Origin: Ignavibacteriota bacterium
GTDB taxonomy: Bacteria > Bacteroidota > Ignavibacteria > Kapaibacteriales > UBA2268
NCBI GenBank assembly: GCA_019637995.1
Contig: JAHBUQ010000002.1
Span: 449,428-513,427 of the forward strand
Direction: 5' to 3'
DNA: 64,000 nucleotides
Shown here piece by piece: positions 1 through 64,000 of this stretch (positions are counted from its first letter, which is position 1; each line of letters starts with the position of its first letter). The position numbers were made by a program, and so were the translations under genes. The notes under the pieces are model-generated. The model had not been told where the DNA came from and did no database searches. It saw only the letters and a list, made by a program, of their open reading frames with translations.

Positions 1-1
1 A

Positions 2-520
2 ATTCAACTCAATAAGACAAATCCGTACCATCTGACAGCTGTTATTGCAAAACTCGAAGAATCGGGAGCCGAAATTGATGTGAATTCTGATACAATAACT
101 CTCGAAATGAACGAAAAACCGATTCCAACAGATATAATTACTGCGGTTTATCCGGGAATACCTACTGATATTCAAGCTCAATGGACGGCTTATATGCTCG
201 CCGCTGAGGGTAATACAAAAGTTACCGACAATATCTACAAAGACCGATTTAAGCATGTCCCTGAACTGGTCAGACTAAATGCAGATATTGATATAATTGA
301 CAATGCGGCTATAGTAAAAGGCGGGCAAATACTGAAAGGTGCCCAGGTAATGTCATCTGATTTGCGCGGAAGTGCATGCCTTGTCCTTGCAGCTCTAATC
401 GCTGAAGGAACAACTGAATTATTCCGCATTTACCATTTAGACCGTGGATATGAAGACCTCGAAAAGAAATTAAACTCACTCGGTGCGAATATTAGAAGAG
501 AAAAAACCGACATAGTTTAG
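2..520 (+). CDS. murA: UDP-N-acetylglucosamine 1-carboxyvinyltransferase, C-terminal part (partial at window edge)
   Basis: Catalyses the first committed step of peptidoglycan synthesis, transfer of enolpyruvate from PEP to UDP-GlcNAc, in the cytoplasm. The open frame runs in from the left edge, so only about the last 172 residues are present; the first internal Met (position 80) is not the real start. The visible part carries the family's C-terminal landmarks: YPGIPTDIQAQ, the NRF-like KDRFKHVPEL segment, MSSDLRGSACLVLAAL and the IYHLDRGYEDLEKKL motif near the end. The PEP-binding loop with the active-site Cys lies upstream of the window. It converges on nuoB, with a strong hairpin between them. 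Confidence 0.95.
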   Translation: MQLNKTNPYHLTAVIAKLEESGAEIDVNSDTITLEMNEKPIPTDIITAVYPGIPTDIQAQWTAYMLAAEGNTKVTDNIYKDRFKHVPELVRLNADIDIIDNAAIVKGGQILKGAQVMSSDLRGSACLVLAALIAEGTTELFRIYHLDRGYEDLEKKLNSLGANIRREKTDIV

Positions 521-533
521 AATGTTTGTAATA

Positions 534-638
534 TTATTTATTGCTCGACATACTATTATTAAGAGCATTTTCAGCTTTAGTATATTTGTCTTGTTGAATT
601 AAAGCAAGTACAAGAGTTGTTTCTGATTTATAAAATTG
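534..638 (-). pseudogene. possible relict of a TPR-protein C-terminus
   Basis: On the minus strand a 34-codon open stretch ends in TAA at 534-536 and reads like the last helix pair of a tetratricopeptide repeat (SETTLVLALIQQDKYTKAEN, then ALNN). It is preceded directly by an in-frame TGA, and I could not extend it upstream in any frame. The spacing of E, L, A and A matches TPR consensus helices, which is why I record it, but a chance resemblance is possible. It lies in the gap between murA and nuoB. Confidence 0.25.
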
Positions 639-757
639 TCAGAAATGGATTTTATGCTATAATTGAAAACAGTTCAGCTTAGTCAAATATGATAGATATG
701 GAAGAAGTAATTACCTTTTTAACGGAGTTCATATTTCAAAAGCATTTTAAATGAAAA

Positions 758-791
758 CAAAAAAGCCGGAACAAATAGCTCCGGCTTTTTA
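758..791. terminator. bidirectional intrinsic terminator between murA and nuoB
   Basis: Perfect 11-bp inverted repeat AAAAAGCCGGA (760-770) / TCCGGCTTTTT (780-790) with a 9-nt loop. The A-rich left arm and T-rich right arm give a U-tract in both directions, fitting the convergent genes on either side. Confidence 0.9.
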
Positions 792-795
792 AGAA

Positions 796-1371
796 TTATT
801 TGGATATAGCCTCTTTATTGAGAGGGTCGAAGAACAAACTTCCGTCATATTTATGCTGAACCGGCATTCGTGATACGTCTTTACCTAAATTGTACAGGTC
901 AGGCTTATGGTCTTTTTTAATTTTTTCCTGAATTGACATTAATGCCTGAATTACAGCTTCAGGTCTTGGCGGACATCCTGATACATAAGCATCAACCGGC
1001 AGAAATTGGTCAATTCCCTGAACAACTGAATAGCTACGAAACATACCACCTGTTGAAGCACAAACACCCATTGAAATCACCCATTTAGGGTCCGGCATCT
1101 GGTCGTAAATTTTTCGTACGACATGTGCCATTTTGAAAGTTACTGTTCCGGCAACAAGTAATATATCGGACTGGCGAGGAGTCATTCTGAATACCTCTGA
1201 ACCGAATCTTGCAACGTCAAATCTTGCTGCAGCAAAAGCCATCATCTCAATACCGCAACATGATATACCCAATGGCATAGGCCACGCTGAATTTGCTTGT
1301 GCCCATTTAACTACTGCTTCAACTGATGTTGTTATAAATCCTTCTTTTGCCAATGTATTTTCTAATCCCAT
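796..1371 (-). CDS. nuoB: NADH-quinone oxidoreductase subunit B
   Basis: Peripheral-arm subunit of respiratory complex I that carries the terminal iron-sulfur cluster N2, which hands electrons to quinone. All four cluster ligands are visible: the tandem Cys38-Cys39 in GISCCGIEM, Cys104 in MGVCASTGG and Cys133 in [10 protein letters not shown]. At 191 residues it is a normal-length NuoB. Its start overlaps the end of nuoA by 10 bp, so the two are translationally coupled. No further nuo gene follows: the reading ends at a strong terminator, so nuoC-N must lie elsewhere. Confidence 0.97.
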
Positions 1372-1718
1372 TCGAATCCTCCTTTCTTAAATTCGTAGAT
1401 ATAACCTACGAATAATATAACTATAAATGCAAACATCGCCCAAAAAGCCGTCATTCCCAATTCACCAAGTTGAACAGCCCAAGGATACATAAACACAACC
1501 TCTATATCGAATACTATAAAACTCATAGCTACCATATAGAATTTTATAGAGAATCTGTCGCGGGCAGTACCACGAGGTACCATACCGCTCTCATAAGTTG
1601 TCCGCTTACCTTCCGTTGTGCGTCTGGCACCAAGCCACTCCGAAAGCAGCATAAAAGCAAGCCCTACCGTAAATCCAACTACAAGCATTACTATCAAAGG
1701 TAAATAAGTTTCAATCAT
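1362..1718 (-). CDS. nuoA: NADH-quinone oxidoreductase subunit A
   Basis: Small membrane subunit of complex I next to the quinone site. The 118 residues show the three hydrophobic segments of the family (about 6-28, 61-83, 88-110) and the typical loop around [19 protein letters not shown], followed by [15 protein letters not shown], where the conserved acidic residues of NuoA sit. ATG at 1718 has an AGG-containing ribosome site upstream and a Bacteroidota-type promoter at 1760-1791. First gene of a two-gene nuoA-nuoB unit. Confidence 0.96.
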
Positions 1719-1759
1719 ATTTCAAACCTGTTTTTTAAATTTTGCATTTTGTCGAACTT

Positions 1760-1791
1760 CAAATTTATTTGTTTTTTATGATATATGCAAT
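1760..1791 (-). promoter_or_regulatory. predicted Bacteroidota-type promoter of nuoAB
   Basis: Read on the minus strand: ATTG (-33 element, 1791-1788), 20 nt, then TAAATTTG (-7 element, 1767-1760), matching TTG-N19-21-TAnnTTTG. It would give a leader of roughly 35 nt before the nuoA start. Confidence 0.5.
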
Positions 1792-1849
1792 AAAAAATAT
1801 TAAAATTAATAATTTCAATTGAAGATTAGACAATTATTTTCATATTATA

Positions 1850-4651
1850 TTATATTGATTTAATCTTTTTTACAAGTTCTTCGAAAAGCGGAAGTATTTC
1901 AATCAGACTTTCAATATCTATATTGTCAATGGCACTAATCAGATAATTGGAGTATTCTTTAAAGAAATGTATATTCGTTTTTTCAGAGAACTCAATTATA
2001 TGCTTACCGAAATCTTTGATTTTATCAATTATGAGAGTATTATTTACATCATCCCATTCTTTCATAAGTATTTTAGTAAGATAAAGATAAGAGTTTTTTT
2101 CTACTTTAGTTTCAGGTATATTAACAAGATTTTGTTTGAATTTTAAAAATGAAAGATAAAAAGGCTCTGATTCGATAATATTTTCAACAGGAACAATAAT
2201 TCTAGAAATCTCTCCAATCAATATATTTTTTGTAAACGGCTTTCTAATATATCCTGTTATCATCAGACGTGTAGTAATCGGGAATGATTCTATCGAAGAA
2301 GCAGTCATTGCAATAATCGGTATATCCTTGGTTGCAGGATTTTCGCTCAGTAGTTTGCTCAGCTCAAAGCCATCTGTTTTCGGAAGTTGCATATCAAGTA
2401 GTATAATGTCAGGCAGTGTTTCGATTGCTTTGTTTATTGCTTTTTCGGCATCACTGATGGATAATATCTCTAAACCTGAATTCTTCAGAAATCCCTTAAC
2501 AATTTCAATATTATCATAATTATCATCAATCACCAATACTTTTTGATTATTAAAGGTAATACCGATAGCGTTTTCAGATTTTGTTTTGCTCTTCACAACA
2601 CTTGAGTCGGAAATTTCGACATTTTTAATAATGAAGCTGAAGCGTGTACCTTTACCAAGCTCGCTTTCTACTTCTATTGAGCCGTTCATCATTTCGACCA
2701 GTCGTTTGGTTATTGGAAGCCCAAGTCCGGTACCGCCGTATTTACGTGCATTTTGTCCTTCAGTCTGCATAAATGGTTCAAATATTCTTTGAATTTGTGA
2801 TTCAGGAATTCCAATACCGCTATCAACAACATTTACTTGTAAATCTCCGGAAATTTCGTTGTTCTTATTAAAATTGACTTCAATTGTAATGCTGCCTTTT
2901 TCAGTAAATTTTACGGCATTACCCATCAAATTAAATAAAATCTGTCTTAATCTTATCTCGTCCAATGCAAGTCCGAGCGGAGTATTTTCGGAAATTCTGG
3001 TTTCAACTTTTAAATTCTTTTCAGTAATTTTAATTATGAATATTTTTATGACTTCTTCACAAAGCTCAGATAAATCCACCGGTTCAGTTTTGATTATCAT
3101 TTTTCCTGCTTCAATTTTCGAGAGGTCGAGTATATCATTAATGAGATTTAGTAGATTAACACCTGCAACCGAAATACCATCAAGATAGTATTCATACTTG
3201 TCAGAATCGAATTTTTTATTTTTTAATAATTCTGAAAAACCTAAAATTGCATTAAGTGGAGTTCGAATTTCATGGCTCATATTTGCAAGGAATTCGCTTT
3301 TTGATTTATTTGCAATTTCGGCAATATTAATTGCTTTTCTTAAATTATCTTCAACTTTCTTCATTTCGCTGACATCAATGACGAAAGTTACTTTTTTGGG
3401 TTTATTGTCAATACCGATTATACGTGCTGCATCAGCAAGAATACTGATTTTATCCCCGTACTTATCTACTACATCCCATTCTCCGCGAATTTCGACATGT
3501 TCGCCTTCGTATATAAATCTATCGTGCAGTTCTTTGAAAAATGAACGAACTTCATCATTTACAACTATAGTAAAATGCTTCCCGAGAAGTTCATCAGGCA
3601 TATATTTATAAATTTTACAATACGCGGGATTTACATATTCGTATAGTCCCTCATCATCTGTAATGCACATACCAATTGGAGTTTTTTCGATGATGCTTCT
3701 GAATCGCCTCTCACTTTCCTGTAGACTTTCGCTTGTTCTTGTTTCGCTTGTAATATCTTCAAGTGTAATGATATAGCCACTGTTGATATTTGTAGCATCA
3801 ATTAATTTATCGGACTTGAAATTGATAGTCAGTACTTCATCAAACTTGGTTTTTATTTGAAGCCCCTGTAGCTTACCTTTATTTATAATATCCTCAAACA
3901 GAACTTTTTCTTCAAAATTAAATTTTAACACTTCATAAATATATTTTCTGAGGACTTCTTCTTCAGTATAACCGATTATAGTTTCAGCTTTAGGATTCCA
4001 AGATTTTATTCTTAGCTTTTCGTCAAGAGTTATCAGAGCAACAGGAACATGCCTGTAAATGAGTTCGAGGCGATTTTTTTCTGAGAATAATTCCAGTTCG
4101 GTATTTTTTTGCTTGCTGATGTCAGTTATTGAAATACTTATAATCTCATCTGAAGAAGTGTTCTTGTTTCTTACACCGTCCATTTGACAATAAAATTCAC
4201 TTCCATTAGAATTTTTTATCATTATTTCGACAGATTGCCTCAAGTTTTTTTCAAGTAAATCATTATAAAATATGTAGAAGTCATCCTGAGATTTTTTTGA
4301 AATATAATCGGTTATACTTTTACCTGTTGCTTTGGGTTTATCTGTTGCAAATATCTGACATCCTGTTTGATTTATTCTCAAAATCTTTTTATTCTCATCC
4401 AGAGTAATATAACCAATTGGAGCAAAGTCATATAACTCAATATATTTATCACTTGAGAACTGCAAATTATCACGTGTATTAGTGAGTTCTTCATGCTGTA
4501 ATTCGAGCTCAATCTGATACACTTCAAGATCGTGCAGGAGTTTGCTCAGGTCATAATTTTTATAATCATCAGGATCGGACTTCTTTGCAGTCATAAGCTT
4601 TTCAGCTTTTTCCCTTATTTCGTCGAATATATTTATTTTACTTTTTTTCAT
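1850..4651 (-). CDS. PAS-domain hybrid sensor histidine kinase with receiver domain
   Basis: Signal-transduction kinase, apparently cytoplasmic: no membrane segment is visible. Order: helical N-terminus, three PAS-like domains (about 65-180, 190-305, 312-435), HisKA with phospho-acceptor His460 in FLANMSHEIRTPLNAILGFS, HATPase with N-box (LMGNAVKF, 575-582), G1 DSGIGIP (610-616) and G2 GGTGLGL (639-645), then a receiver domain with acidic pair Asp709/710, phospho-acceptor Asp753 in LLDMQLP and Lys804. The last roughly 110 residues are helical and look like an HPt-type bundle, but I see no HxxKG phospho-site. It starts 11 bp after the CheB-CheR gene, so they form one operon. The ligand is unknown; the output is presumably another receiver elsewhere. 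Confidence 0.92.
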   Translation of the reverse strand: MKKSKINIFDEIREKAEKLMTAKKSDPDDYKNYDLSKLLHDLEVYQIELELQHEELTNTRDNLQFSSDKYIELYDFAPIGYITLDENKKILRINQTGCQIFATDKPKATGKSITDYISKKSQDDFYIFYNDLLEKNLRQSVEIMIKNSNGSEFYCQMDGVRNKNTSSDEIISISITDISKQKNTELELFSEKNRLELIYRHVPVALITLDEKLRIKSWNPKAETIIGYTEEEVLRKYIYEVLKFNFEEKVLFEDIINKGKLQGLQIKTKFDEVLTINFKSDKLIDATNINSGYIITLEDITSETRTSESLQESERRFRSIIEKTPIGMCITDDEGLYEYVNPAYCKIYKYMPDELLGKHFTIVVNDEVRSFFKELHDRFIYEGEHVEIRGEWDVVDKYGDKISILADAARIIGIDNKPKKVTFVIDVSEMKKVEDNLRKAINIAEIANKSKSEFLANMSHEIRTPLNAILGFSELLKNKKFDSDKYEYYLDGISVAGVNLLNLINDILDLSKIEAGKMIIKTEPVDLSELCEEVIKIFIIKITEKNLKVETRISENTPLGLALDEIRLRQILFNLMGNAVKFTEKGSITIEVNFNKNNEISGDLQVNVVDSGIGIPESQIQRIFEPFMQTEGQNARKYGGTGLGLPITKRLVEMMNGSIEVESELGKGTRFSFIIKNVEISDSSVVKSKTKSENAIGITFNNQKVLVIDDNYDNIEIVKGFLKNSGLEILSISDAEKAINKAIETLPDIILLDMQLPKTDGFELSKLLSENPATKDIPIIAMTASSIESFPITTRLMITGYIRKPFTKNILIGEISRIIVPVENIIESEPFYLSFLKFKQNLVNIPETKVEKNSYLYLTKILMKEWDDVNNTLIIDKIKDFGKHIIEFSEKTNIHFFKEYSNYLISAIDNIDIESLIEILPLFEELVKKIKSI

Positions 4652-4662
4652 CAGTTACCAAA

Positions 4663-7611
4663 TCAGTACTCTACAAATGAAATTAAAACGGCTTCAATAT
4701 TGTTATTTATGTCAAACATTGGCGAGGCATTAACAAGAAGTGATTTTACTACATCATTTTTGAATTTCATTTTAAGTAGTTTGTTATTGATAACAGCGTT
4801 ATTTTTCATAACGTAATTAAAAGGAAAATCTTCTTCTTTCATTCTTGATCCATCTTCATAACATACAACGAATTTGGGATCGTTGTATTTTTTCCCTTTT
4901 AATTCTGATGGACTCAGTTCAAGAATTTCCACTGCCTTTTTATTTGCATAAGATATTTTGCCGTTGGCATCATGCATTACTTTTGCATTTGGACTATTTT
5001 CCAAAATTCTTGATAAAAATTCATTATCACGTCTGATTTGAAGTTCATAGCTCTTGATTTTATCAATATCTATAAAAGTAATCACAATGCCTTTTATTGC
5101 ATTTTCCACTGTTCGATATGGTAATACTTTTAGCAAAAACCACTTTTCGTCAGTTGATTTTAGCTCGATTTCAAATGGATTCAGAGTTTTTAAAACCAGA
5201 TTAATCTGATTAATAAATTCGTTATATACGAAGTTATAAGAGATATGGCTTATAGGTCTTCCTATATCATCTTCAATCAAATTTACAAAGTATTTGGTAG
5301 CAGGCGTAAATTTACGTATTTTTAGCTTAAGGTCTAAGAAAATAGTACCTATATTTGTTACATTAAACCAGTTATTTATGTCATTATTGAGTTCAGTAAG
5401 TTCCTCAATTTTATTCTGATACTCAGAATTTACCGTATAAAGCTCTTCATTTACCGATTGCAGTTCTTCATTTGTGCTTTGTAGCTCTTCATTGGAAGCA
5501 ATAAGCTCTTCGTTAGTTGCCTGAAGCTCTTCGTTGCTTGTTTCAAGCTCTTCAATTGTTGCCTGAAGGTTCTCTTTAGTATATTTCAATTCACCTTCGA
5601 GGTCAAATAGCCTTTGATTAACATTACTACCGATATCAAATAATTCACTGGTAATAAGACTGTTTTCTGCATTGCCTGTTTCTTCGAAAATAATAAGCAT
5701 CATATTATTTTTAGTCTTATCATGCTTGAACATCTTAACGATTAGATTGAGAGATACGGATTTATCATCTCTCATAAAACTTATATCTTTATATACAATT
5801 TCACCCTGTTCCTTAATTGCTCTATGAATTGCTGTACCAAGAGCTACAGACAGCTCCTGAGGAACCATATTCAAAATATTCAAAGAAACCTTTCCCGAAG
5901 GAAGTTTCATGAATTTATTTGCATCTTTGAAAACGTGAATCAGTTCGTATTTCTCGTTAATGATAATAGAAGGTGGAACGAAATCATTAAATAATTCTTT
6001 ATTGATTGAATCGAGCAAATCTGAGTCCGAATAAATTTTACTTCTCTTATCCTGATGAGCGGGAAACATTTTTATACTCGAATGTGGTAGATGCAAAACA
6101 TCCATTATAGGGTGCAGAATTTTTTCGTTACTTTTGTAAATCTTCCATTTATTGTCAATTACATTGAAGTAGCTGGATAGTTCACCTATTGATTCGCTCG
6201 AACCCAAAAACAGAATACCTCCGTTGCTTAGTGAAAAGCCAAATGAAGATAATACTTTTTTTTGCATAACCGGTTGAAAGTAAATCAACAGATTGCGACA
6301 ACTAACAAGGTCAATTTTTGAAAATGGAGGGTCTTTTATTAAATTATGAGTTGCAAAAATGACCATTTGTCTGATTGAATCAACAACTTTGAATGTCGAG
6401 CCGTTCTTAGTAAAATATTTACGCAGATGATCTTCGCTAATATCTGTTACTATACTTTCGGGATATGTGCCCATACTTGCATATTCGATAGCATCTTTGT
6501 CAATATCTGTAGCGAAAATCTTAATATCATATTCTCTTTCAATCAGGTTCATGTACTCTCTTAATAATATTGCAAGCGTATATGCCTCTTCGCCGGTCGA
6601 GCAACCCGGCACCCAAACCCTGATACTTTCACCAACTACTTTACTTTCAAATAAACGAGGAATTACTTTTTCTTTAACAAGCTCAAATGCTTCTGAGTCT
6701 CTAAAAAACTTAGTAACTCCAATCAGAAGTTCTTTATAAAGGACATTCACCTCAGTAGGTGAATCGCTAACAAGTCTGTAGTAATCCTCAATATCAGGAA
6801 TATGATGAACGCTGCTTCTTCTTTCTATTCTTCTTACAATTGTATTTGGCTTATAGTATGTGAAATCAACACCTGTGCGAGCGCGAATAGCTAATAGTAT
6901 TTTTGAAATCACATCATTTTCTTCAATGTCAATATCAAGTTTTTTGTCTGAAGCTTTAAGAAATGGATGTTCAACATACTTCAAAAGTTGCTCACCCATT
7001 CTATACGGAGGTAGAATATAATCCACAAGACCTGTAGCTATTGCACTTTTTGGCATTCCGTCGAATTTGGCAGTTTCTTCATCCTGCACCATAACCATAC
7101 CACCAGCACCTTTAATTGCTCTTATTCCAAGTGTACCATCGCTTCCTGTACCCGAAAGCACTATGCCGATTGAACGCTCGGCAAGGTCTTCAGCCAGCGA
7201 CCTAAGAAAAATATCTATCGGAAGGTTAAGGCCAAGATTAAGTGATTGGTCTGTCAAATATAACTTACGGTGAAATATTGTGAGATTTTTTTTGGGAGGT
7301 ATTAAGTATATTGAATTTTTCTGTACCTTCATTCCGTCTTCTGCGCGGTAAATCGGTATTGATGTATGCTTACCGAGAAGCTCAACCATCAGGCTTTTAT
7401 AATCAGGTGATAAATGCTGAACCACTACATAACCCAGTCCACTATCCGGTTTAATATTCTTAAAGAATTGCTCTAAAGCTTCAAGACCGCCCGCCGAAGC
7501 ACCTACTCCGGCAATTGGGAAGTTGTCGTCGTTATAGTAATTCTGTTCTGATACATCATTTGTTTTTATATATTTATTACCAAGATCAATTTTCTTACTT
7601 TTTGAAGGCAT
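4663..7611 (-). CDS. CheB-CheR fusion with coiled coil and PAS domains
   Basis: A 982-residue fusion of protein-glutamate methylesterase and methyltransferase modules with a sensory C-terminus. The CheB domain (about 31-215) has the catalytic triad Ser39 in GASAGG, His66 in VQHLSPD and Asp158 in GTGSDGTLG, but no N-terminal receiver. The CheR domain (about 235-495) has the SAM loop VWVPGCSTGEEAYT at 332-345. Next come a PAS-like region (about 540-645), a striking coiled coil of EELxxxN heptads (about 666-748) and two PAS domains (750-860, 868-982). ATG at 7611 follows AGGA. There is no chemoreceptor, CheA or CheW nearby, so methylation of something other than a classical MCP, or a role with the adjoining hybrid kinase, is more likely. 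Families of this design are known; their substrates mostly are not. Confidence 0.93.
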   Translation of the reverse strand: MPSKSKKIDLGNKYIKTNDVSEQNYYNDDNFPIAGVGASAGGLEALEQFFKNIKPDSGLGYVVVQHLSPDYKSLMVELLGKHTSIPIYRAEDGMKVQKNSIYLIPPKKNLTIFHRKLYLTDQSLNLGLNLPIDIFLRSLAEDLAERSIGIVLSGTGSDGTLGIRAIKGAGGMVMVQDEETAKFDGMPKSAIATGLVDYILPPYRMGEQLLKYVEHPFLKASDKKLDIDIEENDVISKILLAIRARTGVDFTYYKPNTIVRRIERRSSVHHIPDIEDYYRLVSDSPTEVNVLYKELLIGVTKFFRDSEAFELVKEKVIPRLFESKVVGESIRVWVPGCSTGEEAYTLAILLREYMNLIEREYDIKIFATDIDKDAIEYASMGTYPESIVTDISEDHLRKYFTKNGSTFKVVDSIRQMVIFATHNLIKDPPFSKIDLVSCRNLLIYFQPVMQKKVLSSFGFSLSNGGILFLGSSESIGELSSYFNVIDNKWKIYKSNEKILHPIMDVLHLPHSSIKMFPAHQDKRSKIYSDSDLLDSINKELFNDFVPPSIIINEKYELIHVFKDANKFMKLPSGKVSLNILNMVPQELSVALGTAIHRAIKEQGEIVYKDISFMRDDKSVSLNLIVKMFKHDKTKNNMMLIIFEETGNAENSLITSELFDIGSNVNQRLFDLEGELKYTKENLQATIEELETSNEELQATNEELIASNEELQSTNEELQSVNEELYTVNSEYQNKIEELTELNNDINNWFNVTNIGTIFLDLKLKIRKFTPATKYFVNLIEDDIGRPISHISYNFVYNEFINQINLVLKTLNPFEIELKSTDEKWFLLKVLPYRTVENAIKGIVITFIDIDKIKSYELQIRRDNEFLSRILENSPNAKVMHDANGKISYANKKAVEILELSPSELKGKKYNDPKFVVCYEDGSRMKEEDFPFNYVMKNNAVINNKLLKMKFKNDVVKSLLVNASPMFDINNNIEAVLISFVEY

Positions 7612-7852
7612 AAAAAAGTCCTAATTATTATTTTTATATATTGTTATATTATACTGTACAAAGTTAATAAATTTTGACTAAATAAATAAATTATTTCGTT
7701 ATTTTGTAATCAATTGTGTTTATAGGTATTTAATATTCATTTTTATATTTTACTTTTTGAGACAAGCACCCGGTTTAAATTTTTTCTTATAAATCATACA
7801 TCTATGAAAGTATTAGACTATTGCTTTTTAATTCTTACAGAATACTATCAAT
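7612..7852. other. AT-rich gap upstream of the CheB-CheR gene
   Basis: Intergenic. The only candidate signal is CAAAGTTA at 7659-7666, a perfect TAnnTTTG when read on the minus strand, but no TTG lies 19-21 nt further upstream, so it is a weak promoter call. The unique sequence ends at about 7852, where the long repeat shared with 54284-57629 begins. Confidence 0.5.
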
Positions 7853-10800
7853 TCAAACCCACCAACGCAAGACGCTCTGCCGGAATAAATCCAACAGAGC
7901 GTCTGCCTATTAGTCGTCTCAGCACCTGAATTAATCAGGTCTAAGCATTTGGGTTATTTTACTACGTTGACGTTGCTTATAAGCATTACATCACCGCTGC
8001 GCAATACTACCTGATATACACCACTTGCGAGGTCTTTTGCATCTACGTTAAGTATGTGCTGACCGGCTGTCTGCATGCCGCTGTAAAGTCTTGCAACTTC
8101 TTTGCCGCTTGCATCTACAAGTGTGATTTCCACATTTGCTGACTGGCTCATTGTGTATTCGATTGTACTTTCGCTGCGTACAGGATTTGGTCTTGCCTGT
8201 CCGAGTTCGATTACGCCGCTTAAACCGGTTAGTGTTACTGTGCGTTCGTCACTGTATGAGAAACTGCCGTCACGGTCTAATGCTTTCAAACGGTAGATGT
8301 ATGTCTTGCCGTATTCTACGTTGTTATCTACTACAGGTCCGTAGTTTAATGTTACTGAGCTGTTGCCTGCTGCTTCCATTTCTGCTATCTTAGTAAAGAA
8401 GTTGCTACCCTGAGCTGCTTTCTCTACTTCGAAGCGGGATGTATTTAGCTCGCTTGCTGTTGCCCAGCTGATATCTACTCTCTTGCCGGCTGCTTTTGCA
8501 TCGAAGCTTAAGAGTTCTACAGGTACAACTGTACCGTCGTTTCTTTCCATAAAGTCGAAGCTGGCACGAAGTACTGTTTCGATATCTGCAAAGTGACGCC
8601 AGTCTATACCAAGATATACTACGTTTGAAGTAAGTGTTGTAGTTGCAATACCGCCGATTCTTGCTGCATCCGGCCATTCAGGGTTCTGTACGCTGTTGTA
8701 ACGGAATGCCATCTGGCTGATACCGTTTCCGGTATTGACGATGTTCATTAATGCAGGCTGTGGATACATATCTCCGGCTACGCCTGTTGCCATTACTTCC
8801 ATTACTACATCACGTCCTACTGCTATACCTGTTACATTACGACCGCTGTAGTTGCTGCCTGCTCCAAGTGGATTACCTGGATGACGGTATTCTCCACGAA
8901 GGATGTTGGTTACATATACTTCGTCTGCATCGTCTATGTTGACGTTGTTTCTTACCATTTCTTCACTGCCGATAAGAAGGTTTTTCTTCTCTGATACATT
9001 ACCTGCTTCTACGAAGTTTGTGAGATTGAGTTTTTCAAGACGGCTTAATGTCTTGTTGTGACCATCTGACCAAATCATTGAACGATAAATTGTATAGTCT
9101 ACGTTGCGTGGTTCCCAGCCATAACGGTTGAATAAGTCAAAGTCGTAACGTGCTGCTATAAGGTCGATTTCCCAGTTAAGCTGCTTCATACCTTCTTTGA
9201 TTTGTTCGTAGTTTAAGCCATAAGCAAGTTCATCTGCTGTTGGTGTTACGCCCGCTGCAAAGTGCTGCTGGTTGCTGACCAAGAAACGGATACCACTGCG
9301 CTGTATATAGAAACGTGAGATCTTTTCTGTTGCGTTGTTTGAGTTGAACTCATCAGGATCTGTACTTACTACTATACGGTAGCGTGGAGTTACGTTTGCT
9401 TCCATTCCGAGGAACTGTGAAGGTACGGAATAGTTCTGGTTGCGTAAGTCGTTGTATGTTTCAGGTACGAAGTCATTGCCGATACCGTCACCGATATTGA
9501 AGCTGACTTCCAGGTTTTCTGTTGCATCTAAGTCTATTTGACGCTCTACTGGACCAAATGCTAAGGCAAATGTTCCGTTTGGCATTTCGCGATAGATGTT
9601 GACATAAAGTTTCTTGTTGAAGACAGGCATATTACCGCTGTTGCGTACTATGGCTTTTACTTCTACAGGAGCTGTGGTCATTAAGTATTCGGCATCGCTG
9701 AACATACCATCTGTTGCACGGTAAGTACCGGGTTCGGTTATTACAAGCATTTCTGCATCGTGGTTGTAAAGTGCACCATTGAATTCTACTGCACCGATGT
9801 CATATCTGCCACCTGCTACACCACGGATATTACCATAAATGTCATGTGTTACTTCGTCTAATCTTTCACCGCGACGGGTTAGGACTGAACCTTTTGTATT
9901 TGTACGCAAACGGATTTCTTCTGGATAGCTACCCATAAAGTAATGGTCATTGATGAAGTTACCGGTTGAGATTGAGTTAAGTTCGCTCTTGGTTGCCATC
10001 TGCCACTGTGTTAAAGTACGGTATTCGTTACGGGCTCCCGTTTCGATTACGCGGGTCTTGAAGTCTGTGTAGATGTGACGGTATGCTGAGATGTTTGCGT
10101 TACCGAACCAGTATGCGTTACGGTCTGCTACAAGACCGTCTTTTTCAGGATAGTCGCCATGATAGAAGATACCTGAAGCTACTTCATTGCCTGCATTTAC
10201 TGTTGCATCATTTACTGCGATTGCATTATTGAGCAAATGTAATCCGCGTGCTTGCTGTATGCCGATACCTGCTACATTTGAGGCATTATTTATACCATCT
10301 TCTGTGATAAGGATTGTATTGTTGGCAATGGTTGAGCTGCGGATGAAGTAGTCTGCATAGTTTGGTGTAATCATACGGGCTACAGGATCTGCTACTTTTA
10401 GGTTACGCTGTGTCAGCATGTGAATACCCGCACGCATTGTATTTGCGTTCTGTGCGTTGAGTTTCCACATTGCATTGTTCATTACATTGATATTGTCTTC
10501 GACAGGAGGGAATACTCTGAATTCTGTTCCCACCTGATATTTGTTGGCGTTCTGATCTACTAAGATACCATATACTGCCTGGTTACCGCGTACGTTGTGG
10601 ATTGCGTTTCCGTCAATATTGAGGTCATAGTTATTGTAGCCAAGGAAGTTTTGGGTTGCATTACCACCTGCGATAATACCTGCTGCAAATGCTCCGCCGT
10701 CACCTTTGACATCAAAGATTACGTTGTTCTTTACATTTGCTTTTGCTTCGTTACCTACGACTACACCTGCGCCGGATACGTTGTAAATCTTGTTGCCTTC

Positions 10801-11198
10801 AATTATTGTGTTTTCGTTGTAGAATGGTGCAAAGTCTGCAAGCTGTGGTACGCGGAGTACGCCGATACCGAGTGATACGATGCCGTAGCCAAAGCCGCTG
10901 ATGTCATTGCCCATGAATGTGTTGTTTTTGTTTGTAATTGTATCAAGTGCGATTACAAATGCTTCTGTGTTAAGTGCTAAAAGTTCTGCACGGTTTACGA
11001 TACCTGCGGAATAGCCTACCCAGCCGGTTTCAGTTATTTCTGTGTTTGGGGTAAACAAGAAGCCGTCTACGATTGAGTAATGTGCATTTGGAAGACGTAC
11101 TTTATTGGCTATCGAAAGCTTGTTGTTTTCCATGATGGTGTTCTTCACTGATATGTTCTGTGAACCCGCTCCAAGATAGAATACTGCTCCAAATGCCT
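7853..11198 (-). repeat. long direct repeat, copy A (partner 54284-57629)
   Basis: A block of about 3346 bp recurs at an offset of exactly 46431. It covers the last 1080 codons of the first giant surface gene, its stop codon and about 100 bp of 3' sequence including a hairpin. I found no mismatch in the segments compared by eye, and the translations are identical throughout. The left edge is at TCAAACCC (7853); the first mismatch on the right is G at 11199 versus C at 57630, after which differences become frequent. Confidence 0.95.
7870..7904 (-). terminator. 3' hairpin of the first giant surface gene
   Basis: Perfect 10-bp stem AGACGCTCTG (7870-7879) / CAGAGCGTCT (7895-7904) with a 15-nt loop, 50 nt after the stop codon. 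There is no clean U-tract, only a T/G-rich stretch, so it could act as a terminator or protect the mRNA 3' end. A smaller palindrome ACCTGA/TCAGGT lies at 7924-7940. Both recur unchanged after the second copy. Confidence 0.6.
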
Positions 11199-13725
11199 GC
11201 TGATCTGTATTAAGTACAAAACGGAAGGATTTGTTCGCTCCACCGTCAAATGTGATATAACCACCACTGTTTGAATATGGGACATAGTAGCTGTTACCAA
11301 AGTTTTCAGCCTGAACTGAATATCCATTAGTATTTATAACTGACTGACCGAAGTAAACACCCTGACCATTACCTGAATGCAGGTTAATCTTTACTGAGGC
11401 GCGTGTTACAAGTCTGTCTTCAGCAGGCTTGAATGTCAGTGTCCAGTAATCGCCTGTGTTTTGGTTGTAGCCAAGACCCATAATTGCTGTTGATAAGTCC
11501 CATGCAGGTGCGCCATTGCTGGTGCTGTAAACGTCGTATTCTGCATCTGTGAATTCAAATGTTACTGAACCGTTCATACCGCGAAGGTAGAGCATATCCA
11601 TTGCATCTTGAATTGTAACAAAGTTACGGACGTTGCCTGAGAACTTTGTTCCGATTGTATATTTACCTATAAGACCGCTTGATACTGTAAACTGATGTGA
11701 ATACTCGTTATTTGAGATTTCAAGGTCATCAGGATGTGATACTATAAGTCTTGCAAGGTACGTACCGGGCTGCATAATTTCTGTTTGCGGGAAGATTACC
11801 TGTTTCAAATTGTAACGACCCTGTGGTATATCTTCTACGTTAACTGTTCTGTCATAGACTACTGTGTTTTCTGGAATCTTAGTTATAATCATTCTTGTTG
11901 GTGCGTTGGATATATCACCCACACCTTCGTTGGAAAGAGTTCCTACAGGGAAGAATGGACGTCCTGCGATGTAGTCAGCGTTAGCTGCAGGAATATTAAT
12001 TGTCTTTGCTGCTGCTTCGATTTCATCTTTAATTGAGAACTGGTATGCAGGCTGATCTTCTCTGCGGAAATAGTCATTATATGATTCCATATCTGTTGCG
12101 CTGCGAAGCTTAACTGTAAGCGTGGCAGTATAATCATCTGTTTGAGTAGTGCTCCAAGTGCCGAAATCAAGATTTACTCTTTGTTTTGCAGCTACTACAT
12201 ACTGACCGAAGTTTACTGTATCCCATTCAATAACTTTTGATACTTTTTTGTTTCCTTTTGAATCATATATATCAAAGTAAGCATCAAATTTTGCTACACC
12301 GCGAAGACCTACGTTCTGAACAGCTGCTTTGAGGTTAAGATTTAAGCCTCTCGGATATTTGTGGAAACGTGGAGGACCGCTTGAAAGTGGTTCAGTGATG
12401 TCAACTGCCGCCATATCCCATTCCCAGGATACTACGAAATTCTTACGTTGGTATTTCATTGCGTTCAAATCCTGACCAAGTCCAAGTACTACTTGATACT
12501 CGCCACCACTTGAGCGTTTGAATCCATAATTATTTACAACAGCAGAACCAGTTGCTCTTTGAATATTAAAGTGTACATTGGTTCCAATTACATCAGTACC
12601 TACTCTGATATTTGATGAATTAGTGACTAAGTCACGACCTTCATATACCACATTATCTACATCAGGAAGTGGACCTACTATTTTATATTGTAAATATGTT
12701 CCCGGAGGAAGTGGCTTGCCAAAAAGTACATAAGGTCTTTCGAAATATGTCATCTGACCGCTTAACATTCTTGTTGTACCGTCATAAGCTTCACCTGCAA
12801 GCAATATATCATCCGGAGCCTGATTGCTTGGGAAAGAGCCTTTGAACGGAAGTGAGAAGTCAATTAAATAATCTTCAATTTCACCATAGTTATAGCCATA
12901 CCAACCGCCATAATATGCTGTATAGTCATAAGCATAACCGTTCCAGCAGGCATTACCGGCTTGATTATAAAGCTGTGCAGCTGTCTGTGTATAAGTTGAA
13001 GGATAATAGTAGGAATGCATAACACGCATACGACCAACACCTGTTTCTTGGTCATCAGGAATAGTAATTTGATATTCAATTGTACGGTCTGTACAATTTG
13101 CAGGAGCCTGATACCAGAAATTAGTTGGAGTACCCGCACCAATTCTTGTTGTCCAGCCTGAATTAATTTTTCCGGGTTGATTTATCCACTCTGTCAAATG
13201 GTCAAAGTGACCATCCATATTAAAATCAATGAAAATACGGTGAGTGTAATATGATGTCCATCCATAAATACAATAGTTTGTACCATTGTAACCATAATAG
13301 TTGTTTTCAACTATGAAACGAATATTATATGTTTCACCCGGAGCCATTTCGCCTCTTGCACCGGTATAAACATAGCAACCTTCCCAAGGACCCATGCCCA
13401 AACCACCGTCAGAATAGCTTTGACGAAGAAGTTTTACCTCGTTTGAACCAACTTCAGTGATTCTAACTTCCTTGATAGGAGTTGTAAAGTAGTAGTCATA
13501 AAAAGTACTGACTGCCTTCAAATATGAAGGATAGCACCATACATCTGTACGACCAAACAATTGCTGGTTTGCACCCATCATTTGGTCATTAGGAATACAG
13601 TAGTTGTCAGGTCCCATGTCCTGAGCCTGCGATGTAACTACATTATAGGACAGCATGATAACAAGAGCTGCCATAAATGCCATTACTTTTCTACCGATTT
13701 GTAATGAATGTTTCATTTTAAACAC
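7954..13725 (-). CDS. giant T9SS-secreted surface protein, copy A (GEVED-like N-domain, beta-helix, T9SS sorting domain)
   Basis: Predicted cell-surface protein of 1923 residues. Signal peptide at about 1-35, cut near TSQA-QD. The N-terminal part (about 36-300) resembles GEVED-type modules: RIFIDFNMDGHFD, the GVGRMRVMH motif, and YGEIEDYLIDF at its end. Ig/CARDB-like beta regions follow to about 690, then a right-handed beta-helix (Asn-rich turns such as NTIIEGNKIYNVSGAGVVVG) to about 1300. A later Rossmann-like region contains DGHNKTLSRLEKLNL and LLIGSEEMV. The end has an FnIII-like domain (VPVELLSFDAKAAGKRVDIS) and a type A T9SS sorting domain (about 1838-1923: PNPVRSESTIEY, SGVYQVVLRSG). 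Residues 844-1923 equal 841-1920 of the second copy, while the N-domain is diverged. No consensus promoter was found just upstream. Function unknown; adhesion or S-layer-like display is inference. Confidence 0.93.
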   Translation of the reverse strand: MFKMKHSLQIGRKVMAFMAALVIMLSYNVVTSQAQDMGPDNYCIPNDQMMGANQQLFGRTDVWCYPSYLKAVSTFYDYYFTTPIKEVRITEVGSNEVKLLRQSYSDGGLGMGPWEGCYVYTGARGEMAPGETYNIRFIVENNYYGYNGTNYCIYGWTSYYTHRIFIDFNMDGHFDHLTEWINQPGKINSGWTTRIGAGTPTNFWYQAPANCTDRTIEYQITIPDDQETGVGRMRVMHSYYYPSTYTQTAAQLYNQAGNACWNGYAYDYTAYYGGWYGYNYGEIEDYLIDFSLPFKGSFPSNQAPDDILLAGEAYDGTTRMLSGQMTYFERPYVLFGKPLPPGTYLQYKIVGPLPDVDNVVYEGRDLVTNSSNIRVGTDVIGTNVHFNIQRATGSAVVNNYGFKRSSGGEYQVVLGLGQDLNAMKYQRKNFVVSWEWDMAAVDITEPLSSGPPRFHKYPRGLNLNLKAAVQNVGLRGVAKFDAYFDIYDSKGNKKVSKVIEWDTVNFGQYVVAAKQRVNLDFGTWSTTQTDDYTATLTVKLRSATDMESYNDYFRREDQPAYQFSIKDEIEAAAKTINIPAANADYIAGRPFFPVGTLSNEGVGDISNAPTRMIITKIPENTVVYDRTVNVEDIPQGRYNLKQVIFPQTEIMQPGTYLARLIVSHPDDLEISNNEYSHQFTVSSGLIGKYTIGTKFSGNVRNFVTIQDAMDMLYLRGMNGSVTFEFTDAEYDVYSTSNGAPAWDLSTAIMGLGYNQNTGDYWTLTFKPAEDRLVTRASVKINLHSGNGQGVYFGQSVINTNGYSVQAENFGNSYYVPYSNSGGYITFDGGANKSFRFVLNTDQQAFGAVFYLGAGSQNISVKNTIMENNKLSIANKVRLPNAHYSIVDGFLFTPNTEITETGWVGYSAGIVNRAELLALNTEAFVIALDTITNKNNTFMGNDISGFGYGIVSLGIGVLRVPQLADFAPFYNENTIIEGNKIYNVSGAGVVVGNEAKANVKNNVIFDVKGDGGAFAAGIIAGGNATQNFLGYNNYDLNIDGNAIHNVRGNQAVYGILVDQNANKYQVGTEFRVFPPVEDNINVMNNAMWKLNAQNANTMRAGIHMLTQRNLKVADPVARMITPNYADYFIRSSTIANNTILITEDGINNASNVAGIGIQQARGLHLLNNAIAVNDATVNAGNEVASGIFYHGDYPEKDGLVADRNAYWFGNANISAYRHIYTDFKTRVIETGARNEYRTLTQWQMATKSELNSISTGNFINDHYFMGSYPEEIRLRTNTKGSVLTRRGERLDEVTHDIYGNIRGVAGGRYDIGAVEFNGALYNHDAEMLVITEPGTYRATDGMFSDAEYLMTTAPVEVKAIVRNSGNMPVFNKKLYVNIYREMPNGTFALAFGPVERQIDLDATENLEVSFNIGDGIGNDFVPETYNDLRNQNYSVPSQFLGMEANVTPRYRIVVSTDPDEFNSNNATEKISRFYIQRSGIRFLVSNQQHFAAGVTPTADELAYGLNYEQIKEGMKQLNWEIDLIAARYDFDLFNRYGWEPRNVDYTIYRSMIWSDGHNKTLSRLEKLNLTNFVEAGNVSEKKNLLIGSEEMVRNNVNIDDADEVYVTNILRGEYRHPGNPLGAGSNYSGRNVTGIAVGRDVVMEVMATGVAGDMYPQPALMNIVNTGNGISQMAFRYNSVQNPEWPDAARIGGIATTTLTSNVVYLGIDWRHFADIETVLRASFDFMERNDGTVVPVELLSFDAKAAGKRVDISWATASELNTSRFEVEKAAQGSNFFTKIAEMEAAGNSSVTLNYGPVVDNNVEYGKTYIYRLKALDRDGSFSYSDERTVTLTGLSGVIELGQARPNPVRSESTIEYTMSQSANVEITLVDASGKEVARLYSGMQTAGQHILNVDAKDLASGVYQVVLRSGDVMLISNVNVVK

Positions 13726-14353
13726 CTTTTTAAAAATTTAACTAAAAAAGAACAAATAATTATCTGAATATGAACAAAATATAAACTTTTTATACCTTGT
13801 TTAAATGTAATAACACAAAAATAAAAAAAATGTTACAAAGAAAATTGAAATATTTAAATATTTTTTTTCATTTTCAATACATAATAGGGACGTCATTATC
13901 TTATTTTATTCTAAAAACGATGCTTTTTTAATAATTATGCAATATATTTTTAATATTCAATTCATTTAAATGGTTTTTATAATTTATTATATGATTAATA
14001 ATGATTAATGTAATGCTTATATTGATTTATTCTTGAAATTTATTTATATGAATAATATTTAATATTGCAGTAATATCATATTATTTATTTTTCATATTTT
14101 GAACTACTTAAAATAATATAATATTATGATTTATATAGCTATACATATTTTGATTTGTAGGCATATTATTTATTTTATATTAAATACAAATATATTTATC
14201 ATAAATTATGTTTACGAATGTGACTATAATTCACATAATTTCAAAATTATTCTAATTAATTATCAATTTTTTTTATAAATATTGTCTGATTAATAAAAAT
14301 GCTGCATTAATTAATACGTTTAATTATTTTTTTAAGAATTTTTATAAAATTTA
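13726..14353. other. extremely AT-rich divergent intergenic region
   Basis: Between the minus-strand surface gene and the plus-strand TraB-like gene. It consists almost only of A/T runs. I found no ORF worth calling, tRNA, array or consensus -33/-7 pair with correct spacing. TAnnTTTG matches on the minus strand exist (13816-13823 and 14187-14194), but neither has a TTG element at the right distance. It must hold promoters for both flanking genes. Confidence 0.5.
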
Positions 14354-15220
14354 ATGCAAAAAATATTTATTCTTATTGTAATATATTACTTATTCAACTC
14401 CGGATTAGCAGTTTCTGAACCTTCCACTTTTTTGTGGAGTGTGAATAATATTGATAACAGCCCGAAAATCTATTTACTTGGCTCTATTCATATAGCTGAT
14501 AAACGGCTCTATCCTCTGCCGGATGCAATAGAATCGGCTTACGAGAAATCCGATGCTCTGATTTTAGAAGTAGTTATTGACAAAGTCAACCCATTGAAAC
14601 TGATGCAGCATCTTACTTACAAAGACCATAGGACCCTTGAATCTGAGCTTTCAAAGGATGTTTTTGAAAAAGTAAGTGCAAAATTTGAGGAAATTGGAAT
14701 CAGTAAAATTGTATATAATAAATTCAAGCCATGGTTTGCTATGCTTACTCTACAATCTGGAATGTTTAAGAGTTCAGGATTTTCTGCTTCACAGGGAATT
14801 GATATGTATTTTTTGGATAAAGCCAGAAAAGAAGGTAAAAAAGTTGACGAAATCGAGAATATCGAATCGCAAATTAAATTACTTGAAGATTTAGGTAGCT
14901 ATACCGGCGAATATCTTGGTAATATGATTGATGAGCTTGATAATGCAGATAGTACTATGGCAAATATTTTGGAAATATGGAAATCAGGAGACATTGGCAA
15001 AATGGAAGAATTTACCAAATCAGGCGATGACAAAGCAGAATATGCCGAAGTGATGAATCTTCTGAATTTCGAGAGGAACAAAAGAATGGCAGAAAAAATT
15101 GAAGAATATTACAATGATGACAAAATCTATTTCATTATTGTTGGTGCTGCTCATTTAATAGGTGAAAAAGGTCTTGTTGAAATTTTAAAAAGTAAAAATT
15201 ATAACATAATAAGGTATTAA
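14354..15220 (+). CDS. TraB/GumN family protein
   Basis: A 288-residue member of the TraB/PrgY/GumN family, a predicted metalloprotease-like fold whose bacterial substrates are unknown. A signal peptide is visible (1-19, then SEPSTFLW), so it should act outside the cytoplasm. Family marks: the first GxxH motif in YLLGSIHIADK, the ALILEVVID strand with its Glu, and the second GxxH motif in IIVGAAHLIGEKGLVEIL near the C-terminus. Length fits the family. The short-chain dehydrogenase begins 2 bp after its stop, so the two are cotranscribed. Confidence 0.85.
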   Translation: MQKIFILIVIYYLFNSGLAVSEPSTFLWSVNNIDNSPKIYLLGSIHIADKRLYPLPDAIESAYEKSDALILEVVIDKVNPLKLMQHLTYKDHRTLESELSKDVFEKVSAKFEEIGISKIVYNKFKPWFAMLTLQSGMFKSSGFSASQGIDMYFLDKARKEGKKVDEIENIESQIKLLEDLGSYTGEYLGNMIDELDNADSTMANILEIWKSGDIGKMEEFTKSGDDKAEYAEVMNLLNFERNKRMAEKIEEYYNDDKIYFIIVGAAHLIGEKGLVEILKSKNYNIIRY

Positions 15221-15222
15221 TT

Positions 15223-15990
15223 ATGAAATTGAACGGAAAAGTAACATTAATAACAGGTGCATCAGCCGGAATCGGCTCTTCAATAGCGGAAGTATTCGCA
15301 GAAGCAGGTTCAAACTTGATACTGACAGCACGAAGAAAGGATTTGATTGATAAACTTGCTACTAAACTAAGCACCCAATACGGAGTGGATATTCATACTT
15401 CCCAAAATGACGTAAGAAATTTAGAGCAGGTCAGGGAAATGCTTAGTAATCTACCCGACAGATTTAATAACATTGATATTTTGGTTAACAATGCCGGACT
15501 TGCAAGAGGTCTGAGCACAATACAGGATGGCGATATTAACGACTGGGAAGAAATGATTGATACAAATATCAAAGGGCTTCTCTATATGTCGAGAATGATA
15601 CTTCCCCAAATGGTCGAGCGTGGAAATGGTATGGTTATTAATATCTCGTCTATCGCAGGTCGTGCGGCATACCCGAAAGGTAATGTTTATTGCGGTACAA
15701 AAAGCGCTGTCAAAGCAATATCCGAATCAATGGTAATAGACCTAAACGGCACAGGTGTCCGTGTTTGCAATATTGACCCGGGTATGGTTGAAACCGAGTT
15801 TTCACTTGTAAGATTTCACGGGGATAAGGATAAAGCCGATGCTGTATATAAGCAATTCAAAGCTCTTGAAGGACGCGATGTTGCCGAAATTGCACTTTTT
15901 GCAGCAACTCGCCCTCAGCATGTAGCCATTCAGGATATTATGGTTACCCCAACAGCTCAGGCAAACGCAATGATTGTAGATAAGAGATAA
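15223..15990 (+). CDS. short-chain dehydrogenase/reductase, YdfG-like
   Basis: Cytoplasmic NAD(P)-dependent oxidoreductase of 255 residues with a classical SDR layout: nucleotide-binding TGASAGIG (11-18), TARR after the second strand (Arg pair favouring NADP), NNAG (89-92), catalytic Ser143 in ISSIAGR and Tyr156-x3-Lys160 in VYCGTK. Sequence flavour (LSTIQDGDINDWEEMIDTN, NIDPGMVETEFS) is that of the YdfG group, which oxidises 3-hydroxy acids and L-allo-threonine/serine; the real substrate here is not known. An AGGT ribosome site lies in the end of the preceding gene. Confidence 0.9.
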   Translation: MKLNGKVTLITGASAGIGSSIAEVFAEAGSNLILTARRKDLIDKLATKLSTQYGVDIHTSQNDVRNLEQVREMLSNLPDRFNNIDILVNNAGLARGLSTIQDGDINDWEEMIDTNIKGLLYMSRMILPQMVERGNGMVINISSIAGRAAYPKGNVYCGTKSAVKAISESMVIDLNGTGVRVCNIDPGMVETEFSLVRFHGDKDKADAVYKQFKALEGRDVAEIALFAATRPQHVAIQDIMVTPTAQANAMIVDKR

Positions 15991-16052
15991 TTTATTGATG
16001 CATTAAATGCTGAGAAAGTGCATGTGTTGGTCATCAATGAAAGGAGATAATT

Positions 16053-16082
16053 TGCAGGGACATAATCTGCTATGCCCCTGCA
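16053..16082. terminator. hairpin between converging SDR and OmpA-like genes
   Basis: Inverted repeat TGCAGGGACA (16053-16062) / TGCCCCTGCA (16073-16082) with one mismatch and a 10-nt loop, followed on the plus strand by TTTAAAAAG. Convergent genes on both sides support a bidirectional terminator, though the U-tract is poor. Confidence 0.5.
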
Positions 16083-16096
16083 TTTAAAAAGTAATT

Positions 16097-17566
16097 TTAT
16101 TGAATTATTTTCATTTCAACTCTTCGGTTTGTCGCTCTTGCAGATTCTGTTTTGTCATTTACAAGAGGTTTTGTCAAGCCAAATCCTACAGTTTTGATTC
16201 GGTTAGCATCAATATCTTTCTTAACGAGATAATCTTTTACCGAGCTTGCTCTGTTTTCGGATAGCTTTAAATTATAGTCAGCAGCACCGACATCATCGGT
16301 ATGACCTTCCAGAGAAATTTTGACATCCTTATATTTATTCAAAAAAGTTGCAACTCTGTCAAGTTCAGGAATAGATTCTTTTTTCAGAGTAGCTTTATCA
16401 AAGTCGAAGAATACAAGCAGTCTTGTATTGCCACCTGCAATAGGCGAGAGTTCAATATTTTTCGTTTGAGAACTCCCATCTTTACTTGAAGGTACTTCAT
16501 ATCTTGAGCTAAAGAATAAATAATCCTCTTTATCGGCAGTGATTGAGTAAGTTCTGCCTTGTTGAAGAATTACAAAATATTCGCCGGTTTTATCATCGGA
16601 GCGCAGGTCTGCAACTTTCTCGCCTGACACAAGGTCTGTAATAATTATATTTGCACCAAGCAGATTGCCGTTTTTGGCATCACGAACTTCGCCACTAAGC
16701 AGAAATACGGCATCAGATTCATAAGGATTTGGTACAGCTTTATAAATGTCAAGATTTCCTGAGCCACCTTTTCTTGAGGATGAAAAATACGCAACATCCG
16801 AATTTGGCATTGAATAATAATAAAAATCATCGGCTGATGAATTAATAGGCTCACCTGCATTTGTCGGCTTATCAAATCTGTTGTTTTTATATTTTGAAAC
16901 ATAAATATCAAATTCGCCAAATCCGCCCGGGCGGTTCGAAGCAAAAGTGAAATTTGTATTATCAACTCCCAAAACCGGAGTCATTTCATCATACTCGGAA
17001 TTGATAATTGAGCCTGCATTTTCGGCTTTAGACCAGCCATTTGCTGTCTTGAAAGAGACATAAATATCTGTACCTCCATAACCACCGGGTCTATCACTGA
17101 CAAACAGCAAAATATTACCGTCATTAGAAATCATAGGCTGTGAATCCCAAGCACTTGAATTAATGTTAGCACCTAAATTTTTGACATTAGTCCATTTGCC
17201 GTTGACCTTTTCGGCACTGTAAATATCAGTCCTTCCGAATCCGCCGACTTCATGCTCAAATGCAGCAAACAACATATACTGACCGTCCGATGTGAGAGCG
17301 ACCGCACCGCTTTCTTTGCCGTCATTAATTGCGCCAACGACTTCCTTCGGTGATTGCCACTTGCCATTTACTTCCTGAACAAAGAACACTTTTTGTTTGC
17401 CGCTTTTCCGGTCGCTTGTAAAGTAAATAGCTTTACCATTTTGGGTAATATTCGAATTAAAATCATCTTTGCCCGAATTAAACTCCACAGGACTTACTGT
17501 AACCTGACTAAACGCACTTAAAAATGCTATTTGAAATATTATCAGTAAATATATTATCAATCTCAT
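16097..17566 (-). CDS. OmpA-family protein with PD40 propeller and carboxypeptidase-regulatory-like domain
   Basis: Envelope protein of 489 residues. Signal peptide 1-20 (SAFS-Q). Residues 25-280 contain PD40/WD40-like propeller blades, each with a motif such as FVSDRPGGYGGTDIYV or FASNRPGGFGEFDIYV. A carboxypeptidase-regulatory-like domain spans about 288-350. The OmpA C-terminal domain (about 385-489) has LEGHTDDVGAADYNLKLSEN and RA, with the Asp and Arg439 expected to hold the peptidoglycan stem peptide. The order propeller, regulatory domain, OmpA is that of the T9SS component PorE, minus its N-terminal TPR; whether it serves T9SS is inference. The barrel gene lies 30 bp upstream on the same strand. 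Confidence 0.9.
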   Translation of the reverse strand: MRLIIYLLIIFQIAFLSAFSQVTVSPVEFNSGKDDFNSNITQNGKAIYFTSDRKSGKQKVFFVQEVNGKWQSPKEVVGAINDGKESGAVALTSDGQYMLFAAFEHEVGGFGRTDIYSAEKVNGKWTNVKNLGANINSSAWDSQPMISNDGNILLFVSDRPGGYGGTDIYVSFKTANGWSKAENAGSIINSEYDEMTPVLGVDNTNFTFASNRPGGFGEFDIYVSKYKNNRFDKPTNAGEPINSSADDFYYYSMPNSDVAYFSSSRKGGSGNLDIYKAVPNPYESDAVFLLSGEVRDAKNGNLLGANIIITDLVSGEKVADLRSDDKTGEYFVILQQGRTYSITADKEDYLFFSSRYEVPSSKDGSSQTKNIELSPIAGGNTRLLVFFDFDKATLKKESIPELDRVATFLNKYKDVKISLEGHTDDVGAADYNLKLSENRASSVKDYLVKKDIDANRIKTVGFGLTKPLVNDKTESARATNRRVEMKIIQ

Positions 17567-17596
17567 AATTTTTGTTTCCTTTAAATATAATAATTA

Positions 17597-18442
17597 CTAA
17601 AACCACAAAGCTAAACCAAATTTAAGCAGATTAAGTCTGGTTTTGGAGAGTTCAAAGAGTGAATCACCAAAAAGGCTGAATCTTGTATCGTCAATACCAA
17701 TTTCACCGGGGAAAATGTCGTTAAACAAATAATTAAATCTTAGCGATGGAGCAAGTGTTACAGATTCTGAAAGTGGGATATTGTAAGAAAAGCCGACATC
17801 AATACCGAATCTTGTCTGGACATCGTCAAGTGTAATTTCGCTGACAATTTGTTTAGTAGGGTCAGTATCAAAATTAAAGAAGCACTCATCAGACAGAACA
17901 GTTTGAGTTTCTTCAATAGTATAATTTCCAGCCGGAACAAGAACCATTGGTCCAACAGTAAATTCAATTTCATTGGAAATATTGTAACGCAGCAATGCAG
18001 AAAGTCCGATATCTGCACCACTGAATGCTGTGCTTATTTTCACATCAGCATCAATAATCTGCGAAAAATCATCAACATAACAATCGGCAATACCATTAAA
18101 GTCATTACCAAAAGACCTCATGTCATAGCTTACACGTGCTTGAATTCCAAACTGAGGGCTCACAGGGAAATCAAGCATAGCTGAAAAATACGGAGATATA
18201 CCGTCGCCTTTGCCATAAACATTCAGGAGCGATTGCTCCACAACAGGAAACCAACTTAAATCAGCATTGTACATATTGTAATTAATGCCGGCTTCGATAC
18301 CGAATCTGATTTTATAAGGGTCTGATTTCATTTCGGTCTGTTGTTCTGAAACCGGTTTTTTGGGTCTCAATACATTTTCCTGAGAGAATACATTTGATGA
18401 CACAAAAATTATAAATGATAAAACAAGTACAATAAACTTCAT
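17597..18442 (-). CDS. outer-membrane beta-barrel protein
   Basis: Predicted 281-residue outer-membrane protein: signal peptide (MKFIVLVLSFIIFVSSNVFS), a short charged linker, then alternating amphipathic strands (IRFGIEAGINYNMY, FGIQARVSYDMRSF, TLAPSLRFNYLF) ending in the aromatic LALWF typical of barrels exported through Bam. I chose ATG at 18442 because GGGAG lies 7 nt upstream; an upstream TTG would add four residues and destroy that ribosome site. It probably forms a two-gene unit with the OmpA/PD40 gene, and could be its barrel partner. No specific family was recognised. Confidence 0.8.
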   Translation of the reverse strand: MKFIVLVLSFIIFVSSNVFSQENVLRPKKPVSEQQTEMKSDPYKIRFGIEAGINYNMYNADLSWFPVVEQSLLNVYGKGDGISPYFSAMLDFPVSPQFGIQARVSYDMRSFGNDFNGIADCYVDDFSQIIDADVKISTAFSGADIGLSALLRYNISNEIEFTVGPMVLVPAGNYTIEETQTVLSDECFFNFDTDPTKQIVSEITLDDVQTRFGIDVGFSYNIPLSESVTLAPSLRFNYLFNDIFPGEIGIDDTRFSLFGDSLFELSKTRLNLLKFGLALWF

Positions 18443-18547
18443 AGCAACTCCCAATTATTAATAAATAATGCATTTTATATTTTTAATATAACTTGGAGCT
18501 ACAAAAAATATTTTGTTTATAAGCTAAAATATTTATTTTTTTAAATA

Positions 18548-19666
18548 TTATAATTTATACTTATCTTTAATTTCGTTATACACATGCTCGAATACATGAC
18601 AGGCATATTCAGTTTGCTCGGGTGTACCTGTTGAAATCCTTATTCCTCGTGAAATACCGAAAGGTCTGCAATTTCTGATGGCTACTCCATGCTCATTTGA
18701 ATGACGTACAAATTCTTCAACAAATTCATCACTGCTTAGCAAAATCATAATGAAATTTGCTCTTGGGTAAATAAATTCAATTTCTAATTTAAGAAAAGTA
18801 TTAATCAGCATATCTATTCCGATTTTATTAATTCGGATTGTTTCAGTCAAGAAATCATAATCATTCAGTGCTGCAACTGCCGCTTTTTGAGCTATAAGAC
18901 TTGGCTCGAATGGCAGTTTGACTTTATAAAGTATATCAATTAAATTTTCCGGACCAATTGCATAACCAACTCTAAGCCCTGCAAGACCATGAGTTTTTGA
19001 TAATGTATGAAGCACTATCAGATTTGGCAAATCATAAGAAAGCCCGTCAACATATCCTTCGTGCTGAGCACCATAAACTGAATAAGCTTCATCAAGGACA
19101 ACTACAATATTTTCCGGCACCTGTTGAATAAACCACTCGAACTCATCCTTATAAATCATCGAGCCAGTTGGGTTATTCGGATTTGAAATGTAAATAATTC
19201 TGGTGTTACTATGAATACGCCTAAGAAGTGCTTCGAGGTCATAACCCCAGTCCTTAAGCGGAACACGGTTTAATTTTCTGCCAATTTTATTAGTTTTTAC
19301 ATAAATTCCGGCAAAAGTACCCATTGATGTAAGAACTCTTGTGTTGATGTCTGAAAATGCATTCACGATATGAGCTATGAGAGATTCAGAGCCATGTCCG
19401 CATACGATCTGAGAAGGTTTCTTATTGAACTTTTGGGCTATCAGATTTACAAGTTCAGAAGATGCCGGGTCAGGATAAATACCCAAATTTTTTGATACTT
19501 CAGCTATCGTATCAATAACCCTTTGAGAAGTTCCAAGCGGATTTTCATTGGAAGCAAGGCTGAAAACCTCACTGACATTTTCTCTGAGCTTAATTGCCTG
19601 CCTTTGATTACCCGGTTTATAAGGATCTAATGCTTTAACATATTCTGGAATTGAAAAATCTGTCAT
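18548..19666 (-). CDS. histidinol-phosphate/aromatic aminotransferase-like PLP enzyme
   Basis: Fold-type I aminotransferase of 372 residues, closest in feel to HisC. Visible marks: LASNENPLG (37-45), IYPDPASSEL, the NPNNPTGS loop (162-169), LDEAYSVYG (191-199), the PLP Lys224 in TLSKTHGLAGLRVGYA, and RISTGTPEQ near the end, where the substrate-phosphate/carboxylate Arg sits. No other his gene is near; it is third after PaaG- and PaaH-like enzymes, with a 12-bp gap, so an aromatic or other amino-acid substrate is as likely as histidinol phosphate. Confidence 0.85.
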   Translation of the reverse strand: MTDFSIPEYVKALDPYKPGNQRQAIKLRENVSEVFSLASNENPLGTSQRVIDTIAEVSKNLGIYPDPASSELVNLIAQKFNKKPSQIVCGHGSESLIAHIVNAFSDINTRVLTSMGTFAGIYVKTNKIGRKLNRVPLKDWGYDLEALLRRIHSNTRIIYISNPNNPTGSMIYKDEFEWFIQQVPENIVVVLDEAYSVYGAQHEGYVDGLSYDLPNLIVLHTLSKTHGLAGLRVGYAIGPENLIDILYKVKLPFEPSLIAQKAAVAALNDYDFLTETIRINKIGIDMLINTFLKLEIEFIYPRANFIMILLSSDEFVEEFVRHSNEHGVAIRNCRPFGISRGIRISTGTPEQTEYACHVFEHVYNEIKDKYKL

Positions 19667-19678
19667 AATTCTCTCATT

Positions 19679-20860
19679 TTAGTCATTAAAAAAATTCATG
19701 CCTTTTAGAGCCATTTTTCGTAACAATGGACTCGGTCTGTAGCGTTCTTCAAAATAAATATCATACAATGATTTAAGCTGATAAAAAACTTTCTCCGTGC
19801 CTATTTCATCTGCCCATCTGAGAAGTCCTTTTGGATAATTTACGCCTTTAGTTACAGCTAAGTCTATATCTTCTTTTGAAGCGATATTCCGATGTAATGT
19901 GTCAACAGCTTCATTAATCAGCATCACCAAAATCCGCTCAAAAATTTCTTTGGCTTTAGCGTTGTCAATTTCGGGCTCGGATTTAGTCCTGGGATTTTGA
20001 TAATCGTAAAATCCACGTCCGCTTTTTCTACCTAAAAGTCCGGCTTCTGCATATCTTTTTTGAGTGATTGATGGTTTGTATCTGCCATCGAAGTAAAATT
20101 CAGTAAATACCGTCTCAGTAACCTTATAATTTACATCATTTCCAATCAAATCCATCAGCTCGAAAGGTCCCATCTTGAAACCACCGAATTTTTTCATAGC
20201 ATGATCAATTTCTTCAAAGCTTGCAATGCCTTCCTCATAGATTCTAAGGGCTTCACCATAAAAAGGTCTGGCAACCTTATTTACAATAAATCCAGGTGTA
20301 TCTTTAGCGGCTACAGGTACTTTTTTCCATTCTTTCATCAATTCGTAAAGAATATCCACAACATTTTTATCAGTAAGAATTGATGGAACAATCTCAACAA
20401 GTGGCATTATATTAGCCGGATTGAAAAAGTGCAAGCCGACAATTCTCTCCGGATTTTTGCAAGCTGAGGCGATTGAACCAATTGAAATTGATGAAGTATT
20501 TGTGGCTAAAAAACAAGTGCCCTTGACTATTGATTCAATTTGCTGAAATACTTTTTGTTTGACTTCAAGATTTTCCACAATAGCTTCAATAATCATTCCA
20601 CATTGAGAGAAATTATTTATATCATCTGTTTTAGTAATTCTCGACAAAATATTATCAGCTTCGATCTTTTCAATTTTTCCTTTTTCAACAAGTTTAATAA
20701 GACCCGCTGCAATTGAATTGATTGATTTGTCTAATGCTTCAGAATTCGAATCACATAATATCACATTATGTCCGGCAGTTGCTGCTACCTGAGCAATACC
20801 TGCACCCATCGTTCCGGCACCCAGAATTCCAACCTTTACATGCTTATTAAAATTTATCAT
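19679..20860 (-). CDS. 3-hydroxyacyl-CoA dehydrogenase, PaaH/Hbd-like
   Basis: NAD-dependent oxidation of 3-hydroxyacyl-CoA. N-terminal Rossmann motif GILGAGTMGAGIAQ, the ATNTSSISI strand, catalytic His in GLHFFNPANIMPLVEIV, and two C-terminal 3HCDH modules (first with DTPGFIVNKVARP, second with KGVNYPKGLLRWAD). The two-module layout is that of the PaaH group. I chose ATG at 20860 because GGAGG lies 8 nt before it; an ATG at 20875 would add five unconserved residues and is the alternative. Follows the PaaG-like gene in the same operon. Confidence 0.92.
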   Translation of the reverse strand: MINFNKHVKVGILGAGTMGAGIAQVAATAGHNVILCDSNSEALDKSINSIAAGLIKLVEKGKIEKIEADNILSRITKTDDINNFSQCGMIIEAIVENLEVKQKVFQQIESIVKGTCFLATNTSSISIGSIASACKNPERIVGLHFFNPANIMPLVEIVPSILTDKNVVDILYELMKEWKKVPVAAKDTPGFIVNKVARPFYGEALRIYEEGIASFEEIDHAMKKFGGFKMGPFELMDLIGNDVNYKVTETVFTEFYFDGRYKPSITQKRYAEAGLLGRKSGRGFYDYQNPRTKSEPEIDNAKAKEIFERILVMLINEAVDTLHRNIASKEDIDLAVTKGVNYPKGLLRWADEIGTEKVFYQLKSLYDIYFEERYRPSPLLRKMALKGMNFFND

Positions 20861-20878
20861 TTTTCCATCCTCCATATT

Positions 20879-21658
20879 CTATTGTCCTCTAAATTCGGGT
20901 TTACGCTTCTGTAAAAATGCATTTACTCCTTCAGAATAATCATAAGAATCACCTGCCATACTTTGTAATTCTGCTTCAAGTTCGAGTTGAGAAGTCAGAT
21001 TATTATTATAGGTCATATTCAAAGCCTTCTTTGTTAAAGCTAAACCAAATGTAGGCATTTTAGAAATCTTACTCATTATTTCATTAACAGAATCCTGAAA
21101 CTCATTTTCCGGAGTACATTTGTAAATCATGCCATACTCTTCAGCGACTTTCGCAGGAATTTTATCACCAAGCATCATGATTGCGCTTGCTTTAGGAAGT
21201 CCAATCAGCCTTGGGAGGAAGTATGTCCCGCCACTATCGGGAATAAGTCCGATTGCTGAAAATGATTGAATAAACGATGCTTTTTCAGAAGCAATTACTA
21301 TATCGCAGGCAAGAGCTATATTTGCACCGGCTCCGGCAGCAACACCATTGACGGCAGCAATTAAAGGCTTTTCGATTTCACGAATTTTCAAAATAATTGG
21401 ATTATATTGATTAATTACAATATCCTTAATTGAATATTCTCCGCTGATTGCTTCCGATAAATCCTGACCTGCACAAAATGCCCGACCTTCTCCTTTCAGA
21501 CAAACTGCACGAACCGTCTTATCATTACCTGCTATATCAAGGGCATCCTGAAACTCTTTCGACATTTGATTATTAAAACTATTCAAAACGTCAGGTCGGT
21601 TCATAGTTATATACACCGAGCCTTCTATTTTCTCATATTTGATATAATCGTAATTCAT
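20879..21658 (-). CDS. enoyl-CoA hydratase/isomerase family protein, PaaG-like
   Basis: Crotonase-fold acyl-CoA enzyme of 259 residues. Oxyanion-hole segments are visible as AFCAGQDLSE and NGVAAGAGANIALACD; the segment SAIGLIPDSGGTYFLPRL carries Asp where ordinary hydratases have a second Glu, as in PaaG, the ring-epoxide isomerase of phenylacetate breakdown. The C-terminus FLQKRKPEFRGQ is typical of crotonases. No other paa gene is in the window, so the pathway is uncertain; a role in fatty or aromatic acyl-CoA oxidation with the adjacent dehydrogenase is inferred. Confidence 0.9.
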   Translation of the reverse strand: MNYDYIKYEKIEGSVYITMNRPDVLNSFNNQMSKEFQDALDIAGNDKTVRAVCLKGEGRAFCAGQDLSEAISGEYSIKDIVINQYNPIILKIREIEKPLIAAVNGVAAGAGANIALACDIVIASEKASFIQSFSAIGLIPDSGGTYFLPRLIGLPKASAIMMLGDKIPAKVAEEYGMIYKCTPENEFQDSVNEIMSKISKMPTFGLALTKKALNMTYNNNLTSQLELEAELQSMAGDSYDYSEGVNAFLQKRKPEFRGQ

Positions 21659-21754
21659 ATTTACTAGTTAACCCATATAATTCTTTTAAGTAAATATTTA
21701 GACGATTAAAAACCATCTAAGTTTTTTAACAATTCATATTTTGGAATAAAAACA

Positions 21755-24298
21755 CTATTCTTCTCTCAATGCTATTGCAGGCGAAGATTTGCTCATTTTA
21801 TATGCAGGGTAAATTCCTGCAAGCACAGCGGCAAATATTGCAACAAGAACACCCTGAAAAGCATATTCAGGTATAAAATAGAAATCTATAGACCAGCCGA
21901 AAGATCTGCGATTGATGATATGAATCAGAATATAAGCCAGAATATTTCCAAGAGGCAGAGCAAGAATTCCAGCTATTAATCCCATAAGCCCAGTCTGAAG
22001 AATGACCATCTTCCAGAGCTGAGCCGGAATCATTCCAATTGCTCGCAGTACTCCTAACTCCCTTGCTTTCTCAAGCTGAAGTGCCATCAGAGCGCTCAGA
22101 ATGCCGATAAATGCAACGACAATTGCAAGCAATTGCAATACATTTGTAATCAAAAATGTTCTGTCAAAAATTTCAACTGAAGAATCTATCAAAAGTCGGT
22201 TTGAACGGACTATAAAATTCAAATCCTCACCGGCTGCTATGCGGATTTCATCCATTATTCTGTCAATTTGTGATTTGTCCTTGACAAATACCGCCAGTCC
22301 CGAAAGCAAACTGTCATTATAATAGCGCCTGTAAGTCGAAAGTTCCATCATAATCAGACCGATATCAGAGCTGTAATCAATAAATATTCCAATAACTGCC
22401 AGCCGCTTCAATCCGAAATTTGTAGGCAAATCAATTGAATCTCCGATTTTTGTACTATTTTTGAATGAATAGGATTCCGAAACAAAGACACCTTCCTTTG
22501 TATTGAATTTATCCCATAGAATATTATTTGGAACTTCATTGTCTTTAAATGTTTCATAGTTAAAATTTTGTACTCTTGCAGCTAATATATGTTTAATATT
22601 TCCTTCGTGATTAATTTGATATTCCCTGTAAAGATTCATTCCCTTGACACCGTCAATCTGGCTTACTCTATCAGCAATTTCATAATCAAAAGCACCGTCA
22701 TTAAATCTCGAAACCATCGTAGGAACTGAAGCATATATATCGGCTTTAAGACGCATATTCAGCCATTCGACTACTGTATGCCTGAAACTTGACACCATTG
22801 TTCCTACCCCGATAGCAGCCGAAACTGATATACTTAATGCTGCCACAGCTATGGTTGTCCTGCTGAGCTGAGTTGAGATACCACGTGCTGCCATCTTTCC
22901 GATTGAGCCAAAAAGCCTTTTCATAAACGGCGATAATAATTTCATTGAAACTACAAGGAATGCGGGTGTAACAAGTGCAAATGCAAGAATAATGGGGGCT
23001 ATTCCAAGATAGCTGAAGTAGATATTTTTGCTGTCGAGAAGCAGTATCAAAAAGCCGGCAAACCCGAATATAACAGCATATATAAGATATTTTTTAAATT
23101 TTACAACTATATCGCTCTCACTTTGCGACCTGATTAAAACAGTCCTTGGAGCTACTTTTGTTGCATCTGAAGCAGGCTTATAGGCTGAAATCAAGGTTGC
23201 GGAAATTCCAAGTGCAAATCCTTTGAATATACTGAATGGGGTTATCGAGATTTCCTGTACCTGAAGCACAAAATACATATCATTAATGGTCTTGGTAACC
23301 AGATTAATGATACCTGTTCCAAGGAATATTCCGGCAGCAATTCCTAAAGCAGTACCTATGAAACCTACTGCCAGTGCCTCGAATATGATTAATTGAAAAA
23401 CTTCTTTCCTTGTCACACCTATTGATCGAAGAAGTCCTATTAACTTTTGTCGTCTGACTACCGAGAATGTCATGGTATTATATATCAGGAACATACCTAC
23501 AATTAATGCAAGTAAACTCATTGCAGTGAGGTTTATTCTGAATGATTCAGTCATTTGTTTGCCTGTTTCCGAGCGGGTATCAGACTTCTGTAATCGGGCG
23601 GATTCCGGCAGAATTGCCTCAAGATTTTCAAAATCAAAACTATCATCCAAAATTAAATCAATTCGACTTATAAAACCTTGTGATTCAGCAATATCCTGAG
23701 CATTTGAAATATCGCAAATTAATAAATTTTCGATTATCTTTGCCTGCTTCTCATTATCGGTTTTAATCGTAGCAAGAAGGAATAGTTCTTTAGGTTTGCC
23801 GTCAGATTCGACTAAAAAATTTTCACCGGGATTAATATTTAAGCTTCTTGCGGTAAATTCGGACATAACAACAGCACCTTTTTTCGTCAGAAATGCCGCG
23901 ATGTCAAATCCACCAATTGCTCTAAAATCCGCTGTATAATCTCTGAATGGAGCTTCGTGAAATGGGTCTATACCAATAAGAGTGAAAGTCCTCGGAATAT
24001 CACCTTTGTAGCCTACAAATTTTTCAATCACAGGCGCTGCTTTCGGGATATATTGCTCGGTTTTTATAATTCTGAATAACGAATCGGCAAGTCCGGGCGG
24101 ATTTGAAATAATCTGGTGAGTAGCTTTTCCGGAGACACTTTCCATTGAAAGTTCGAATGCTTTATACGCACTCTGATTGGCAATATCAATCGAAATTACT
24201 ACTGCAACACCAAGCATAATTCCAATTATTGAAAGAAGTGTCTGCCAGGGATTTTTGATTGAGTAATTTATACCGGATTTGAAAAGATTTGCCTTCAT
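21755..24298 (-). CDS. ABC transporter permease with two FtsX domains (YbbP-like)
   Basis: Inner-membrane permease of 847 residues with the tandem FtsX/MacB_PCD design: N-terminal anchor helix (about 15-38), a periplasmic domain, an FtsX helix bundle (about 250-390), two central helices (about 400-450), a second anchor and periplasmic domain, and a final three-helix FtsX bundle ending LAGIYPAYKMSKSSPAIALR. The cytoplasmic loop RSIGVTRKEVFQLIIFEA and its second copy RAIGMIPAQLWKMVILQT are the ATPase-contact elements. Its start overlaps the ATPase gene by 4 bp. By analogy with YbbAP and MacB types it probably moves lipids, lipoproteins or small molecules; the substrate is unknown. Confidence 0.9.
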   Translation of the reverse strand: MKANLFKSGINYSIKNPWQTLLSIIGIMLGVAVVISIDIANQSAYKAFELSMESVSGKATHQIISNPPGLADSLFRIIKTEQYIPKAAPVIEKFVGYKGDIPRTFTLIGIDPFHEAPFRDYTADFRAIGGFDIAAFLTKKGAVVMSEFTARSLNINPGENFLVESDGKPKELFLLATIKTDNEKQAKIIENLLICDISNAQDIAESQGFISRIDLILDDSFDFENLEAILPESARLQKSDTRSETGKQMTESFRINLTAMSLLALIVGMFLIYNTMTFSVVRRQKLIGLLRSIGVTRKEVFQLIIFEALAVGFIGTALGIAAGIFLGTGIINLVTKTINDMYFVLQVQEISITPFSIFKGFALGISATLISAYKPASDATKVAPRTVLIRSQSESDIVVKFKKYLIYAVIFGFAGFLILLLDSKNIYFSYLGIAPIILAFALVTPAFLVVSMKLLSPFMKRLFGSIGKMAARGISTQLSRTTIAVAALSISVSAAIGVGTMVSSFRHTVVEWLNMRLKADIYASVPTMVSRFNDGAFDYEIADRVSQIDGVKGMNLYREYQINHEGNIKHILAARVQNFNYETFKDNEVPNNILWDKFNTKEGVFVSESYSFKNSTKIGDSIDLPTNFGLKRLAVIGIFIDYSSDIGLIMMELSTYRRYYNDSLLSGLAVFVKDKSQIDRIMDEIRIAAGEDLNFIVRSNRLLIDSSVEIFDRTFLITNVLQLLAIVVAFIGILSALMALQLEKARELGVLRAIGMIPAQLWKMVILQTGLMGLIAGILALPLGNILAYILIHIINRRSFGWSIDFYFIPEYAFQGVLVAIFAAVLAGIYPAYKMSKSSPAIALREE

Positions 24299-24981
24299 CT
24301 TCCGGATGCTCCGGTATCAACTTCGATTTTACCATCACGTACTTTCAAAATATAATCTGCCAAACCTATAACATCACGGCTGTGGGTTGCCATAATCATA
24401 GTTTTTCCCTGTTTACGAACTAAATCATCAAGCAGATTTACAATACTCTTTCCTGTTTCATAGTCGAGATTACCTGTAGGCTCATCGGCTAATATTACAT
24501 CAGGATTATGAATCAATGCCCGAGCAATCGCTACTCTTTGCTGCTCTCCACCTGAAAGCCTGTCAGGATAGGCGTTAGCACGATTTACAAGTCCGATTTT
24601 ACTAAGCAGCTGCATAGAATTTTCTGTATCTGACTTGCTTAGATTTTTCACCAATTCAAGCGGCAAAAGCAGATTTTCAAGAACTGTAAGAGTTGGAATT
24701 AAATTAAAGAATTGGAATATAAATCCAATATTATTTCGACGATATAAAGTCCTGCCTCTTTCGTCAAGCTTTGTAATATCTTCGCCTTTGAAAAATATTG
24801 AGCCTGAACTTGGAGTGTCAATACCGCTGATTAAATTCAGCAAAGTGGACTTGCCTGACCCACTTCTGCCGAACATTATATAAATTTTACCTTTTTCAAA
24901 TTCAAAATCAATCGAATCCAAAACCTTGTGTGATGCTAATCCTTCCTGAAATATCTTTTCTAATGAACTTAAAATTATCAC
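24295..24981 (-). CDS. ABC transporter ATP-binding protein (LolD/YbbA type)
   Basis: ATPase of 228 residues that powers the following permease. Walker A GRSGSGKST (38-46), Q-loop at FIFQFFNL, signature LSGGEQQRVAIARAL (142-156), Walker B VILADEPTG (162-170) and switch His200 in MATHSRDV. These sequences are typical of the LolD/MacB/YbbA subclass. First gene of the run that continues through the permease, PaaG-like, PaaH-like and HisC-like genes. A CAAATTTA at 25029-25036 could be its -7 box on the minus strand, but no -33 element is at the right distance. Confidence 0.95.
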   Translation of the reverse strand: MIILSSLEKIFQEGLASHKVLDSIDFEFEKGKIYIMFGRSGSGKSTLLNLISGIDTPSSGSIFFKGEDITKLDERGRTLYRRNNIGFIFQFFNLIPTLTVLENLLLPLELVKNLSKSDTENSMQLLSKIGLVNRANAYPDRLSGGEQQRVAIARALIHNPDVILADEPTGNLDYETGKSIVNLLDDLVRKQGKTMIMATHSRDVIGLADYILKVRDGKIEVDTGASGR

Positions 24982-25110
24982 TTATCACATCGCCCGTAAT
25001 TTGAAAATACTAATTTACGAATTAATGACAAATTTAATTTTGATTAATAAGAATATAATTATATATATTTTATATTCCTGGTACTTGGTTTTAGTGAAAC
25101 AATTTATCTC

Positions 25111-26130
25111 TTAATCAATGAAGGAAAGAAATTCACTGAATACAAAGTCCGGTTTAATGCTCTTCATACAGTCGTGAGTTCCGATTGGGCACTTCCTGCT
25201 ACCGTGAATTCGACACGGTGAACATTTCAATTTATCATTATAGATTATTCGGCTTTTATCAGCTCTTGGTGAAAACCCGAAAATTGGTGATGTCGGTCCA
25301 TAAATTGTAATCACAGGAGTATTCATAAATCCGGCAAAATGAGTAGGAGCACTGTCATTTGTTATTACAAGTTTAGCATTTCTTACTATTTCGAGTGTTG
25401 TAGGAATATTTGTCAGACCTGATAAATTCCGGGCTCCGCTTTGCTTTGAAACAAAATCGCAAATATCATAATCGGCATTAGAGCCACTTAGAACAACACC
25501 AAAACCGGAATTTTTCAACATTTCAGCAAGCACTGCAAAATATTCAGGAAGCCATTTTTTTGTTTCCCAAACAGAGCCGGGAGACAATACAATATATTCA
25601 TTCAAATCATAAGTAATTTCTTTTGCAGATTTTTTATCGGTTTCACTAATCGAAAAGAGACATTCATTCAGATTTGAATAATTATCAATTTCAAAAGGAT
25701 TTAAGAGCTCAAAATTTCTTTCAATTTCGTGGAAATTCGGAATATATTTAGCCCTATAATCATAAAGCCAACTAAATGCGGCATTTTTGAATCCAATTTT
25801 ATAGTCTGCTTTTATTAAATAGCTTAACAATGAAGACCTGAACGAGCGATGCGGCGAAATCCATAAGTCAAAATTATTAGAATTCAAATCACGAGCAAAA
25901 CTGCGAATACCACTCAAACTCTTTTGCTTGCTTCGTTTATCAAATACTAATGTATTATTTACTGAACTGGCGATATCAGCAATTTCAGCGGCTTGTGGCG
26001 TGGTTATGAAAGTGATTTCACAATCCGGATTGTTACGTCGGATAGTATCAACAAGTGGAATAGTAAGGATTACATCACCAATAAATGCAGTCTGCAAAAT
26101 CGCTATTTTACTATATTCTCTAATATTCAT
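25111..26130 (-). CDS. glycosyltransferase family 9 protein, heptosyltransferase-like
   Basis: GT-B enzyme of 339 residues, ADP-heptose:LPS heptosyltransferase family, acting on the cytoplasmic face of the inner membrane on LPS inner core. N-terminal ILQTAFIGDVILTIPLVDTI is the family acceptor-side motif; the donor-binding C-domain has ITNDSAPTHFAGFMNTPVIT and YGPTSP. A Cys-rich stretch (KCSPCRIHGSRKCPIG) follows, as in many RfaF/WaaF relatives. It is last in an operon with the GWxTD protein and an LpxL-like acyltransferase, overlapping the latter by 1 nt. Confidence 0.9.
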   Translation of the reverse strand: MNIREYSKIAILQTAFIGDVILTIPLVDTIRRNNPDCEITFITTPQAAEIADIASSVNNTLVFDKRSKQKSLSGIRSFARDLNSNNFDLWISPHRSFRSSLLSYLIKADYKIGFKNAAFSWLYDYRAKYIPNFHEIERNFELLNPFEIDNYSNLNECLFSISETDKKSAKEITYDLNEYIVLSPGSVWETKKWLPEYFAVLAEMLKNSGFGVVLSGSNADYDICDFVSKQSGARNLSGLTNIPTTLEIVRNAKLVITNDSAPTHFAGFMNTPVITIYGPTSPIFGFSPRADKSRIIYNDKLKCSPCRIHGSRKCPIGTHDCMKSIKPDFVFSEFLSFID

Positions 26131-27032
26131 TATTGAGCTTTATTATCAGGAGAAGAATATTTCCATCTCTTATGTTGCCATGCCCATAGTCCGGGATTTT
26201 GTATAATATTATCTTCGAGTTCCTTCACATGGCGGCGAGTGAGTTCGACAATTGACTCCTTGGAGTCATCTAAATCATCAAATTTTATTTCCTTTATAAC
26301 TACTTTATACGTCATATCCGGCTGTCGATGTGCAAATCCTGTAACAATAGGCGTCTTGAATCTAAGGGCAATCATAGCAGGCGCTTCGTAAGTAACCGCA
26401 GGCTTGCCAAAAAATTCAACAAAAACATCTTTTTGTGAATGGGCACTTTGGTCAACCAGCATAGCAACTGCTTCGTTTTTTTTGATAGTCTCTATAATAG
26501 TTCTCGCTGCTCTTCCCATAGGCACAATTTTATTACCACCACTTGTTCTAAGACTATTCAAATAAGTATCAGATATATGATTTCTTTGTGGTTTTACTAT
26601 GATTGTGATAGGCACATCAAGAGCTAATCCTGCCGTGTAGGCTGTTAACTCCCAATTTCCGAAATGACCGGAAATGAAAATCAAGCCCTTTCCTTCAGCA
26701 ATTTTTTCTTTTACCAAATCAATATTTTCAAACTTAACATAATTTAGAAAGTCTTCTTTTCTTAATGAAGGAAAAGCAAGAAGTTCAGCCAATGTAATAC
26801 CTAAATTTTGATAAGATTCATTTCTTATCGAAATAATTTCAGATTCCTCTTTTTCAGGAAAAGCATTTTTGATATTTTTCAATGTAATATCAGAGCGACT
26901 TTTGCTGAGGATTCTTAAAAATCCACCTATTAACTTCCCAAAAGCAGCTCGATTTTTAATACTAAGCTTTTGGGAAATAAAACCTAAACTCATCATAAAA
27001 TAATGAGAGAAGAAATATATAATCTTTTTCAA
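26130..27032 (-). CDS. lysophospholipid/lipid A acyltransferase (LpxL/HtrB family)
   Basis: Membrane-associated acyltransferase of 300 residues that should add a secondary acyl chain to lipid A or a related lipid. The HX4(D/E) catalytic motif is His123-FGNW-Glu128 in FISGHFGNWELTAY. Also visible are KNIKNAFPE near residue 52 and VDQSAHSQKDVFVEFFGKPA, both usual for LpxL/LpxM relatives. A hydrophobic N-terminal segment would anchor it. It lies between the GWxTD gene (4-bp overlap) and the GT9 (1-bp overlap), so translation is probably coupled. Confidence 0.9.
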   Translation of the reverse strand: MKKIIYFFSHYFMMSLGFISQKLSIKNRAAFGKLIGGFLRILSKSRSDITLKNIKNAFPEKEESEIISIRNESYQNLGITLAELLAFPSLRKEDFLNYVKFENIDLVKEKIAEGKGLIFISGHFGNWELTAYTAGLALDVPITIIVKPQRNHISDTYLNSLRTSGGNKIVPMGRAARTIIETIKKNEAVAMLVDQSAHSQKDVFVEFFGKPAVTYEAPAMIALRFKTPIVTGFAHRQPDMTYKVVIKEIKFDDLDDSKESIVELTRRHVKELEDNIIQNPGLWAWQHKRWKYSSPDNKAQ

Positions 27033-28507
27033 GGTGCTCGGTTTCCTAAAGGATTAGCATTTCTTTGATTTGTATTTTGAAGGTCACGCTCAATTCTTTT
27101 ATCGCGTGACGCAGGTACATAACGGTCATACCAATCAAGGTTGAATGGTTCATTAATCGCCGTAGAGTGAACAAGAATGAAGTTACCCATTTGAGAGATG
27201 TCAACAAAAAAGAACTGCACTCCACCCTGCACATTCTCATAAAACCATTCTTCATAAGGTCTTTCTTCGCCTGTAGCAATGTGCATATCACGCTGGGTAG
27301 GCATTCCATATTTTAACAAAATTCGACCTCTTTCAGTTTTCCAGCCCTGATTATTATTTCGAAAAGCAAAAAATTTGTTAGCAAATTCAACATTTCTACG
27401 GAAATCTCTTAGTGCCTGATTCCAGGCAAGAGTAGAATCAGGATTTCTCGATTCCCAAAATTTGAACAAAAATCTTTGTTTTGCTTTTGGATCAGTTAGA
27501 GATCTCGCCTGATAAATCTCCTCCTCACTCGAAATAACCATTGCCATAGCAAGTTCCAAATCTGTCTGTTCGGTTGACATTGAATTGAATTCACTTCGTT
27601 CGAATAATTCATTTTCAGTAAAGTATTGCCTCATTACAGGCGGCTTAAACTGATTGTAAAAAAAGAATTTTTTTGTCGAAGTTACTGAATCTATAGGATT
27701 ATCAAGCGGATACGAACTTGTTACCGATAAAAAATACACTCCTGATGGTAAAGTGTCCATAGGTAAACTAAAAGTTGTCAGAATATTGTCTGAGATTATC
27801 TTGCATGTATCGGCATGATAAACCATACAACTTCCTGCATTATCAAGTATTTTATATGAGCGTAACATACCGCCTTTTGCGTATATATCAGAATTATAAA
27901 TTTCGTATATACCCATCAACTTAGAATCGCTTCCATAAAATTCGGCTCTCGGGTTGGGTATTACATAATAGTCATATTTCATATAGCTGTGGTCAAGCTC
28001 TAAAGGCGATTCACTGATTTTTTCCAGATACGAGGCAAATTGAATTTCGCTTTGATTTATTCTGTTTTTTTCAAATTTAGAAATAATAATATTATTAGAA
28101 TAACTTAATTTCCTTTTAGGATTATTGATGTCATAAGCTGATAATTGAATTTCATATTGACCGGATGCTAATAAAAATAATCTTGTTCCGAAAATATAAT
28201 TTTGCTTAAGAGCATTAGTTGATTCAACAGTATTTGGAATAACCCAGCTGTCGGATACAACAACAGTGGATGATGATGAAATCGAAACTTCAACAGAAAT
28301 TTTACCTATAAAAAGATTCAAGTTCTCGTCGAATTCATAAGTAAACATATTATCGGGAACGGAATAGTATAGTTCCCACTTGTTTTCAACATCATCAAAA
28401 AAGAAAGTGGCAGCGTCAAACGCAATTCGCAACTCCTCCTCAGCATTTAATTTTGCTGTATAGAGCAGTAGTAAAATTACTATCAATATGTTACAATATT
28501 TTTTCAT
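27029..28507 (-). CDS. GWxTD domain-containing secreted protein
   Basis: Predicted periplasmic or outer-membrane protein of 492 residues with a GWxTD domain, a Bacteroidota/Ignavibacteria hallmark of unknown function. I chose ATG at 28507 because GAGG lies 6 nt before it and a signal peptide (MKKYCNILIVILLLLYTAKLN) starts there; the open frame upstream adds 27 residues with no ribosome site. The domain begins around FWESRNPDSTLAWNQALRDF and carries GWKTERGRILLKYGMPTQRD at about 388-407, then EEWFYENVQGGVQFFFVD. The N-terminal 300 residues are beta-rich. It heads the acyltransferase/GT9 operon and is separated from the PorV-like gene by a terminator. Confidence 0.88.
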   Translation of the reverse strand: MKKYCNILIVILLLLYTAKLNAEEELRIAFDAATFFFDDVENKWELYYSVPDNMFTYEFDENLNLFIGKISVEVSISSSSTVVVSDSWVIPNTVESTNALKQNYIFGTRLFLLASGQYEIQLSAYDINNPKRKLSYSNNIIISKFEKNRINQSEIQFASYLEKISESPLELDHSYMKYDYYVIPNPRAEFYGSDSKLMGIYEIYNSDIYAKGGMLRSYKILDNAGSCMVYHADTCKIISDNILTTFSLPMDTLPSGVYFLSVTSSYPLDNPIDSVTSTKKFFFYNQFKPPVMRQYFTENELFERSEFNSMSTEQTDLELAMAMVISSEEEIYQARSLTDPKAKQRFLFKFWESRNPDSTLAWNQALRDFRRNVEFANKFFAFRNNNQGWKTERGRILLKYGMPTQRDMHIATGEERPYEEWFYENVQGGVQFFFVDISQMGNFILVHSTAINEPFNLDWYDRYVPASRDKRIERDLQNTNQRNANPLGNRAP

Positions 28508-28545
28508 AAGTGCCTCATTTTGATAAACGAATATGTACTTAGAAA

Positions 28546-28580
28546 AATTGCCGCCAACAATCAAATGTTTGGCGGCAATT
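28546..28580 (-). terminator. intrinsic terminator after the PorV-like gene
   Basis: Perfect 12-bp stem AATTGCCGCCAA (28546-28557) / TTGGCGGCAATT (28569-28580), 11-nt loop. On the minus strand it is followed by a T run (TTTTTC), as expected for a Rho-independent terminator. It separates the receptor/PorV-like operon from the GWxTD operon. Confidence 0.85.
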
Positions 28581-28606
28581 AAAATCAATATCTAAAAATT
28601 GATATA

Positions 28607-29650
28607 TTATGAACCGAAATTCAAGGCAATTGTAAGACGATTGACTAATCCAAGATTAACAGAAGGATTAATTGAATAATCAATTGTACCACCAAAAGCA
28701 CCGCCAAAATATTTCAATCCAACACCGCCGGCTATACCGAAGGAATTCTGACCGAATACATACCCTGCACGTACAGCAAGGAAATCATTCCATACATATT
28801 CTGCACCAAGCATAAATTGCTCAGGTATGTCAGTCAATGTAACAAAATCCGCTGCAGCAAGCAATTTATGTTCATCAGTATCAATAATATCAGTTGTAAC
28901 ACCAGCACGGAAAATTATAGGAAGATTGAATGGATATGCAAGATAAGTTGCATCAAGCGGAGCCATTTCAAGTGATTCTTCGAGTTTTTTTGATGTGCGG
29001 AGGTCAGTACCGTCATATCTCTGCTGAGTAGATAAATTGTGCATAGAGAAGCCGAGCTTAATACCCTGAATACCGGTGTCATATTTTGTACCGATATCAA
29101 AAGCAAAGCCGCTTGCTGCGACTGAAGAAAACGCATTCTGGATATACTTAACAGTTACACCGAATGAAAACTGGTCAGTAAGATATCCTGAAAATGATGC
29201 ACCAACTGATATATCATTAACCTGATAAATTGAACCTGTTCCTTCAGGTCTTTCGACAGTCGTTACGTTAATATCTCCACTTGAGAGACTCACAACACTA
29301 AAAGCTGCTGTATAGCCATCACCAATTGGCATAGCAATAGCACCAAAGTTATGCGAATAAGTCGCAAACCATTGAGTGTATGAAAAATCTGCAGCCATAG
29401 AGCTTACTTCAGCAAGACCGGCAGGATTCCAAAATATTGACGACAAGTCATTAGCAACAGCTCCATAAGCACCACCCATACCGGTTGCACGAGCACCTAC
29501 TGGGATTTTCAGGAACTGACCGCCGGCTGCACCAATTTTAGTAAATTCACCGCCTGAAGCTCCGAATGCACTTAAGTCATCTACCGCTTTCAAATTTAAG
29601 AATGCCAGTGGCATTGTAATTATAACAAGTAATATAAATATTTTTTTCAT
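28607..29650 (-). CDS. PorV/PorQ family outer-membrane protein
   Basis: Outer-membrane barrel of the FadL-related PorV/PorQ family, 347 residues from ATG 29650, which has GGAG 7 nt upstream and begins a signal peptide (MKKIFILLVIITMPLAFLNL); a longer frame upstream lacks a ribosome site. The family N-terminus is clear: GQFLKIPVGARATGMGGAYG followed by AVANDLSSIFWNPAGLA, and SYTQWFATYSHNF. PorV in characterised T9SS shuttles cargo from translocon to attachment complex and PorQ contributes to the attachment complex; which role applies here is inference. It is the last gene of the operon with the 1581-residue protein and TonB-dependent receptor. Confidence 0.88.
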   Translation of the reverse strand: MKKIFILLVIITMPLAFLNLKAVDDLSAFGASGGEFTKIGAAGGQFLKIPVGARATGMGGAYGAVANDLSSIFWNPAGLAEVSSMAADFSYTQWFATYSHNFGAIAMPIGDGYTAAFSVVSLSSGDINVTTVERPEGTGSIYQVNDISVGASFSGYLTDQFSFGVTVKYIQNAFSSVAASGFAFDIGTKYDTGIQGIKLGFSMHNLSTQQRYDGTDLRTSKKLEESLEMAPLDATYLAYPFNLPIIFRAGVTTDIIDTDEHKLLAAADFVTLTDIPEQFMLGAEYVWNDFLAVRAGYVFGQNSFGIAGGVGLKYFGGAFGGTIDYSINPSVNLGLVNRLTIALNFGS

Positions 29651-29677
29651 TTTATTCTCCAAGTTATTATTTGGCAC

Positions 29678-29708
29678 AAGCTGCCTGCTTTTCATCGGCA
29701 GGCAGCTT
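29678..29708 (-). promoter_or_regulatory. GC-rich intra-operon hairpin without U-tract
   Basis: Perfect 11-bp stem AAGCTGCCTGC (29678-29688) / GCAGGCAGCTT (29698-29708), 9-nt loop, between the stop of the 1581-residue gene and the PorV-like start. On the minus strand it is followed by GTGCCAAATAAT, not Ts, so an mRNA-stability or partial attenuation element is more likely than a terminator. Confidence 0.6.
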
Positions 29709-29719
29709 AAATGCTAATA

Positions 29720-32700
29720 TTATTGTTCAATTAATCGGAAACCGCCGACAACAACACTGAAATTCTTAATAGTTTTGGCGCCATTTGGAGCTGTAATTAC
29801 AGCTATCAATGCCTGGCTTTGTATGCGTTGTCTGTTTCGGGTCAGAAGATCCCATACCTCAACTGCGTGACGGTCACGAGTACCTTCATTGTTATACTCA
29901 TCATGATTCAAAGTTGTAATCAAATCACCTGCTACTGTATAGATTTCAATTGTACAGACAGGAGGCAATTTAGAGAAGAACAATTTAGAATCATAAGGTG
30001 ACCTGACCGCCTGATGAGTGATATAATATGGATTCGGAGAAATCTGAATCTGGTCCATCATATCATCTGTAAGGAAGTTGGCATCTTTTTCTTGCGGACT
30101 TACAACTGCAAGCACCTGAGCACCCGGCATCGGAAGCCCTAATGCACCGCCATAAGTCTTAAGATAAATCTTGTCACCTGCTTTGAAGTCTTGAGCAGTC
30201 CAAATATTGTAATTAGCCTGAGCTTTATCGAACTCAAAGCCCCCCCAAATTCTCCACTGGTTCGGATAATCAGAAATAAAGTACAAACCAGCGACATTAA
30301 TTACATTCATAAAGTCAATAGTATCTTTACCATCAACTGATACACCTGTCTTGTAATATCTTCCCTGCAATCCTGTAAATGAATTAGCATTTCCGCGGGA
30401 ACCAAGACCATCTACCGGTCTTGCAAACTGCCTTCTGAGACGTGGATTATTTGATTCAGAACGACTTACAGGCATAGTAGGTGTAGGAAATGTAACATAA
30501 CCAATTGCATAAGAGTTAAACTTACCAATGAAATCATTTGAAGCTAAATCGTTAGGAGCCAAGTTTAAAGGAGAAGGAAATAATCTCGTAGTATAAAATG
30601 TAAATTGAAATCCATCCCTAATAGTTCTTCCTTCAATCAATGGCAAATTCATGTGAGTAACTTCAAGAGGATATCTCACTGGAACTGAGTCAAGCCCGTT
30701 GCCGGTTGGACGTAAATACTCAATGATATTTCTCATTCTCATATTGAGATACGGAACATTGAATGTATTGGACGCTTTTGCTTCATCATAAGAAAGTGTG
30801 ACTTGCTCATTGTCACCGGGAAGGAATTCTAATTCATATATACCGGGACCATTATTAAAGCTGGCATCAATATTCTGATAAGTCGCAAAATCAAAAGCAA
30901 CAGGTTGTGTCAAAAGAACCTTATCCAGCAGACCGCTTGTTATTCTGTTGTATCCGTCTGAAAGGGGATGCACATAAGTATCAGCAGTAACACCTTGTGC
31001 AAATTCAACCGTATCGGCTCTAAGTCTTCCGGCAAATTGCTGAAGTGTAAAGTCAAAACTGAAACCTAAGATGCCATAAGCATTTTGAGTCCAGCTATTT
31101 GTATAGCAATAGCCCGGATAAGAAAAATCGCCGGAGAAAAATCTGCCTGTACGTGTAATAAAATCTTTTTTATTGCCTACACCAAAATCATAGAAACCAC
31201 CGGTTTCAGGATTTACGTAAGGAATTCCTGTGTCAGGATCTGTAATTACTGAGTCAGAAAGCACAAATGATGCAGCGTTTTCAGTAAAGAGATTTGTGAA
31301 GCTAAATTGGCAAGGTTGAGCCTCATAGCTTAAAAGACCACGATAAAGCGTATCGCCGGTTTTTCGGCTTGTCATAGTAGCAAGAGTACGGTAAAGCCCC
31401 ACTCTACCGGGGACAGTACCTGACAAAGTCAACTGTATTTGATTCCAGAATGGCTCTAAATTCAGCTCTAATGTATCACCTTCGAATCTTTGCATAACTC
31501 TGTCATTATCAACTGCGAAAAATCTCCAGTTATAAAGACCACCCATTCTGGCTGAGTCAACATAAATAACTTCAAGCTCAGGTAATTTTCCGGCTGGCGC
31601 AGCTGTTGGGAGTGCAGTAACAAAGTTTGACAGACCGGGTGAACCAATATTTACTTTACTTTCAGTTGGTTGCGAGTAGTCACCTTCATCGTAAGCAAGT
31701 ACTTTGTAATGATAATCAATATTATTCATAAGTCTTTCAGTGATAGTCGGATCGGGATCATTCCTTACCCAACCGTCACGATTATCATCACCAATATCAG
31801 TAAATGTTCTGTTATTAGTTATCCATCTCATATAAGGAGCAATAACTTTTTCTCTTGTGTGAAGTCTTCCTTCATAAGCGGGGAATTCCATTCTCGTTTG
31901 AGAATTTTTTACCCATGTAATGATAGAATCTTTTACTTCAACAAGGTGTAGTGAATCCTTCACTGTCAAAGGAATGATCGGGTCTCTTTGGATATCAGTC
32001 ATTCTTCTTGGCACCCAGGCTTCTATAAGTGTCATTGGCTGACCGTTTATATCACCGGATTTAATTGTATTTCTTAGATATATTGAGTCTGTAGTTATTC
32101 TGACAAGAACATCCCTACCCGTTGCAGGATCTAAAACAGGCATTCTTTCGCCTACAACCCAATCAGCAAAGTTTGAATCAAGGTAATCAAAATATGACTG
32201 ACTTCTTTGAAGAACTTTTCTTTCGTAGAAAATTGGATTGAATTTTAATAAACTTCGGTTCAAATAAGCAACACCTGCCATTACACTATCAAAAATATAA
32301 TGACGACGCTGCGGTGATGTACTCCAAACCAAACTTGAAGGTTGTGCGCCACCGTAATTTACATTAATTGTACCATTGTTAGCAACTGATACCCTTTCAT
32401 CTTCTTCAAGAATTCTCCACCAGTCCTGTCCCCATGGAGAGTAGAACATAGCAGTATCAACAAAGGCAATACCGCCACGAGCATTTGAGAATCCCTGCAT
32501 ACCGATACCACGTCTTACAACGCGCAATGCCATAGAGTCAATAATTGCACCGGACGCATCAACATAAGGACCGATTACTTCAAAATCATCAATAAGCGGC
32601 ATAGTCATATCATCATTGTCAGGACCACCTCTGAACTCAGTTTTAACAAAAGGTGTTCTCAATGGGTATTGAGCGACAAGTCTCCAGCCCAAAGGACCAC

Positions 32701-34465
32701 GCCCAAGTGGAAATTCAGAACTGCCTTGTTCGATATTTGGAGAAAAGCCATCAAGATTAGCTCTGCGAGCACGGTATAATCTGTAACCCATAAAGTCCAG
32801 TCCCTGCTCATCAATATCGCTTGACATTTCTGAAGTGCTGTCCCACATAATTGTAACACCATTATTGAGCGGAACAACTCTGCGAATTACAGCTCTGTCA
32901 GGTGGAGTAGGAGCGCGGAAGTTATTGTCATAAACCTGTTGGGCAAATTTATCTTTTCTTTCAAGTTCAGCCATGTCTTCACAAGTACCATCAGCTTCAC
33001 CGCCTTTTGCGGTATTTGCAAGAATGATACCAACTACTACTCTGGCAGTATCACCGGGACGCATGTGGAATTCACCCGTTGCCATCATAAAGCGTTTGTC
33101 ACCGGGACCTGTATCGCCTTCCTTAATTCTTGATGAGATAAATTGGTATCTTTCTTCGTCCTCTTTAGGATCGAATTCGATTGACCAGTTACGGAAAGTT
33201 ACAAGACCAAGCTGTGATGATGTGTTATAAAAAGCACTGTCCTTACGAACAAAATTTGGAAGAGTTGTATCTCTATTTGGGTCATAAGGTCTTAATGTAC
33301 GAATAGTATCAATTCTGATTAAATTTCCATCATCATCTCTGATTTCATTAATTGTAATATCATAAAACTTCTGAACTGCAGGAGATTCCAAGAAGTCGAA
33401 ACCCAAATATCCGAATCCATGTCCGAATTCACCGCGGTCAGTATTTGTCCACTGAACAGCCATGTTAAGTGTTGTATCACAATCATAGAATTTGGCGCGG
33501 TCATTACCGGCACCAAAGCTTGCCTGCAAGGCACGTGCAATATCAACGTCCATTACCGGTGCAAGCCAGCAATTCCAGAGCGTGTCAGAAGAATAATTTG
33601 TGAGCTCATATTTAATAAAAATAAAGTCACGATAATCGCCAAAACCCCATGAATAAATCATCTGGTCAACCTGCAATCTCAACGGATATCCTCTTTCACG
33701 ACGAGCTGCAACACCACCTTCATAGAAGTTGAGGTCAGTATCTTTGTAAGTAGAGAAAATATCTTCACCTGAAATAAAAGCAGGTCCTTTACTGTAAGTT
33801 GCTGTATTTCTAAGTTCGACCTGAGGCACAAACTTGCCGAAATAACGGTCAACTTTTAAAGTATCTTCGATTCTGGTAGAGGAGTCCCAAATGGGCCAGT
33901 TAAATGTGTGAGCTGAGATAATAGGCTCACCTGTACCGGGGTTAAAATCAGTTGAGAAGTAAGTTCTGTAACGAAGTAATTCGTCGTTATTTACTAACTC
34001 TTCATCAGGAACTTCCTTATTGCCCGGACCACCGTAGTTAATTCTACCGGGTACGAACCAGCCTTTACCTGAGTTTGGATTATAAGTAATTGTAACATAA
34101 CTTACTGTGTCTTTTTGAACTTCTCTGAATTTTTTGGTACCAAACCAAAATCCACCGGCGAATAAATACTGGTTCTGTGAGCCTCTGGGCCAGAAACCGC
34201 CGCCTCGTCCACGTGCAATATCGAACCCGAAAATACCATAGTTTGTAGTATAAAACTGCAAATTACTAACGGTATTCTGCTGAAGGTCGAAAACGCCTGA
34301 ATATGTCCTGTTTTGCAATTTATTGAGGTCAAATTCCACTTTTGAGTCCTGACCATCCTCAGGGGTATTTATGGTAGCCGCCTGAAGATTATAAGACCAA
34401 AGGACAGTTAGCATAAAAGCTACTGCAAAGAGCGGGCTTCTGACCTTATTGATTAATCTTATCAT
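29720..34465 (-). CDS. very large secreted protein with T9SS-like C-terminus
   Basis: A 1581-residue protein not recognised by family. Signal peptide 1-29 (FAVAFMLTVLWSYNLQA). It has no membrane helix after that, few Cys, and is dominated by aromatic- and Asp-rich beta segments (for example YLFAGGFWFGTKK, FGHGFGYLGFDFL). Near the middle FnIII-like elements recur (PPDRAVIRRVVPLNNGVTIM, then WDSTSEMS). The last 110 residues start with QISPNPYYITHQAVRSPYDS and contain TIEIYTVAGDLITTLNH, which resembles a T9SS/FlgD-like sorting fold, but the usual short ending is longer (FSVVVGGFRLIEQ). GAGGA lies 8 nt before ATG 34465. It lies between a TonB-dependent receptor and a PorV-like barrel; surface exposure is inferred. 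Confidence 0.8.
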   Translation of the reverse strand: MIRLINKVRSPLFAVAFMLTVLWSYNLQAATINTPEDGQDSKVEFDLNKLQNRTYSGVFDLQQNTVSNLQFYTTNYGIFGFDIARGRGGGFWPRGSQNQYLFAGGFWFGTKKFREVQKDTVSYVTITYNPNSGKGWFVPGRINYGGPGNKEVPDEELVNNDELLRYRTYFSTDFNPGTGEPIISAHTFNWPIWDSSTRIEDTLKVDRYFGKFVPQVELRNTATYSKGPAFISGEDIFSTYKDTDLNFYEGGVAARRERGYPLRLQVDQMIYSWGFGDYRDFIFIKYELTNYSSDTLWNCWLAPVMDVDIARALQASFGAGNDRAKFYDCDTTLNMAVQWTNTDRGEFGHGFGYLGFDFLESPAVQKFYDITINEIRDDDGNLIRIDTIRTLRPYDPNRDTTLPNFVRKDSAFYNTSSQLGLVTFRNWSIEFDPKEDEERYQFISSRIKEGDTGPGDKRFMMATGEFHMRPGDTARVVVGIILANTAKGGEADGTCEDMAELERKDKFAQQVYDNNFRAPTPPDRAVIRRVVPLNNGVTIMWDSTSEMSSDIDEQGLDFMGYRLYRARRANLDGFSPNIEQGSSEFPLGRGPLGWRLVAQYPLRTPFVKTEFRGGPDNDDMTMPLIDDFEVIGPYVDASGAIIDSMALRVVRRGIGMQGFSNARGGIAFVDTAMFYSPWGQDWWRILEEDERVSVANNGTINVNYGGAQPSSLVWSTSPQRRHYIFDSVMAGVAYLNRSLLKFNPIFYERKVLQRSQSYFDYLDSNFADWVVGERMPVLDPATGRDVLVRITTDSIYLRNTIKSGDINGQPMTLIEAWVPRRMTDIQRDPIIPLTVKDSLHLVEVKDSIITWVKNSQTRMEFPAYEGRLHTREKVIAPYMRWITNNRTFTDIGDDNRDGWVRNDPDPTITERLMNNIDYHYKVLAYDEGDYSQPTESKVNIGSPGLSNFVTALPTAAPAGKLPELEVIYVDSARMGGLYNWRFFAVDNDRVMQRFEGDTLELNLEPFWNQIQLTLSGTVPGRVGLYRTLATMTSRKTGDTLYRGLLSYEAQPCQFSFTNLFTENAASFVLSDSVITDPDTGIPYVNPETGGFYDFGVGNKKDFITRTGRFFSGDFSYPGYCYTNSWTQNAYGILGFSFDFTLQQFAGRLRADTVEFAQGVTADTYVHPLSDGYNRITSGLLDKVLLTQPVAFDFATYQNIDASFNNGPGIYELEFLPGDNEQVTLSYDEAKASNTFNVPYLNMRMRNIIEYLRPTGNGLDSVPVRYPLEVTHMNLPLIEGRTIRDGFQFTFYTTRLFPSPLNLAPNDLASNDFIGKFNSYAIGYVTFPTPTMPVSRSESNNPRLRRQFARPVDGLGSRGNANSFTGLQGRYYKTGVSVDGKDTIDFMNVINVAGLYFISDYPNQWRIWGGFEFDKAQANYNIWTAQDFKAGDKIYLKTYGGALGLPMPGAQVLAVVSPQEKDANFLTDDMMDQIQISPNPYYITHQAVRSPYDSKLFFSKLPPVCTIEIYTVAGDLITTLNHDEYNNEGTRDRHAVEVWDLLTRNRQRIQSQALIAVITAPNGAKTIKNFSVVVGGFRLIEQ

Positions 34466-34510
34466 TATAAAATCCTCAATTCTATTCTTAAAATTTTTTT
34501 CATAGTTAAA

Positions 34511-37500
34511 TTAGAACCTAAACATCATACCAAAGAAAATTGTTCTTGGAATCTGGAAGTTACCTCTGAATGATATAACTTTATCAATATATCTGAAATA
34601 ACTTTCAAAAACTTCAGCCTGGGTTACAAGTCCGTTACCGTCAAAATCAGCCATCTCATTATATAATCTGTCGCCATAAGCATCATACTGGGTAGATGCA
34701 AATGTTGAAGGATTTTCATAAGTTGGAGTTTTGTAATATGTTATACTGTTAAAGTCACCAACCTGACGGTCAAATGTACGTCCATCATCAAGCGGGTCAC
34801 TTGTTGTAGCATATACGCCTGTTACTACGGTACGATTGAGGAGGTTATTAACGTCAACAAATAGCTGAATCATAGTATTTCCGGCACTTTCACCAAAGAT
34901 ACTCTTTAATTGTATAGTTCTTTGTATTCTTGCATCCAAGCCCCAGAATGACGGCTGACGGTCTGAGTTTACTTCAGAAAGAGGAGTTCCGTTTCTGTCA
35001 GTTCTTGTATAAGGAACACCGGTTCTGTAAGTAGATGTAATAATGATGTCTGAATTTTCTAATACTTTTAATCCACCAATTGAAGGACCCTGACCATCTA
35101 ACCAGTAAAATCTGAAGTTACCTTTAAAAAAGTGACGAATGTCATTAGGCATAGGATATTCAGATAGAGGGAAAGCAGGTAAATTTGTATAAGGGTCAAT
35201 AGTTAAACCATAATTAGAATTTGGACCGGAAGCTGTACCTGCCAAATAACCTAAATTATAATTAATATCAAATGCATAATTTTCAGTTGGCAGAGGTGTC
35301 TTACGGAAATTAAGCTCAAACCCGCGTGATGTACCATATTCTGTCACATCTCTTTGACTGTATGGGTCCGGTACAGCAGGAACATATACTATCCCTACTT
35401 TATTATATTCATCCTTATAAAATGCAGTTGCCGAAAATACAAGGTCATCAGTCAAACCAAGACTATACTCGATTTCATACTGATTTGTTCTCTGAGCATC
35501 CATATTGGGATTTCCAAGAATTGATGCTCCACGAATTATATCAACTGCAAAGGCATCATAAAGATACTGAAGCATCGGCATCTGGAAGTACATACCGTAA
35601 GAAAGTCTGATATTGGATGTTTCTGTTATTGGATAAGCAACGTTAACTCTCGGGCTGACCTGCATCTTAACAGAAGCATCAGCAAAGCCCGAATCCGCTC
35701 TGATTGAAACGAATGGAATCTGATTAACGCGATACTGAGCATTAGGGTCAAAGAAGTCAAATCTCAAACCAGGGCTGAATATAATCCCTTTGTATGAAAT
35801 CTGGTCCTGAACATACATACCAAGTTTCATTGGATTATAAGGACGATTTGTTCTTTCTCTTACTACTTCATTATCAGCATACAAGTTACCACCGAATCTA
35901 CCATCATCGAATACATCAAAAAACGGGTTACCATCGTAAGGGTTGCTGTTTGAGTGTTTGTACATCTCAAGAATCTGTCCCTGGAAACCTGCTTTAAAGT
36001 TGTGTTCGAATTCGCCTGTTTTTAGATACTGGTTGAATGAACCGTCAATTGTCCAGTTGCTGCCATCACGGAAACTAAAACCGCCGGAACCTGATGTTGC
36101 AAAACCAACATTAGGAATACCCCAAGGGTTATAAGAACCTGATGCATTTGCCTGACCTTCATAGTATCCTGTCAAAGGATTTCTTTGTGGAAGGTTAAGT
36201 CTTAAAAATCCATCAGAAGTAAAAGTATTTTCAATTAATTGTGTGTATTGGTCAACAATTTTGTCTTTACCCGGTATAAGCTGATTACCCATAACCATAT
36301 AGTTGTCAGAAGGAGTCTGCATATCCCAGCCTGAAAAGAATCCGGGACCGTCAGTGCTTGTTCTTCTGCTTGAGTAGTCATTATTTGTAGATTGTGAGAT
36401 ACGTACTTCATAAAAGCTTGTTGGGCTTAATGTATGAGTAAGTAAAGCAAAATAATTTATTACGAAATTATCAAGAACATTTTGTTTGAAGAGTCTTTCT
36501 TCCATCCCGTTAGTAACAGGGGATCCATCTTCATTTGTTCTTAATAAGTAATTTCCGTTTTCATTTTTGTCATAAACATAGCCTTCGCGGTTAGCATAAA
36601 GCCAAGCCCAGCCTGAGAATTCAAAGCTGGAAACACCGTAAGAACCTCCAAGAGTCAATGAAACTCCATCAGCTATTGCAAATTTCAAGCGTCCGGTTAG
36701 GTTTCTTACCCAAGAGCCGTTGTCAGGTCTTTGACCAATATTATTACCCCATGGGTCATAAATTTCATAGCTGGCATTACGGTTAGCTTCATGAAAATAC
36801 CTTCCTGTAAGGTAAAAAGTATTTCCTTTTGCCATAAGCGGAAGAGGACCACCTGTACCGAACTCAAAAGTGTGCTCGTTCTGTCCCTGCCATTTAGCTC
36901 CTTCACCGACTTCAACAGCTCTGAAACGGCTACCGTCTCTTTCAATTCTGGTTCCGGTTGACTGACTTCCGAACAAAGCCGGAACATCAGTTCTCCAACG
37001 CACCCAGCCATCATATTTATTATCACGTCCTGTCTGTACAACAGAGTTCACAACTCCTGAAGTAACATCACCATACTCAGCAGAGAAGCCACCTTTGAGA
37101 ACCTGAACTTCTTCAGTTGCAAATGATGAAACCATTGGGAAGTAAGCAGCTCCGGATGCACCGAAGCCACCGGTAAATGCATTACCTACTGATATACCGT
37201 CAATTCTTACGTCAGTTTCATCAGCTCTACCGCCACGAATAGAAAAACCTGAACCTGACTGAAGAACACCGGCACTTAAACTGATAACAGCTCCTATACC
37301 TTCACGGGCAGTATTGATGATGTCCTCATTTGAACGCTTGTCCATTGAGCCCTGCTTGGTGTGATTTACAATTTCACGCTGAGCAACTACAACAAGTTCT
37401 TCAGTTCGAACTGAAGCGTCTCTCATTGTTACATCAAGTGTAGCTGTTAAACTTGCAGATATTCTCACCTGTTTTCGAACTGTAGTTCTACCGGTGAAGG

Positions 37501-37729
37501 TAAATCTGACTGTGTATTCCCCGGCGACAATACCGGTTATAACGTAGCTACCGTCATTCTCACGAACAGCGGCGCCTTTCTGAGTACCCTCGACAAAAAC
37601 CGAGGCTCCTCGTAAGCCCTTACCTTCCTCATCAACGACCTTACCTCTCAAGGTTCCATAAACCTGTGAAAAGGTCATCGAGGGTATAGCTATGAGCCCT
37701 AAAAATAAAAGTACAAAAAACTTATGCAT
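34511..37729 (-). CDS. TonB-dependent receptor with carboxypeptidase-regulatory-like N-domain
   Basis: Outer-membrane receptor of 1072 residues. ATG 37729 is chosen for the AGGAG 8 nt upstream and the signal peptide MHKFFVLLFLGLIAIPSMTF; a longer frame adds 16 residues without support. Domains: carboxypeptidase-regulatory-like (about 22-105, GTLRGKVVDEEGKGLRGASV), a TonB-box-like ELVVVAQR, plug (about 130-240, GFSIRGGRADETDVRIDGIS; VQVLKGGFSAEYGD), then a large barrel ending in FFGMMFRF. A perfect EF-hand-type loop DFDGNGLVTQAE sits at 1028-1039, just before the last strand. It heads the operon with the 1581-residue protein and the PorV-like barrel. Substrate unknown. Confidence 0.92.
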   Translation of the reverse strand: MHKFFVLLFLGLIAIPSMTFSQVYGTLRGKVVDEEGKGLRGASVFVEGTQKGAAVRENDGSYVITGIVAGEYTVRFTFTGRTTVRKQVRISASLTATLDVTMRDASVRTEELVVVAQREIVNHTKQGSMDKRSNEDIINTAREGIGAVISLSAGVLQSGSGFSIRGGRADETDVRIDGISVGNAFTGGFGASGAAYFPMVSSFATEEVQVLKGGFSAEYGDVTSGVVNSVVQTGRDNKYDGWVRWRTDVPALFGSQSTGTRIERDGSRFRAVEVGEGAKWQGQNEHTFEFGTGGPLPLMAKGNTFYLTGRYFHEANRNASYEIYDPWGNNIGQRPDNGSWVRNLTGRLKFAIADGVSLTLGGSYGVSSFEFSGWAWLYANREGYVYDKNENGNYLLRTNEDGSPVTNGMEERLFKQNVLDNFVINYFALLTHTLSPTSFYEVRISQSTNNDYSSRRTSTDGPGFFSGWDMQTPSDNYMVMGNQLIPGKDKIVDQYTQLIENTFTSDGFLRLNLPQRNPLTGYYEGQANASGSYNPWGIPNVGFATSGSGGFSFRDGSNWTIDGSFNQYLKTGEFEHNFKAGFQGQILEMYKHSNSNPYDGNPFFDVFDDGRFGGNLYADNEVVRERTNRPYNPMKLGMYVQDQISYKGIIFSPGLRFDFFDPNAQYRVNQIPFVSIRADSGFADASVKMQVSPRVNVAYPITETSNIRLSYGMYFQMPMLQYLYDAFAVDIIRGASILGNPNMDAQRTNQYEIEYSLGLTDDLVFSATAFYKDEYNKVGIVYVPAVPDPYSQRDVTEYGTSRGFELNFRKTPLPTENYAFDINYNLGYLAGTASGPNSNYGLTIDPYTNLPAFPLSEYPMPNDIRHFFKGNFRFYWLDGQGPSIGGLKVLENSDIIITSTYRTGVPYTRTDRNGTPLSEVNSDRQPSFWGLDARIQRTIQLKSIFGESAGNTMIQLFVDVNNLLNRTVVTGVYATTSDPLDDGRTFDRQVGDFNSITYYKTPTYENPSTFASTQYDAYGDRLYNEMADFDGNGLVTQAEVFESYFRYIDKVISFRGNFQIPRTIFFGMMFRF

Positions 37730-38027
37730 AGTGGCAACTCCTTTTAATGAACTATTACCAATTTTTTTAATTTGCAAAATAAATTTTGAAACTTTATCTG
37801 AATTTTATCGTTATAAATAATAAAGAGGTGTCAGCATTGATAAAATGCTTTATGCAAGTACAGGAGATTTATAGACTTTTGCCTATTTAAAAATATCAAT
37901 ATGTACCAACTTTTCTCTTTATCACCTATATTTAGTTTCAGTTAATTTCGCGTTAAATCAAATTACCAAAAAACAAATGTCAAATATAATAAGAAAATTT
38001 CAAATAACCGTCATATTTTTTAAATTT
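37730..38027. other. intergenic region upstream of the receptor operon
   Basis: About 300 bp of AT-rich sequence between the anti-sigma-like gene and the receptor gene, both on the minus strand. It probably carries the receptor promoter, but I see no well-spaced TTTG/TAnnTTTG pair, which would be consistent with use of the neighbouring alternative sigma factor. No hairpin or small gene stands out. Confidence 0.4.
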
Positions 38028-39359
38028 TTATAAATTCAATTGAATACCGTAAACAAATCCGTAACTTGAAACAGTAGAAATTTTATTTTCAAGCAACGGT
38101 GTTTTAACCATAAAAAACCTTCCCTCAGCACCCAAAGTAAAAGCAATACTACTTAAAATGTTGTATCTTGCAGTAATTCTACCAAGTCCGAGTGGACCGT
38201 CATTTGTGGCACCAAACCCGATTCTGCCGTTCAACGAAAATCTGTCGTAATCGTAAATATTATTGTCAAAGAAAGCCATACCCCAGAAAAACTGTTGCTG
38301 CCGCTCAAGTCTGACAGGCAGATTTACTAAAGTACCGCCACCTGAGCCACCATCACCAATTGGCTCATTAATAGAAAATCCTGATGAGTGTCCGGCTGAG
38401 CCGCCTACAGGAATTATTTTGATATAGTCATAATTAAACTCAGTGATACCAAATTCAATTCCTAATACAGATTTACTGCTTAGGCTGTAACCAATACTTT
38501 GAGACATATTTATTATGTGTGAATTTCCACTTGTCTGAATGCCGGCTCTTGAGAAATCACGACTTACAATTGTATTCAGCTGAATTGAAGTAACTTCAGG
38601 ACCTGTAAATCCAAAGTTAACCTGTGGGATATTACTTATTGCCAAATTGCTGTTATTACCTGAATTTACCTGAGCAACATGAATTTTGTCAGACATCATG
38701 TTCAAAGGCTGATTATCTTCCGAAGGCTTAATTTTTTCAGCTGCGATATTGCTTTCAGTCGTCTCTGTAGTAATATGTGAAATATCTGATAAAAACTCTT
38801 CGATTTCAGGTATAAGTTCTGCAATTTCCTGACTGTCATTATCAAGTAATACTATAGAATTTTCATCCGACTGAGTAGTTTCAATATTTGTAAAATCAGA
38901 TTTAACCGACTGAAATGATGTATTTTTCGATGATAAAGCAGTCTCATTGCTTGAAACAATTATTTCAGCAGGTGATTCAATCATTGAAATATCAATTATT
39001 CTTGGGTATTCTTTATCTCCAAAGTTCAAATATGATATCAGAGCAAAAAATGACACAACTGCAGCAAGTGTTGCAATTCTTGCAGGTAGTTTAATCGCTT
39101 TTTTCACAGGCTGAGGAGCAGCCATTACTTCCGTAGTAGAGAATATTCTCATCAAAACAGCTTCTTCAGTTTGCTTCAATAAATTTTTAGGAACTTGAAT
39201 ACTGTCTCTGTCATCAAGCAAATCCATGTGAAGTTCGACTGAGCTGTCAAATTTTTCTTTTGCGTAAGGATTTTCCTTTAGAATTGAGCGGAGCTTGGCA
39301 TCCTCAAGAGTTGTCAGTTCCCCGTCAATATATTTCGATATGAGCATTTCAAGACTCAT
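38028..39359 (-). CDS. membrane anti-sigma-like protein with beta-rich C-terminal domain
   Basis: A 443-residue protein overlapping the sigma gene by 11 bp. Residues 1-60 (LISKYIDGELTTLEDAKLRS, then ILKENPYAKEKF) have the layout of anti-sigma N-domains, but without the zinc-binding His/Cys cluster. One membrane helix follows at about 93-112 (RIATLAAVVSFFALISYLNF). A Ser/Thr/Glu-rich linker runs to about 230. Residues 240-443 look like an outer-membrane barrel (SIGYSLSSKSVLGIEFGITE, FSLNGRIGFGATND, IAFTLGAEGRFFMV, ending YGFVYGIQLNL). I recognise no named family for the whole. A cytoplasmic sigma-binding domain joined to a periplasmic or outer-membrane sensor is the inferred topology. Confidence 0.75.
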   Translation of the reverse strand: MSLEMLISKYIDGELTTLEDAKLRSILKENPYAKEKFDSSVELHMDLLDDRDSIQVPKNLLKQTEEAVLMRIFSTTEVMAAPQPVKKAIKLPARIATLAAVVSFFALISYLNFGDKEYPRIIDISMIESPAEIIVSSNETALSSKNTSFQSVKSDFTNIETTQSDENSIVLLDNDSQEIAELIPEIEEFLSDISHITTETTESNIAAEKIKPSEDNQPLNMMSDKIHVAQVNSGNNSNLAISNIPQVNFGFTGPEVTSIQLNTIVSRDFSRAGIQTSGNSHIINMSQSIGYSLSSKSVLGIEFGITEFNYDYIKIIPVGGSAGHSSGFSINEPIGDGGSGGGTLVNLPVRLERQQQFFWGMAFFDNNIYDYDRFSLNGRIGFGATNDGPLGLGRITARYNILSSIAFTLGAEGRFFMVKTPLLENKISTVSSYGFVYGIQLNL

Positions 39360-39915
39360 TTAATTCCTTCACTAATGGTTTTAAAATCTTTCTAAGAATA
39401 AGTCTTGCTCTATGGACACGTACTTTAGCAAGTGACAGTTCGATACCGAGTGTTTCAGCAATTTCCTGATAAGACATATCTTCATACTCTCTCAATAGTA
39501 ATGCTTCTCTCATAGGAACAGGCAACTCAGCTATAGCCTTTTCAATTTGCTCTTTGGTGCTGAAATCCATTTTTTCGTTATCATCTGATTTATGGTGATA
39601 ACTTTCGTCAAAAGATGTCTGTTCCTTTTTAGTTCGGATGTAATTAAGGCACGTATTTCTAGCGATAGTAAAAAGCCAAGCTCCAAAATTGTCACCTTTG
39701 AATTGATGGCGGTTTTCGTATATTCTTACGAATACTTCCTGAAATGCATCATTTGCATTCTCTTCCTCTCCGAGCATTCTTAGACAGAACCTGTAAACTT
39801 TTTGAGCGTAATTGTTGTATAATATCTGAAAAGCTTCAGCACTGCCCTTTACCATTGCTTCTTCGGCATTGTGCTTTATCTCTTCTTCCGATATTTCTTT
39901 TCTCTTAAAAATCAT
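39349..39915 (-). CDS. ECF-type RNA polymerase sigma factor
   Basis: Group 4 sigma factor of 188 residues. Region 2 is seen in AFQEVFVRIYENRHQF and GAWLFTIARNTCLNYIRT (the -10 reading helices), region 4 in LPVPMREALLLREYEDMSYQ followed by EIAETLGIELSLAKVRVHRA, a helix-turn-helix for the -35 element. Length and spacing are normal. The following gene is a membrane anti-sigma-like protein with overlapping start, the usual arrangement for a sigma/anti-sigma pair; the receptor operon 300 bp downstream is the likely target, which is inference. Confidence 0.95.
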   Translation of the reverse strand: MIFKRKEISEEEIKHNAEEAMVKGSAEAFQILYNNYAQKVYRFCLRMLGEEENANDAFQEVFVRIYENRHQFKGDNFGAWLFTIARNTCLNYIRTKKEQTSFDESYHHKSDDNEKMDFSTKEQIEKAIAELPVPMREALLLREYEDMSYQEIAETLGIELSLAKVRVHRARLILRKILKPLVKELNES

Positions 39916-40237
39916 CGCTCAAATAATTTTTGGTTTTGCAACTTATTCAAACACTATTACACATTGAATGCTCAAAAAGTTACAATTTATTTTTACTTTT
40001 TTTAAAATTATTACAAAATCTTTAACTTTTTGTTAAAGAGACATGAATACAAAAATATTATTTTTTAGTGAGATAAGTTAATTTTAAATGGATTTTTATT
40101 ATTAATATTTGATTATTTATTATTAATATTGAATTTATTGGGAAAAATTCCCATAATATTTGCAATTATTGTTAAAATATTACTTTTTTATATACGATAT
40201 ATAAGGTATGTACAACAATTCTCCAAAAGGTGATGCA
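39916..40237. other. divergent intergenic region, sigma factor / CBS protein
   Basis: AT-rich, about 320 bp. CAAAAATA at 40050-40057 is a TAnnTTTG match for the minus strand, without a TTG element at 19-21 nt. It must hold promoters for the sigma operon and the CBS gene. Nothing else was recognised. Confidence 0.4.
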
Positions 40238-40675
40238 ATGAAAGCAAAAGATATTCTCAAAAACAAAGGTCCCGAAGTGTTCACAATTGGTGAAAACAAG
40301 CCTCTCAGTGAGGCTCTCAATATTCTAATCAACAATAATATCGGTGTACTGCTTGTTCTTGGAGATACTGGTTTGTTGACCGGCATAATGAGCGAGCGTG
40401 ATGTTGTTCGTGCAGTTCACAGAAAACCGGAGAATTTTTTAAATATTCCTGTTTCTGATTTAATGACCCGAAAAATACTCTTTGCAGATTACGAAGACGA
40501 TTTAAGCTATATCGAAAATATAATGACTTCTAACAAAGTTCGGCATATACCGATTATGAAAGATAGAATAATGGTAGGTTTAATATCAATTGGTGATATC
40601 GTAAAGGCTACATTAAGAGAAAGCAAAGTAGAAAATAAATATCTTATGGAATATATCGCAGGAAACATACATTAA
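40238..40675 (+). CDS. CBS-domain protein
   Basis: Cytoplasmic protein of 145 residues made of a CBS pair (Bateman module), which normally binds adenosine nucleotides or SAM. First CBS about 4-60 (PLSEALNILINNNIGVLLVL, GIMSERDVVRAV), second about 68-135 (DLMTRKILFADYEDDLSYIE, RHIPIMKDRIMVGLISIGDI). No catalytic domain is attached. ATG 40238 is preferred because AAAGGTG lies just before it; an ATG 30 bp upstream has its AGG too close. It is followed on the same strand by glmS after a 128-bp gap, but a regulatory link is not shown. Confidence 0.88.
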   Translation: MKAKDILKNKGPEVFTIGENKPLSEALNILINNNIGVLLVLGDTGLLTGIMSERDVVRAVHRKPENFLNIPVSDLMTRKILFADYEDDLSYIENIMTSNKVRHIPIMKDRIMVGLISIGDIVKATLRESKVENKYLMEYIAGNIH

Positions 40676-40803
40676 GATTTTTGTCTCTAAATAAATAATT
40701 TACAAATCAGAATGCCAAAAAATACTTATTTTTGTAATGAAACAATAAGTTATTACTATGTTAGTTATTGATTATTTGTTATTTATTATTGGTATTATTC
40801 TTT

Positions 40804-42636
40804 ATGTGTGGAATAATCGGCTATATAGGCGATAGAAAAGTATCTTCGATTTTATTAAACGGACTGAACAGAATGGAGTACCGCGGGTATGACTCGGCAG
40901 GTGTTTCAATTCTTCAGAACGGTAAAATACATACACTTAAAAAGAAAGGTAAAGTAACAGAGCTCGAAAAACTTGTTGACCATTCTTTTTTTAATTCAAC
41001 CTTTGGAATTGCCCACACACGTTGGGCTACTCACGGCTATCCAAATGATGTGAATGCACATCCCCACAGCGACAGCTCAGGCAATATCAGTATTGTTCAT
41101 AATGGTATTATTGAGAATTATTCCGTACTCAGAACAAAACTTGTAAGCGATGGCTATACATTTAAATCTGATACAGATACTGAAGTGCTGGCAGTATTTA
41201 TTGGTTCGATTTATGAACGTGTAAATGATTTGGAAACCGCCGTAAGACTGGCTTTAAGAGAGGTTGACGGGACATTCGGCGTGCTGGTAATTTCAACTTA
41301 TGAGCCTGAAAAACTGATTGCAGCACGAAGAGGCTCACCACTTCTTTTAGGAATTGGTAATAACGAATATTTGGCAGCTTCCGATGCCGCAGCTGTCATA
41401 CAATATACAAAGCAGGTAATTTATCTTAATGATAATGAAATTTGCACAATTACTCGCGATGGTTATAATATCAAGACAATCGAAAATGAATCCACAGAGC
41501 CAATAATTGAGCAAATCGAATTTGACCTTGAGCATATAGAAAAAAGTGGCTACGAGCATTTTATGCTAAAAGAAATATTTGAGCAACCTGATACAATTCA
41601 CGATGCATTCAGAGGCAGACTGCTTGTAGACGAAGGCAACGTCAAGCTCGGTGGTCTTAGAAACGTATATGACGAACTTTTTGACTGTAATAGGATAATC
41701 ATTACTGCCTGTGGCACTTCTTGGCATTCAGGATTGGTCGCAGAATATTTAATAGAATCACTCGCCGGTATTCCTGTAGAAGTTGAATATGCCTCCGAAT
41801 TTCGGTACAGAAATCCAATTATCAAAAAAAATGACATTATTTTCGCTATCAGTCAAAGCGGTGAAACAGCCGACACTCTTGCAGCAGTTAAGGAAGCCAA
41901 ACAAAAAGGTGCAACAGTTCTCGGAATAGTAAATGTTGTCGGCAGTTCAATAGCAAGAGAAACTAATGCCGGTGTTTATATTCATGCAGGTCCTGAAATT
42001 GGTGTTGCATCCACTAAAGCATTTACATCTCAGCTTACAGTCTTTAGCTTAATAGCTTTAATGCTCGGAAGAATGAGAAATCTCAGTAAATGGGACGGAC
42101 AAAAAATCGCCTTGGAGTTAACTCTTATACCTGATAAAATTAAGCAAATACTCGAGCTAAAAGACCAAATAAGAGATATAGCTTTACAATATTCAAATGT
42201 CAAGAATTTTCTTTACCTTGGAAGGGGTTATAACTTCCCGGTCGCTTTGGAAGGAGCACTCAAACTTAAAGAAATTTCATATATTCACGCTGAAGGGTAT
42301 CCGGCAGCTGAAATGAAACACGGACCAATCGCCCTGATAGACGAAAATATGCCAGTTGTAATTATCGCTACTAAAGATGAGATTTACGATAAAGTTTTTT
42401 CAAATATTGAAGAAGTACGTGCAAGAAAAGGTAGAGTTATTGCAATAGCAAATATCGGGGATGAAAAAATCAAAGCTGTTGCAGACCATGTTATTTATAT
42501 TCCGGAAACAATTTCACCGCTAACTCCATTGCTCTCTGTAATTCCTCTGCAGCTATTGTCTTACTATATAGCTTTAGACCTTGAATGCGACATTGACAAA
42601 CCAAGAAATTTAGCTAAAAGTGTTACAGTTGAATAA
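40804..42636 (+). CDS. glmS: glutamine--fructose-6-phosphate aminotransferase (isomerizing)
   Basis: Makes glucosamine-6-phosphate from fructose-6-phosphate and glutamine, the entry to UDP-GlcNAc for peptidoglycan and LPS. The 610-residue enzyme starts at ATG 40804, because the catalytic Cys must be residue 2 (MCGIIGYIGDRKVSS); an upstream ATG frame at 40768 would bury it. Glutaminase marks: MEYRGYDSAG, IAHTRWATHG, VHNGIIENY. The two SIS domains follow (ITACGTSWHSGLVAEYLIES; AISQSGETADTLAAVKEAK), then LAKSVTVE at the end. No clear Shine-Dalgarno lies upstream, and no glmS ribozyme core is visible. The nucleotide-sugar dehydrogenase follows after 22 bp. Confidence 0.96.
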   Translation: MCGIIGYIGDRKVSSILLNGLNRMEYRGYDSAGVSILQNGKIHTLKKKGKVTELEKLVDHSFFNSTFGIAHTRWATHGYPNDVNAHPHSDSSGNISIVHNGIIENYSVLRTKLVSDGYTFKSDTDTEVLAVFIGSIYERVNDLETAVRLALREVDGTFGVLVISTYEPEKLIAARRGSPLLLGIGNNEYLAASDAAAVIQYTKQVIYLNDNEICTITRDGYNIKTIENESTEPIIEQIEFDLEHIEKSGYEHFMLKEIFEQPDTIHDAFRGRLLVDEGNVKLGGLRNVYDELFDCNRIIITACGTSWHSGLVAEYLIESLAGIPVEVEYASEFRYRNPIIKKNDIIFAISQSGETADTLAAVKEAKQKGATVLGIVNVVGSSIARETNAGVYIHAGPEIGVASTKAFTSQLTVFSLIALMLGRMRNLSKWDGQKIALELTLIPDKIKQILELKDQIRDIALQYSNVKNFLYLGRGYNFPVALEGALKLKEISYIHAEGYPAAEMKHGPIALIDENMPVVIIATKDEIYDKVFSNIEEVRARKGRVIAIANIGDEKIKAVADHVIYIPETISPLTPLLSVIPLQLLSYYIALDLECDIDKPRNLAKSVTVE

Positions 42637-42658
42637 TAATTTTAATTAAAAGAAAAAT

Positions 42659-43930
42659 ATGAAAATATCAGTATTAGGATTAGGTTACGTAGGATTGCCA
42701 CTTGCTTGTGCAATAGCCAAACTGACTTCTCACGAAGTTGTAGGTTTTGATAAAAGCGAAAGAAAAATTTCGATGATTAAAGAAAAATTATGTCCTATAG
42801 ATGATGTGCAGTGTGCTGCGGATTTAAAAATTGTAAGTTTGAATTGTTCTGCCAACCCAGAGATAATCAATAATTCAGACATTTATATTGTTTGCGTTCC
42901 GACACCGGTTCTAAATGACTACACACCCGACCTCACCCCAATAAAATCAGCTACTCAGACAATAGCAAATTATTTGCAAAGAGGTCAGAGTGTAATTATT
43001 GAATCTACAATCAATCCCGGTGTTTGCGATGAAATTGTTGTCCCTCTTCTTGAAAGTCTTACCACACTAAAATCAGGAATAGATTTCGATGTAGCTCATT
43101 GTCCTGAGAGAATCAATCCGGGTGACCCTGTCTGGAATGTTTATAATATTCCAAGAAATATTGGCTCGACTTCACTAAAAGCAACAAAGAAACTTGCTGC
43201 ATTTTATCGTGAATTCATTGATGCTGAAATTAACGAAATGCCAAATCTCAAGACTGCCGAAGCAACAAAAATAATAGAAAATACTTTCAGAGATATAAAT
43301 ATAGCATTCGTAAACGAATTAGCAAAATCTTTTGATGTACTTGGAATTGACCTGATAGCTGTTATTAAGGGCGCTTCTAATAAACCATTTGCATTTATGC
43401 CACATTTTCCAAGCTGTGGAGTCGGCGGTCACTGCATTCCGGTTGACCCGTATTATCTAATCGAAAGAGCCAAACAAAGCGGATTCGACCACAAGTTTCT
43501 TAAACTGGCACGCGAAATAAACAATTCAATGCCTGAATATGCAATTGATAAGCTCGTTGATGCACTAAATCAGCTTGAAAAGCCAATCAAAAATACGTCT
43601 ATTGGACTTTTAGGTTTATCCTACAAAGCAAATGTCGGCGATTTGAGAGAGAGTCCTTCAATCAAACTGCGTTCAATTCTAGAAGACAAAAAAGCAAATC
43701 TTTATATTTTCGACCCATTTTTCCCTGATATGAGCAATACCAATAGTTTAGATGAAATTCTTGAAAAATCTGAAGCCATACTTATAGCTACAGACCATAC
43801 AGAGTTCAAGGAAATTAAAGGCGAAATACTAAAAAAACATAATGTCAAAATTGTGGTTGACGGAAAAAATTGCCTCAACAAACAAGATATTATCTCTAAA
43901 GAAATTATTTATCATGGTATTGGATATTAA
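42659..43930 (+). CDS. nucleotide-sugar dehydrogenase (UDP-GlcNAc/ManNAc 6-dehydrogenase type)
   Basis: NAD-dependent enzyme of 423 residues that oxidises the C6 hydroxyl of a UDP-sugar to a uronic acid. N-terminal Rossmann motif GLGYVGLPLA (7-16), VPTPV (80-84), ESTINPGVCDE (115-125), CPERINPGD (148-156) and the catalytic Cys259 in GVGGHCIPVDPYYL. The GGHCIPVDP version is that of the WbpA/TviB/WecC group that uses UDP-HexNAc, rather than UDP-glucose dehydrogenase. C-terminal GLSYKANVGDLRESPS is also typical. Being just after glmS fits synthesis of an acidic amino sugar for surface polysaccharide. Confidence 0.92.
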   Translation: MKISVLGLGYVGLPLACAIAKLTSHEVVGFDKSERKISMIKEKLCPIDDVQCAADLKIVSLNCSANPEIINNSDIYIVCVPTPVLNDYTPDLTPIKSATQTIANYLQRGQSVIIESTINPGVCDEIVVPLLESLTTLKSGIDFDVAHCPERINPGDPVWNVYNIPRNIGSTSLKATKKLAAFYREFIDAEINEMPNLKTAEATKIIENTFRDINIAFVNELAKSFDVLGIDLIAVIKGASNKPFAFMPHFPSCGVGGHCIPVDPYYLIERAKQSGFDHKFLKLAREINNSMPEYAIDKLVDALNQLEKPIKNTSIGLLGLSYKANVGDLRESPSIKLRSILEDKKANLYIFDPFFPDMSNTNSLDEILEKSEAILIATDHTEFKEIKGEILKKHNVKIVVDGKNCLNKQDIISKEIIYHGIGY

Positions 43931-43972
43931 TAAGCTGAATGCATAAGAATAATTCATTGTCTTACATAAGCT

Positions 43973-44026
43973 CAAACTTAGCTAAATAGTAGAGATTTTA
44001 TTCATCCTTCGGTTTCGCTAAGTTTG
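43973..44026. terminator. possible long-loop hairpin between converging genes
   Basis: Perfect 10-bp inverted repeat CAAACTTAGC (43973-43982) / GCTAAGTTTG (44017-44026), but with a 34-nt loop and no T run directly after it. It lies between converging genes. A terminator role is a guess. Confidence 0.3.
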
Positions 44027-44105
44027 GATTCATTTTATATTATTGATACTTCTTAGATATAAATGCTAATTTTATTTCAGCTTGAATAACAAAAAAAAAG
44101 CAGAA

Positions 44106-45086
44106 TCATCGATATATCAATTCAATTATTTCTTCAGCTACTTTTAATGCCAGCGCAGCTTCATCAGCTCCAACAGGATTTTCGCCTTCATTTTTGATTG
44201 CTCTGATAAATGCTGTTTGCTCTTCAGCAATTGCGTTAGTTTTGATTACCTGGGGAATTTCGAAATATATATTTTTGTTATTTATTCCAGTTTCGATTGA
44301 GCCTAACATAGTAGCAGGAATTCCTGATTGGGGAGAATAATCAGAATCATGAATCCTATAAACTTCAACTTTATGCTCCTGAAAATCCAATGAAAGATAA
44401 GCATCTTTCTGAAAAATCCGCATCTTTCTCATAGGATGAGCCGAAATTCGGGAAGCAGTAATATTTGCCACACACCCATTTTCAAAAGTAATTCTGGCAT
44501 TGGCTATATCGGTTGTGTCAGTCAATACATTTACACCATTAGCATCAATGCTTTTCACTTCGGAATTGACAAGCTGAAGAATAATATCAATATCATGTAT
44601 CATCAAATCATGAATAACAGAAACATCTCTGGCTCTTGGTTTGAACTGCCCAAGTCTGTGTGACTCAATAAAAAGGGGTTTCAGATCATAGCTTTTAACA
44701 GCAGCGAGGGCAGGATTGAACCTCTCTACATGACCAACCTGAATCAAAACGTCACGATTATGGGCTTCATCTATTAATGCAACAGCCTCGCTATATTTTG
44801 CTGTAATCGGCTTTTCTATCAGGCAGTGCTTTCCGGCAGCTATACATTTACTTGCAACTTCATAATGAAGAGATGTAGGTACAGAAATTACAAGAGCATC
44901 ACATTCATTTATTATTTCCTCTAAATTCTGATATGCTTTAACATTCAATTCCGCAGCGAGATGTAAGTTTCTTTCAGGCAGGATATCTCTGACTCCAAGA
45001 AGCTCTGCTTCAGGATTTTCAGCAAGCAATCTAGCATGAATACTTCCCAAATGTCCAACACCTATTACACCTATTTTCAATTTCAT
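44106..45086 (-). CDS. Gfo/Idh/MocA-family oxidoreductase
   Basis: NAD(P)-dependent sugar oxidoreductase of 326 residues. Rossmann motif GVIGVGHLGSIHARLL (6-21), the catalytic-lysine motif EKPITAKYSEA, and GHVERFNPA plus HDLMIHDIDIILQL in the substrate domain. The last motif recalls UDP-GlcNAc 3-dehydrogenase (GnnA) and relatives used for lipid A diamino sugars; no GnnB-like aminotransferase adjoins it, so this is only a suggestion. It converges on the nucleotide-sugar dehydrogenase gene and lies 49 bp after the Xer recombinase gene on the same strand. Confidence 0.9.
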   Translation of the reverse strand: MKLKIGVIGVGHLGSIHARLLAENPEAELLGVRDILPERNLHLAAELNVKAYQNLEEIINECDALVISVPTSLHYEVASKCIAAGKHCLIEKPITAKYSEAVALIDEAHNRDVLIQVGHVERFNPALAAVKSYDLKPLFIESHRLGQFKPRARDVSVIHDLMIHDIDIILQLVNSEVKSIDANGVNVLTDTTDIANARITFENGCVANITASRISAHPMRKMRIFQKDAYLSLDFQEHKVEVYRIHDSDYSPQSGIPATMLGSIETGINNKNIYFEIPQVIKTNAIAEEQTAFIRAIKNEGENPVGADEAALALKVAEEIIELIYR

Positions 45087-45135
45087 AATTCATTTCTCAA
45101 TATTGTCAATTTAAAAAAGATAAATATAATCAATT

Positions 45136-46029
45136 TTATGCTTTGGGGTGTGCTTTTTTATAAGATTCTTTTAATTTTTCAATTGATAAATGTGTATATA
45201 CCTGTGTTGTAGATAGTGACGAATGTCCAAGCATCTCACTTACAGATTTAATGTCAGCACCATTAGAAATTAAATGAGTAGCAAAAGAATGTCTCAATAC
45301 GTGAGGACTTTTCTTTTTGCTTTCGGTAACACCCGTCATCCCATTTTTTACAATCCTGTATGCTGCGCTATGGTACATTCTTTTACCATTATCTGCAATA
45401 AATATAGCTTTTTTATCTATAATATTTTCGCCTGAACGATATTTCATATATGATTTGATTGCTTCAACCGACTTGGAGCTTAGCGGTACTATACGCTCCT
45501 TACTGCCTTTTCCGGTAACTTTAACATAATTACCTTCAAAACTGATGTCGTTAATATTAAGTCCAAGAGCTTCACTAATTCTCAAACCAGAGCCATAAAG
45601 CAGTTCAATAAGTGCGAGACTACGGGCTGTTTTGAAGTCATCAGCTTCAAATACCTGCACAAGCTGACTAATTTCATTTTCAACAAGGAATGATGGCAAT
45701 CGTTTATCTCTTTTCGGAGTTGAAATCAGTAATGCAGGATTACTCGAGATGTATCCTTTTTTATAGCAAAACTTAAAAAAGGACCTGACAGCCGAAATCC
45801 TCAGACGCAGCGAATTTTTTTTAAGCCCCTTATCGTGAAGCCATCCAAGAAATGGCCTGATATCGTCTGTTTCAATTAAATCAATTTCAGGTAGTTCGCC
45901 ATATTCTGATATATAATAATCGGAAAACTCTGAAAGACTAAATGCATAACTTTCCAAAGTTTTTGGGGAATAACTTTTTTCACTTTTAAGATATTCCAAG
46001 TATTTTAATATAAAATCACTAATGTTCAT
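45136..46029 (-). CDS. tyrosine recombinase of the XerC/XerD family
   Basis: Site-specific recombinase of 297 residues, normally resolving chromosome dimers at dif. The N-terminal SAM-like core-binding domain spans about 1-90. Catalytic residues are complete: Arg150 in GSGLRISEAL, Lys174 in GKGSKERIVP, His243 and Arg246 in HVLRHSFATH, His269 in MLGHSSL and nucleophile Tyr278 in TTQVYTH. Length is exactly that of XerC/D, not of phage or transposon integrases, and no mobile-element genes surround it, so a housekeeping role is likely. Whether it is XerC or XerD cannot be told from the sequence alone. Confidence 0.92.
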   Translation of the reverse strand: MNISDFILKYLEYLKSEKSYSPKTLESYAFSLSEFSDYYISEYGELPEIDLIETDDIRPFLGWLHDKGLKKNSLRLRISAVRSFFKFCYKKGYISSNPALLISTPKRDKRLPSFLVENEISQLVQVFEADDFKTARSLALIELLYGSGLRISEALGLNINDISFEGNYVKVTGKGSKERIVPLSSKSVEAIKSYMKYRSGENIIDKKAIFIADNGKRMYHSAAYRIVKNGMTGVTESKKKSPHVLRHSFATHLISNGADIKSVSEMLGHSSLSTTQVYTHLSIEKLKESYKKAHPKA

Positions 46030-46377
46030 ATTTTTATAATTATCAAAAATTATTCCAACTTTTTTACATCTGAAACTTTTTTATAATTCGATTATCAAAT
46101 CAAAATAGTCTTAAATTCTTAATCTGAAAGAAACGTCATTCGATTATGTTAACGACTAAATCAATTCTTATGCAATAATCATCTTTAAATATCGCTCAGA
46201 TTAGAGATGTATTATTCAATTCTGCATTTTTACACAAGATTATTTTTTCCTATTTTGAGTGTAAATACAAACAACATGATGATGATTTTAAATTAAATAA
46301 ATAAATTATTTTACCAGTTCATACGTATTAACAATATTAATAGAAATCAAAATTTTATACTACTAGTAGAGAAAGAA
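46030..46377. other. divergent intergenic region, Xer recombinase / SLOG-like gene
   Basis: AT-rich, about 350 bp. I see no ORF, tRNA or well-spaced promoter pair. GAGAAAG directly before ATG 46378 could be the ribosome site of the SLOG-like gene. Confidence 0.4.
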
Positions 46378-46932
46378 ATGGTAAAGAAAGAAGACGCTAT
46401 ATTATTTAGCGGAGCAGCTCCGGGAGCTGAAGCACATTTTGGAACGACCGCTGAAAAGTTTGGCATCGAAGAAGTCAATTTTTCATTTGAGGGTCACGAG
46501 CATTCACGTTTGCGTGGTATTCGCATTTTAAATCACGAAGAATTAAAACAAGGCGATATAAGCCTCACTTATGCTTCAAAAATAATGAACCGCGAATATC
46601 CCAAAACACCAACTTTTCGCAAAATTCTGCAGACTATTTGGTACCAAATTAACAATGGTCAGGAAATTTATGTTATAGGCAAAATCCTTGACGATAAAAC
46701 AGTTAAAGGTGGAACCGGCTGGGGTGCTGAATTTGGCAAAATCTGCAACAAACCTCTTTTTGTGTTTGATCAAGATGAAAATCGTTGGTTCAAATGGAAT
46801 AAAGAAGATTGGATTTCTGTAAATGAACCTCTTATCTCTTCCGGACACTTTACTGGAACCGGCACTAGATTATTAAAAGAAAACGGGAAAAAAGCTATCG
46901 AAGATTTATTCAAACGTTCATTTAGCTTATAA
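46378..46932 (+). CDS. SLOG-like nucleotide-binding orphan protein
   Basis: A 184-residue protein that is not firmly assigned. Two glycine-rich loops suggest a SLOG/LOG-type Rossmann fold: FSGAAPGAEAHFGTTAE (10-26), resembling SGGxxGAD, and TVKGGTGWGAEFGKICNKPL (109-128) followed by FVFDQDENRWFKW, a form often seen in SLOG-like proteins. No signal peptide or membrane helix is present. SLOG domains bind nucleotides or their derivatives and occur in cytokinin-activating, DNA-uptake and nucleotide-signalling defence proteins; none of those partners is nearby. It stands alone between divergent and convergent neighbours, with its own terminator. Confidence 0.65.
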   Translation: MVKKEDAILFSGAAPGAEAHFGTTAEKFGIEEVNFSFEGHEHSRLRGIRILNHEELKQGDISLTYASKIMNREYPKTPTFRKILQTIWYQINNGQEIYVIGKILDDKTVKGGTGWGAEFGKICNKPLFVFDQDENRWFKWNKEDWISVNEPLISSGHFTGTGTRLLKENGKKAIEDLFKRSFSL

Positions 46933-46949
46933 AAAAATATAATGATTAT

Positions 46950-46985
46950 CAGTCCAAATTGTTCCTCAAATAACAATTTGGACTG
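46950..46985. terminator. 14-bp perfect hairpin between converging genes
   Basis: CAGTCCAAATTGTT (46950-46963) / AACAATTTGGACTG (46972-46985) with an 8-nt loop, between the SLOG-like and STAS genes, which converge. Flanking sequence is A/T-rich without a pure T run. A bidirectional terminator is the simplest reading. Confidence 0.7.
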
Positions 46986-47012
46986 TGTATTATAAATTTA
47001 ATGGAAAATTAA

Positions 47013-47354
47013 TTAAGCCTCAAGATCCTCAAGAGCTACTTCAATTGACGGATAAAACTCAAATACTTCATCAATTTTTGTCATACTCATTAAACTACGA
47101 ACAAAATCCCTTACTCCGATAAGTATCACAGGTATTTCATGTTCTTTTAGCTGACGGTTTGCAAGCAACAATGCACCAAGACCGGAACTGTCAATCGCAT
47201 CTACTTTAGACATATCAATTATCAGAGCATCTATATCCGGCTGTGCAAGGATTAACATCTTTGCTTTGAGCTCTGCAGATATAGAACTCTCTACTGTTTG
47301 ATCTTCAAGTTTGAAAATCACAACATTATCTTTGTGTTCAACGGTGTAATTCAT
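47013..47354 (-). CDS. STAS-domain anti-sigma factor antagonist-like protein
   Basis: Single STAS domain of 113 residues. The phosphorylation-loop motif IDSSGLGALLLA is intact (Ser56/Ser57 being the candidates for phosphorylation by a partner-switch kinase), and IPVILIGVRDFVRSLMSM forms the next strand-helix. In SpoIIAA/RsbV systems such proteins release a sigma factor from its anti-sigma kinase. No HATPase anti-sigma or PP2C phosphatase gene is adjacent, so its partner is elsewhere. It is divergent from the GT9 gene with a 75-bp gap. Confidence 0.92.
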   Translation of the reverse strand: MNYTVEHKDNVVIFKLEDQTVESSISAELKAKMLILAQPDIDALIIDMSKVDAIDSSGLGALLLANRQLKEHEIPVILIGVRDFVRSLMSMTKIDEVFEFYPSIEVALEDLEA

Positions 47355-47429
47355 AAATATTATTTTTATATGTTTTTAAATTGTGTTATTTTACATTATG
47401 CGAATTTACAATTTTTTTTACAAATATTT

Positions 47430-48473
47430 ATGAAAAATAGTCAAATTAGAAAAATTCTTGTCATAAGATTTAGTTCAATCGGCGATATTGTTTTAACAAC
47501 CGGATTTGTTAGACTTCTCAGAAGCAAATTTCCGGATGCAAAAATTGATTTTTTGCTTCATAAACCATTCAGAAAAATATTTGAGAACAATCCATATATT
47601 GACCAAATAATCACTTGCGAAAAGAATGCAACAGACTCGGCAATTAGTCTTTTGAAAAGTAATATAGATAAAAAGCAAGGAATTTATGACATAATATTTG
47701 ACCTTCAAAATAATTCAGTAAGCAAATATTTTTCTGAGGATTTTGCCACAACCGTTCATAAGGTAGATAAAAGACGTGTATTTAAACTTGAACTCGTTTG
47801 GCTTAAGAAAGGTATAGGCGAAAATTATCCCCATATTTTTGATATTTATAACGAACTTTTCAAAGATTATGATATTGCAGATGATAATTTAGGACTTGAG
47901 TTTTGGTTACCATCTGACAAAGCAAAACAAATATATTCACCACATCAGCGAAATTACATAAGCAAAAGCAAGTTAAATATTACTGTTGCACCTGGAGCTC
48001 ATTACAAGACTAAACAGTGGGGATATCTTAATTATGCCCACTTACTCAGGAAATTACAACCAATTGTCGGAAAAGTCACAATCATAGGTGGTGTTAATGA
48101 CTCCAAATATGCCGGAAAAATAATAGAATTAAATCCGGGTATGATTGATATGTGCGGGAAAACTGATCTTCAGCAAACTTGCGAAATTATTGACCAATCA
48201 GACCTTCTGATTACTAATGATACCGGTGTCATGCATATTGCTGCAGCCAGGAAAGTGCCTGTAGTTGCGTTTTTTGGTTCATCTGTACGTGAGTTGGGGT
48301 TTGAACCCTTTAGAGTTGCAAATTTGATTCTTGAGTCAGAACAATCTTGTAGACCATGCTCTCATATCGGTAGGAACTTCTGTCCTCTGCTTCATTTCAG
48401 ATGCATGAAACAAATCCAGCCGGATTATGCTTATGAAAATATAAGGATATTTATTAAACAAGTTTATGGCTAA
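47430..48473 (+). CDS. glycosyltransferase family 9 protein (second, heptosyltransferase-like)
   Basis: GT-B enzyme of 347 residues from ATG 47430, where the family N-terminus begins (KILVIRFSSIGDIVLTTGFV); the frame is open further upstream but reads unlike protein. The C-domain contains VAPGAHYKTKQWGYLNYAHL, LLITNDTGVMHIAAARKVPV (the donor site) and a Cys-rich tail segment RPCSHIGRNFCPLLHFRC. The sequence differs clearly from the first GT9 at 25111-26130, so they are not a recent duplication. It probably adds heptose or another sugar to LPS core. Confidence 0.9.
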   Translation: MKNSQIRKILVIRFSSIGDIVLTTGFVRLLRSKFPDAKIDFLLHKPFRKIFENNPYIDQIITCEKNATDSAISLLKSNIDKKQGIYDIIFDLQNNSVSKYFSEDFATTVHKVDKRRVFKLELVWLKKGIGENYPHIFDIYNELFKDYDIADDNLGLEFWLPSDKAKQIYSPHQRNYISKSKLNITVAPGAHYKTKQWGYLNYAHLLRKLQPIVGKVTIIGGVNDSKYAGKIIELNPGMIDMCGKTDLQQTCEIIDQSDLLITNDTGVMHIAAARKVPVVAFFGSSVRELGFEPFRVANLILESEQSCRPCSHIGRNFCPLLHFRCMKQIQPDYAYENIRIFIKQVYG

Positions 48474-48843
48474 AAGACTTATAATTTGTCGATTCTGAGC
48501 TGAACCAAATATTTCAAGGTTACAGTTTGCCAAAACGATAGGTTTAGATCAGTATAGGCTTTGTTTTAGAATTCATATATCCTTTGCCAACTCAACATTC
48601 ACTTCGAGCCGGACAAATATTATTGATTATTTGAAATGTCAATACTATATAACTTCGAATAAAAGGTACACTTATAAGCGACTTAATATTTACATTGCTG
48701 GTTTCTTACACAATTGATTGCTATAATTACAATTTTAAACATATATTTATTTGTAATTCTTTTGAGATTAGACTTAAAAGAAGTAATTTTGTAGTTGATA
48801 AAAAAGCAAATTAGAAAAAACTATTTTATTTAGGAGTTAAGAA
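48474..48843. other. intergenic region upstream of gcvPA
   Basis: About 370 bp, AT-rich. Apart from the promoter at 48761-48791 I see no gene. There is no glycine-riboswitch-like GGAGAG core in the leader, which would be only about 45 nt from the predicted start of transcription. Confidence 0.5.
48761..48791 (+). promoter_or_regulatory. predicted Bacteroidota-type promoter of the gcvPA run
   Basis: TTTG (48761-48764), 19 nt, TAATTTTG (48784-48791): an exact match to TTTG-N19-21-TAnnTTTG. The gcvPA start is 53 nt further on and has AGGAG 7 nt before its ATG. Confidence 0.6.
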
Positions 48844-50184
48844 ATGAATTTTATCCCTTCAACGGATATAGAAAGAAAGAAAATGCTTGATACTATTGGC
48901 ATTGATAGCATTGATGATTTACTGCAAAACATACCTCCACAGGTTAAGCTTACACAACCACTGAATTTACCACCTGCACTTTCAGAATTTGAAGCAATGA
49001 AGTTATTGAGAGAATATTCCAAAAAGAATATGACCGCTGATACTCATGTTTGTTTCATGGGTGGCGGTGCTTATGACCACTTCATACCTTCAATTGTAGG
49101 CGCTGTTCTTAATAAACCGGAATTCAAAACTGCCTATACGCCTTATCAGGCTGAAGTTTCACAGGGAACGCTTCAGGCGATGTATGAATTCCAGAGTATG
49201 ATAGCTGAGCTAACAAGTATGGATGTATCAAATGCTTCACTTTATGATGCAGGAAGCGGTCTTGCAGAAGCATGCTTCATGGCAAATGCACACAATAGAA
49301 AATCCGAATTCCTTTACGCCGGGACAGTCAATCCAAACTATGTGACTGTCACAAATACAATAACTGCCGGAAGAAACTATACATTCAAGCATTTTGTTAA
49401 AGAAGACGGTACAGCAGACCTCGAAGGACTTGCAGCCGCTATGAATGAAAATACGGCGGGTGTAATAGTTCAGATGCCTAATTTTCTGGGTAATCTTGAA
49501 GATGTATTTGAAATAGAAAAAATTGCTCATTCTAAAAAAGCCTTATTTATTGTGGTTGTTAATCCAATGTCACTTGGAATTATTGAAGCTCCCGGCAGTT
49601 ACAATGCAGATGTTGTAGTTGGTGAAGGACAACCATTCGGAATTCCTATGAATTTTGGCGGACCATATTTAGGATTATTTGCCTGCAAAAACGAATTTGT
49701 TCGTAAAATCCCCGGACGTCTCGCAGGCGTAACTGAAGACCTCGATGGTAAAAGATGTTTTGTTTTGACACTTCAAACACGTGAGCAACAAATTAAGCGC
49801 GAAAAAGCAACTTCCAACATTTGTACAAATCAGGGTTTATTTATGCTTGCTGCTACTGTATATATGGAAACTATGGGCAAGCAGGGCATTAAGGAAGTCT
49901 CTGAACAGTGCTTCAGAAAAGCTCATTATGTTGCTGAAGAGATTTCAAAAATCAAAGGCTTTGAGCTCATAAATGATAAGCCATTCTACAATGAATTTGC
50001 TGTAACTACTCCCGTTCCGTCCGGAGAAATTACTAAAAAAGCATTGGATGAAGGATTCATTGCCGGACTTGATGTAACAGCTCAGAATAATGGCAAACCT
50101 ACACTTCTGATTGCTGTAACCGAAAAAAGAACAAAAGAACAAATGGATGATTTTATTAATTTCCTTAAGAAATTTGCTAAATAA
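48844..50184 (+). CDS. gcvPA: glycine dehydrogenase (decarboxylating) subunit 1
   Basis: N-terminal half of the glycine-cleavage P-protein, 446 residues, as a separate polypeptide. It works with a GcvPB subunit, which carries the PLP lysine, to decarboxylate glycine and load the H-protein. Typical sequence: FIPSTDIERKKMLDTIGIDS, FMGGGAYDHFIPSIV, YTPYQAEVSQGTLQAMYEFQ, SLYDAGSGLAEACFMA and REQQIKREKATSNICTNQGL. Length is normal for the split form. gcvPB, gcvH and gcvT are not in the window. A consensus promoter lies upstream, and a short-gap run of four genes follows. Confidence 0.96.
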   Translation: MNFIPSTDIERKKMLDTIGIDSIDDLLQNIPPQVKLTQPLNLPPALSEFEAMKLLREYSKKNMTADTHVCFMGGGAYDHFIPSIVGAVLNKPEFKTAYTPYQAEVSQGTLQAMYEFQSMIAELTSMDVSNASLYDAGSGLAEACFMANAHNRKSEFLYAGTVNPNYVTVTNTITAGRNYTFKHFVKEDGTADLEGLAAAMNENTAGVIVQMPNFLGNLEDVFEIEKIAHSKKALFIVVVNPMSLGIIEAPGSYNADVVVGEGQPFGIPMNFGGPYLGLFACKNEFVRKIPGRLAGVTEDLDGKRCFVLTLQTREQQIKREKATSNICTNQGLFMLAATVYMETMGKQGIKEVSEQCFRKAHYVAEEISKIKGFELINDKPFYNEFAVTTPVPSGEITKKALDEGFIAGLDVTAQNNGKPTLLIAVTEKRTKEQMDDFINFLKKFAK

Positions 50185-50189
50185 CTGAG

Positions 50190-50501
50190 ATGATTAATTT
50201 TAAAAATATTTTTAATAACCCGAAACGCCGAGCAATCATAATCGGCGTTTCAGTTATTATGATATTTTTTGCTGTAATTTTATTTTCAGATTATGGGCTT
50301 TTGAACCGGTTCAAACTTGAGTACAAGAAACTTACATTAAAAAGAGAAATCGAAGAGAAAAACCGAATAAGTGATTCACTTCGTCAGGAAATTGAACTGC
50401 TGAAAAGCGATCCCGCTACAATCGAGCGTATAGCCCGTGAGAAATACGGTATGAAGCGTAAAAATGAGGAAGTTTACTATTTACCTAAGGAAGAACAATA
50501 A
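50190..50501 (+). CDS. septum formation initiator family protein (FtsB/DivIC-like)
   Basis: Small bitopic division protein of 103 residues: a short basic N-terminus, one membrane helix (about 13-32, RAIIIGVSVIMIFFAVILFS), then a coiled coil (about 45-72) and the family end motif RIAREKYGMKRKNEEVYYLP. FtsB/DivIC proteins form a complex with FtsL and FtsQ at the septum. It starts 5 bp after gcvPA and overlaps the ROK gene by 1 nt. Confidence 0.88.
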   Translation: MINFKNIFNNPKRRAIIIGVSVIMIFFAVILFSDYGLLNRFKLEYKKLTLKREIEEKNRISDSLRQEIELLKSDPATIERIAREKYGMKRKNEEVYYLPKEEQ

Positions 50502-51442
50502 TGCTCTTAGGAATAGATATTGGCGGTACAAGCATTAAAGCAGGCATTTTTGATTATGACTTTAAATTATTTAATAAATTCAAGATTCCTTACCTTGAAA
50601 ATGCAAAATCCCGGGATTTTCCGGAATATTTAATTGATGAATTATTTAATTTAATCAATAGTTCAATTGAGAATTTTCCTAATATTGAAAAAATCGGATT
50701 TGGCGTTCCGGGAGTCGTAAGCAGAGAAGGCGTTATAAAAGTCGCTCCAAATATGTTAGGAATTGTAGATTTTCCAATTAAGCAACTTATTAAATCAAGA
50801 ATCAATCTTCCAATTGCAATTGATAATGATGCCAATGTGGCTGCACTTGCTGAATTAAAATTAGGTAGCGGACTTGAATATCAACACTTCGTTTACGTTA
50901 CTTTAGGAACAGGAATTGGCAGTGCTATTATTTCAAATAGTGAAATTTTCAGGGGCAGCAGCGGTGGTGCCGGTGAAATTGGTCATACGATAATTGACTA
51001 CACAAATACCAGGTATGACTCCCGCAGCTATAGAATTGGTACAATTGAAGTTTTAGCCGGAAGGCAGGGAATATTGAATTTAGCTGCTGAAATTCTTCCC
51101 GACTATCCAAATTCGAAATTAAATGATTATGATAATATTGATGTCGGCGAGATAGCAGGTGATGCTGAATCAGGTGACTTAGCCGCGTTGAAAATACTGA
51201 AAATCACAGGCGAAAGAATCGGTACGGCACTTGTAAATTCAGCTAATATTCTTGATATTCCTACTTTCATTATTGGTGGAGGTATATCGCAATCACAAAT
51301 TTTAATCAACGAAATTGAAAAAATATTAAAGTTAAGAAGTATACCTTCAATATCCGAACGGGTAAAAGTTATTAAAGCTAAGTTTATTCAGGACACAGGT
51401 ATTTTTGGCGCAGCAGTTCTTGCTAAATATTACGCAAATTAA
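50501..51442 (+). CDS. ROK-family protein, probable sugar kinase
   Basis: Cytoplasmic protein of 313 residues with the ASKHA/ROK fold, likely a glucokinase or N-acetylhexosamine kinase. The phosphate loop GIDIGGTSIKAG (4-15), catalytic Asp110 in AIDNDANVAALAE, LGTGIGSAII (135-144) and the ExGH site GGAGEIGHTIID (155-166) are present. No helix-turn-helix precedes the kinase domain, so it is not an NagC/Xyl-type repressor. The usual zinc motif CxCGxxGCxE after GH is missing: residues 167-190 contain no Cys. The start ATG overlaps the stop of the FtsB-like gene. Confidence 0.88.
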   Translation: MLLGIDIGGTSIKAGIFDYDFKLFNKFKIPYLENAKSRDFPEYLIDELFNLINSSIENFPNIEKIGFGVPGVVSREGVIKVAPNMLGIVDFPIKQLIKSRINLPIAIDNDANVAALAELKLGSGLEYQHFVYVTLGTGIGSAIISNSEIFRGSSGGAGEIGHTIIDYTNTRYDSRSYRIGTIEVLAGRQGILNLAAEILPDYPNSKLNDYDNIDVGEIAGDAESGDLAALKILKITGERIGTALVNSANILDIPTFIIGGGISQSQILINEIEKILKLRSIPSISERVKVIKAKFIQDTGIFGAAVLAKYYAN

Positions 51443-51487
51443 TCTGCTTCGTCTTATTATTTAAAATATAAATCAGGAGAAATTATT

Positions 51488-51868
51488 ATGAAAGAAATTA
51501 TTTTAACAAATGCAGCACCTGCACCTATAGGACCTTACTCTCAAGCCGTTAAAGTTGAAGGCAAATTTCTGTTTATTTCAGGTCAGATTCCATTTAAAGC
51601 TGATGGAACTCTATCAGGTGATGATATTACGACTCAAACTCATCAGGCAATTCAAAATATTCAGGCAATTTTGGAAGCTGCCGGCTGCACAATTGATGAT
51701 GTAGTAAAAACAACCGTACTCATGCTTGATATGAATGATTTTGCAACTATGAACGAAATTTATAATCAGTATTTCGGTTCAAGCAAGCCGGCAAGAGCGG
51801 CATATCAGGTTGCAAGGCTTCCAAAAGATGTAAAAATTGAAATTGAAGCAATTGCAATAACAAAATAA
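51488..51868 (+). CDS. RidA-family enamine/imine deaminase
   Basis: Cytoplasmic trimeric enzyme of 126 residues that hydrolyses reactive 2-aminoacrylate-type intermediates released by PLP enzymes. The active-site residues are present: Tyr17 in PIGPYSQAV, Arg103 in [13 protein letters not shown] and Glu120 in IEIEAIAI, as in RidA proper rather than in non-catalytic relatives. TCAGGAG lies before its ATG. Being in the same run as gcvPA, it may protect PLP enzymes during amino-acid breakdown. Confidence 0.94.
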
Positions 51869-51872
51869 TCTA

Positions 51873-52397
51873 ATGAAAAAATTCATTATATCAATATTGT
51901 TTATATTTATTTATGCTTTGTCATTTCAAATTCTCAGAGCCGATGAGAATCCCGAGAATAAGAAAAGCGATAAAAAAGTTAGTCAATTCAAGATGACAAA
52001 ATCAACAGGGGGCGCTATATGGCGCTCTCTGGCTGTACCGGGTTGGGGTCAGGTTTATGTCGAAAGCTACTGGAAAGCACCAATTTTTTTTGTTGCATCA
52101 GGCACATTAGTATATTTTATAATTGACAACCAGCTTAAATTTAATGATTATGACAACAGACTTTCAGCCTTGGAAAAAGGCACTGCCGATTATAACCTCG
52201 CAAAATCTTACCGCGAGTTTTACCGCGATAATCGTGATATGAGCGGGTTCTATTTCCTGGCAGTTTATATACTTGCAGCAGTTGATGCTTATGTTGGAGC
52301 ACATTTATACGATTTTCAGGTTGATGACAACCTGTCAATGAATTTTAATTTTGCTCCACTTCCTATTCCTGCAGTAAGTATCAGAATAAAATTTTAA
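51873..52397 (+). CDS. DUF5683-type membrane protein
   Basis: A 174-residue protein of unknown function common in Bacteroidota relatives. Signal peptide about 1-23, a basic linker, then the hallmark WRSLAVPGWGQVYVESYWKA followed by a membrane helix (PIFFVASGTLVYFIIDNQLK) and a second helix (GFYFLAVYILAAVDAYVGAH). The C-terminus LSMNFNFAPLPIPAVSIRIK ends in beta structure. It starts 4 bp after ridA and ends the gcvPA run. Confidence 0.8.
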   Translation: MKKFIISILFIFIYALSFQILRADENPENKKSDKKVSQFKMTKSTGGAIWRSLAVPGWGQVYVESYWKAPIFFVASGTLVYFIIDNQLKFNDYDNRLSALEKGTADYNLAKSYREFYRDNRDMSGFYFLAVYILAAVDAYVGAHLYDFQVDDNLSMNFNFAPLPIPAVSIRIKF

Positions 52398-52437
52398 AAA
52401 ATTTTATTCATTAAATTATATTACATCAATACACAAA

Positions 52438-54087
52438 TTAAAACTCATCAAATCTGAGAGTAAATCTAACAAAATGGTCAATTTCACTATTTATTGAATA
52501 TAATGTATAATGAACCATAAAATTAAATCCCCGAAAAAATTCATAGCCCGTTTTTAAATCTAAAGTCGTTAAGTATTCAGCATCACCATCCATAAACAAA
52601 TATCCAAGCGTTGGGTCGCCCGGGCGATGAGTTTGAAGCGCTGAGCCGCCAACATTTTTAATTAATTCACCATCCTCATCAAACACATTTCTGCCCCATC
52701 GCCTGTAGGAAACAGCGAACTCGAGCGGATACCGATTTCCCCACCAATAATTTCCAAAGAATGTAAATCTGTCTGAGTTTGGCTGTAAGTAAGAGCTTAC
52801 AATATAGCTATCATGTGTCATTGAGTTCTGAATATTGAAATGAGAGAAAGTAAATGGTTCAACTCTCGTATATTCAACACCAAAATCAAAAGGGATCGTC
52901 GGACTATACATTACACCAAGATTCCATGCGGCTTTATTTCCCCAATAACCTTTTCCGATATTTGAAAAAATCACATCATCAAGAAAGTATGTGCCTTTAA
53001 CCTGCACACCATCAACTATTCTTACTGTTGCATCAATACCCATTCCGGCATTATCTCTGTCTCTGAGTGCATGTTCGAGCGATTTTAGAAAACTTAGAGG
53101 ATTCAGATAGCCCAAATCATAAAATCTATCGGAATAAATTATATTCTCGAAGAAAGATATCTCACCCCATGATGGTCTGACCGATAATCTGTGTGTTACC
53201 ATATATTTTGGTACAAACTTTACATTTGGTCCTGTCTCCCAGCCAAAGTAGGTCTGAGGAAGCGAGAGAAGTGATGCATGCATAAATTTATACTCAAATC
53301 CTTTAGTTCTTGCTCCAATTACAATTGCATCAAAAGCCGGCGGGTTATCAGACATTATAAGACGCTGCTTAAAGCCGGCACCGGTCAGACGTGATTCCCT
53401 GCCAATTCCTGCATAGAACCAATCATGCTGGTATCTGATATGAGATTCGGTATAATCAATATCACTTTCCAAAACTGCAAACTTTATATTTTGGGAATAT
53501 TTCATGTCAGTGAGAGCTAATTCCCTATTGCCATTGAGCAATGCTCCATTTGTAACTTGGAGGTTGAAACCAAGCGAATTTCCAAGTGTTCCAAAAAGTC
53601 TGAATCCAAGATGCCCTAAAAATGCTTTATCAAATCCGTCGTTGTTATTTCTTGTCATAAGTTCTGCTGATGCAAGTGGTATAAAACTTGCTGAATGGGT
53701 AGAGTCTTTGTATCTGTAAATAAATTTTTCATCATCAGTCAAAAGACCCGAAAAAAGTATTTGAGTGCTGTCAGTAGAGCTTGGGAAAACTATACGAGAC
53801 GTTTGACTATTTATCCCAAATTCTATCAAATATCTTCTTAAAGTATTCCTTTCTGAATCACTTAGAAGTGTATCGTTTTCATTAATCATCTTAAGAGCTT
53901 CAATAACCTGACCTCTTTGCAAAGGCAAATCATTGAGTGACATATTTGGTAGAAAACCGCGGGCTTCAGCCCTTTCGAGATACTGATAAACAGGATGCGA
54001 AATCTGTAAATTTTCTACTTGCGAAAATGCTACCTGCAAATTAAGACTAAATAAGCAAATTATTATAATTGTTATATCTCTGATCAT
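52438..54087 (-). CDS. Wzi-like capsule-assembly outer-membrane protein
   Basis: Predicted 549-residue outer-membrane barrel. Signal peptide 1-22 (VAFSQ). N-terminal helical part contains HPVYQYLERAEARGFLPNMS, a segment common in this family, followed by beta strands throughout (LGHLGFRLFGTLGNSLGFNL, WFYAGIGRESRLTGAG) and RFYDLGYLNPLSFLKSLEHA, the motif by which I recognise Wzi-type proteins. It ends in HFVRFTLRFDEF. Wzi holds capsular polysaccharide on the surface in enteric bacteria; here the ligand is unknown and the nearest polysaccharide genes are 10 kb away. Confidence 0.75.
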   Translation of the reverse strand: MIRDITIIIICLFSLNLQVAFSQVENLQISHPVYQYLERAEARGFLPNMSLNDLPLQRGQVIEALKMINENDTLLSDSERNTLRRYLIEFGINSQTSRIVFPSSTDSTQILFSGLLTDDEKFIYRYKDSTHSASFIPLASAELMTRNNNDGFDKAFLGHLGFRLFGTLGNSLGFNLQVTNGALLNGNRELALTDMKYSQNIKFAVLESDIDYTESHIRYQHDWFYAGIGRESRLTGAGFKQRLIMSDNPPAFDAIVIGARTKGFEYKFMHASLLSLPQTYFGWETGPNVKFVPKYMVTHRLSVRPSWGEISFFENIIYSDRFYDLGYLNPLSFLKSLEHALRDRDNAGMGIDATVRIVDGVQVKGTYFLDDVIFSNIGKGYWGNKAAWNLGVMYSPTIPFDFGVEYTRVEPFTFSHFNIQNSMTHDSYIVSSYLQPNSDRFTFFGNYWWGNRYPLEFAVSYRRWGRNVFDEDGELIKNVGGSALQTHRPGDPTLGYLFMDGDAEYLTTLDLKTGYEFFRGFNFMVHYTLYSINSEIDHFVRFTLRFDEF

Positions 54088-54283
54088 TGAATACTTTCCA
54101 CAGTTAAATTTGTCATAGAATTATATTTATAAGGAAATACCTTTTCTCATATTTGTATATTCAAAAATATATATTTTTTTTAAATATTTATATATTTAAG
54201 TTGTTTTTTCTATTAAACTTTTCAATGTTTTTTTGCTTTTCATTAACAATCCTCCATATTATTTGGACTGACTTCAAATCCAA

Positions 54284-57200
54284 TCAAACCCACCAACGCA
54301 AGACGCTCTGCCGGAATAAATCCAACAGAGCGTCTGCCTATTAGTCGTCTCAGCACCTGAATTAATCAGGTCTAAGCATTTGGGTTATTTTACTACGTTG
54401 ACGTTGCTTATAAGCATTACATCACCGCTGCGCAATACTACCTGATATACACCACTTGCGAGGTCTTTTGCATCTACGTTAAGTATGTGCTGACCGGCTG
54501 TCTGCATGCCGCTGTAAAGTCTTGCAACTTCTTTGCCGCTTGCATCTACAAGTGTGATTTCCACATTTGCTGACTGGCTCATTGTGTATTCGATTGTACT
54601 TTCGCTGCGTACAGGATTTGGTCTTGCCTGTCCGAGTTCGATTACGCCGCTTAAACCGGTTAGTGTTACTGTGCGTTCGTCACTGTATGAGAAACTGCCG
54701 TCACGGTCTAATGCTTTCAAACGGTAGATGTATGTCTTGCCGTATTCTACGTTGTTATCTACTACAGGTCCGTAGTTTAATGTTACTGAGCTGTTGCCTG
54801 CTGCTTCCATTTCTGCTATCTTAGTAAAGAAGTTGCTACCCTGAGCTGCTTTCTCTACTTCGAAGCGGGATGTATTTAGCTCGCTTGCTGTTGCCCAGCT
54901 GATATCTACTCTCTTGCCGGCTGCTTTTGCATCGAAGCTTAAGAGTTCTACAGGTACAACTGTACCGTCGTTTCTTTCCATAAAGTCGAAGCTGGCACGA
55001 AGTACTGTTTCGATATCTGCAAAGTGACGCCAGTCTATACCAAGATATACTACGTTTGAAGTAAGTGTTGTAGTTGCAATACCGCCGATTCTTGCTGCAT
55101 CCGGCCATTCAGGGTTCTGTACGCTGTTGTAACGGAATGCCATCTGGCTGATACCGTTTCCGGTATTGACGATGTTCATTAATGCAGGCTGTGGATACAT
55201 ATCTCCGGCTACGCCTGTTGCCATTACTTCCATTACTACATCACGTCCTACTGCTATACCTGTTACATTACGACCGCTGTAGTTGCTGCCTGCTCCAAGT
55301 GGATTACCTGGATGACGGTATTCTCCACGAAGGATGTTGGTTACATATACTTCGTCTGCATCGTCTATGTTGACGTTGTTTCTTACCATTTCTTCACTGC
55401 CGATAAGAAGGTTTTTCTTCTCTGATACATTACCTGCTTCTACGAAGTTTGTGAGATTGAGTTTTTCAAGACGGCTTAATGTCTTGTTGTGACCATCTGA
55501 CCAAATCATTGAACGATAAATTGTATAGTCTACGTTGCGTGGTTCCCAGCCATAACGGTTGAATAAGTCAAAGTCGTAACGTGCTGCTATAAGGTCGATT
55601 TCCCAGTTAAGCTGCTTCATACCTTCTTTGATTTGTTCGTAGTTTAAGCCATAAGCAAGTTCATCTGCTGTTGGTGTTACGCCCGCTGCAAAGTGCTGCT
55701 GGTTGCTGACCAAGAAACGGATACCACTGCGCTGTATATAGAAACGTGAGATCTTTTCTGTTGCGTTGTTTGAGTTGAACTCATCAGGATCTGTACTTAC
55801 TACTATACGGTAGCGTGGAGTTACGTTTGCTTCCATTCCGAGGAACTGTGAAGGTACGGAATAGTTCTGGTTGCGTAAGTCGTTGTATGTTTCAGGTACG
55901 AAGTCATTGCCGATACCGTCACCGATATTGAAGCTGACTTCCAGGTTTTCTGTTGCATCTAAGTCTATTTGACGCTCTACTGGACCAAATGCTAAGGCAA
56001 ATGTTCCGTTTGGCATTTCGCGATAGATGTTGACATAAAGTTTCTTGTTGAAGACAGGCATATTACCGCTGTTGCGTACTATGGCTTTTACTTCTACAGG
56101 AGCTGTGGTCATTAAGTATTCGGCATCGCTGAACATACCATCTGTTGCACGGTAAGTACCGGGTTCGGTTATTACAAGCATTTCTGCATCGTGGTTGTAA
56201 AGTGCACCATTGAATTCTACTGCACCGATGTCATATCTGCCACCTGCTACACCACGGATATTACCATAAATGTCATGTGTTACTTCGTCTAATCTTTCAC
56301 CGCGACGGGTTAGGACTGAACCTTTTGTATTTGTACGCAAACGGATTTCTTCTGGATAGCTACCCATAAAGTAATGGTCATTGATGAAGTTACCGGTTGA
56401 GATTGAGTTAAGTTCGCTCTTGGTTGCCATCTGCCACTGTGTTAAAGTACGGTATTCGTTACGGGCTCCCGTTTCGATTACGCGGGTCTTGAAGTCTGTG
56501 TAGATGTGACGGTATGCTGAGATGTTTGCGTTACCGAACCAGTATGCGTTACGGTCTGCTACAAGACCGTCTTTTTCAGGATAGTCGCCATGATAGAAGA
56601 TACCTGAAGCTACTTCATTGCCTGCATTTACTGTTGCATCATTTACTGCGATTGCATTATTGAGCAAATGTAATCCGCGTGCTTGCTGTATGCCGATACC
56701 TGCTACATTTGAGGCATTATTTATACCATCTTCTGTGATAAGGATTGTATTGTTGGCAATGGTTGAGCTGCGGATGAAGTAGTCTGCATAGTTTGGTGTA
56801 ATCATACGGGCTACAGGATCTGCTACTTTTAGGTTACGCTGTGTCAGCATGTGAATACCCGCACGCATTGTATTTGCGTTCTGTGCGTTGAGTTTCCACA
56901 TTGCATTGTTCATTACATTGATATTGTCTTCGACAGGAGGGAATACTCTGAATTCTGTTCCCACCTGATATTTGTTGGCGTTCTGATCTACTAAGATACC
57001 ATATACTGCCTGGTTACCGCGTACGTTGTGGATTGCGTTTCCGTCAATATTGAGGTCATAGTTATTGTAGCCAAGGAAGTTTTGGGTTGCATTACCACCT
57101 GCGATAATACCTGCTGCAAATGCTCCGCCGTCACCTTTGACATCAAAGATTACGTTGTTCTTTACATTTGCTTTTGCTTCGTTACCTACGACTACACCTG

Positions 57201-57629
57201 CGCCGGATACGTTGTAAATCTTGTTGCCTTCAATTATTGTGTTTTCGTTGTAGAATGGTGCAAAGTCTGCAAGCTGTGGTACGCGGAGTACGCCGATACC
57301 GAGTGATACGATGCCGTAGCCAAAGCCGCTGATGTCATTGCCCATGAATGTGTTGTTTTTGTTTGTAATTGTATCAAGTGCGATTACAAATGCTTCTGTG
57401 TTAAGTGCTAAAAGTTCTGCACGGTTTACGATACCTGCGGAATAGCCTACCCAGCCGGTTTCAGTTATTTCTGTGTTTGGGGTAAACAAGAAGCCGTCTA
57501 CGATTGAGTAATGTGCATTTGGAAGACGTACTTTATTGGCTATCGAAAGCTTGTTGTTTTCCATGATGGTGTTCTTCACTGATATGTTCTGTGAACCCGC
57601 TCCAAGATAGAATACTGCTCCAAATGCCT
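54284..57629 (-). repeat. long direct repeat, copy B (partner 7853-11198)
   Basis: Same block as at 7853-11198, shifted by 46431 bp and in the same orientation. It covers codons 841-1920 of the second giant gene and about 100 bp after the stop. The unique flank to the left (54088-54283) is AT-rich and unrelated to the flank of copy A. Confidence 0.95.
54301..54335 (-). terminator. 3' hairpin of the second giant surface gene
   Basis: Identical to the hairpin at 7870-7904: 10-bp stem AGACGCTCTG/CAGAGCGTCT, 15-nt loop. It lies only 17 bp inside the edge of the duplicated block. Confidence 0.6.
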
Positions 57630-60147
57630 CCTGATCTGTATTCAAAATAAAACGGAAGGATTTGTTAGCGCCACCGTCAAATGTGATATAACCACCACTG
57701 TTTGAATATGGGACATAATATTGGTTGCCAAAGTTCTCGCCTTGTACAGCGTACATATTTGTTGAAAGTACTGACTGACCAAAGTAAACACCCTGACCAT
57801 TACCTGAATGCAGGTTAATCTTTACTGAGGCGCGTGTTACAAGTCTGTCTTCAGAAGGCTTGAATGTCAGTGTCCAGTAATCGCCTGTGTTTTGATTATA
57901 GCCAAGACCCATAATTGCTGTTGATAAGTCCCATGCAGGAGCGCCATTGCTGGTACTGTAAACATCGTATTCTGCATCTGTAAATTCAAATGTTACTGAG
58001 CCGTTCATACCGCGGAGATAGAGCACATCCATTGCATCCTGAATTGTTGCAAAGTTGCGTGCATTGCCAGAGAACTTTGTTCCGATTGTATATTTGCCGA
58101 TAAGTCCGCTTGATACTGTAAACTGATGTGAATACTCGTTGTTTGAGATTTCAAGGTCATCAGGATGTGATACTATGAGTCTTGCAAGGTACGTACCGGG
58201 CTGCATAATTTCTGTTTGCGGGAAGATTACCTGTTTCAAATTGTAACGACCCTGTGGTATATCTTCTACGTTAACTGTTCTGTCATAGACTACTGTGTTT
58301 TCAGGAATCTTAGTGATAATCATTCTTGTTGGTGCGTTGGATATATCACCCACACCTTCGTTGGAAAGAGTTCCTACAGGGAAGAATGGACGTCCTGCTA
58401 TGTAATCACCATTGCTTTCAGGCACGTTAATCGTCTGAGCTGCTGCTTCGATTTCATCTTTGACTGCAAATTCGTATGCAGGCTGATCTTCTCTGCGGAA
58501 ATAGTCATTATATGATTCCATATCTGTTGCGCTACGGAGCTTAACTGTAAGCGTAGCAGTATAAATATCTGTTTGAGTAGTGCTCCAAGTGCCAAAGTCA
58601 AGATTAACTCTTTGTTTTGCAGCTACTACATACTGACCGAAGTTTACTGTATCCCATTCAATAACTTTTGTTATTTTTTTGTTGCCTTTTGAATCGTATA
58701 TATCAAAGTAAGCATCAAATTTAGCTACACCGCGAAGACCTACGTTCTGAACAGCACCTTTAAGATTGAGACTTAAGCCTCTCGGATATTTGTGGAAACG
58801 TGGAGGACCGCTTGAAAGTGGCTCGCTGATATCAACTGCTGCCATATCCCATTCCCAGGATACTACGAAATTCTTTCTCATGAATTTAAGGCTGTTTTCA
58901 TCTTTTCCAAGACCGATGACAAGCTGATATTCACCACCATTAAGCCAACGGAAACCATAGTTGTTTACTACACCGGGTCCTGTTGCTCTTTGAATATTAA
59001 AGTGTACATTGGTTCCAATTACATCAGTACCTACTCTAATATTTTTTAGATTGGTTGCTAAGTCACGACCTTCATATATAACGTTATCTACATCAGGAAG
59101 TGGACCTACAATAGCATAGTTAAGAATTGAACCCGGAGGCATTGGATTTCCAAAAAGAACATAAGGTCTTTCGAAATATGTCATCTGACCGCTTAACATT
59201 CTTGTTGTACCGTCATAAGCTTCACCTGCAAGTAATATATCATCAGGAGCAATGTTATTAGGGAATGAACCTTTTAATGGAAGCGAGAATTCTACTATAT
59301 AATCCTCAATTTCTCCATAACTGTAACCATAATATTGCGACTGGTCATTCCACCAGGGCCATAAATAACCATTCCAACAAGCACTTCCGGCTGTACCGGG
59401 AAGCATTGGATTAGTATTATTGATTGTAGTAGGAGCATTTATTGAATGCATAACTCTCATTCTGCCTACACCATTTTCCTGGTCGTCAGATACTGTAATT
59501 CTATATGTGTATTTCTGTTCTGTACAGTTTGCTTGCATCATATTTCTCCATGTGAAATTATGACCAATTCTCTGGGTTCTGCCTGAAGAGATTTCCTGAG
59601 GACTGTTTATCCATTCACTGTAACCTGTTGGACTATATTCGAATACCCCATTCAAATTATAGTCAATAAATATACGGTTATTATACCATGAATTCCAGTT
59701 ATAAATGCAGTAATTAGTAGTATTGAATATACCATAATTACGAAGACCTATCATTTCGATGTCATAAGTTTCACCCGGTGACATTTCAAAACGAGAATTT
59801 GTAAACACATAACAGCCTTCCCAAGGTCCGTCAACTGCAGTAGCACGACTTATTCTGTGAATTTTAACTTCATTTGAGCCAACTTCTGTAACTTTTACTT
59901 CTAAAATAGGAGAAGTCATGTACTCTTTATAAAAAGTACTAATACTGCTCAAATATGAAGGGTAGCACCAGATATCCGTTCTTCCAAATACTCCTTGATT
60001 TGCAGATGCATATTCCGGTCCGGGAATACAGTAATTGTCAGGACCCATATCCTGAGCATTTGCCACATTCATATTTTGAACGCCGAGCATCAAAATTAAT
60101 GCCCCCAAAAATGAAGCAAAATACTTTAATGTAGATTTTTTAAACAT
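54385..60147 (-). CDS. giant T9SS-secreted surface protein, copy B
   Basis: Paralogue of the protein at 7954-13725, 1920 residues, with the same plan: signal peptide (1-31, ending NVANA-Q), GEVED-like N-domain (RIFIDYNLNGVFEYS, ENGVGRMRVMHSI, YGEIEDYIVEFSLP), beta regions, beta-helix, Rossmann-like region, FnIII-like domain and type A T9SS sorting domain. Residues 841-1920 are identical to copy A. Residues 300-840 differ at scattered positions (for example KPLPPGTYLQYKIV versus NPMPPGSILNYAIV), and the first 300 differ widely with small insertions and deletions. AGGAAT precedes the ATG, and a consensus promoter lies at 60178-60210. Cotranscription with the Wzi-like gene is unlikely given the hairpin and gap. 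Confidence 0.93.
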   Translation of the reverse strand: MFKKSTLKYFASFLGALILMLGVQNMNVANAQDMGPDNYCIPGPEYASANQGVFGRTDIWCYPSYLSSISTFYKEYMTSPILEVKVTEVGSNEVKIHRISRATAVDGPWEGCYVFTNSRFEMSPGETYDIEMIGLRNYGIFNTTNYCIYNWNSWYNNRIFIDYNLNGVFEYSPTGYSEWINSPQEISSGRTQRIGHNFTWRNMMQANCTEQKYTYRITVSDDQENGVGRMRVMHSINAPTTINNTNPMLPGTAGSACWNGYLWPWWNDQSQYYGYSYGEIEDYIVEFSLPLKGSFPNNIAPDDILLAGEAYDGTTRMLSGQMTYFERPYVLFGNPMPPGSILNYAIVGPLPDVDNVIYEGRDLATNLKNIRVGTDVIGTNVHFNIQRATGPGVVNNYGFRWLNGGEYQLVIGLGKDENSLKFMRKNFVVSWEWDMAAVDISEPLSSGPPRFHKYPRGLSLNLKGAVQNVGLRGVAKFDAYFDIYDSKGNKKITKVIEWDTVNFGQYVVAAKQRVNLDFGTWSTTQTDIYTATLTVKLRSATDMESYNDYFRREDQPAYEFAVKDEIEAAAQTINVPESNGDYIAGRPFFPVGTLSNEGVGDISNAPTRMIITKIPENTVVYDRTVNVEDIPQGRYNLKQVIFPQTEIMQPGTYLARLIVSHPDDLEISNNEYSHQFTVSSGLIGKYTIGTKFSGNARNFATIQDAMDVLYLRGMNGSVTFEFTDAEYDVYSTSNGAPAWDLSTAIMGLGYNQNTGDYWTLTFKPSEDRLVTRASVKINLHSGNGQGVYFGQSVLSTNMYAVQGENFGNQYYVPYSNSGGYITFDGGANKSFRFILNTDQEAFGAVFYLGAGSQNISVKNTIMENNKLSIANKVRLPNAHYSIVDGFLFTPNTEITETGWVGYSAGIVNRAELLALNTEAFVIALDTITNKNNTFMGNDISGFGYGIVSLGIGVLRVPQLADFAPFYNENTIIEGNKIYNVSGAGVVVGNEAKANVKNNVIFDVKGDGGAFAAGIIAGGNATQNFLGYNNYDLNIDGNAIHNVRGNQAVYGILVDQNANKYQVGTEFRVFPPVEDNINVMNNAMWKLNAQNANTMRAGIHMLTQRNLKVADPVARMITPNYADYFIRSSTIANNTILITEDGINNASNVAGIGIQQARGLHLLNNAIAVNDATVNAGNEVASGIFYHGDYPEKDGLVADRNAYWFGNANISAYRHIYTDFKTRVIETGARNEYRTLTQWQMATKSELNSISTGNFINDHYFMGSYPEEIRLRTNTKGSVLTRRGERLDEVTHDIYGNIRGVAGGRYDIGAVEFNGALYNHDAEMLVITEPGTYRATDGMFSDAEYLMTTAPVEVKAIVRNSGNMPVFNKKLYVNIYREMPNGTFALAFGPVERQIDLDATENLEVSFNIGDGIGNDFVPETYNDLRNQNYSVPSQFLGMEANVTPRYRIVVSTDPDEFNSNNATEKISRFYIQRSGIRFLVSNQQHFAAGVTPTADELAYGLNYEQIKEGMKQLNWEIDLIAARYDFDLFNRYGWEPRNVDYTIYRSMIWSDGHNKTLSRLEKLNLTNFVEAGNVSEKKNLLIGSEEMVRNNVNIDDADEVYVTNILRGEYRHPGNPLGAGSNYSGRNVTGIAVGRDVVMEVMATGVAGDMYPQPALMNIVNTGNGISQMAFRYNSVQNPEWPDAARIGGIATTTLTSNVVYLGIDWRHFADIETVLRASFDFMERNDGTVVPVELLSFDAKAAGKRVDISWATASELNTSRFEVEKAAQGSNFFTKIAEMEAAGNSSVTLNYGPVVDNNVEYGKTYIYRLKALDRDGSFSYSDERTVTLTGLSGVIELGQARPNPVRSESTIEYTMSQSANVEITLVDASGKEVARLYSGMQTAGQHILNVDAKDLASGVYQVVLRSGDVMLISNVNVVK

Positions 60148-60462
60148 TGTAAAAATTCCTTATATTTTGAAAAAAAACAAATTTATATTACTTTTGAATT
60201 CAATAACAAATTAATTTAATAAAAGTTACAAACTGATAGATAACATTATAAACAATTGATATATTATGCATTTAAATAAAGGAAATAAACACAATAACTA
60301 AGATTATATTTTATAAATTACATTAATTAATTTTAATTAATTGTTTATTTATAAATAAATAATAATTAATTTATTTAAAGTTTATTAATTCGTTTTTTTT
60401 TGTTAATTTTGAATTCTTAATAATGTCATAAAATTATTATAATAAATTTAATAAAAGTTAAT
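60148..60462. other. AT-rich divergent intergenic region, surface protein B / aspartate kinase
   Basis: About 315 bp. Besides the minus-strand promoter at 60178-60210, a TAATTTTG at 60404-60411 is a possible -7 box for the aspartate kinase gene, but no TTG lies 19-21 nt before it. Not similar to the region upstream of copy A. Confidence 0.45.
60178..60210 (-). promoter_or_regulatory. predicted Bacteroidota-type promoter of surface protein B
   Basis: On the minus strand: TTTG (60210-60207), 21 nt, TAAATTTG (60185-60178). It would place transcription start about 25 nt before the ATG at 60147. No equivalent pair was found upstream of copy A. Confidence 0.5.
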
Positions 60463-61608
60463 ATGAAAATAAGCATACATAAGTTTGGCGGCTCTGTTCT
60501 CAATACAGCACAAGGATTGCAATGTTTGAAAGGAATTTTGTCTGATGACTCAGTAAAAAATGTAGTCATAATTTCTGCTTTAGGAAAGACAAGTTCTAAC
60601 TTAAAGAATGCAATATTTCAATCTGAAAATGGCGGAATTTCGGAGGCAAAAAAAAATGTAAATTTTTTACTTTCAGAGCATAAAATACTGGCAAAATCTA
60701 TCATAAATGAGCCGATTTTATCAAAATATGAGTATGAAATAGAAATTTTATCAAAAAATATTTATAAAATTTTGGAAAGTGTTGCCATAACCCGTGAAGT
60801 CAGTGGCAGAACACTAGACAGATTCTTAGCTTTTGGAGAAGAACTTGCCGCAATTTTGATAAAATATTATTTCGCAGATAATAAATCAGTTCATTTTTTG
60901 GATGCAAGGGAAATAATTGCAACAAATTCAGACTTTACTGAAGCGAAAATTGATAAAGATCTAACCAGAATAAATATTGACAATAAATTAGTTCCAATAC
61001 TATGCAGCTGTGGGACAGTTATAACACAAGGATTTATCGCATCTGACAATAATGGCAATACAACCACAATGGGATTTGAAAGCTCAAATCTTACAGCAAC
61101 TGTCATTGCTGACTGCTTGGATGCCCACGAACTTACACTTTGGTCTGATATTGACGGGATTTATACAGCAGATCCGAAGATTTTTTCGAATACTAGTTTA
61201 GTCCCGTATTTATCTTATGATACAGCTCAATTAGCCGGCAATTCCGGATTAAAACTAATTTATCCGGCTATGATTGATATTGCTAAATTAAAAAATATCA
61301 AACTAATTTTCAGAAATGGTTTAACTTCATCTGAAAAATTTTCTGTAATTAGTTCAGATAATATCAATGATGGAAAATTGCTAATATTAAATACAAATAT
61401 TAGAATGGAAGGCTGGGATAATGAAGTAATTATTATAAATTCTCAAAAGTCACGTATAATTCAATTTATTTTAGACAAATTCCCGGAATTGCTTGATTCA
61501 GGAATAATGGCATTTGAGAGCGGTTTTAACAATAAATTATTAAAAATTTACTTCAGAGATGAGCAGTCAGCTCTTAAATTTTCCGAAGAAATTATCGGAC
61601 AATTATAA
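60463..61608 (+). CDS. aspartate kinase, divergent and short
   Basis: Amino-acid kinase-fold enzyme of 381 residues, most like aspartokinase, first step of the Lys/Thr/Met pathway. HKFGGSVLNT (6-15), SGRTLDRFLAFGEELAA (114-130) and TLWSDIDGIYTADP (225-238) are typical. The nucleotide-site motif that is usually TTLGRGGSDYTA reads TTTMGFESSNLTATVIA here (200-216), lacking the Arg-Gly-Gly and the Asp. The regulatory C-terminus (about 290-381) is long enough for one or two ACT-like folds but is weakly conserved, and ordinary LysC is slightly longer. A regulatory subtype or altered enzyme is possible. Confidence 0.8.
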   Translation: MKISIHKFGGSVLNTAQGLQCLKGILSDDSVKNVVIISALGKTSSNLKNAIFQSENGGISEAKKNVNFLLSEHKILAKSIINEPILSKYEYEIEILSKNIYKILESVAITREVSGRTLDRFLAFGEELAAILIKYYFADNKSVHFLDAREIIATNSDFTEAKIDKDLTRINIDNKLVPILCSCGTVITQGFIASDNNGNTTTMGFESSNLTATVIADCLDAHELTLWSDIDGIYTADPKIFSNTSLVPYLSYDTAQLAGNSGLKLIYPAMIDIAKLKNIKLIFRNGLTSSEKFSVISSDNINDGKLLILNTNIRMEGWDNEVIIINSQKSRIIQFILDKFPELLDSGIMAFESGFNNKLLKIYFRDEQSALKFSEEIIGQL

Positions 61609-61625
61609 ATATAAAGACTTTTTCC

Positions 61626-63572
61626 TTAAATCAAGCTCTCTAATTCCATGAGTGAGCTTGAGAGAGTGTCCCATTTCTCGAATAATACTTCAATTTGAGT
61701 TTTATTCTCTTTGTATTTTGACTGAGCTTGTGCAGATAATTCAATATCTTTGAAAAATTCGGCGTCTGAAAAACTGATTTCAAACTCTGCATTTTCATTT
61801 TCGAGTAAAGCCAGTTTAGCTTCGATTTGTTCGATTTCTTTTTTAAGTTTACCAATTTGTCGCTGAATATTTTTGCGTTCTTCTCGTATTAACTGATTTT
61901 GGCTTGCCTGATTATCACTATCTGAATTCCCTTTTTTTGAGGATAGTTCGAGTTCGCGGAGATTTTCCATTTGCATTTTCTCAAGATAATAATTTATATC
62001 TCCCAAGAACTCATGAATTTTATTATTCTTGAATTCAATTGTTTTATTGGTTAATCCTTCGAGAAATTCTCTGTCGTGTGAAACAATTATCAGGCTACCC
62101 TGATAATCAATCAGAGCCTGTTTCAGCACATCTTTTGCCGCCATATCAAGATGGTTAGTCGGCTCATCAAGAATTAACAAATTATATGACTTAAGCATCA
62201 ATCTTGCAAGTGAAAGACGAGATTTCTCACCACCGGAGAGCACTTTAACTTTTTTGTAAACATCATCTCCTGAAAACATAAATGCACCCAAAATGCTACG
62301 AACGTAAGGTCTTGCGTCGCCTGTTGCCTCGGTATCAATTACATCAAAAACATTCAAGTCAGGATTAAATAGTGTTGACTGGTGCTGAGCATAATAACCA
62401 ATCTGAACATTGGAACCAATAATCAGTTCGCCTTCATAAGGTTCGCTTCCGGCAATAATCCTGCTTAAAGTTGACTTTCCTTCGCCATTCTTACCTACAA
62501 AAGCAAGCTTTTCGCCTCTTTCAATTGCAAAATCAATTGATTTAAGTACAAGTAAGTCTCCATAGCTTTTAGAGAGCTTCTTGCCTTCGCATACAAGTCG
62601 AGAAGAGCGGGGCGGTTCGGGAAATTTTAATCGGATTGAAGATGAGTCAACCTCTTCGAGCTCAATTCTTTCTACTTTTTCAAGGGCTTTTATGCGGGAT
62701 TGTACTCTTGTAGCAAGAGATGCTTTAGATCTGAATCTTTCAATAAATCGCTCAGTTTGCTCGATTTCTTTCTGCTGATTTTTGTATTGAGCAAGTTCGA
62801 GTTCTCTTTGCTCCTGACGTTTTTGCATAAAATCAGTATAGTTAAAATTCATATCAATAATTTTGCCGCCCGTAAGCTCGAAAGTCCTGTTTGTTACAGT
62901 ATCTAGAAATCGCCTGTCGTGTGAAACAAGTATAATTGCACCAAAATAATTTCTGAGAAAATTCTCAAGCCACTGAACCGATTCGATATCTAAATGATTT
63001 GTCGGCTCATCCAGCAGTACACAATTCGGTTTACTTAACAGAATTTTAGCAAGTTCGACCCGCATTTGCCAGCCGCCACTGAATTCATTCATAGGTCTTA
63101 CAAAATCACTTCTTGAAAAACCAAGTCCTTTCAAAACCTGTTCAATATCGCCCTGAATTGAATCACCACCTAAAATCTTGAGCCTGTCAGTATGATGATT
63201 AAGACGCTCTATGATTTTCATATATTCATTAGACTCGTAGTCCTGACGCTCACCAAGCTGCTCTGTTAATTTATTGATTTCATTTTCGAGAAACTGGAGT
63301 TCTTTTAAAGCAGACTGAGTTTCTTCCATTACTGTAAGCTCTGACTCTGATTGAATCTCTTGAGGAAGATAGCCGATTGTGTATTCATTAGGAATAACAA
63401 CATCTCCGGAAGAGGCTTCATCAATTCCTGATATAATTTTCAGCAATGTTGATTTTCCGGTACCATTTCTGCCAATCAGACCAATTTTATCTTTTTCACC
63501 GACCATAACAGAGACATTATCAAAAAGGTGTCTGCCTCCGAAATGAACAGATAAATTACTTAAAGTAAGCAT
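61626..63572 (-). CDS. ABC-F family ATPase (Uup/YheS-like)
   Basis: Soluble protein of 648 residues with two ABC ATPase domains and no membrane part. ABC-F proteins act on the ribosome, in translation control or antibiotic protection. Domain 1: Walker A GRNGTGKST (34-42), signature FSGGWQMRVELAKIL, Walker B VLLDEPTNHLD. An Arg/Lys-rich linker follows (RFIERFRSKASLATRVQSRI). Domain 2: Walker A GKNGEGKST, signature LSGGEKSRLSLARLM, LILDEPTNHLD. A charged coiled coil ends the protein (about 550-648), as in Uup and YheS. It converges on the aspartate kinase with an 17-bp gap; the omega gene lies upstream beyond a terminator. Confidence 0.94.
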   Translation of the reverse strand: MLTLSNLSVHFGGRHLFDNVSVMVGEKDKIGLIGRNGTGKSTLLKIISGIDEASSGDVVIPNEYTIGYLPQEIQSESELTVMEETQSALKELQFLENEINKLTEQLGERQDYESNEYMKIIERLNHHTDRLKILGGDSIQGDIEQVLKGLGFSRSDFVRPMNEFSGGWQMRVELAKILLSKPNCVLLDEPTNHLDIESVQWLENFLRNYFGAIILVSHDRRFLDTVTNRTFELTGGKIIDMNFNYTDFMQKRQEQRELELAQYKNQQKEIEQTERFIERFRSKASLATRVQSRIKALEKVERIELEEVDSSSIRLKFPEPPRSSRLVCEGKKLSKSYGDLLVLKSIDFAIERGEKLAFVGKNGEGKSTLSRIIAGSEPYEGELIIGSNVQIGYYAQHQSTLFNPDLNVFDVIDTEATGDARPYVRSILGAFMFSGDDVYKKVKVLSGGEKSRLSLARLMLKSYNLLILDEPTNHLDMAAKDVLKQALIDYQGSLIIVSHDREFLEGLTNKTIEFKNNKIHEFLGDINYYLEKMQMENLRELELSSKKGNSDSDNQASQNQLIREERKNIQRQIGKLKKEIEQIEAKLALLENENAEFEISFSDAEFFKDIELSAQAQSKYKENKTQIEVLFEKWDTLSSSLMELESLI

Positions 63573-63611
63573 CAGTTATTAACTTTTCGTTTATGAATAT
63601 AATTCAAAAAT

Positions 63612-63641
63612 AAAAAAAAAGCGGTAATATCAACTACCGCT
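63612..63641 (-). terminator. intrinsic terminator of the omega-subunit gene
   Basis: Stem AGCGGTA (63620-63626) / TACCGCT (63635-63641), 8-nt loop; on the minus strand it is followed by nine Ts, a textbook Rho-independent terminator between rpoZ and the ABC-F gene. Confidence 0.9.
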
Positions 63642-63669
63642 CATCAATAAATATTTTTCCATGAGAATT

Positions 63670-63990
63670 TTACAAATCGTCTTCAGTTTTGTTACTGATT
63701 GGAGTTGGTAGTTCAAATCTCAATTTATTGTCAAAGATTTCTTTCATAGCCAAAAAAGTTGGCTTTGGAATTCTGTCAAATTCACGGCTTATTGAAATTT
63801 GATCAAAATTTACTGTTTCTGAATCGTCAGGTGTCGGAACAATATCAGCCATACGCTCATTGAGTTCTTGCTTGATATAATCATTAATTTGTCTGGCACG
63901 GAAGCCCATTGCGACAATTGATTGATAAATCGAACCTTTACTCGATTCCTGCATTCTGACTTTTACCGGATTTACAACATATTTAGCCAA
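63670..63990 (-). CDS. rpoZ: DNA-directed RNA polymerase omega subunit (Rpb6-like)
   Basis: Small RNA polymerase assembly subunit of 106 residues. GSIYQSIVAMGFRARQINDY matches the omega/Rpb6 helical core, and ISREFDRIPKPTFLAMKEIF the later segment as found in the Bacteroidota/Chlorobi group. The annotated start is TTG at 63990, with GAGGG 5 nt upstream; the frame remains open to the window edge, so a start just outside the window cannot be excluded, and ATG at 63954 is another choice. The usual gmk neighbour would lie beyond the edge. Confidence 0.8.
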   Translation of the reverse strand: MAKYVVNPVKVRMQESSKGSIYQSIVAMGFRARQINDYIKQELNERMADIVPTPDDSETVNFDQISISREFDRIPKPTFLAMKEIFDNKLRFELPTPISNKTEDDL

Positions 63991-64000
63991 TGTAACCCTC

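Follow-up and report, generated by a model that had tools for sequence, protein, structure and literature searches.

How can two paralogous genes of one genome be identical to the last letter at their 3′ ends and near synonymous saturation at their 5′ ends? The question is raised by genes A and B, which lie in the same orientation with 41 kb between them on one contig, within a window of 64,000 nucleotides (the whole stretch of DNA analysed, to which the coordinates below refer). The window comes from a genome of 3.92 Mb in six contigs (G000; other genomes are labelled likewise), and relatives of the two genes occur in MAGs of Kapabacteria and Ignavibacteria.

Architecture of the A and B proteins

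Gene A (1923 aa; 7954..13725, minus strand) comprises, according to its ORF, domain matches and structure models, a GEVED head, an Ig-like stalk, a beta-helix, a tail and a T9SS type A sorting domain. Its paralogue B (1920 aa; 54385..60147, minus strand) was delimited by ORF and domains, and at the start of each a signal peptide was recognised by eye. The first-pass annotation, made from the DNA letters alone, had named a GEVED-like domain at the N-terminus, and this was borne out by PF20009, which exceeded its cut-off of 24.4 bits both in A (12862..13239, minus strand, 36.6 bits) and in B (59293..59676, minus strand, 32.0 bits). At the other end, the type A sorting domain TIGR04183 (cut-off 23) scored 28.0 bits in A (7990..8190, minus strand) and 30.8 bits in B (54421..54621, minus strand), and the sorting domain PF18962 was also above its cut-off of 27 (A 28.7, B 31.1 bits). 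The host genome encodes parts of the T9SS core, with a SprA-family match (TIGR04189, 735.8 bits) and four loci above cut-off for the PorV family NF033709. Sorting domain and host T9SS parts together make A and B predicted T9SS type A cargo and putative surface proteins.

The AlphaFold model of the N-terminal part of A (pLDDT 79, pTM 0.47) is an Ig-like array that includes a CARDB-like domain, its head part being of low confidence, and that of the C-terminal part (pLDDT 86, pTM 0.74) is a right-handed beta-helix followed by a mixed tail. Alignment with VIA-align matched residues 567-682 to a CARDB domain (Z 12.4) and the right-handed beta-helix, at about 730-1255, to alginate epimerase/lyase (Z 25.1) and to the adhesin PfbA (Z 21.2); the likeness to alginate epimerase/lyase is one of modelled fold, from which no enzymatic claim is drawn. 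Foldseek searches with the whole N and C models gave generic Ig-like or multidomain matches only.

Between A and B lies a PorV/PorQ-family gene (28607-29695, minus strand; NF033709, 178.7 bits), adjoined by a 1581-aa ORF (29720-34465) with no Pfam or NCBIfam match. Directly downstream of A (1850-7611, minus strand) are two large sensory genes, one for a hybrid histidine kinase of PAS type and one for a CheB/CheR-like protein, both named by eye.

Divergence along the two genes

A and B match exactly over 3,346 bp, in a block that opens at codon 844 and runs on for 101 bp after the stop codon (A, 7853..11198; B, 54284..57629; both minus strand); the last codon to differ is A codon 843 (11197-11199). 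The first-pass annotation had placed the edge of complete identity at 11199 in A and 57630 in B, and had described the same pattern in B at 57630-60147, in agreement with these limits. None of 1,042 degenerate codons encoding the same residue differed within the identical part, an outcome with p ~10^-82 if changes were as frequent there as in the middle region. Past the stop codon the block includes a GC-rich 10-bp inverted repeat (7870..7904, minus strand, read by eye), which is not among the listed terminators; A/B identity ceases ~17 bp beyond it.

Synonymous divergence (NG86) was not uniform along the gene, falling from ~2.07 in the heads, near saturation (dN 0.38, dN/dS ~0.19), to 0.41 in the first 320 codons of the middle zone (dN 0.085), 0.33 in the next 225 (dN 0.032) and 0 in the C-terminal part (synonymous differences at 0/720 sites). 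The middle zone, codons 301-843 of A (11197..12825, minus strand) and the corresponding part of B (57628..59256, minus strand), is a mosaic of patches of different age, with dS from 0.06 to >2 per 50 codons. Scattered changes had been reported through about codons 300-842; they proved to be clustered and not simply scattered, in that the longest run of identity spanned 41 codons where 19 were expected (p 0.0014) and variance computed per 50 codons pointed the same way (p 0.0002). Clustering was weak on synonymous codons alone (p 0.037 and 0.073).

The heads occupy codons 36-300 in A (12826..13620, minus strand) and 33-297 in B (59257..60051, minus strand). Of the flanking parts that had been called similar, the start of the mature protein is so, being conserved from DMGPDNYCIP, whereas the signal peptides are not (dS 0.65 and dN 0.65 over 30 codons).

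A sister species of the same genus, G001, provided a yardstick, carrying one copy of the A/B type (72%) with one head; the window genes and the G001 contig with this copy had no common neighbours except generic kinase and transporter matches. Differences at four-fold sites between A and G001 were equal in head, middle and stalk (0.47, 0.46 and 0.48), so that mutation is no faster in one part of the gene than in another, whereas between A and B they were 0.57, 0.18 and 0.00. It follows that the A and B heads date back to about the species split or beyond it; outside the heads, A and B have been made alike since that split. Amino acid comparison gave the same contrast: head identity was 0.70 for A and G001 versus 0.58 for A and B, while stalk identity was 0.88-1.00 for A and B versus 0.68-0.76 for A and G001 up to the sorting domain. 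Alternative branchings of the A, B and G001 heads were not told apart by the head tree (AU p 0.47 and 0.41). We consider it very probable that A and B are old paralogues whose 3′ parts have repeatedly been copied between them by ectopic gene conversion, that is, by homologous recombination, and that the steps do not stem from a hypervariable head.

A third gene donating matching N-terminal segments had been named as something to look for; genome searches using the entire protein, or the B head by itself, recovered the heads of A and B only. A third paralogue (G000:C2:1108484), 39% identical, aligns from residue 328 on only.

In antigenic variation of the cassette type, as in pilE/pilS or vlsE, silent copies of the variable part act as donors. 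The variable end on a constant body seen in A and B is in keeping with an expressed copy supplied by silent head donors, yet such a system is most improbable here, given that the B-head search found no third head in the window genome at E up to 10, that the matches of the whole-protein search included no head-only fragment, and that A and B are both full open frames.

More weight, though still well short of an even chance, is due to diversifying selection on the heads as what drives the pattern, conversion doing no more than tidy up elsewhere. The B head is accelerated, with 35 unique changes against 8 in the A head (Tajima's test, outgroup G093, p 4e-5), and in the theory described in PMC3924837 a divergence peak under conversion marks selection; to this extent the selection for head diversity suggested in the first-pass annotation is favoured. 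Against it stand the dN/dS of the heads and the pace of the A head between species, which is that of the stalk (dN 0.22-0.24, stalk mostly 0.17-0.34); A and G001 heads had 15 and 19 unique changes (Tajima's test, p 0.49). Nor were the A-B head changes in excess outside predicted strands (43/98 versus 70/164, p 0.90, on a head model of low confidence), where a concentration in exposed loops had been looked for. Acceleration is confined to the B head, and the heads as a class are not sped up, although selection may hold the A and B heads apart.

Recurrence of concerted 3′ parts across the order

The stalk was present, at E up to 1e-90, in 66 of the 103 genomes of the order that were searched. 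In-genome copies were compared in 41 genomes (20 + 10 + 11), a fetched subset of the multi-copy genomes, of which one (G026) had no informative overlap. Exact in-genome runs of at least 1 kb were found in 6/41 genomes. The run in the window genome is 3,242 nt (coding); that in G037 (KatS3mg040) is 1,788 nt, its copies lying on opposite strands 1.80 Mb apart in a single contig of 2.19 Mb. Single-contig G045 has four copies within 24 kb, with exact runs up to 1,965 nt and some divergence left in patches (dS 0.01-0.23). The complete genome Ch6 has two copies ~110 kb apart on opposite strands, with a run of 1,562 nt; ZLKRG19 has tandem copies with a run of 4,053 nt; and two contigs of JAGXRP (G092) start with the same 1,164 nt. 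One of the four tandem copies in G045 (L064, G045:C1:1134115-1139201) is split into ORFs of 737 and 1234 aa, being either a pseudogene or a sequencing error. The open frame of the second Ch6 copy (L111) is only 1441 aa, although homology continues upstream of that frame as far as query residue 307, so that a frameshift or a premature stop codon is suspected.

In the five of these six genomes that have whole genes visible, identity extended to the 3′ end, or almost so, and faded 5′-ward. Its border differed between genomes, at ~codon 470 in ZLKRG19 (own numbering), 843 in the window and 1,200 in Ch6, where identity steps sharply from ~60% to 100% and the two tails are identical; G088 and G010 also have a step at ~codon 1,200, and in G088 dS is graded there, from 1.1 to 0.1.

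Both contigs end inside the gene on the same 127-141 nt in 4/9 further assemblies (G010, G046, G055 and G088), as would be expected of an assembler meeting identical tails. Breaks at identical tails were rejected for G039, G044, G048 and G058, in which no terminal run was common to both contig ends; a direct check of G026 likewise found none.

That assembly or polishing made two truly different tails alike might be thought of for A and B, both copies being on one contig, but the chance of this is very small: the assembly has just six contigs and the repeat is 3.3 kb, the same pattern appears in the single-contig genomes G037, G045 and Ch6, and an artefact would sit poorly with the partial divergence that G045 keeps.

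Trees of 64 rows were built from full or near-full copies only, omitting partial copies (e.g. G010, G013, G035, G039, G044, G046, G048, G055, G058, G071 and G092) and the split fourth copy of G045 and third copy of G083; G026_C20, too short, is absent from one earlier tree. The split between type a (10 rows) and type b paralogues (7 rows) had 100/100 support over codons 480-1150, where each of the six in-genome groupings put to the test was rejected (p at most 6.2e-4). Over codons 1260-1765, in a careful test run without G086_b (identical to G086_a there), it was the a-type clade that was rejected (p-AU 5.9e-5): G008, G011 and G017 clustered by genome with starred support, and the a and b tails of G088 did so unstarred (80/73). 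The tails of G006 and G020 grouped by genome in the quick tree but not in the careful tree, in which this grouping was not rejected either (p 0.436). A 5′ segment that clusters by gene and a 3′ segment that clusters by genome are the two marks of concerted evolution of the homA/homB kind, and both were found in several genera. The exchange outside the head proposed in the first-pass annotation is strongly upheld by a dS that runs from 0 to about 2 along the gene, where a uniform dS would have refuted it, and by this clustering of stalk and tail by genome in several lineages.

Gene-type clustering persisted in both segments in the genera of G016, G019, G033 and G083-G085, in the G001 and G093 pairs, and between A and the third paralogue. 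Because most pairs keep gene-type clustering, homogenisation is lineage-dependent, and concerted tails are common in the order, not universal.

A reverse pattern was seen in G017 (L076, L077), with a/c heads at 0.76 and the rest at 0.49-0.51, and in G016 (L073, L074), with a/b heads at 0.52 and the rest at 0.31-0.42. Since dS is high or saturated in both, it would reflect old head exchange or shared head constraint.

A single recent event that duplicated or transferred just the 3′ part would account for a 3,346-bp block with no internal difference and for the abruptness of the Ch6 step. We regard it as unlikely, given that the middle zone is patchy and of mixed age, that dS in G088 is graded at the very place of the Ch6 border, that clustering by genome arose independently in several genera, and that G088 and Ch6 suggest blocks of differing borders and ages.

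Exchange, separation and known systems

In the account by repeated gene conversion, copying of 3′ parts, its recurrence and its dependence on lineage are matters of observation, and a mechanism can be proposed around them. Conversion would require near-identity, and stretches falling below the homology threshold would be lost to exchange permanently; the border would thereby shift from the head towards the 3′ end with the age of the lineage. Heads would stay apart either because conversions overwriting them are selected against or because pairing is no longer possible, and the head, to judge by domain names and folds, may form the distal part through which an adhesin-like protein binds. Passive escape and favoured head difference give a similar picture, and the head tests do not separate them.

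Recurring 3′ copying lets the tips drift apart with the rest of the protein unchanged. More speculatively, and with little confidence on our part, the homogenised tail could be a self-maintaining recombination island common to Kapabacteria surface proteins whose heads are dissimilar, in which exchange sustains likeness and likeness exchange; it would offer a constant base for heads that evolve or are swapped, the border acting as a clock of head separation. Duplicated surface proteins that are free of conversion at one end and locked at the other form a natural replicate series, of genera rather than strains, and comparison of border positions offers a test of what brings concerted evolution to an end, selection or the loss of homology. 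In Kapabacteria, assemblies from short reads can be interrupted within these genes or can merge them.

A search of open-licence papers found no earlier report of this kind for Kapabacteria or for T9SS proteins of the A/B type; four described systems share parts of it. GEVED was defined in CshA-like adhesins, among which, as described in PMC10952558, the ligand-binding domain NR2 is always followed by GEVED. A and B share with those fibrillar adhesins a GEVED domain near the N-terminus, followed by a long stalk and, at the C-terminus, a surface anchor or sorting domain. A Pfam search at E up to 1 matched no NR2-type domain in A and B, whose head is modelled with low confidence, and the A/B stalk differs in containing a beta-helix.

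For duplicates undergoing conversion, the theory in PMC3924837 expects a peak of divergence where difference is favoured, exemplified there by exon 5 of the red and green opsins, an island of high divergence at a functional site amid low divergence kept by conversion. A and B likewise have a high-divergence island beside parts in which conversion keeps divergence low; the opsins, however, are vertebrate genes, whereas in A and B the island forms one end of the gene, where selection may or may not be at work.

Among T9SS surface proteins, the P. gingivalis genes rgpA, kgp and hagA join different parts to repeats identical between genes, at which automated assembly fails and for which gene conversion has been discussed (PMC5266723). 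They resemble A and B in being T9SS genes with identical shared parts, a likeness by description. They differ in combining protease with adhesin repeats, and their identical parts, as described there, are internal rather than a 3′-anchored beta-helix and tail.

The nearest known kind is that of Helicobacter homA/homB and babA/babB, pairs of surface-protein paralogues with a divergent 5′ part and a concerted 3′ part; in H. pylori the 5′ segment clusters by gene and the 3′ segment by strain, through concerted evolution by intragenomic conversion (PMC2795765). The H. pylori pattern described there lies within a species and concerns outer membrane proteins, whereas A and B are giant proteins of T9SS type, and the Kapabacteria pattern, unlike that of H. 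pylori, is repeated in different genera and families and links paralogues whose heads (types a and b) are dissimilar.

Follow-up and report, generated by a model that had tools for sequence, protein, structure and literature searches.

Carrying a signal from the outer membrane to a sigma factor normally takes several proteins, as in the FecIRA-type systems, where a distinct TonB-dependent receptor serves as the outer-membrane component (PMC9249621). One-polypeptide versions of such a relay are known from a few cases in the Bacteroides group. Among these are the Dma proteins of gut Bacteroides (PMC13088901): Dma1 and Dma2 combine an N-terminal anti-sigma domain, one transmembrane helix, a long disordered tether and a C-terminal beta-barrel, with a sigma gene of group ECF21 adjacent, and deleting a protein of this layout gives a phenotype that needs the cognate sigma factor. 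Another is the unusual anti-sigma factor M0N98_03760 of an EcfO/Reo-type pair from Phocaeicola vulgatus, reported in 2022 (PMC9308784). It is encoded downstream of its sigma gene and predicted to span the periplasm with a C-terminal outer-membrane barrel, and its loss frees the sigma factor. Hence, the suggestion of the original prediction that a one-protein link from the outer membrane to a sigma factor would be a new signalling design does not hold; the design is already known from these Bacteroides-group cases. Two further groups of systems invite comparison. The class I anti-sigma domain (ASDI) proteins RseA, RskA, RsiW and ChrR share a three-helix bundle with a fourth helix and an optional zinc motif, often followed by a single transmembrane helix, with no outer-membrane-type barrel on a long tether described for them; no more than 6% of the ECFs in Bacteroidetes come with a domain of this class (PMC7406223). 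In Porphyromonas gingivalis, PorXY-SigP links an ECF sigma factor to type IX secretion (T9SS), with SigP working alongside a two-component system and driving the secretion components (PMC4800418, PMC7712824).

The gene pair considered here lies in a stretch of 64,000 nucleotides from an Ignavibacteriota bacterium (the window). The first gene (39349..39915, minus strand) codes for an ECF sigma factor of 188 aa, in which both the region 2 and region 4 domains are clear (Pfam Sigma70_r2, 3.8e-19; Sigma70_r4_2, 9.5e-16); its best NCBIfam matches, TIGR02985 and NF058625, fall below the cut-off. The second gene (38028..39359, minus strand), which starts inside the sigma gene with an overlap of 11 nt, codes for a predicted dual-membrane anti-sigma factor of 443 aa, and the window copy of this partner has no significant Pfam match. 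Like FecIRA-type systems, the pair is predicted to connect an outer-membrane signal to an ECF sigma factor; unlike them, it joins barrel and inhibitor in one protein.

The N-terminal region of the partner (residues 1-75; 39135..39359, minus strand) is predicted to be a cytoplasmic four-helix domain of the anti-sigma type, with helices at 3-11, 17-29, 31-53 and 58-75 modeled by AF2 in the full protein at a pLDDT of about 81-95. The window protein contains no cysteine, and thus no zinc site, and the Hx3Cx2C motif is absent from all 32 homologues compared. Its weak matches to anti-sigma models cover residues 6-111 and are all below the curated cut-offs (zf-HC2, 12.4 bits against a cut-off of 22.2). 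Within the family, 23 of 32 members give weak, sub-threshold zf-HC2 matches when E values up to 1 are admitted, the lowest being 1.2e-4, and NCBIfam anti-sigma models match 7 and 4 of them. The ASDI layout of a three-helix bundle and a fourth helix ahead of a membrane segment is present in the model (helices within 3-75, then a transmembrane helix at 91-110), and zinc is optional in that class (PMC7406223); the predicted domain hence resembles class I anti-sigma domains in its helix layout, with a tether and barrel added. The single inner-membrane helix (39030..39089, minus strand) coincides with a hydropathy peak at 95-113 and is found at the same position in the homologues.

This helix is followed by a Ser/Asn/Glu-rich periplasmic tether (residues 111-254; 38598..39029, minus strand), which is predicted to be disordered over its roughly 145 residues (pLDDT below 50). 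By a hydropathy estimate the tether measures 119-252 residues in 32 homologues, with a median of 158; when extended, it is long enough to span a periplasm. The remaining residues (255-443; 38031..38597, minus strand) are modeled as an eight-stranded beta-barrel of the outer-membrane type. Folded alone from a 32-sequence alignment, the domain reaches a mean pLDDT of 83.4, with most of its eight strands at 94-98, and the full-length model likewise has eight strands, at 259-442. A search of PDB structures with the whole model, which in effect tested the barrel only, returned OprF (Z 16.7), NspA (16.6), OmpA (15.9) and PagL (15.5) at the top, with a designed membrane barrel, a Legionella porin and an OmpA model in the same range; the best barrel matches have Z of 14.8-16.7 and an rmsd of about 2.4-3.7 over 120-150 residues. 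Three of the inter-strand connections are turns (4, 2 and 4 residues) that share one side of the barrel; the other four, on the opposite side, are loops of 10, 24, 3 and 7. Since this split by side is that of outer-membrane barrels, both ends of the barrel are predicted to lie on the short-turn, periplasmic side. Seven of the eight strands have one face of clearly higher hydrophobicity; the invariant residues G300, E302, G304, R379, G383, G410 and G438 all fall on the Gly/charged face. The hydrophobic/polar alternation exceeds that of shuffled sequences (p=0.0026 for family means, 0.025 for the window sequence). The C-terminus carries a YGxx(hydrophobic)x(F/L) motif in 30 of 32 members and ends in F, L or Y in 31. 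By sequence, no Pfam barrel family, OMP_b-brl and OMP_b-brl_2 included, matches the C-domain in any of the 32 members at E up to 1, no NCBIfam model matching these members names the barrel, and a PDB sequence search with the family profile returned nothing relevant; a paralogue in the same genome (L120) matches OMP_b-brl at 2.6e-4, below the cut-off. Taken together, the fold matches, the side-split loops, the face alternation, the C-terminal motif and the tether length make insertion of the predicted domain into the outer membrane likely. Thus, the observation behind the original prediction is confirmed: the positions of both ORFs were correct, the region 2 and region 4 matches bear out the ECF sigma factor, and the partner has a predicted anti-sigma-type N-terminus without zinc ligands, the one membrane helix, the long linker and a barrel-like C-domain that is modeled as a transmembrane-type barrel and not as a beta-sandwich.

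Homologues of the partner are found in 40 of 60 related genomes, most of them full-length and all in the same family or order. A contig scan found no matches with the single protein as query; with the alignment as query it did find homologues. The alignments show conservation of the N-domain and C-domain and none of the linker, and the barrel is kept in all full-length members of the order-wide family. A sigma-sized ORF lies directly upstream, usually overlapping, in all 30 loci of a first set. In a named set of 33 loci, from MAGs mostly labeled Kapaibacterium (Bacteroidota in the NCBI taxonomy), Ignavibacteria or Bacteroidetes, an ECF gene is directly upstream in 32, 31 of which overlap the partner by 4-14 nt; the exception (L078) matched over the C-domain alone and appears to be the same contig as another locus (L015), which has the sigma gene. 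This order-wide synteny supports the pairing that had been predicted, and the architecture is far beyond chance. Two family members come from MAGs labeled Desulfobulbaceae and Bradyrhizobiaceae, which are probably misassigned bins.

The home genome encodes 19 ECF-type matches, seven of which, besides the window pair, are followed by a partner of 394-426 aa with one transmembrane helix at 86-110 and an outer-membrane-type tail. By HHalign this paralogue set is related to the window family over both the N-domain (97.7%, E 1e-11) and the barrel (97.2%, E 8e-11). Several of the paralogous pairs (L116-L121) are followed by lipoprotein-like genes. The regions upstream of five of their sigma genes (L116, L117, L119, L120 and L121) have similar TGT(C)TAT -10-like elements and different -35-like elements, as if each paralogous sigma factor might read its own promoter set. 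Outside the order, homologues of the N-domain mostly adjoin ECF genes, and these include small single-helix proteins that have no barrel (L100, L106, L112 and L113). The original prediction had counted barrel-less homologues with the same role against the design. Barrel-less homologues of the N-domain do exist beside ECF genes outside the order, but the design is not thereby refuted: because all full-length order-wide members keep the barrel, we read them as a sign of modularity. Split operons, in which sigma factor, anti-sigma factor and outer-membrane protein are encoded separately, occur at L114, L148 and L149, with barrel matches at 8e-5, 2e-9 and 4e-8; along with L101 and L102, these loci are three-gene sets in which the secreted or outer-membrane-type protein has a gene to itself, and neighboring genes often share a few bases. 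The barrel thus appears to be an add-on that exists unfused too. Such split operons fit the joining of a barrel to an anti-sigma factor, and the design may have been assembled more than once in this way.

As stand-ins for Dma1 and Dma2 we used barrel-bearing ECF partners from elsewhere in the phylum, with an ECF gene adjacent in all 20 of 20 loci. The window N-domain, with its four helices and weak zf-HC2 similarity, is unlike the short N-domains of these proteins (HHalign probability 0), and their barrels compare weakly, at 0.6% with the window family and 10.7% with its own-genome paralogues. In a sigma-factor tree, built from a short protein with biased sampling, the stand-in sigma factors make up a clade of their own (100/99); the window orthologues (100/98) and the own-genome paralogues (100/99) branch together, at moderate support (92/56). 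The same layout is thus found on two sigma lineages with different inhibitor domains, and an origin separate from the stand-in barrel-bearing partners is possible. Dma1 and Dma2 themselves share with the window family the single transmembrane helix, the long disordered tether and the C-terminal barrel behind what is, in the window family, a putative anti-sigma domain, as well as the adjacent ECF gene and the phylum Bacteroidota. They differ from it in that the window family occurs in Kapabacteria-type lineages and its predicted targets are T9SS cargo rather than NigD1 or polysaccharide-utilization loci. M0N98_03760 is likewise set apart by its source in Bacteroidales, its induction by an antibacterial toxin and the association of its active sigma factor with longer O-antigen chains; the freeing of the sigma factor, however, also belongs to our best explanation of the window family. 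That an entire order beyond the class Bacteroidia has this layout, on a different sigma clade and with an inhibitor domain that looks unrelated, suggests that the design recurs in Bacteroidota. What is new with respect to the known cases is the distinct lineage, the number of such pairs in a single genome and a regulon, open to testing, that connects to type IX secretion. We are doubtful of the fuller proposal that these proteins make up a second lineage of membrane-bridging anti-sigma factors, with a class I domain and an origin separate from the Bacteroides Dma proteins, whose barrels would monitor the cell surface and feed back on T9SS cargo through about eight parallel channels per cell.

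Nearly all sigma genes of the family are preceded by a conserved promoter pattern, TGTAAC(T)4-5-N12-TGTCT. In the window, the predicted autoregulatory ECF promoter TGTAACTTTTTGAGCATTCAATGTGTAA (39957..39984, minus strand), located by this pattern 69 nt before the sigma start, has TGTAA as its second element. TGTAAC is found upstream of 29 of the 32 sigma genes against 1.3 expected, a figure inflated by related sequences; the second element TGTCT stands at a fixed distance, and of 28 aligned sites 27 have TGT at +23. Five related genomes together hold 43 copies of the pattern, where the reversed control gives 12; in the home genome the corresponding counts are 9 and 3. Besides the one at the operon itself, home-genome copies lie ahead of four genes whose products carry T9SS type A tails (L207, L209, L211 and L212), of the gene for a VIT-domain secreted protein (L206) and of a 166-aa ORF that has a TonB receptor gene next to it downstream (L208). 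Two further copies, one inside a prmC-like gene (L210) and the other at C2:699291, in antisense orientation to a T9SS gene that it overlaps or adjoins, were discounted as probably due to chance. Four of eight promoter copies lying ahead of T9SS-tailed genes corresponds to p of about 2.5e-4 with at least 150 such genes among an assumed 3300, and to 1.8e-3 if there are 250, the 150 being a lower bound. The site also lies ahead of similar T9SS-tailed genes in the genomes G001, G002 and G026, and, among the sites recorded with that of the window (L206-L224), upstream of T9SS cargo and VIT-domain genes in several genomes. Because the promoter sits at the sigma gene itself, the sigma factor probably reads it, and the best reading of these sites is a regulon made up of the operon itself and of surface-protein genes, mainly T9SS cargo. 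As in PorXY-SigP, an ECF sigma factor would hence be linked to type IX secretion; here, however, the apparent targets are cargo genes, with the anti-sigma barrel as the predicted sensor.

We therefore favor, with a probability of roughly three in four, the reading that the two genes encode an ECF sigma factor together with an anti-sigma factor bridging both membranes, a regulator that acts on its own expression and controls the supply of surface proteins. The predicted four-helix domain would hold the sigma factor in the cytoplasm, the helix at 91-110 would anchor the partner in the inner membrane, the disordered tether would cross the periplasm, and the eight-stranded barrel would be inserted in the outer membrane, its two ends on the periplasmic side. 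Whatever changes there (a ligand, lost barrel assembly or an altered pull on the tether) would be relayed to the inner-membrane part, and the sigma factor would be freed, by analogy probably through stepwise proteolysis, to transcribe the operon that encodes it and a few genes for surface proteins, mainly T9SS cargo, from the candidate TGTAAC-T4/5-N12-TGTCT promoters. The protease step is assumed from other anti-sigma factors and from two M50 proteases of the home genome, a family present in all 14 control genomes. Counted against this reading are the absence of Pfam barrel matches in the 32 members, the lower-scoring match of the model to the soluble PsbO barrel, the smallness of the regulon and the two of nine promoter matches that are intragenic or antisense. 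The scheme also poses the puzzle of how the distal part of a polypeptide tied to the inner membrane comes to fold in the outer one.

A sub-case compatible with the favored reading is that the barrel acts as a sentinel rather than as a ligand receptor: BAM would have to fold every new copy, and where this failed an unfolded C-terminus would trigger proteolysis and sigma release. In E. coli, DegS is activated by the C-termini of unfolded outer-membrane proteins, and this precedent, the resemblance of the C-terminal motif to an outer-membrane assembly signal and the location of the invariant barrel residues on the Gly/charged face and near the C-terminus all speak for the idea. However, the long and variable loop 2 (320-343) would suit the sensing of a ligand too, and the presence of eight such paralogues in a single genome points to different inputs, so that we hold it tentatively, at somewhat below even odds. 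If the barrel were instead soluble and periplasmic, the partner would be an anti-sigma factor of the ordinary kind, confined to one membrane and equipped with a periplasmic sensor. The soluble eight-stranded barrel of PsbO does match the model, but at Z of about 11 against the 15-17 of outer-membrane barrels; this, together with the short turns on one side, the alternating strands with their conserved Gly/charged face and the C-terminal F, L or Y in 31 of 32 members, renders a soluble barrel improbable.

The remaining alternatives place the sensing or the partnership elsewhere, and we give each very little weight. That the partner is not an anti-sigma factor at all, the overlap merely marking a co-expression operon and the N-domain binding something else, could draw on the sub-threshold scores of the window protein against anti-sigma models. 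It sits poorly with the order-wide overlap with an ECF gene, and with the N-domain homologues beyond the order, which mostly lie beside ECF genes and include single-helix proteins of ordinary size. FecR-like cell-surface signalling would make an outer-membrane sensor of the TonB-dependent receptor with a CarboxypepD_reg domain that is encoded downstream on the same strand (34511-37777, minus strand), a similar gene being found downstream of the pair in the closest relatives. Yet neither the window protein nor the 32 members have a FecR or STN match, and at many loci the downstream gene varies (weak BNR-type matches or none) while the barrel is always kept; we set this possibility aside, as the domains are lacking and the receptor is not kept across loci. 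Also downstream on the same strand is a gene for a protein of 1581 aa that has no Pfam matches (29720-34465, minus strand).

Under the favored reading, the conserved promoter defines a regulon that can be tested and may tie outer-membrane sensing to type IX secretion. In the home genome, which measures 3.9 Mb, the T9SS type A sorting tail is matched at least 150 times, and for a genome of this size that is a large set of cargo. Two of the tailed ORFs lie in the window itself, near 7990-8190 and 54421-54621 (both minus strand); at 1927 and 1924 aa and with equal tail scores, they are possibly a duplicated pair.
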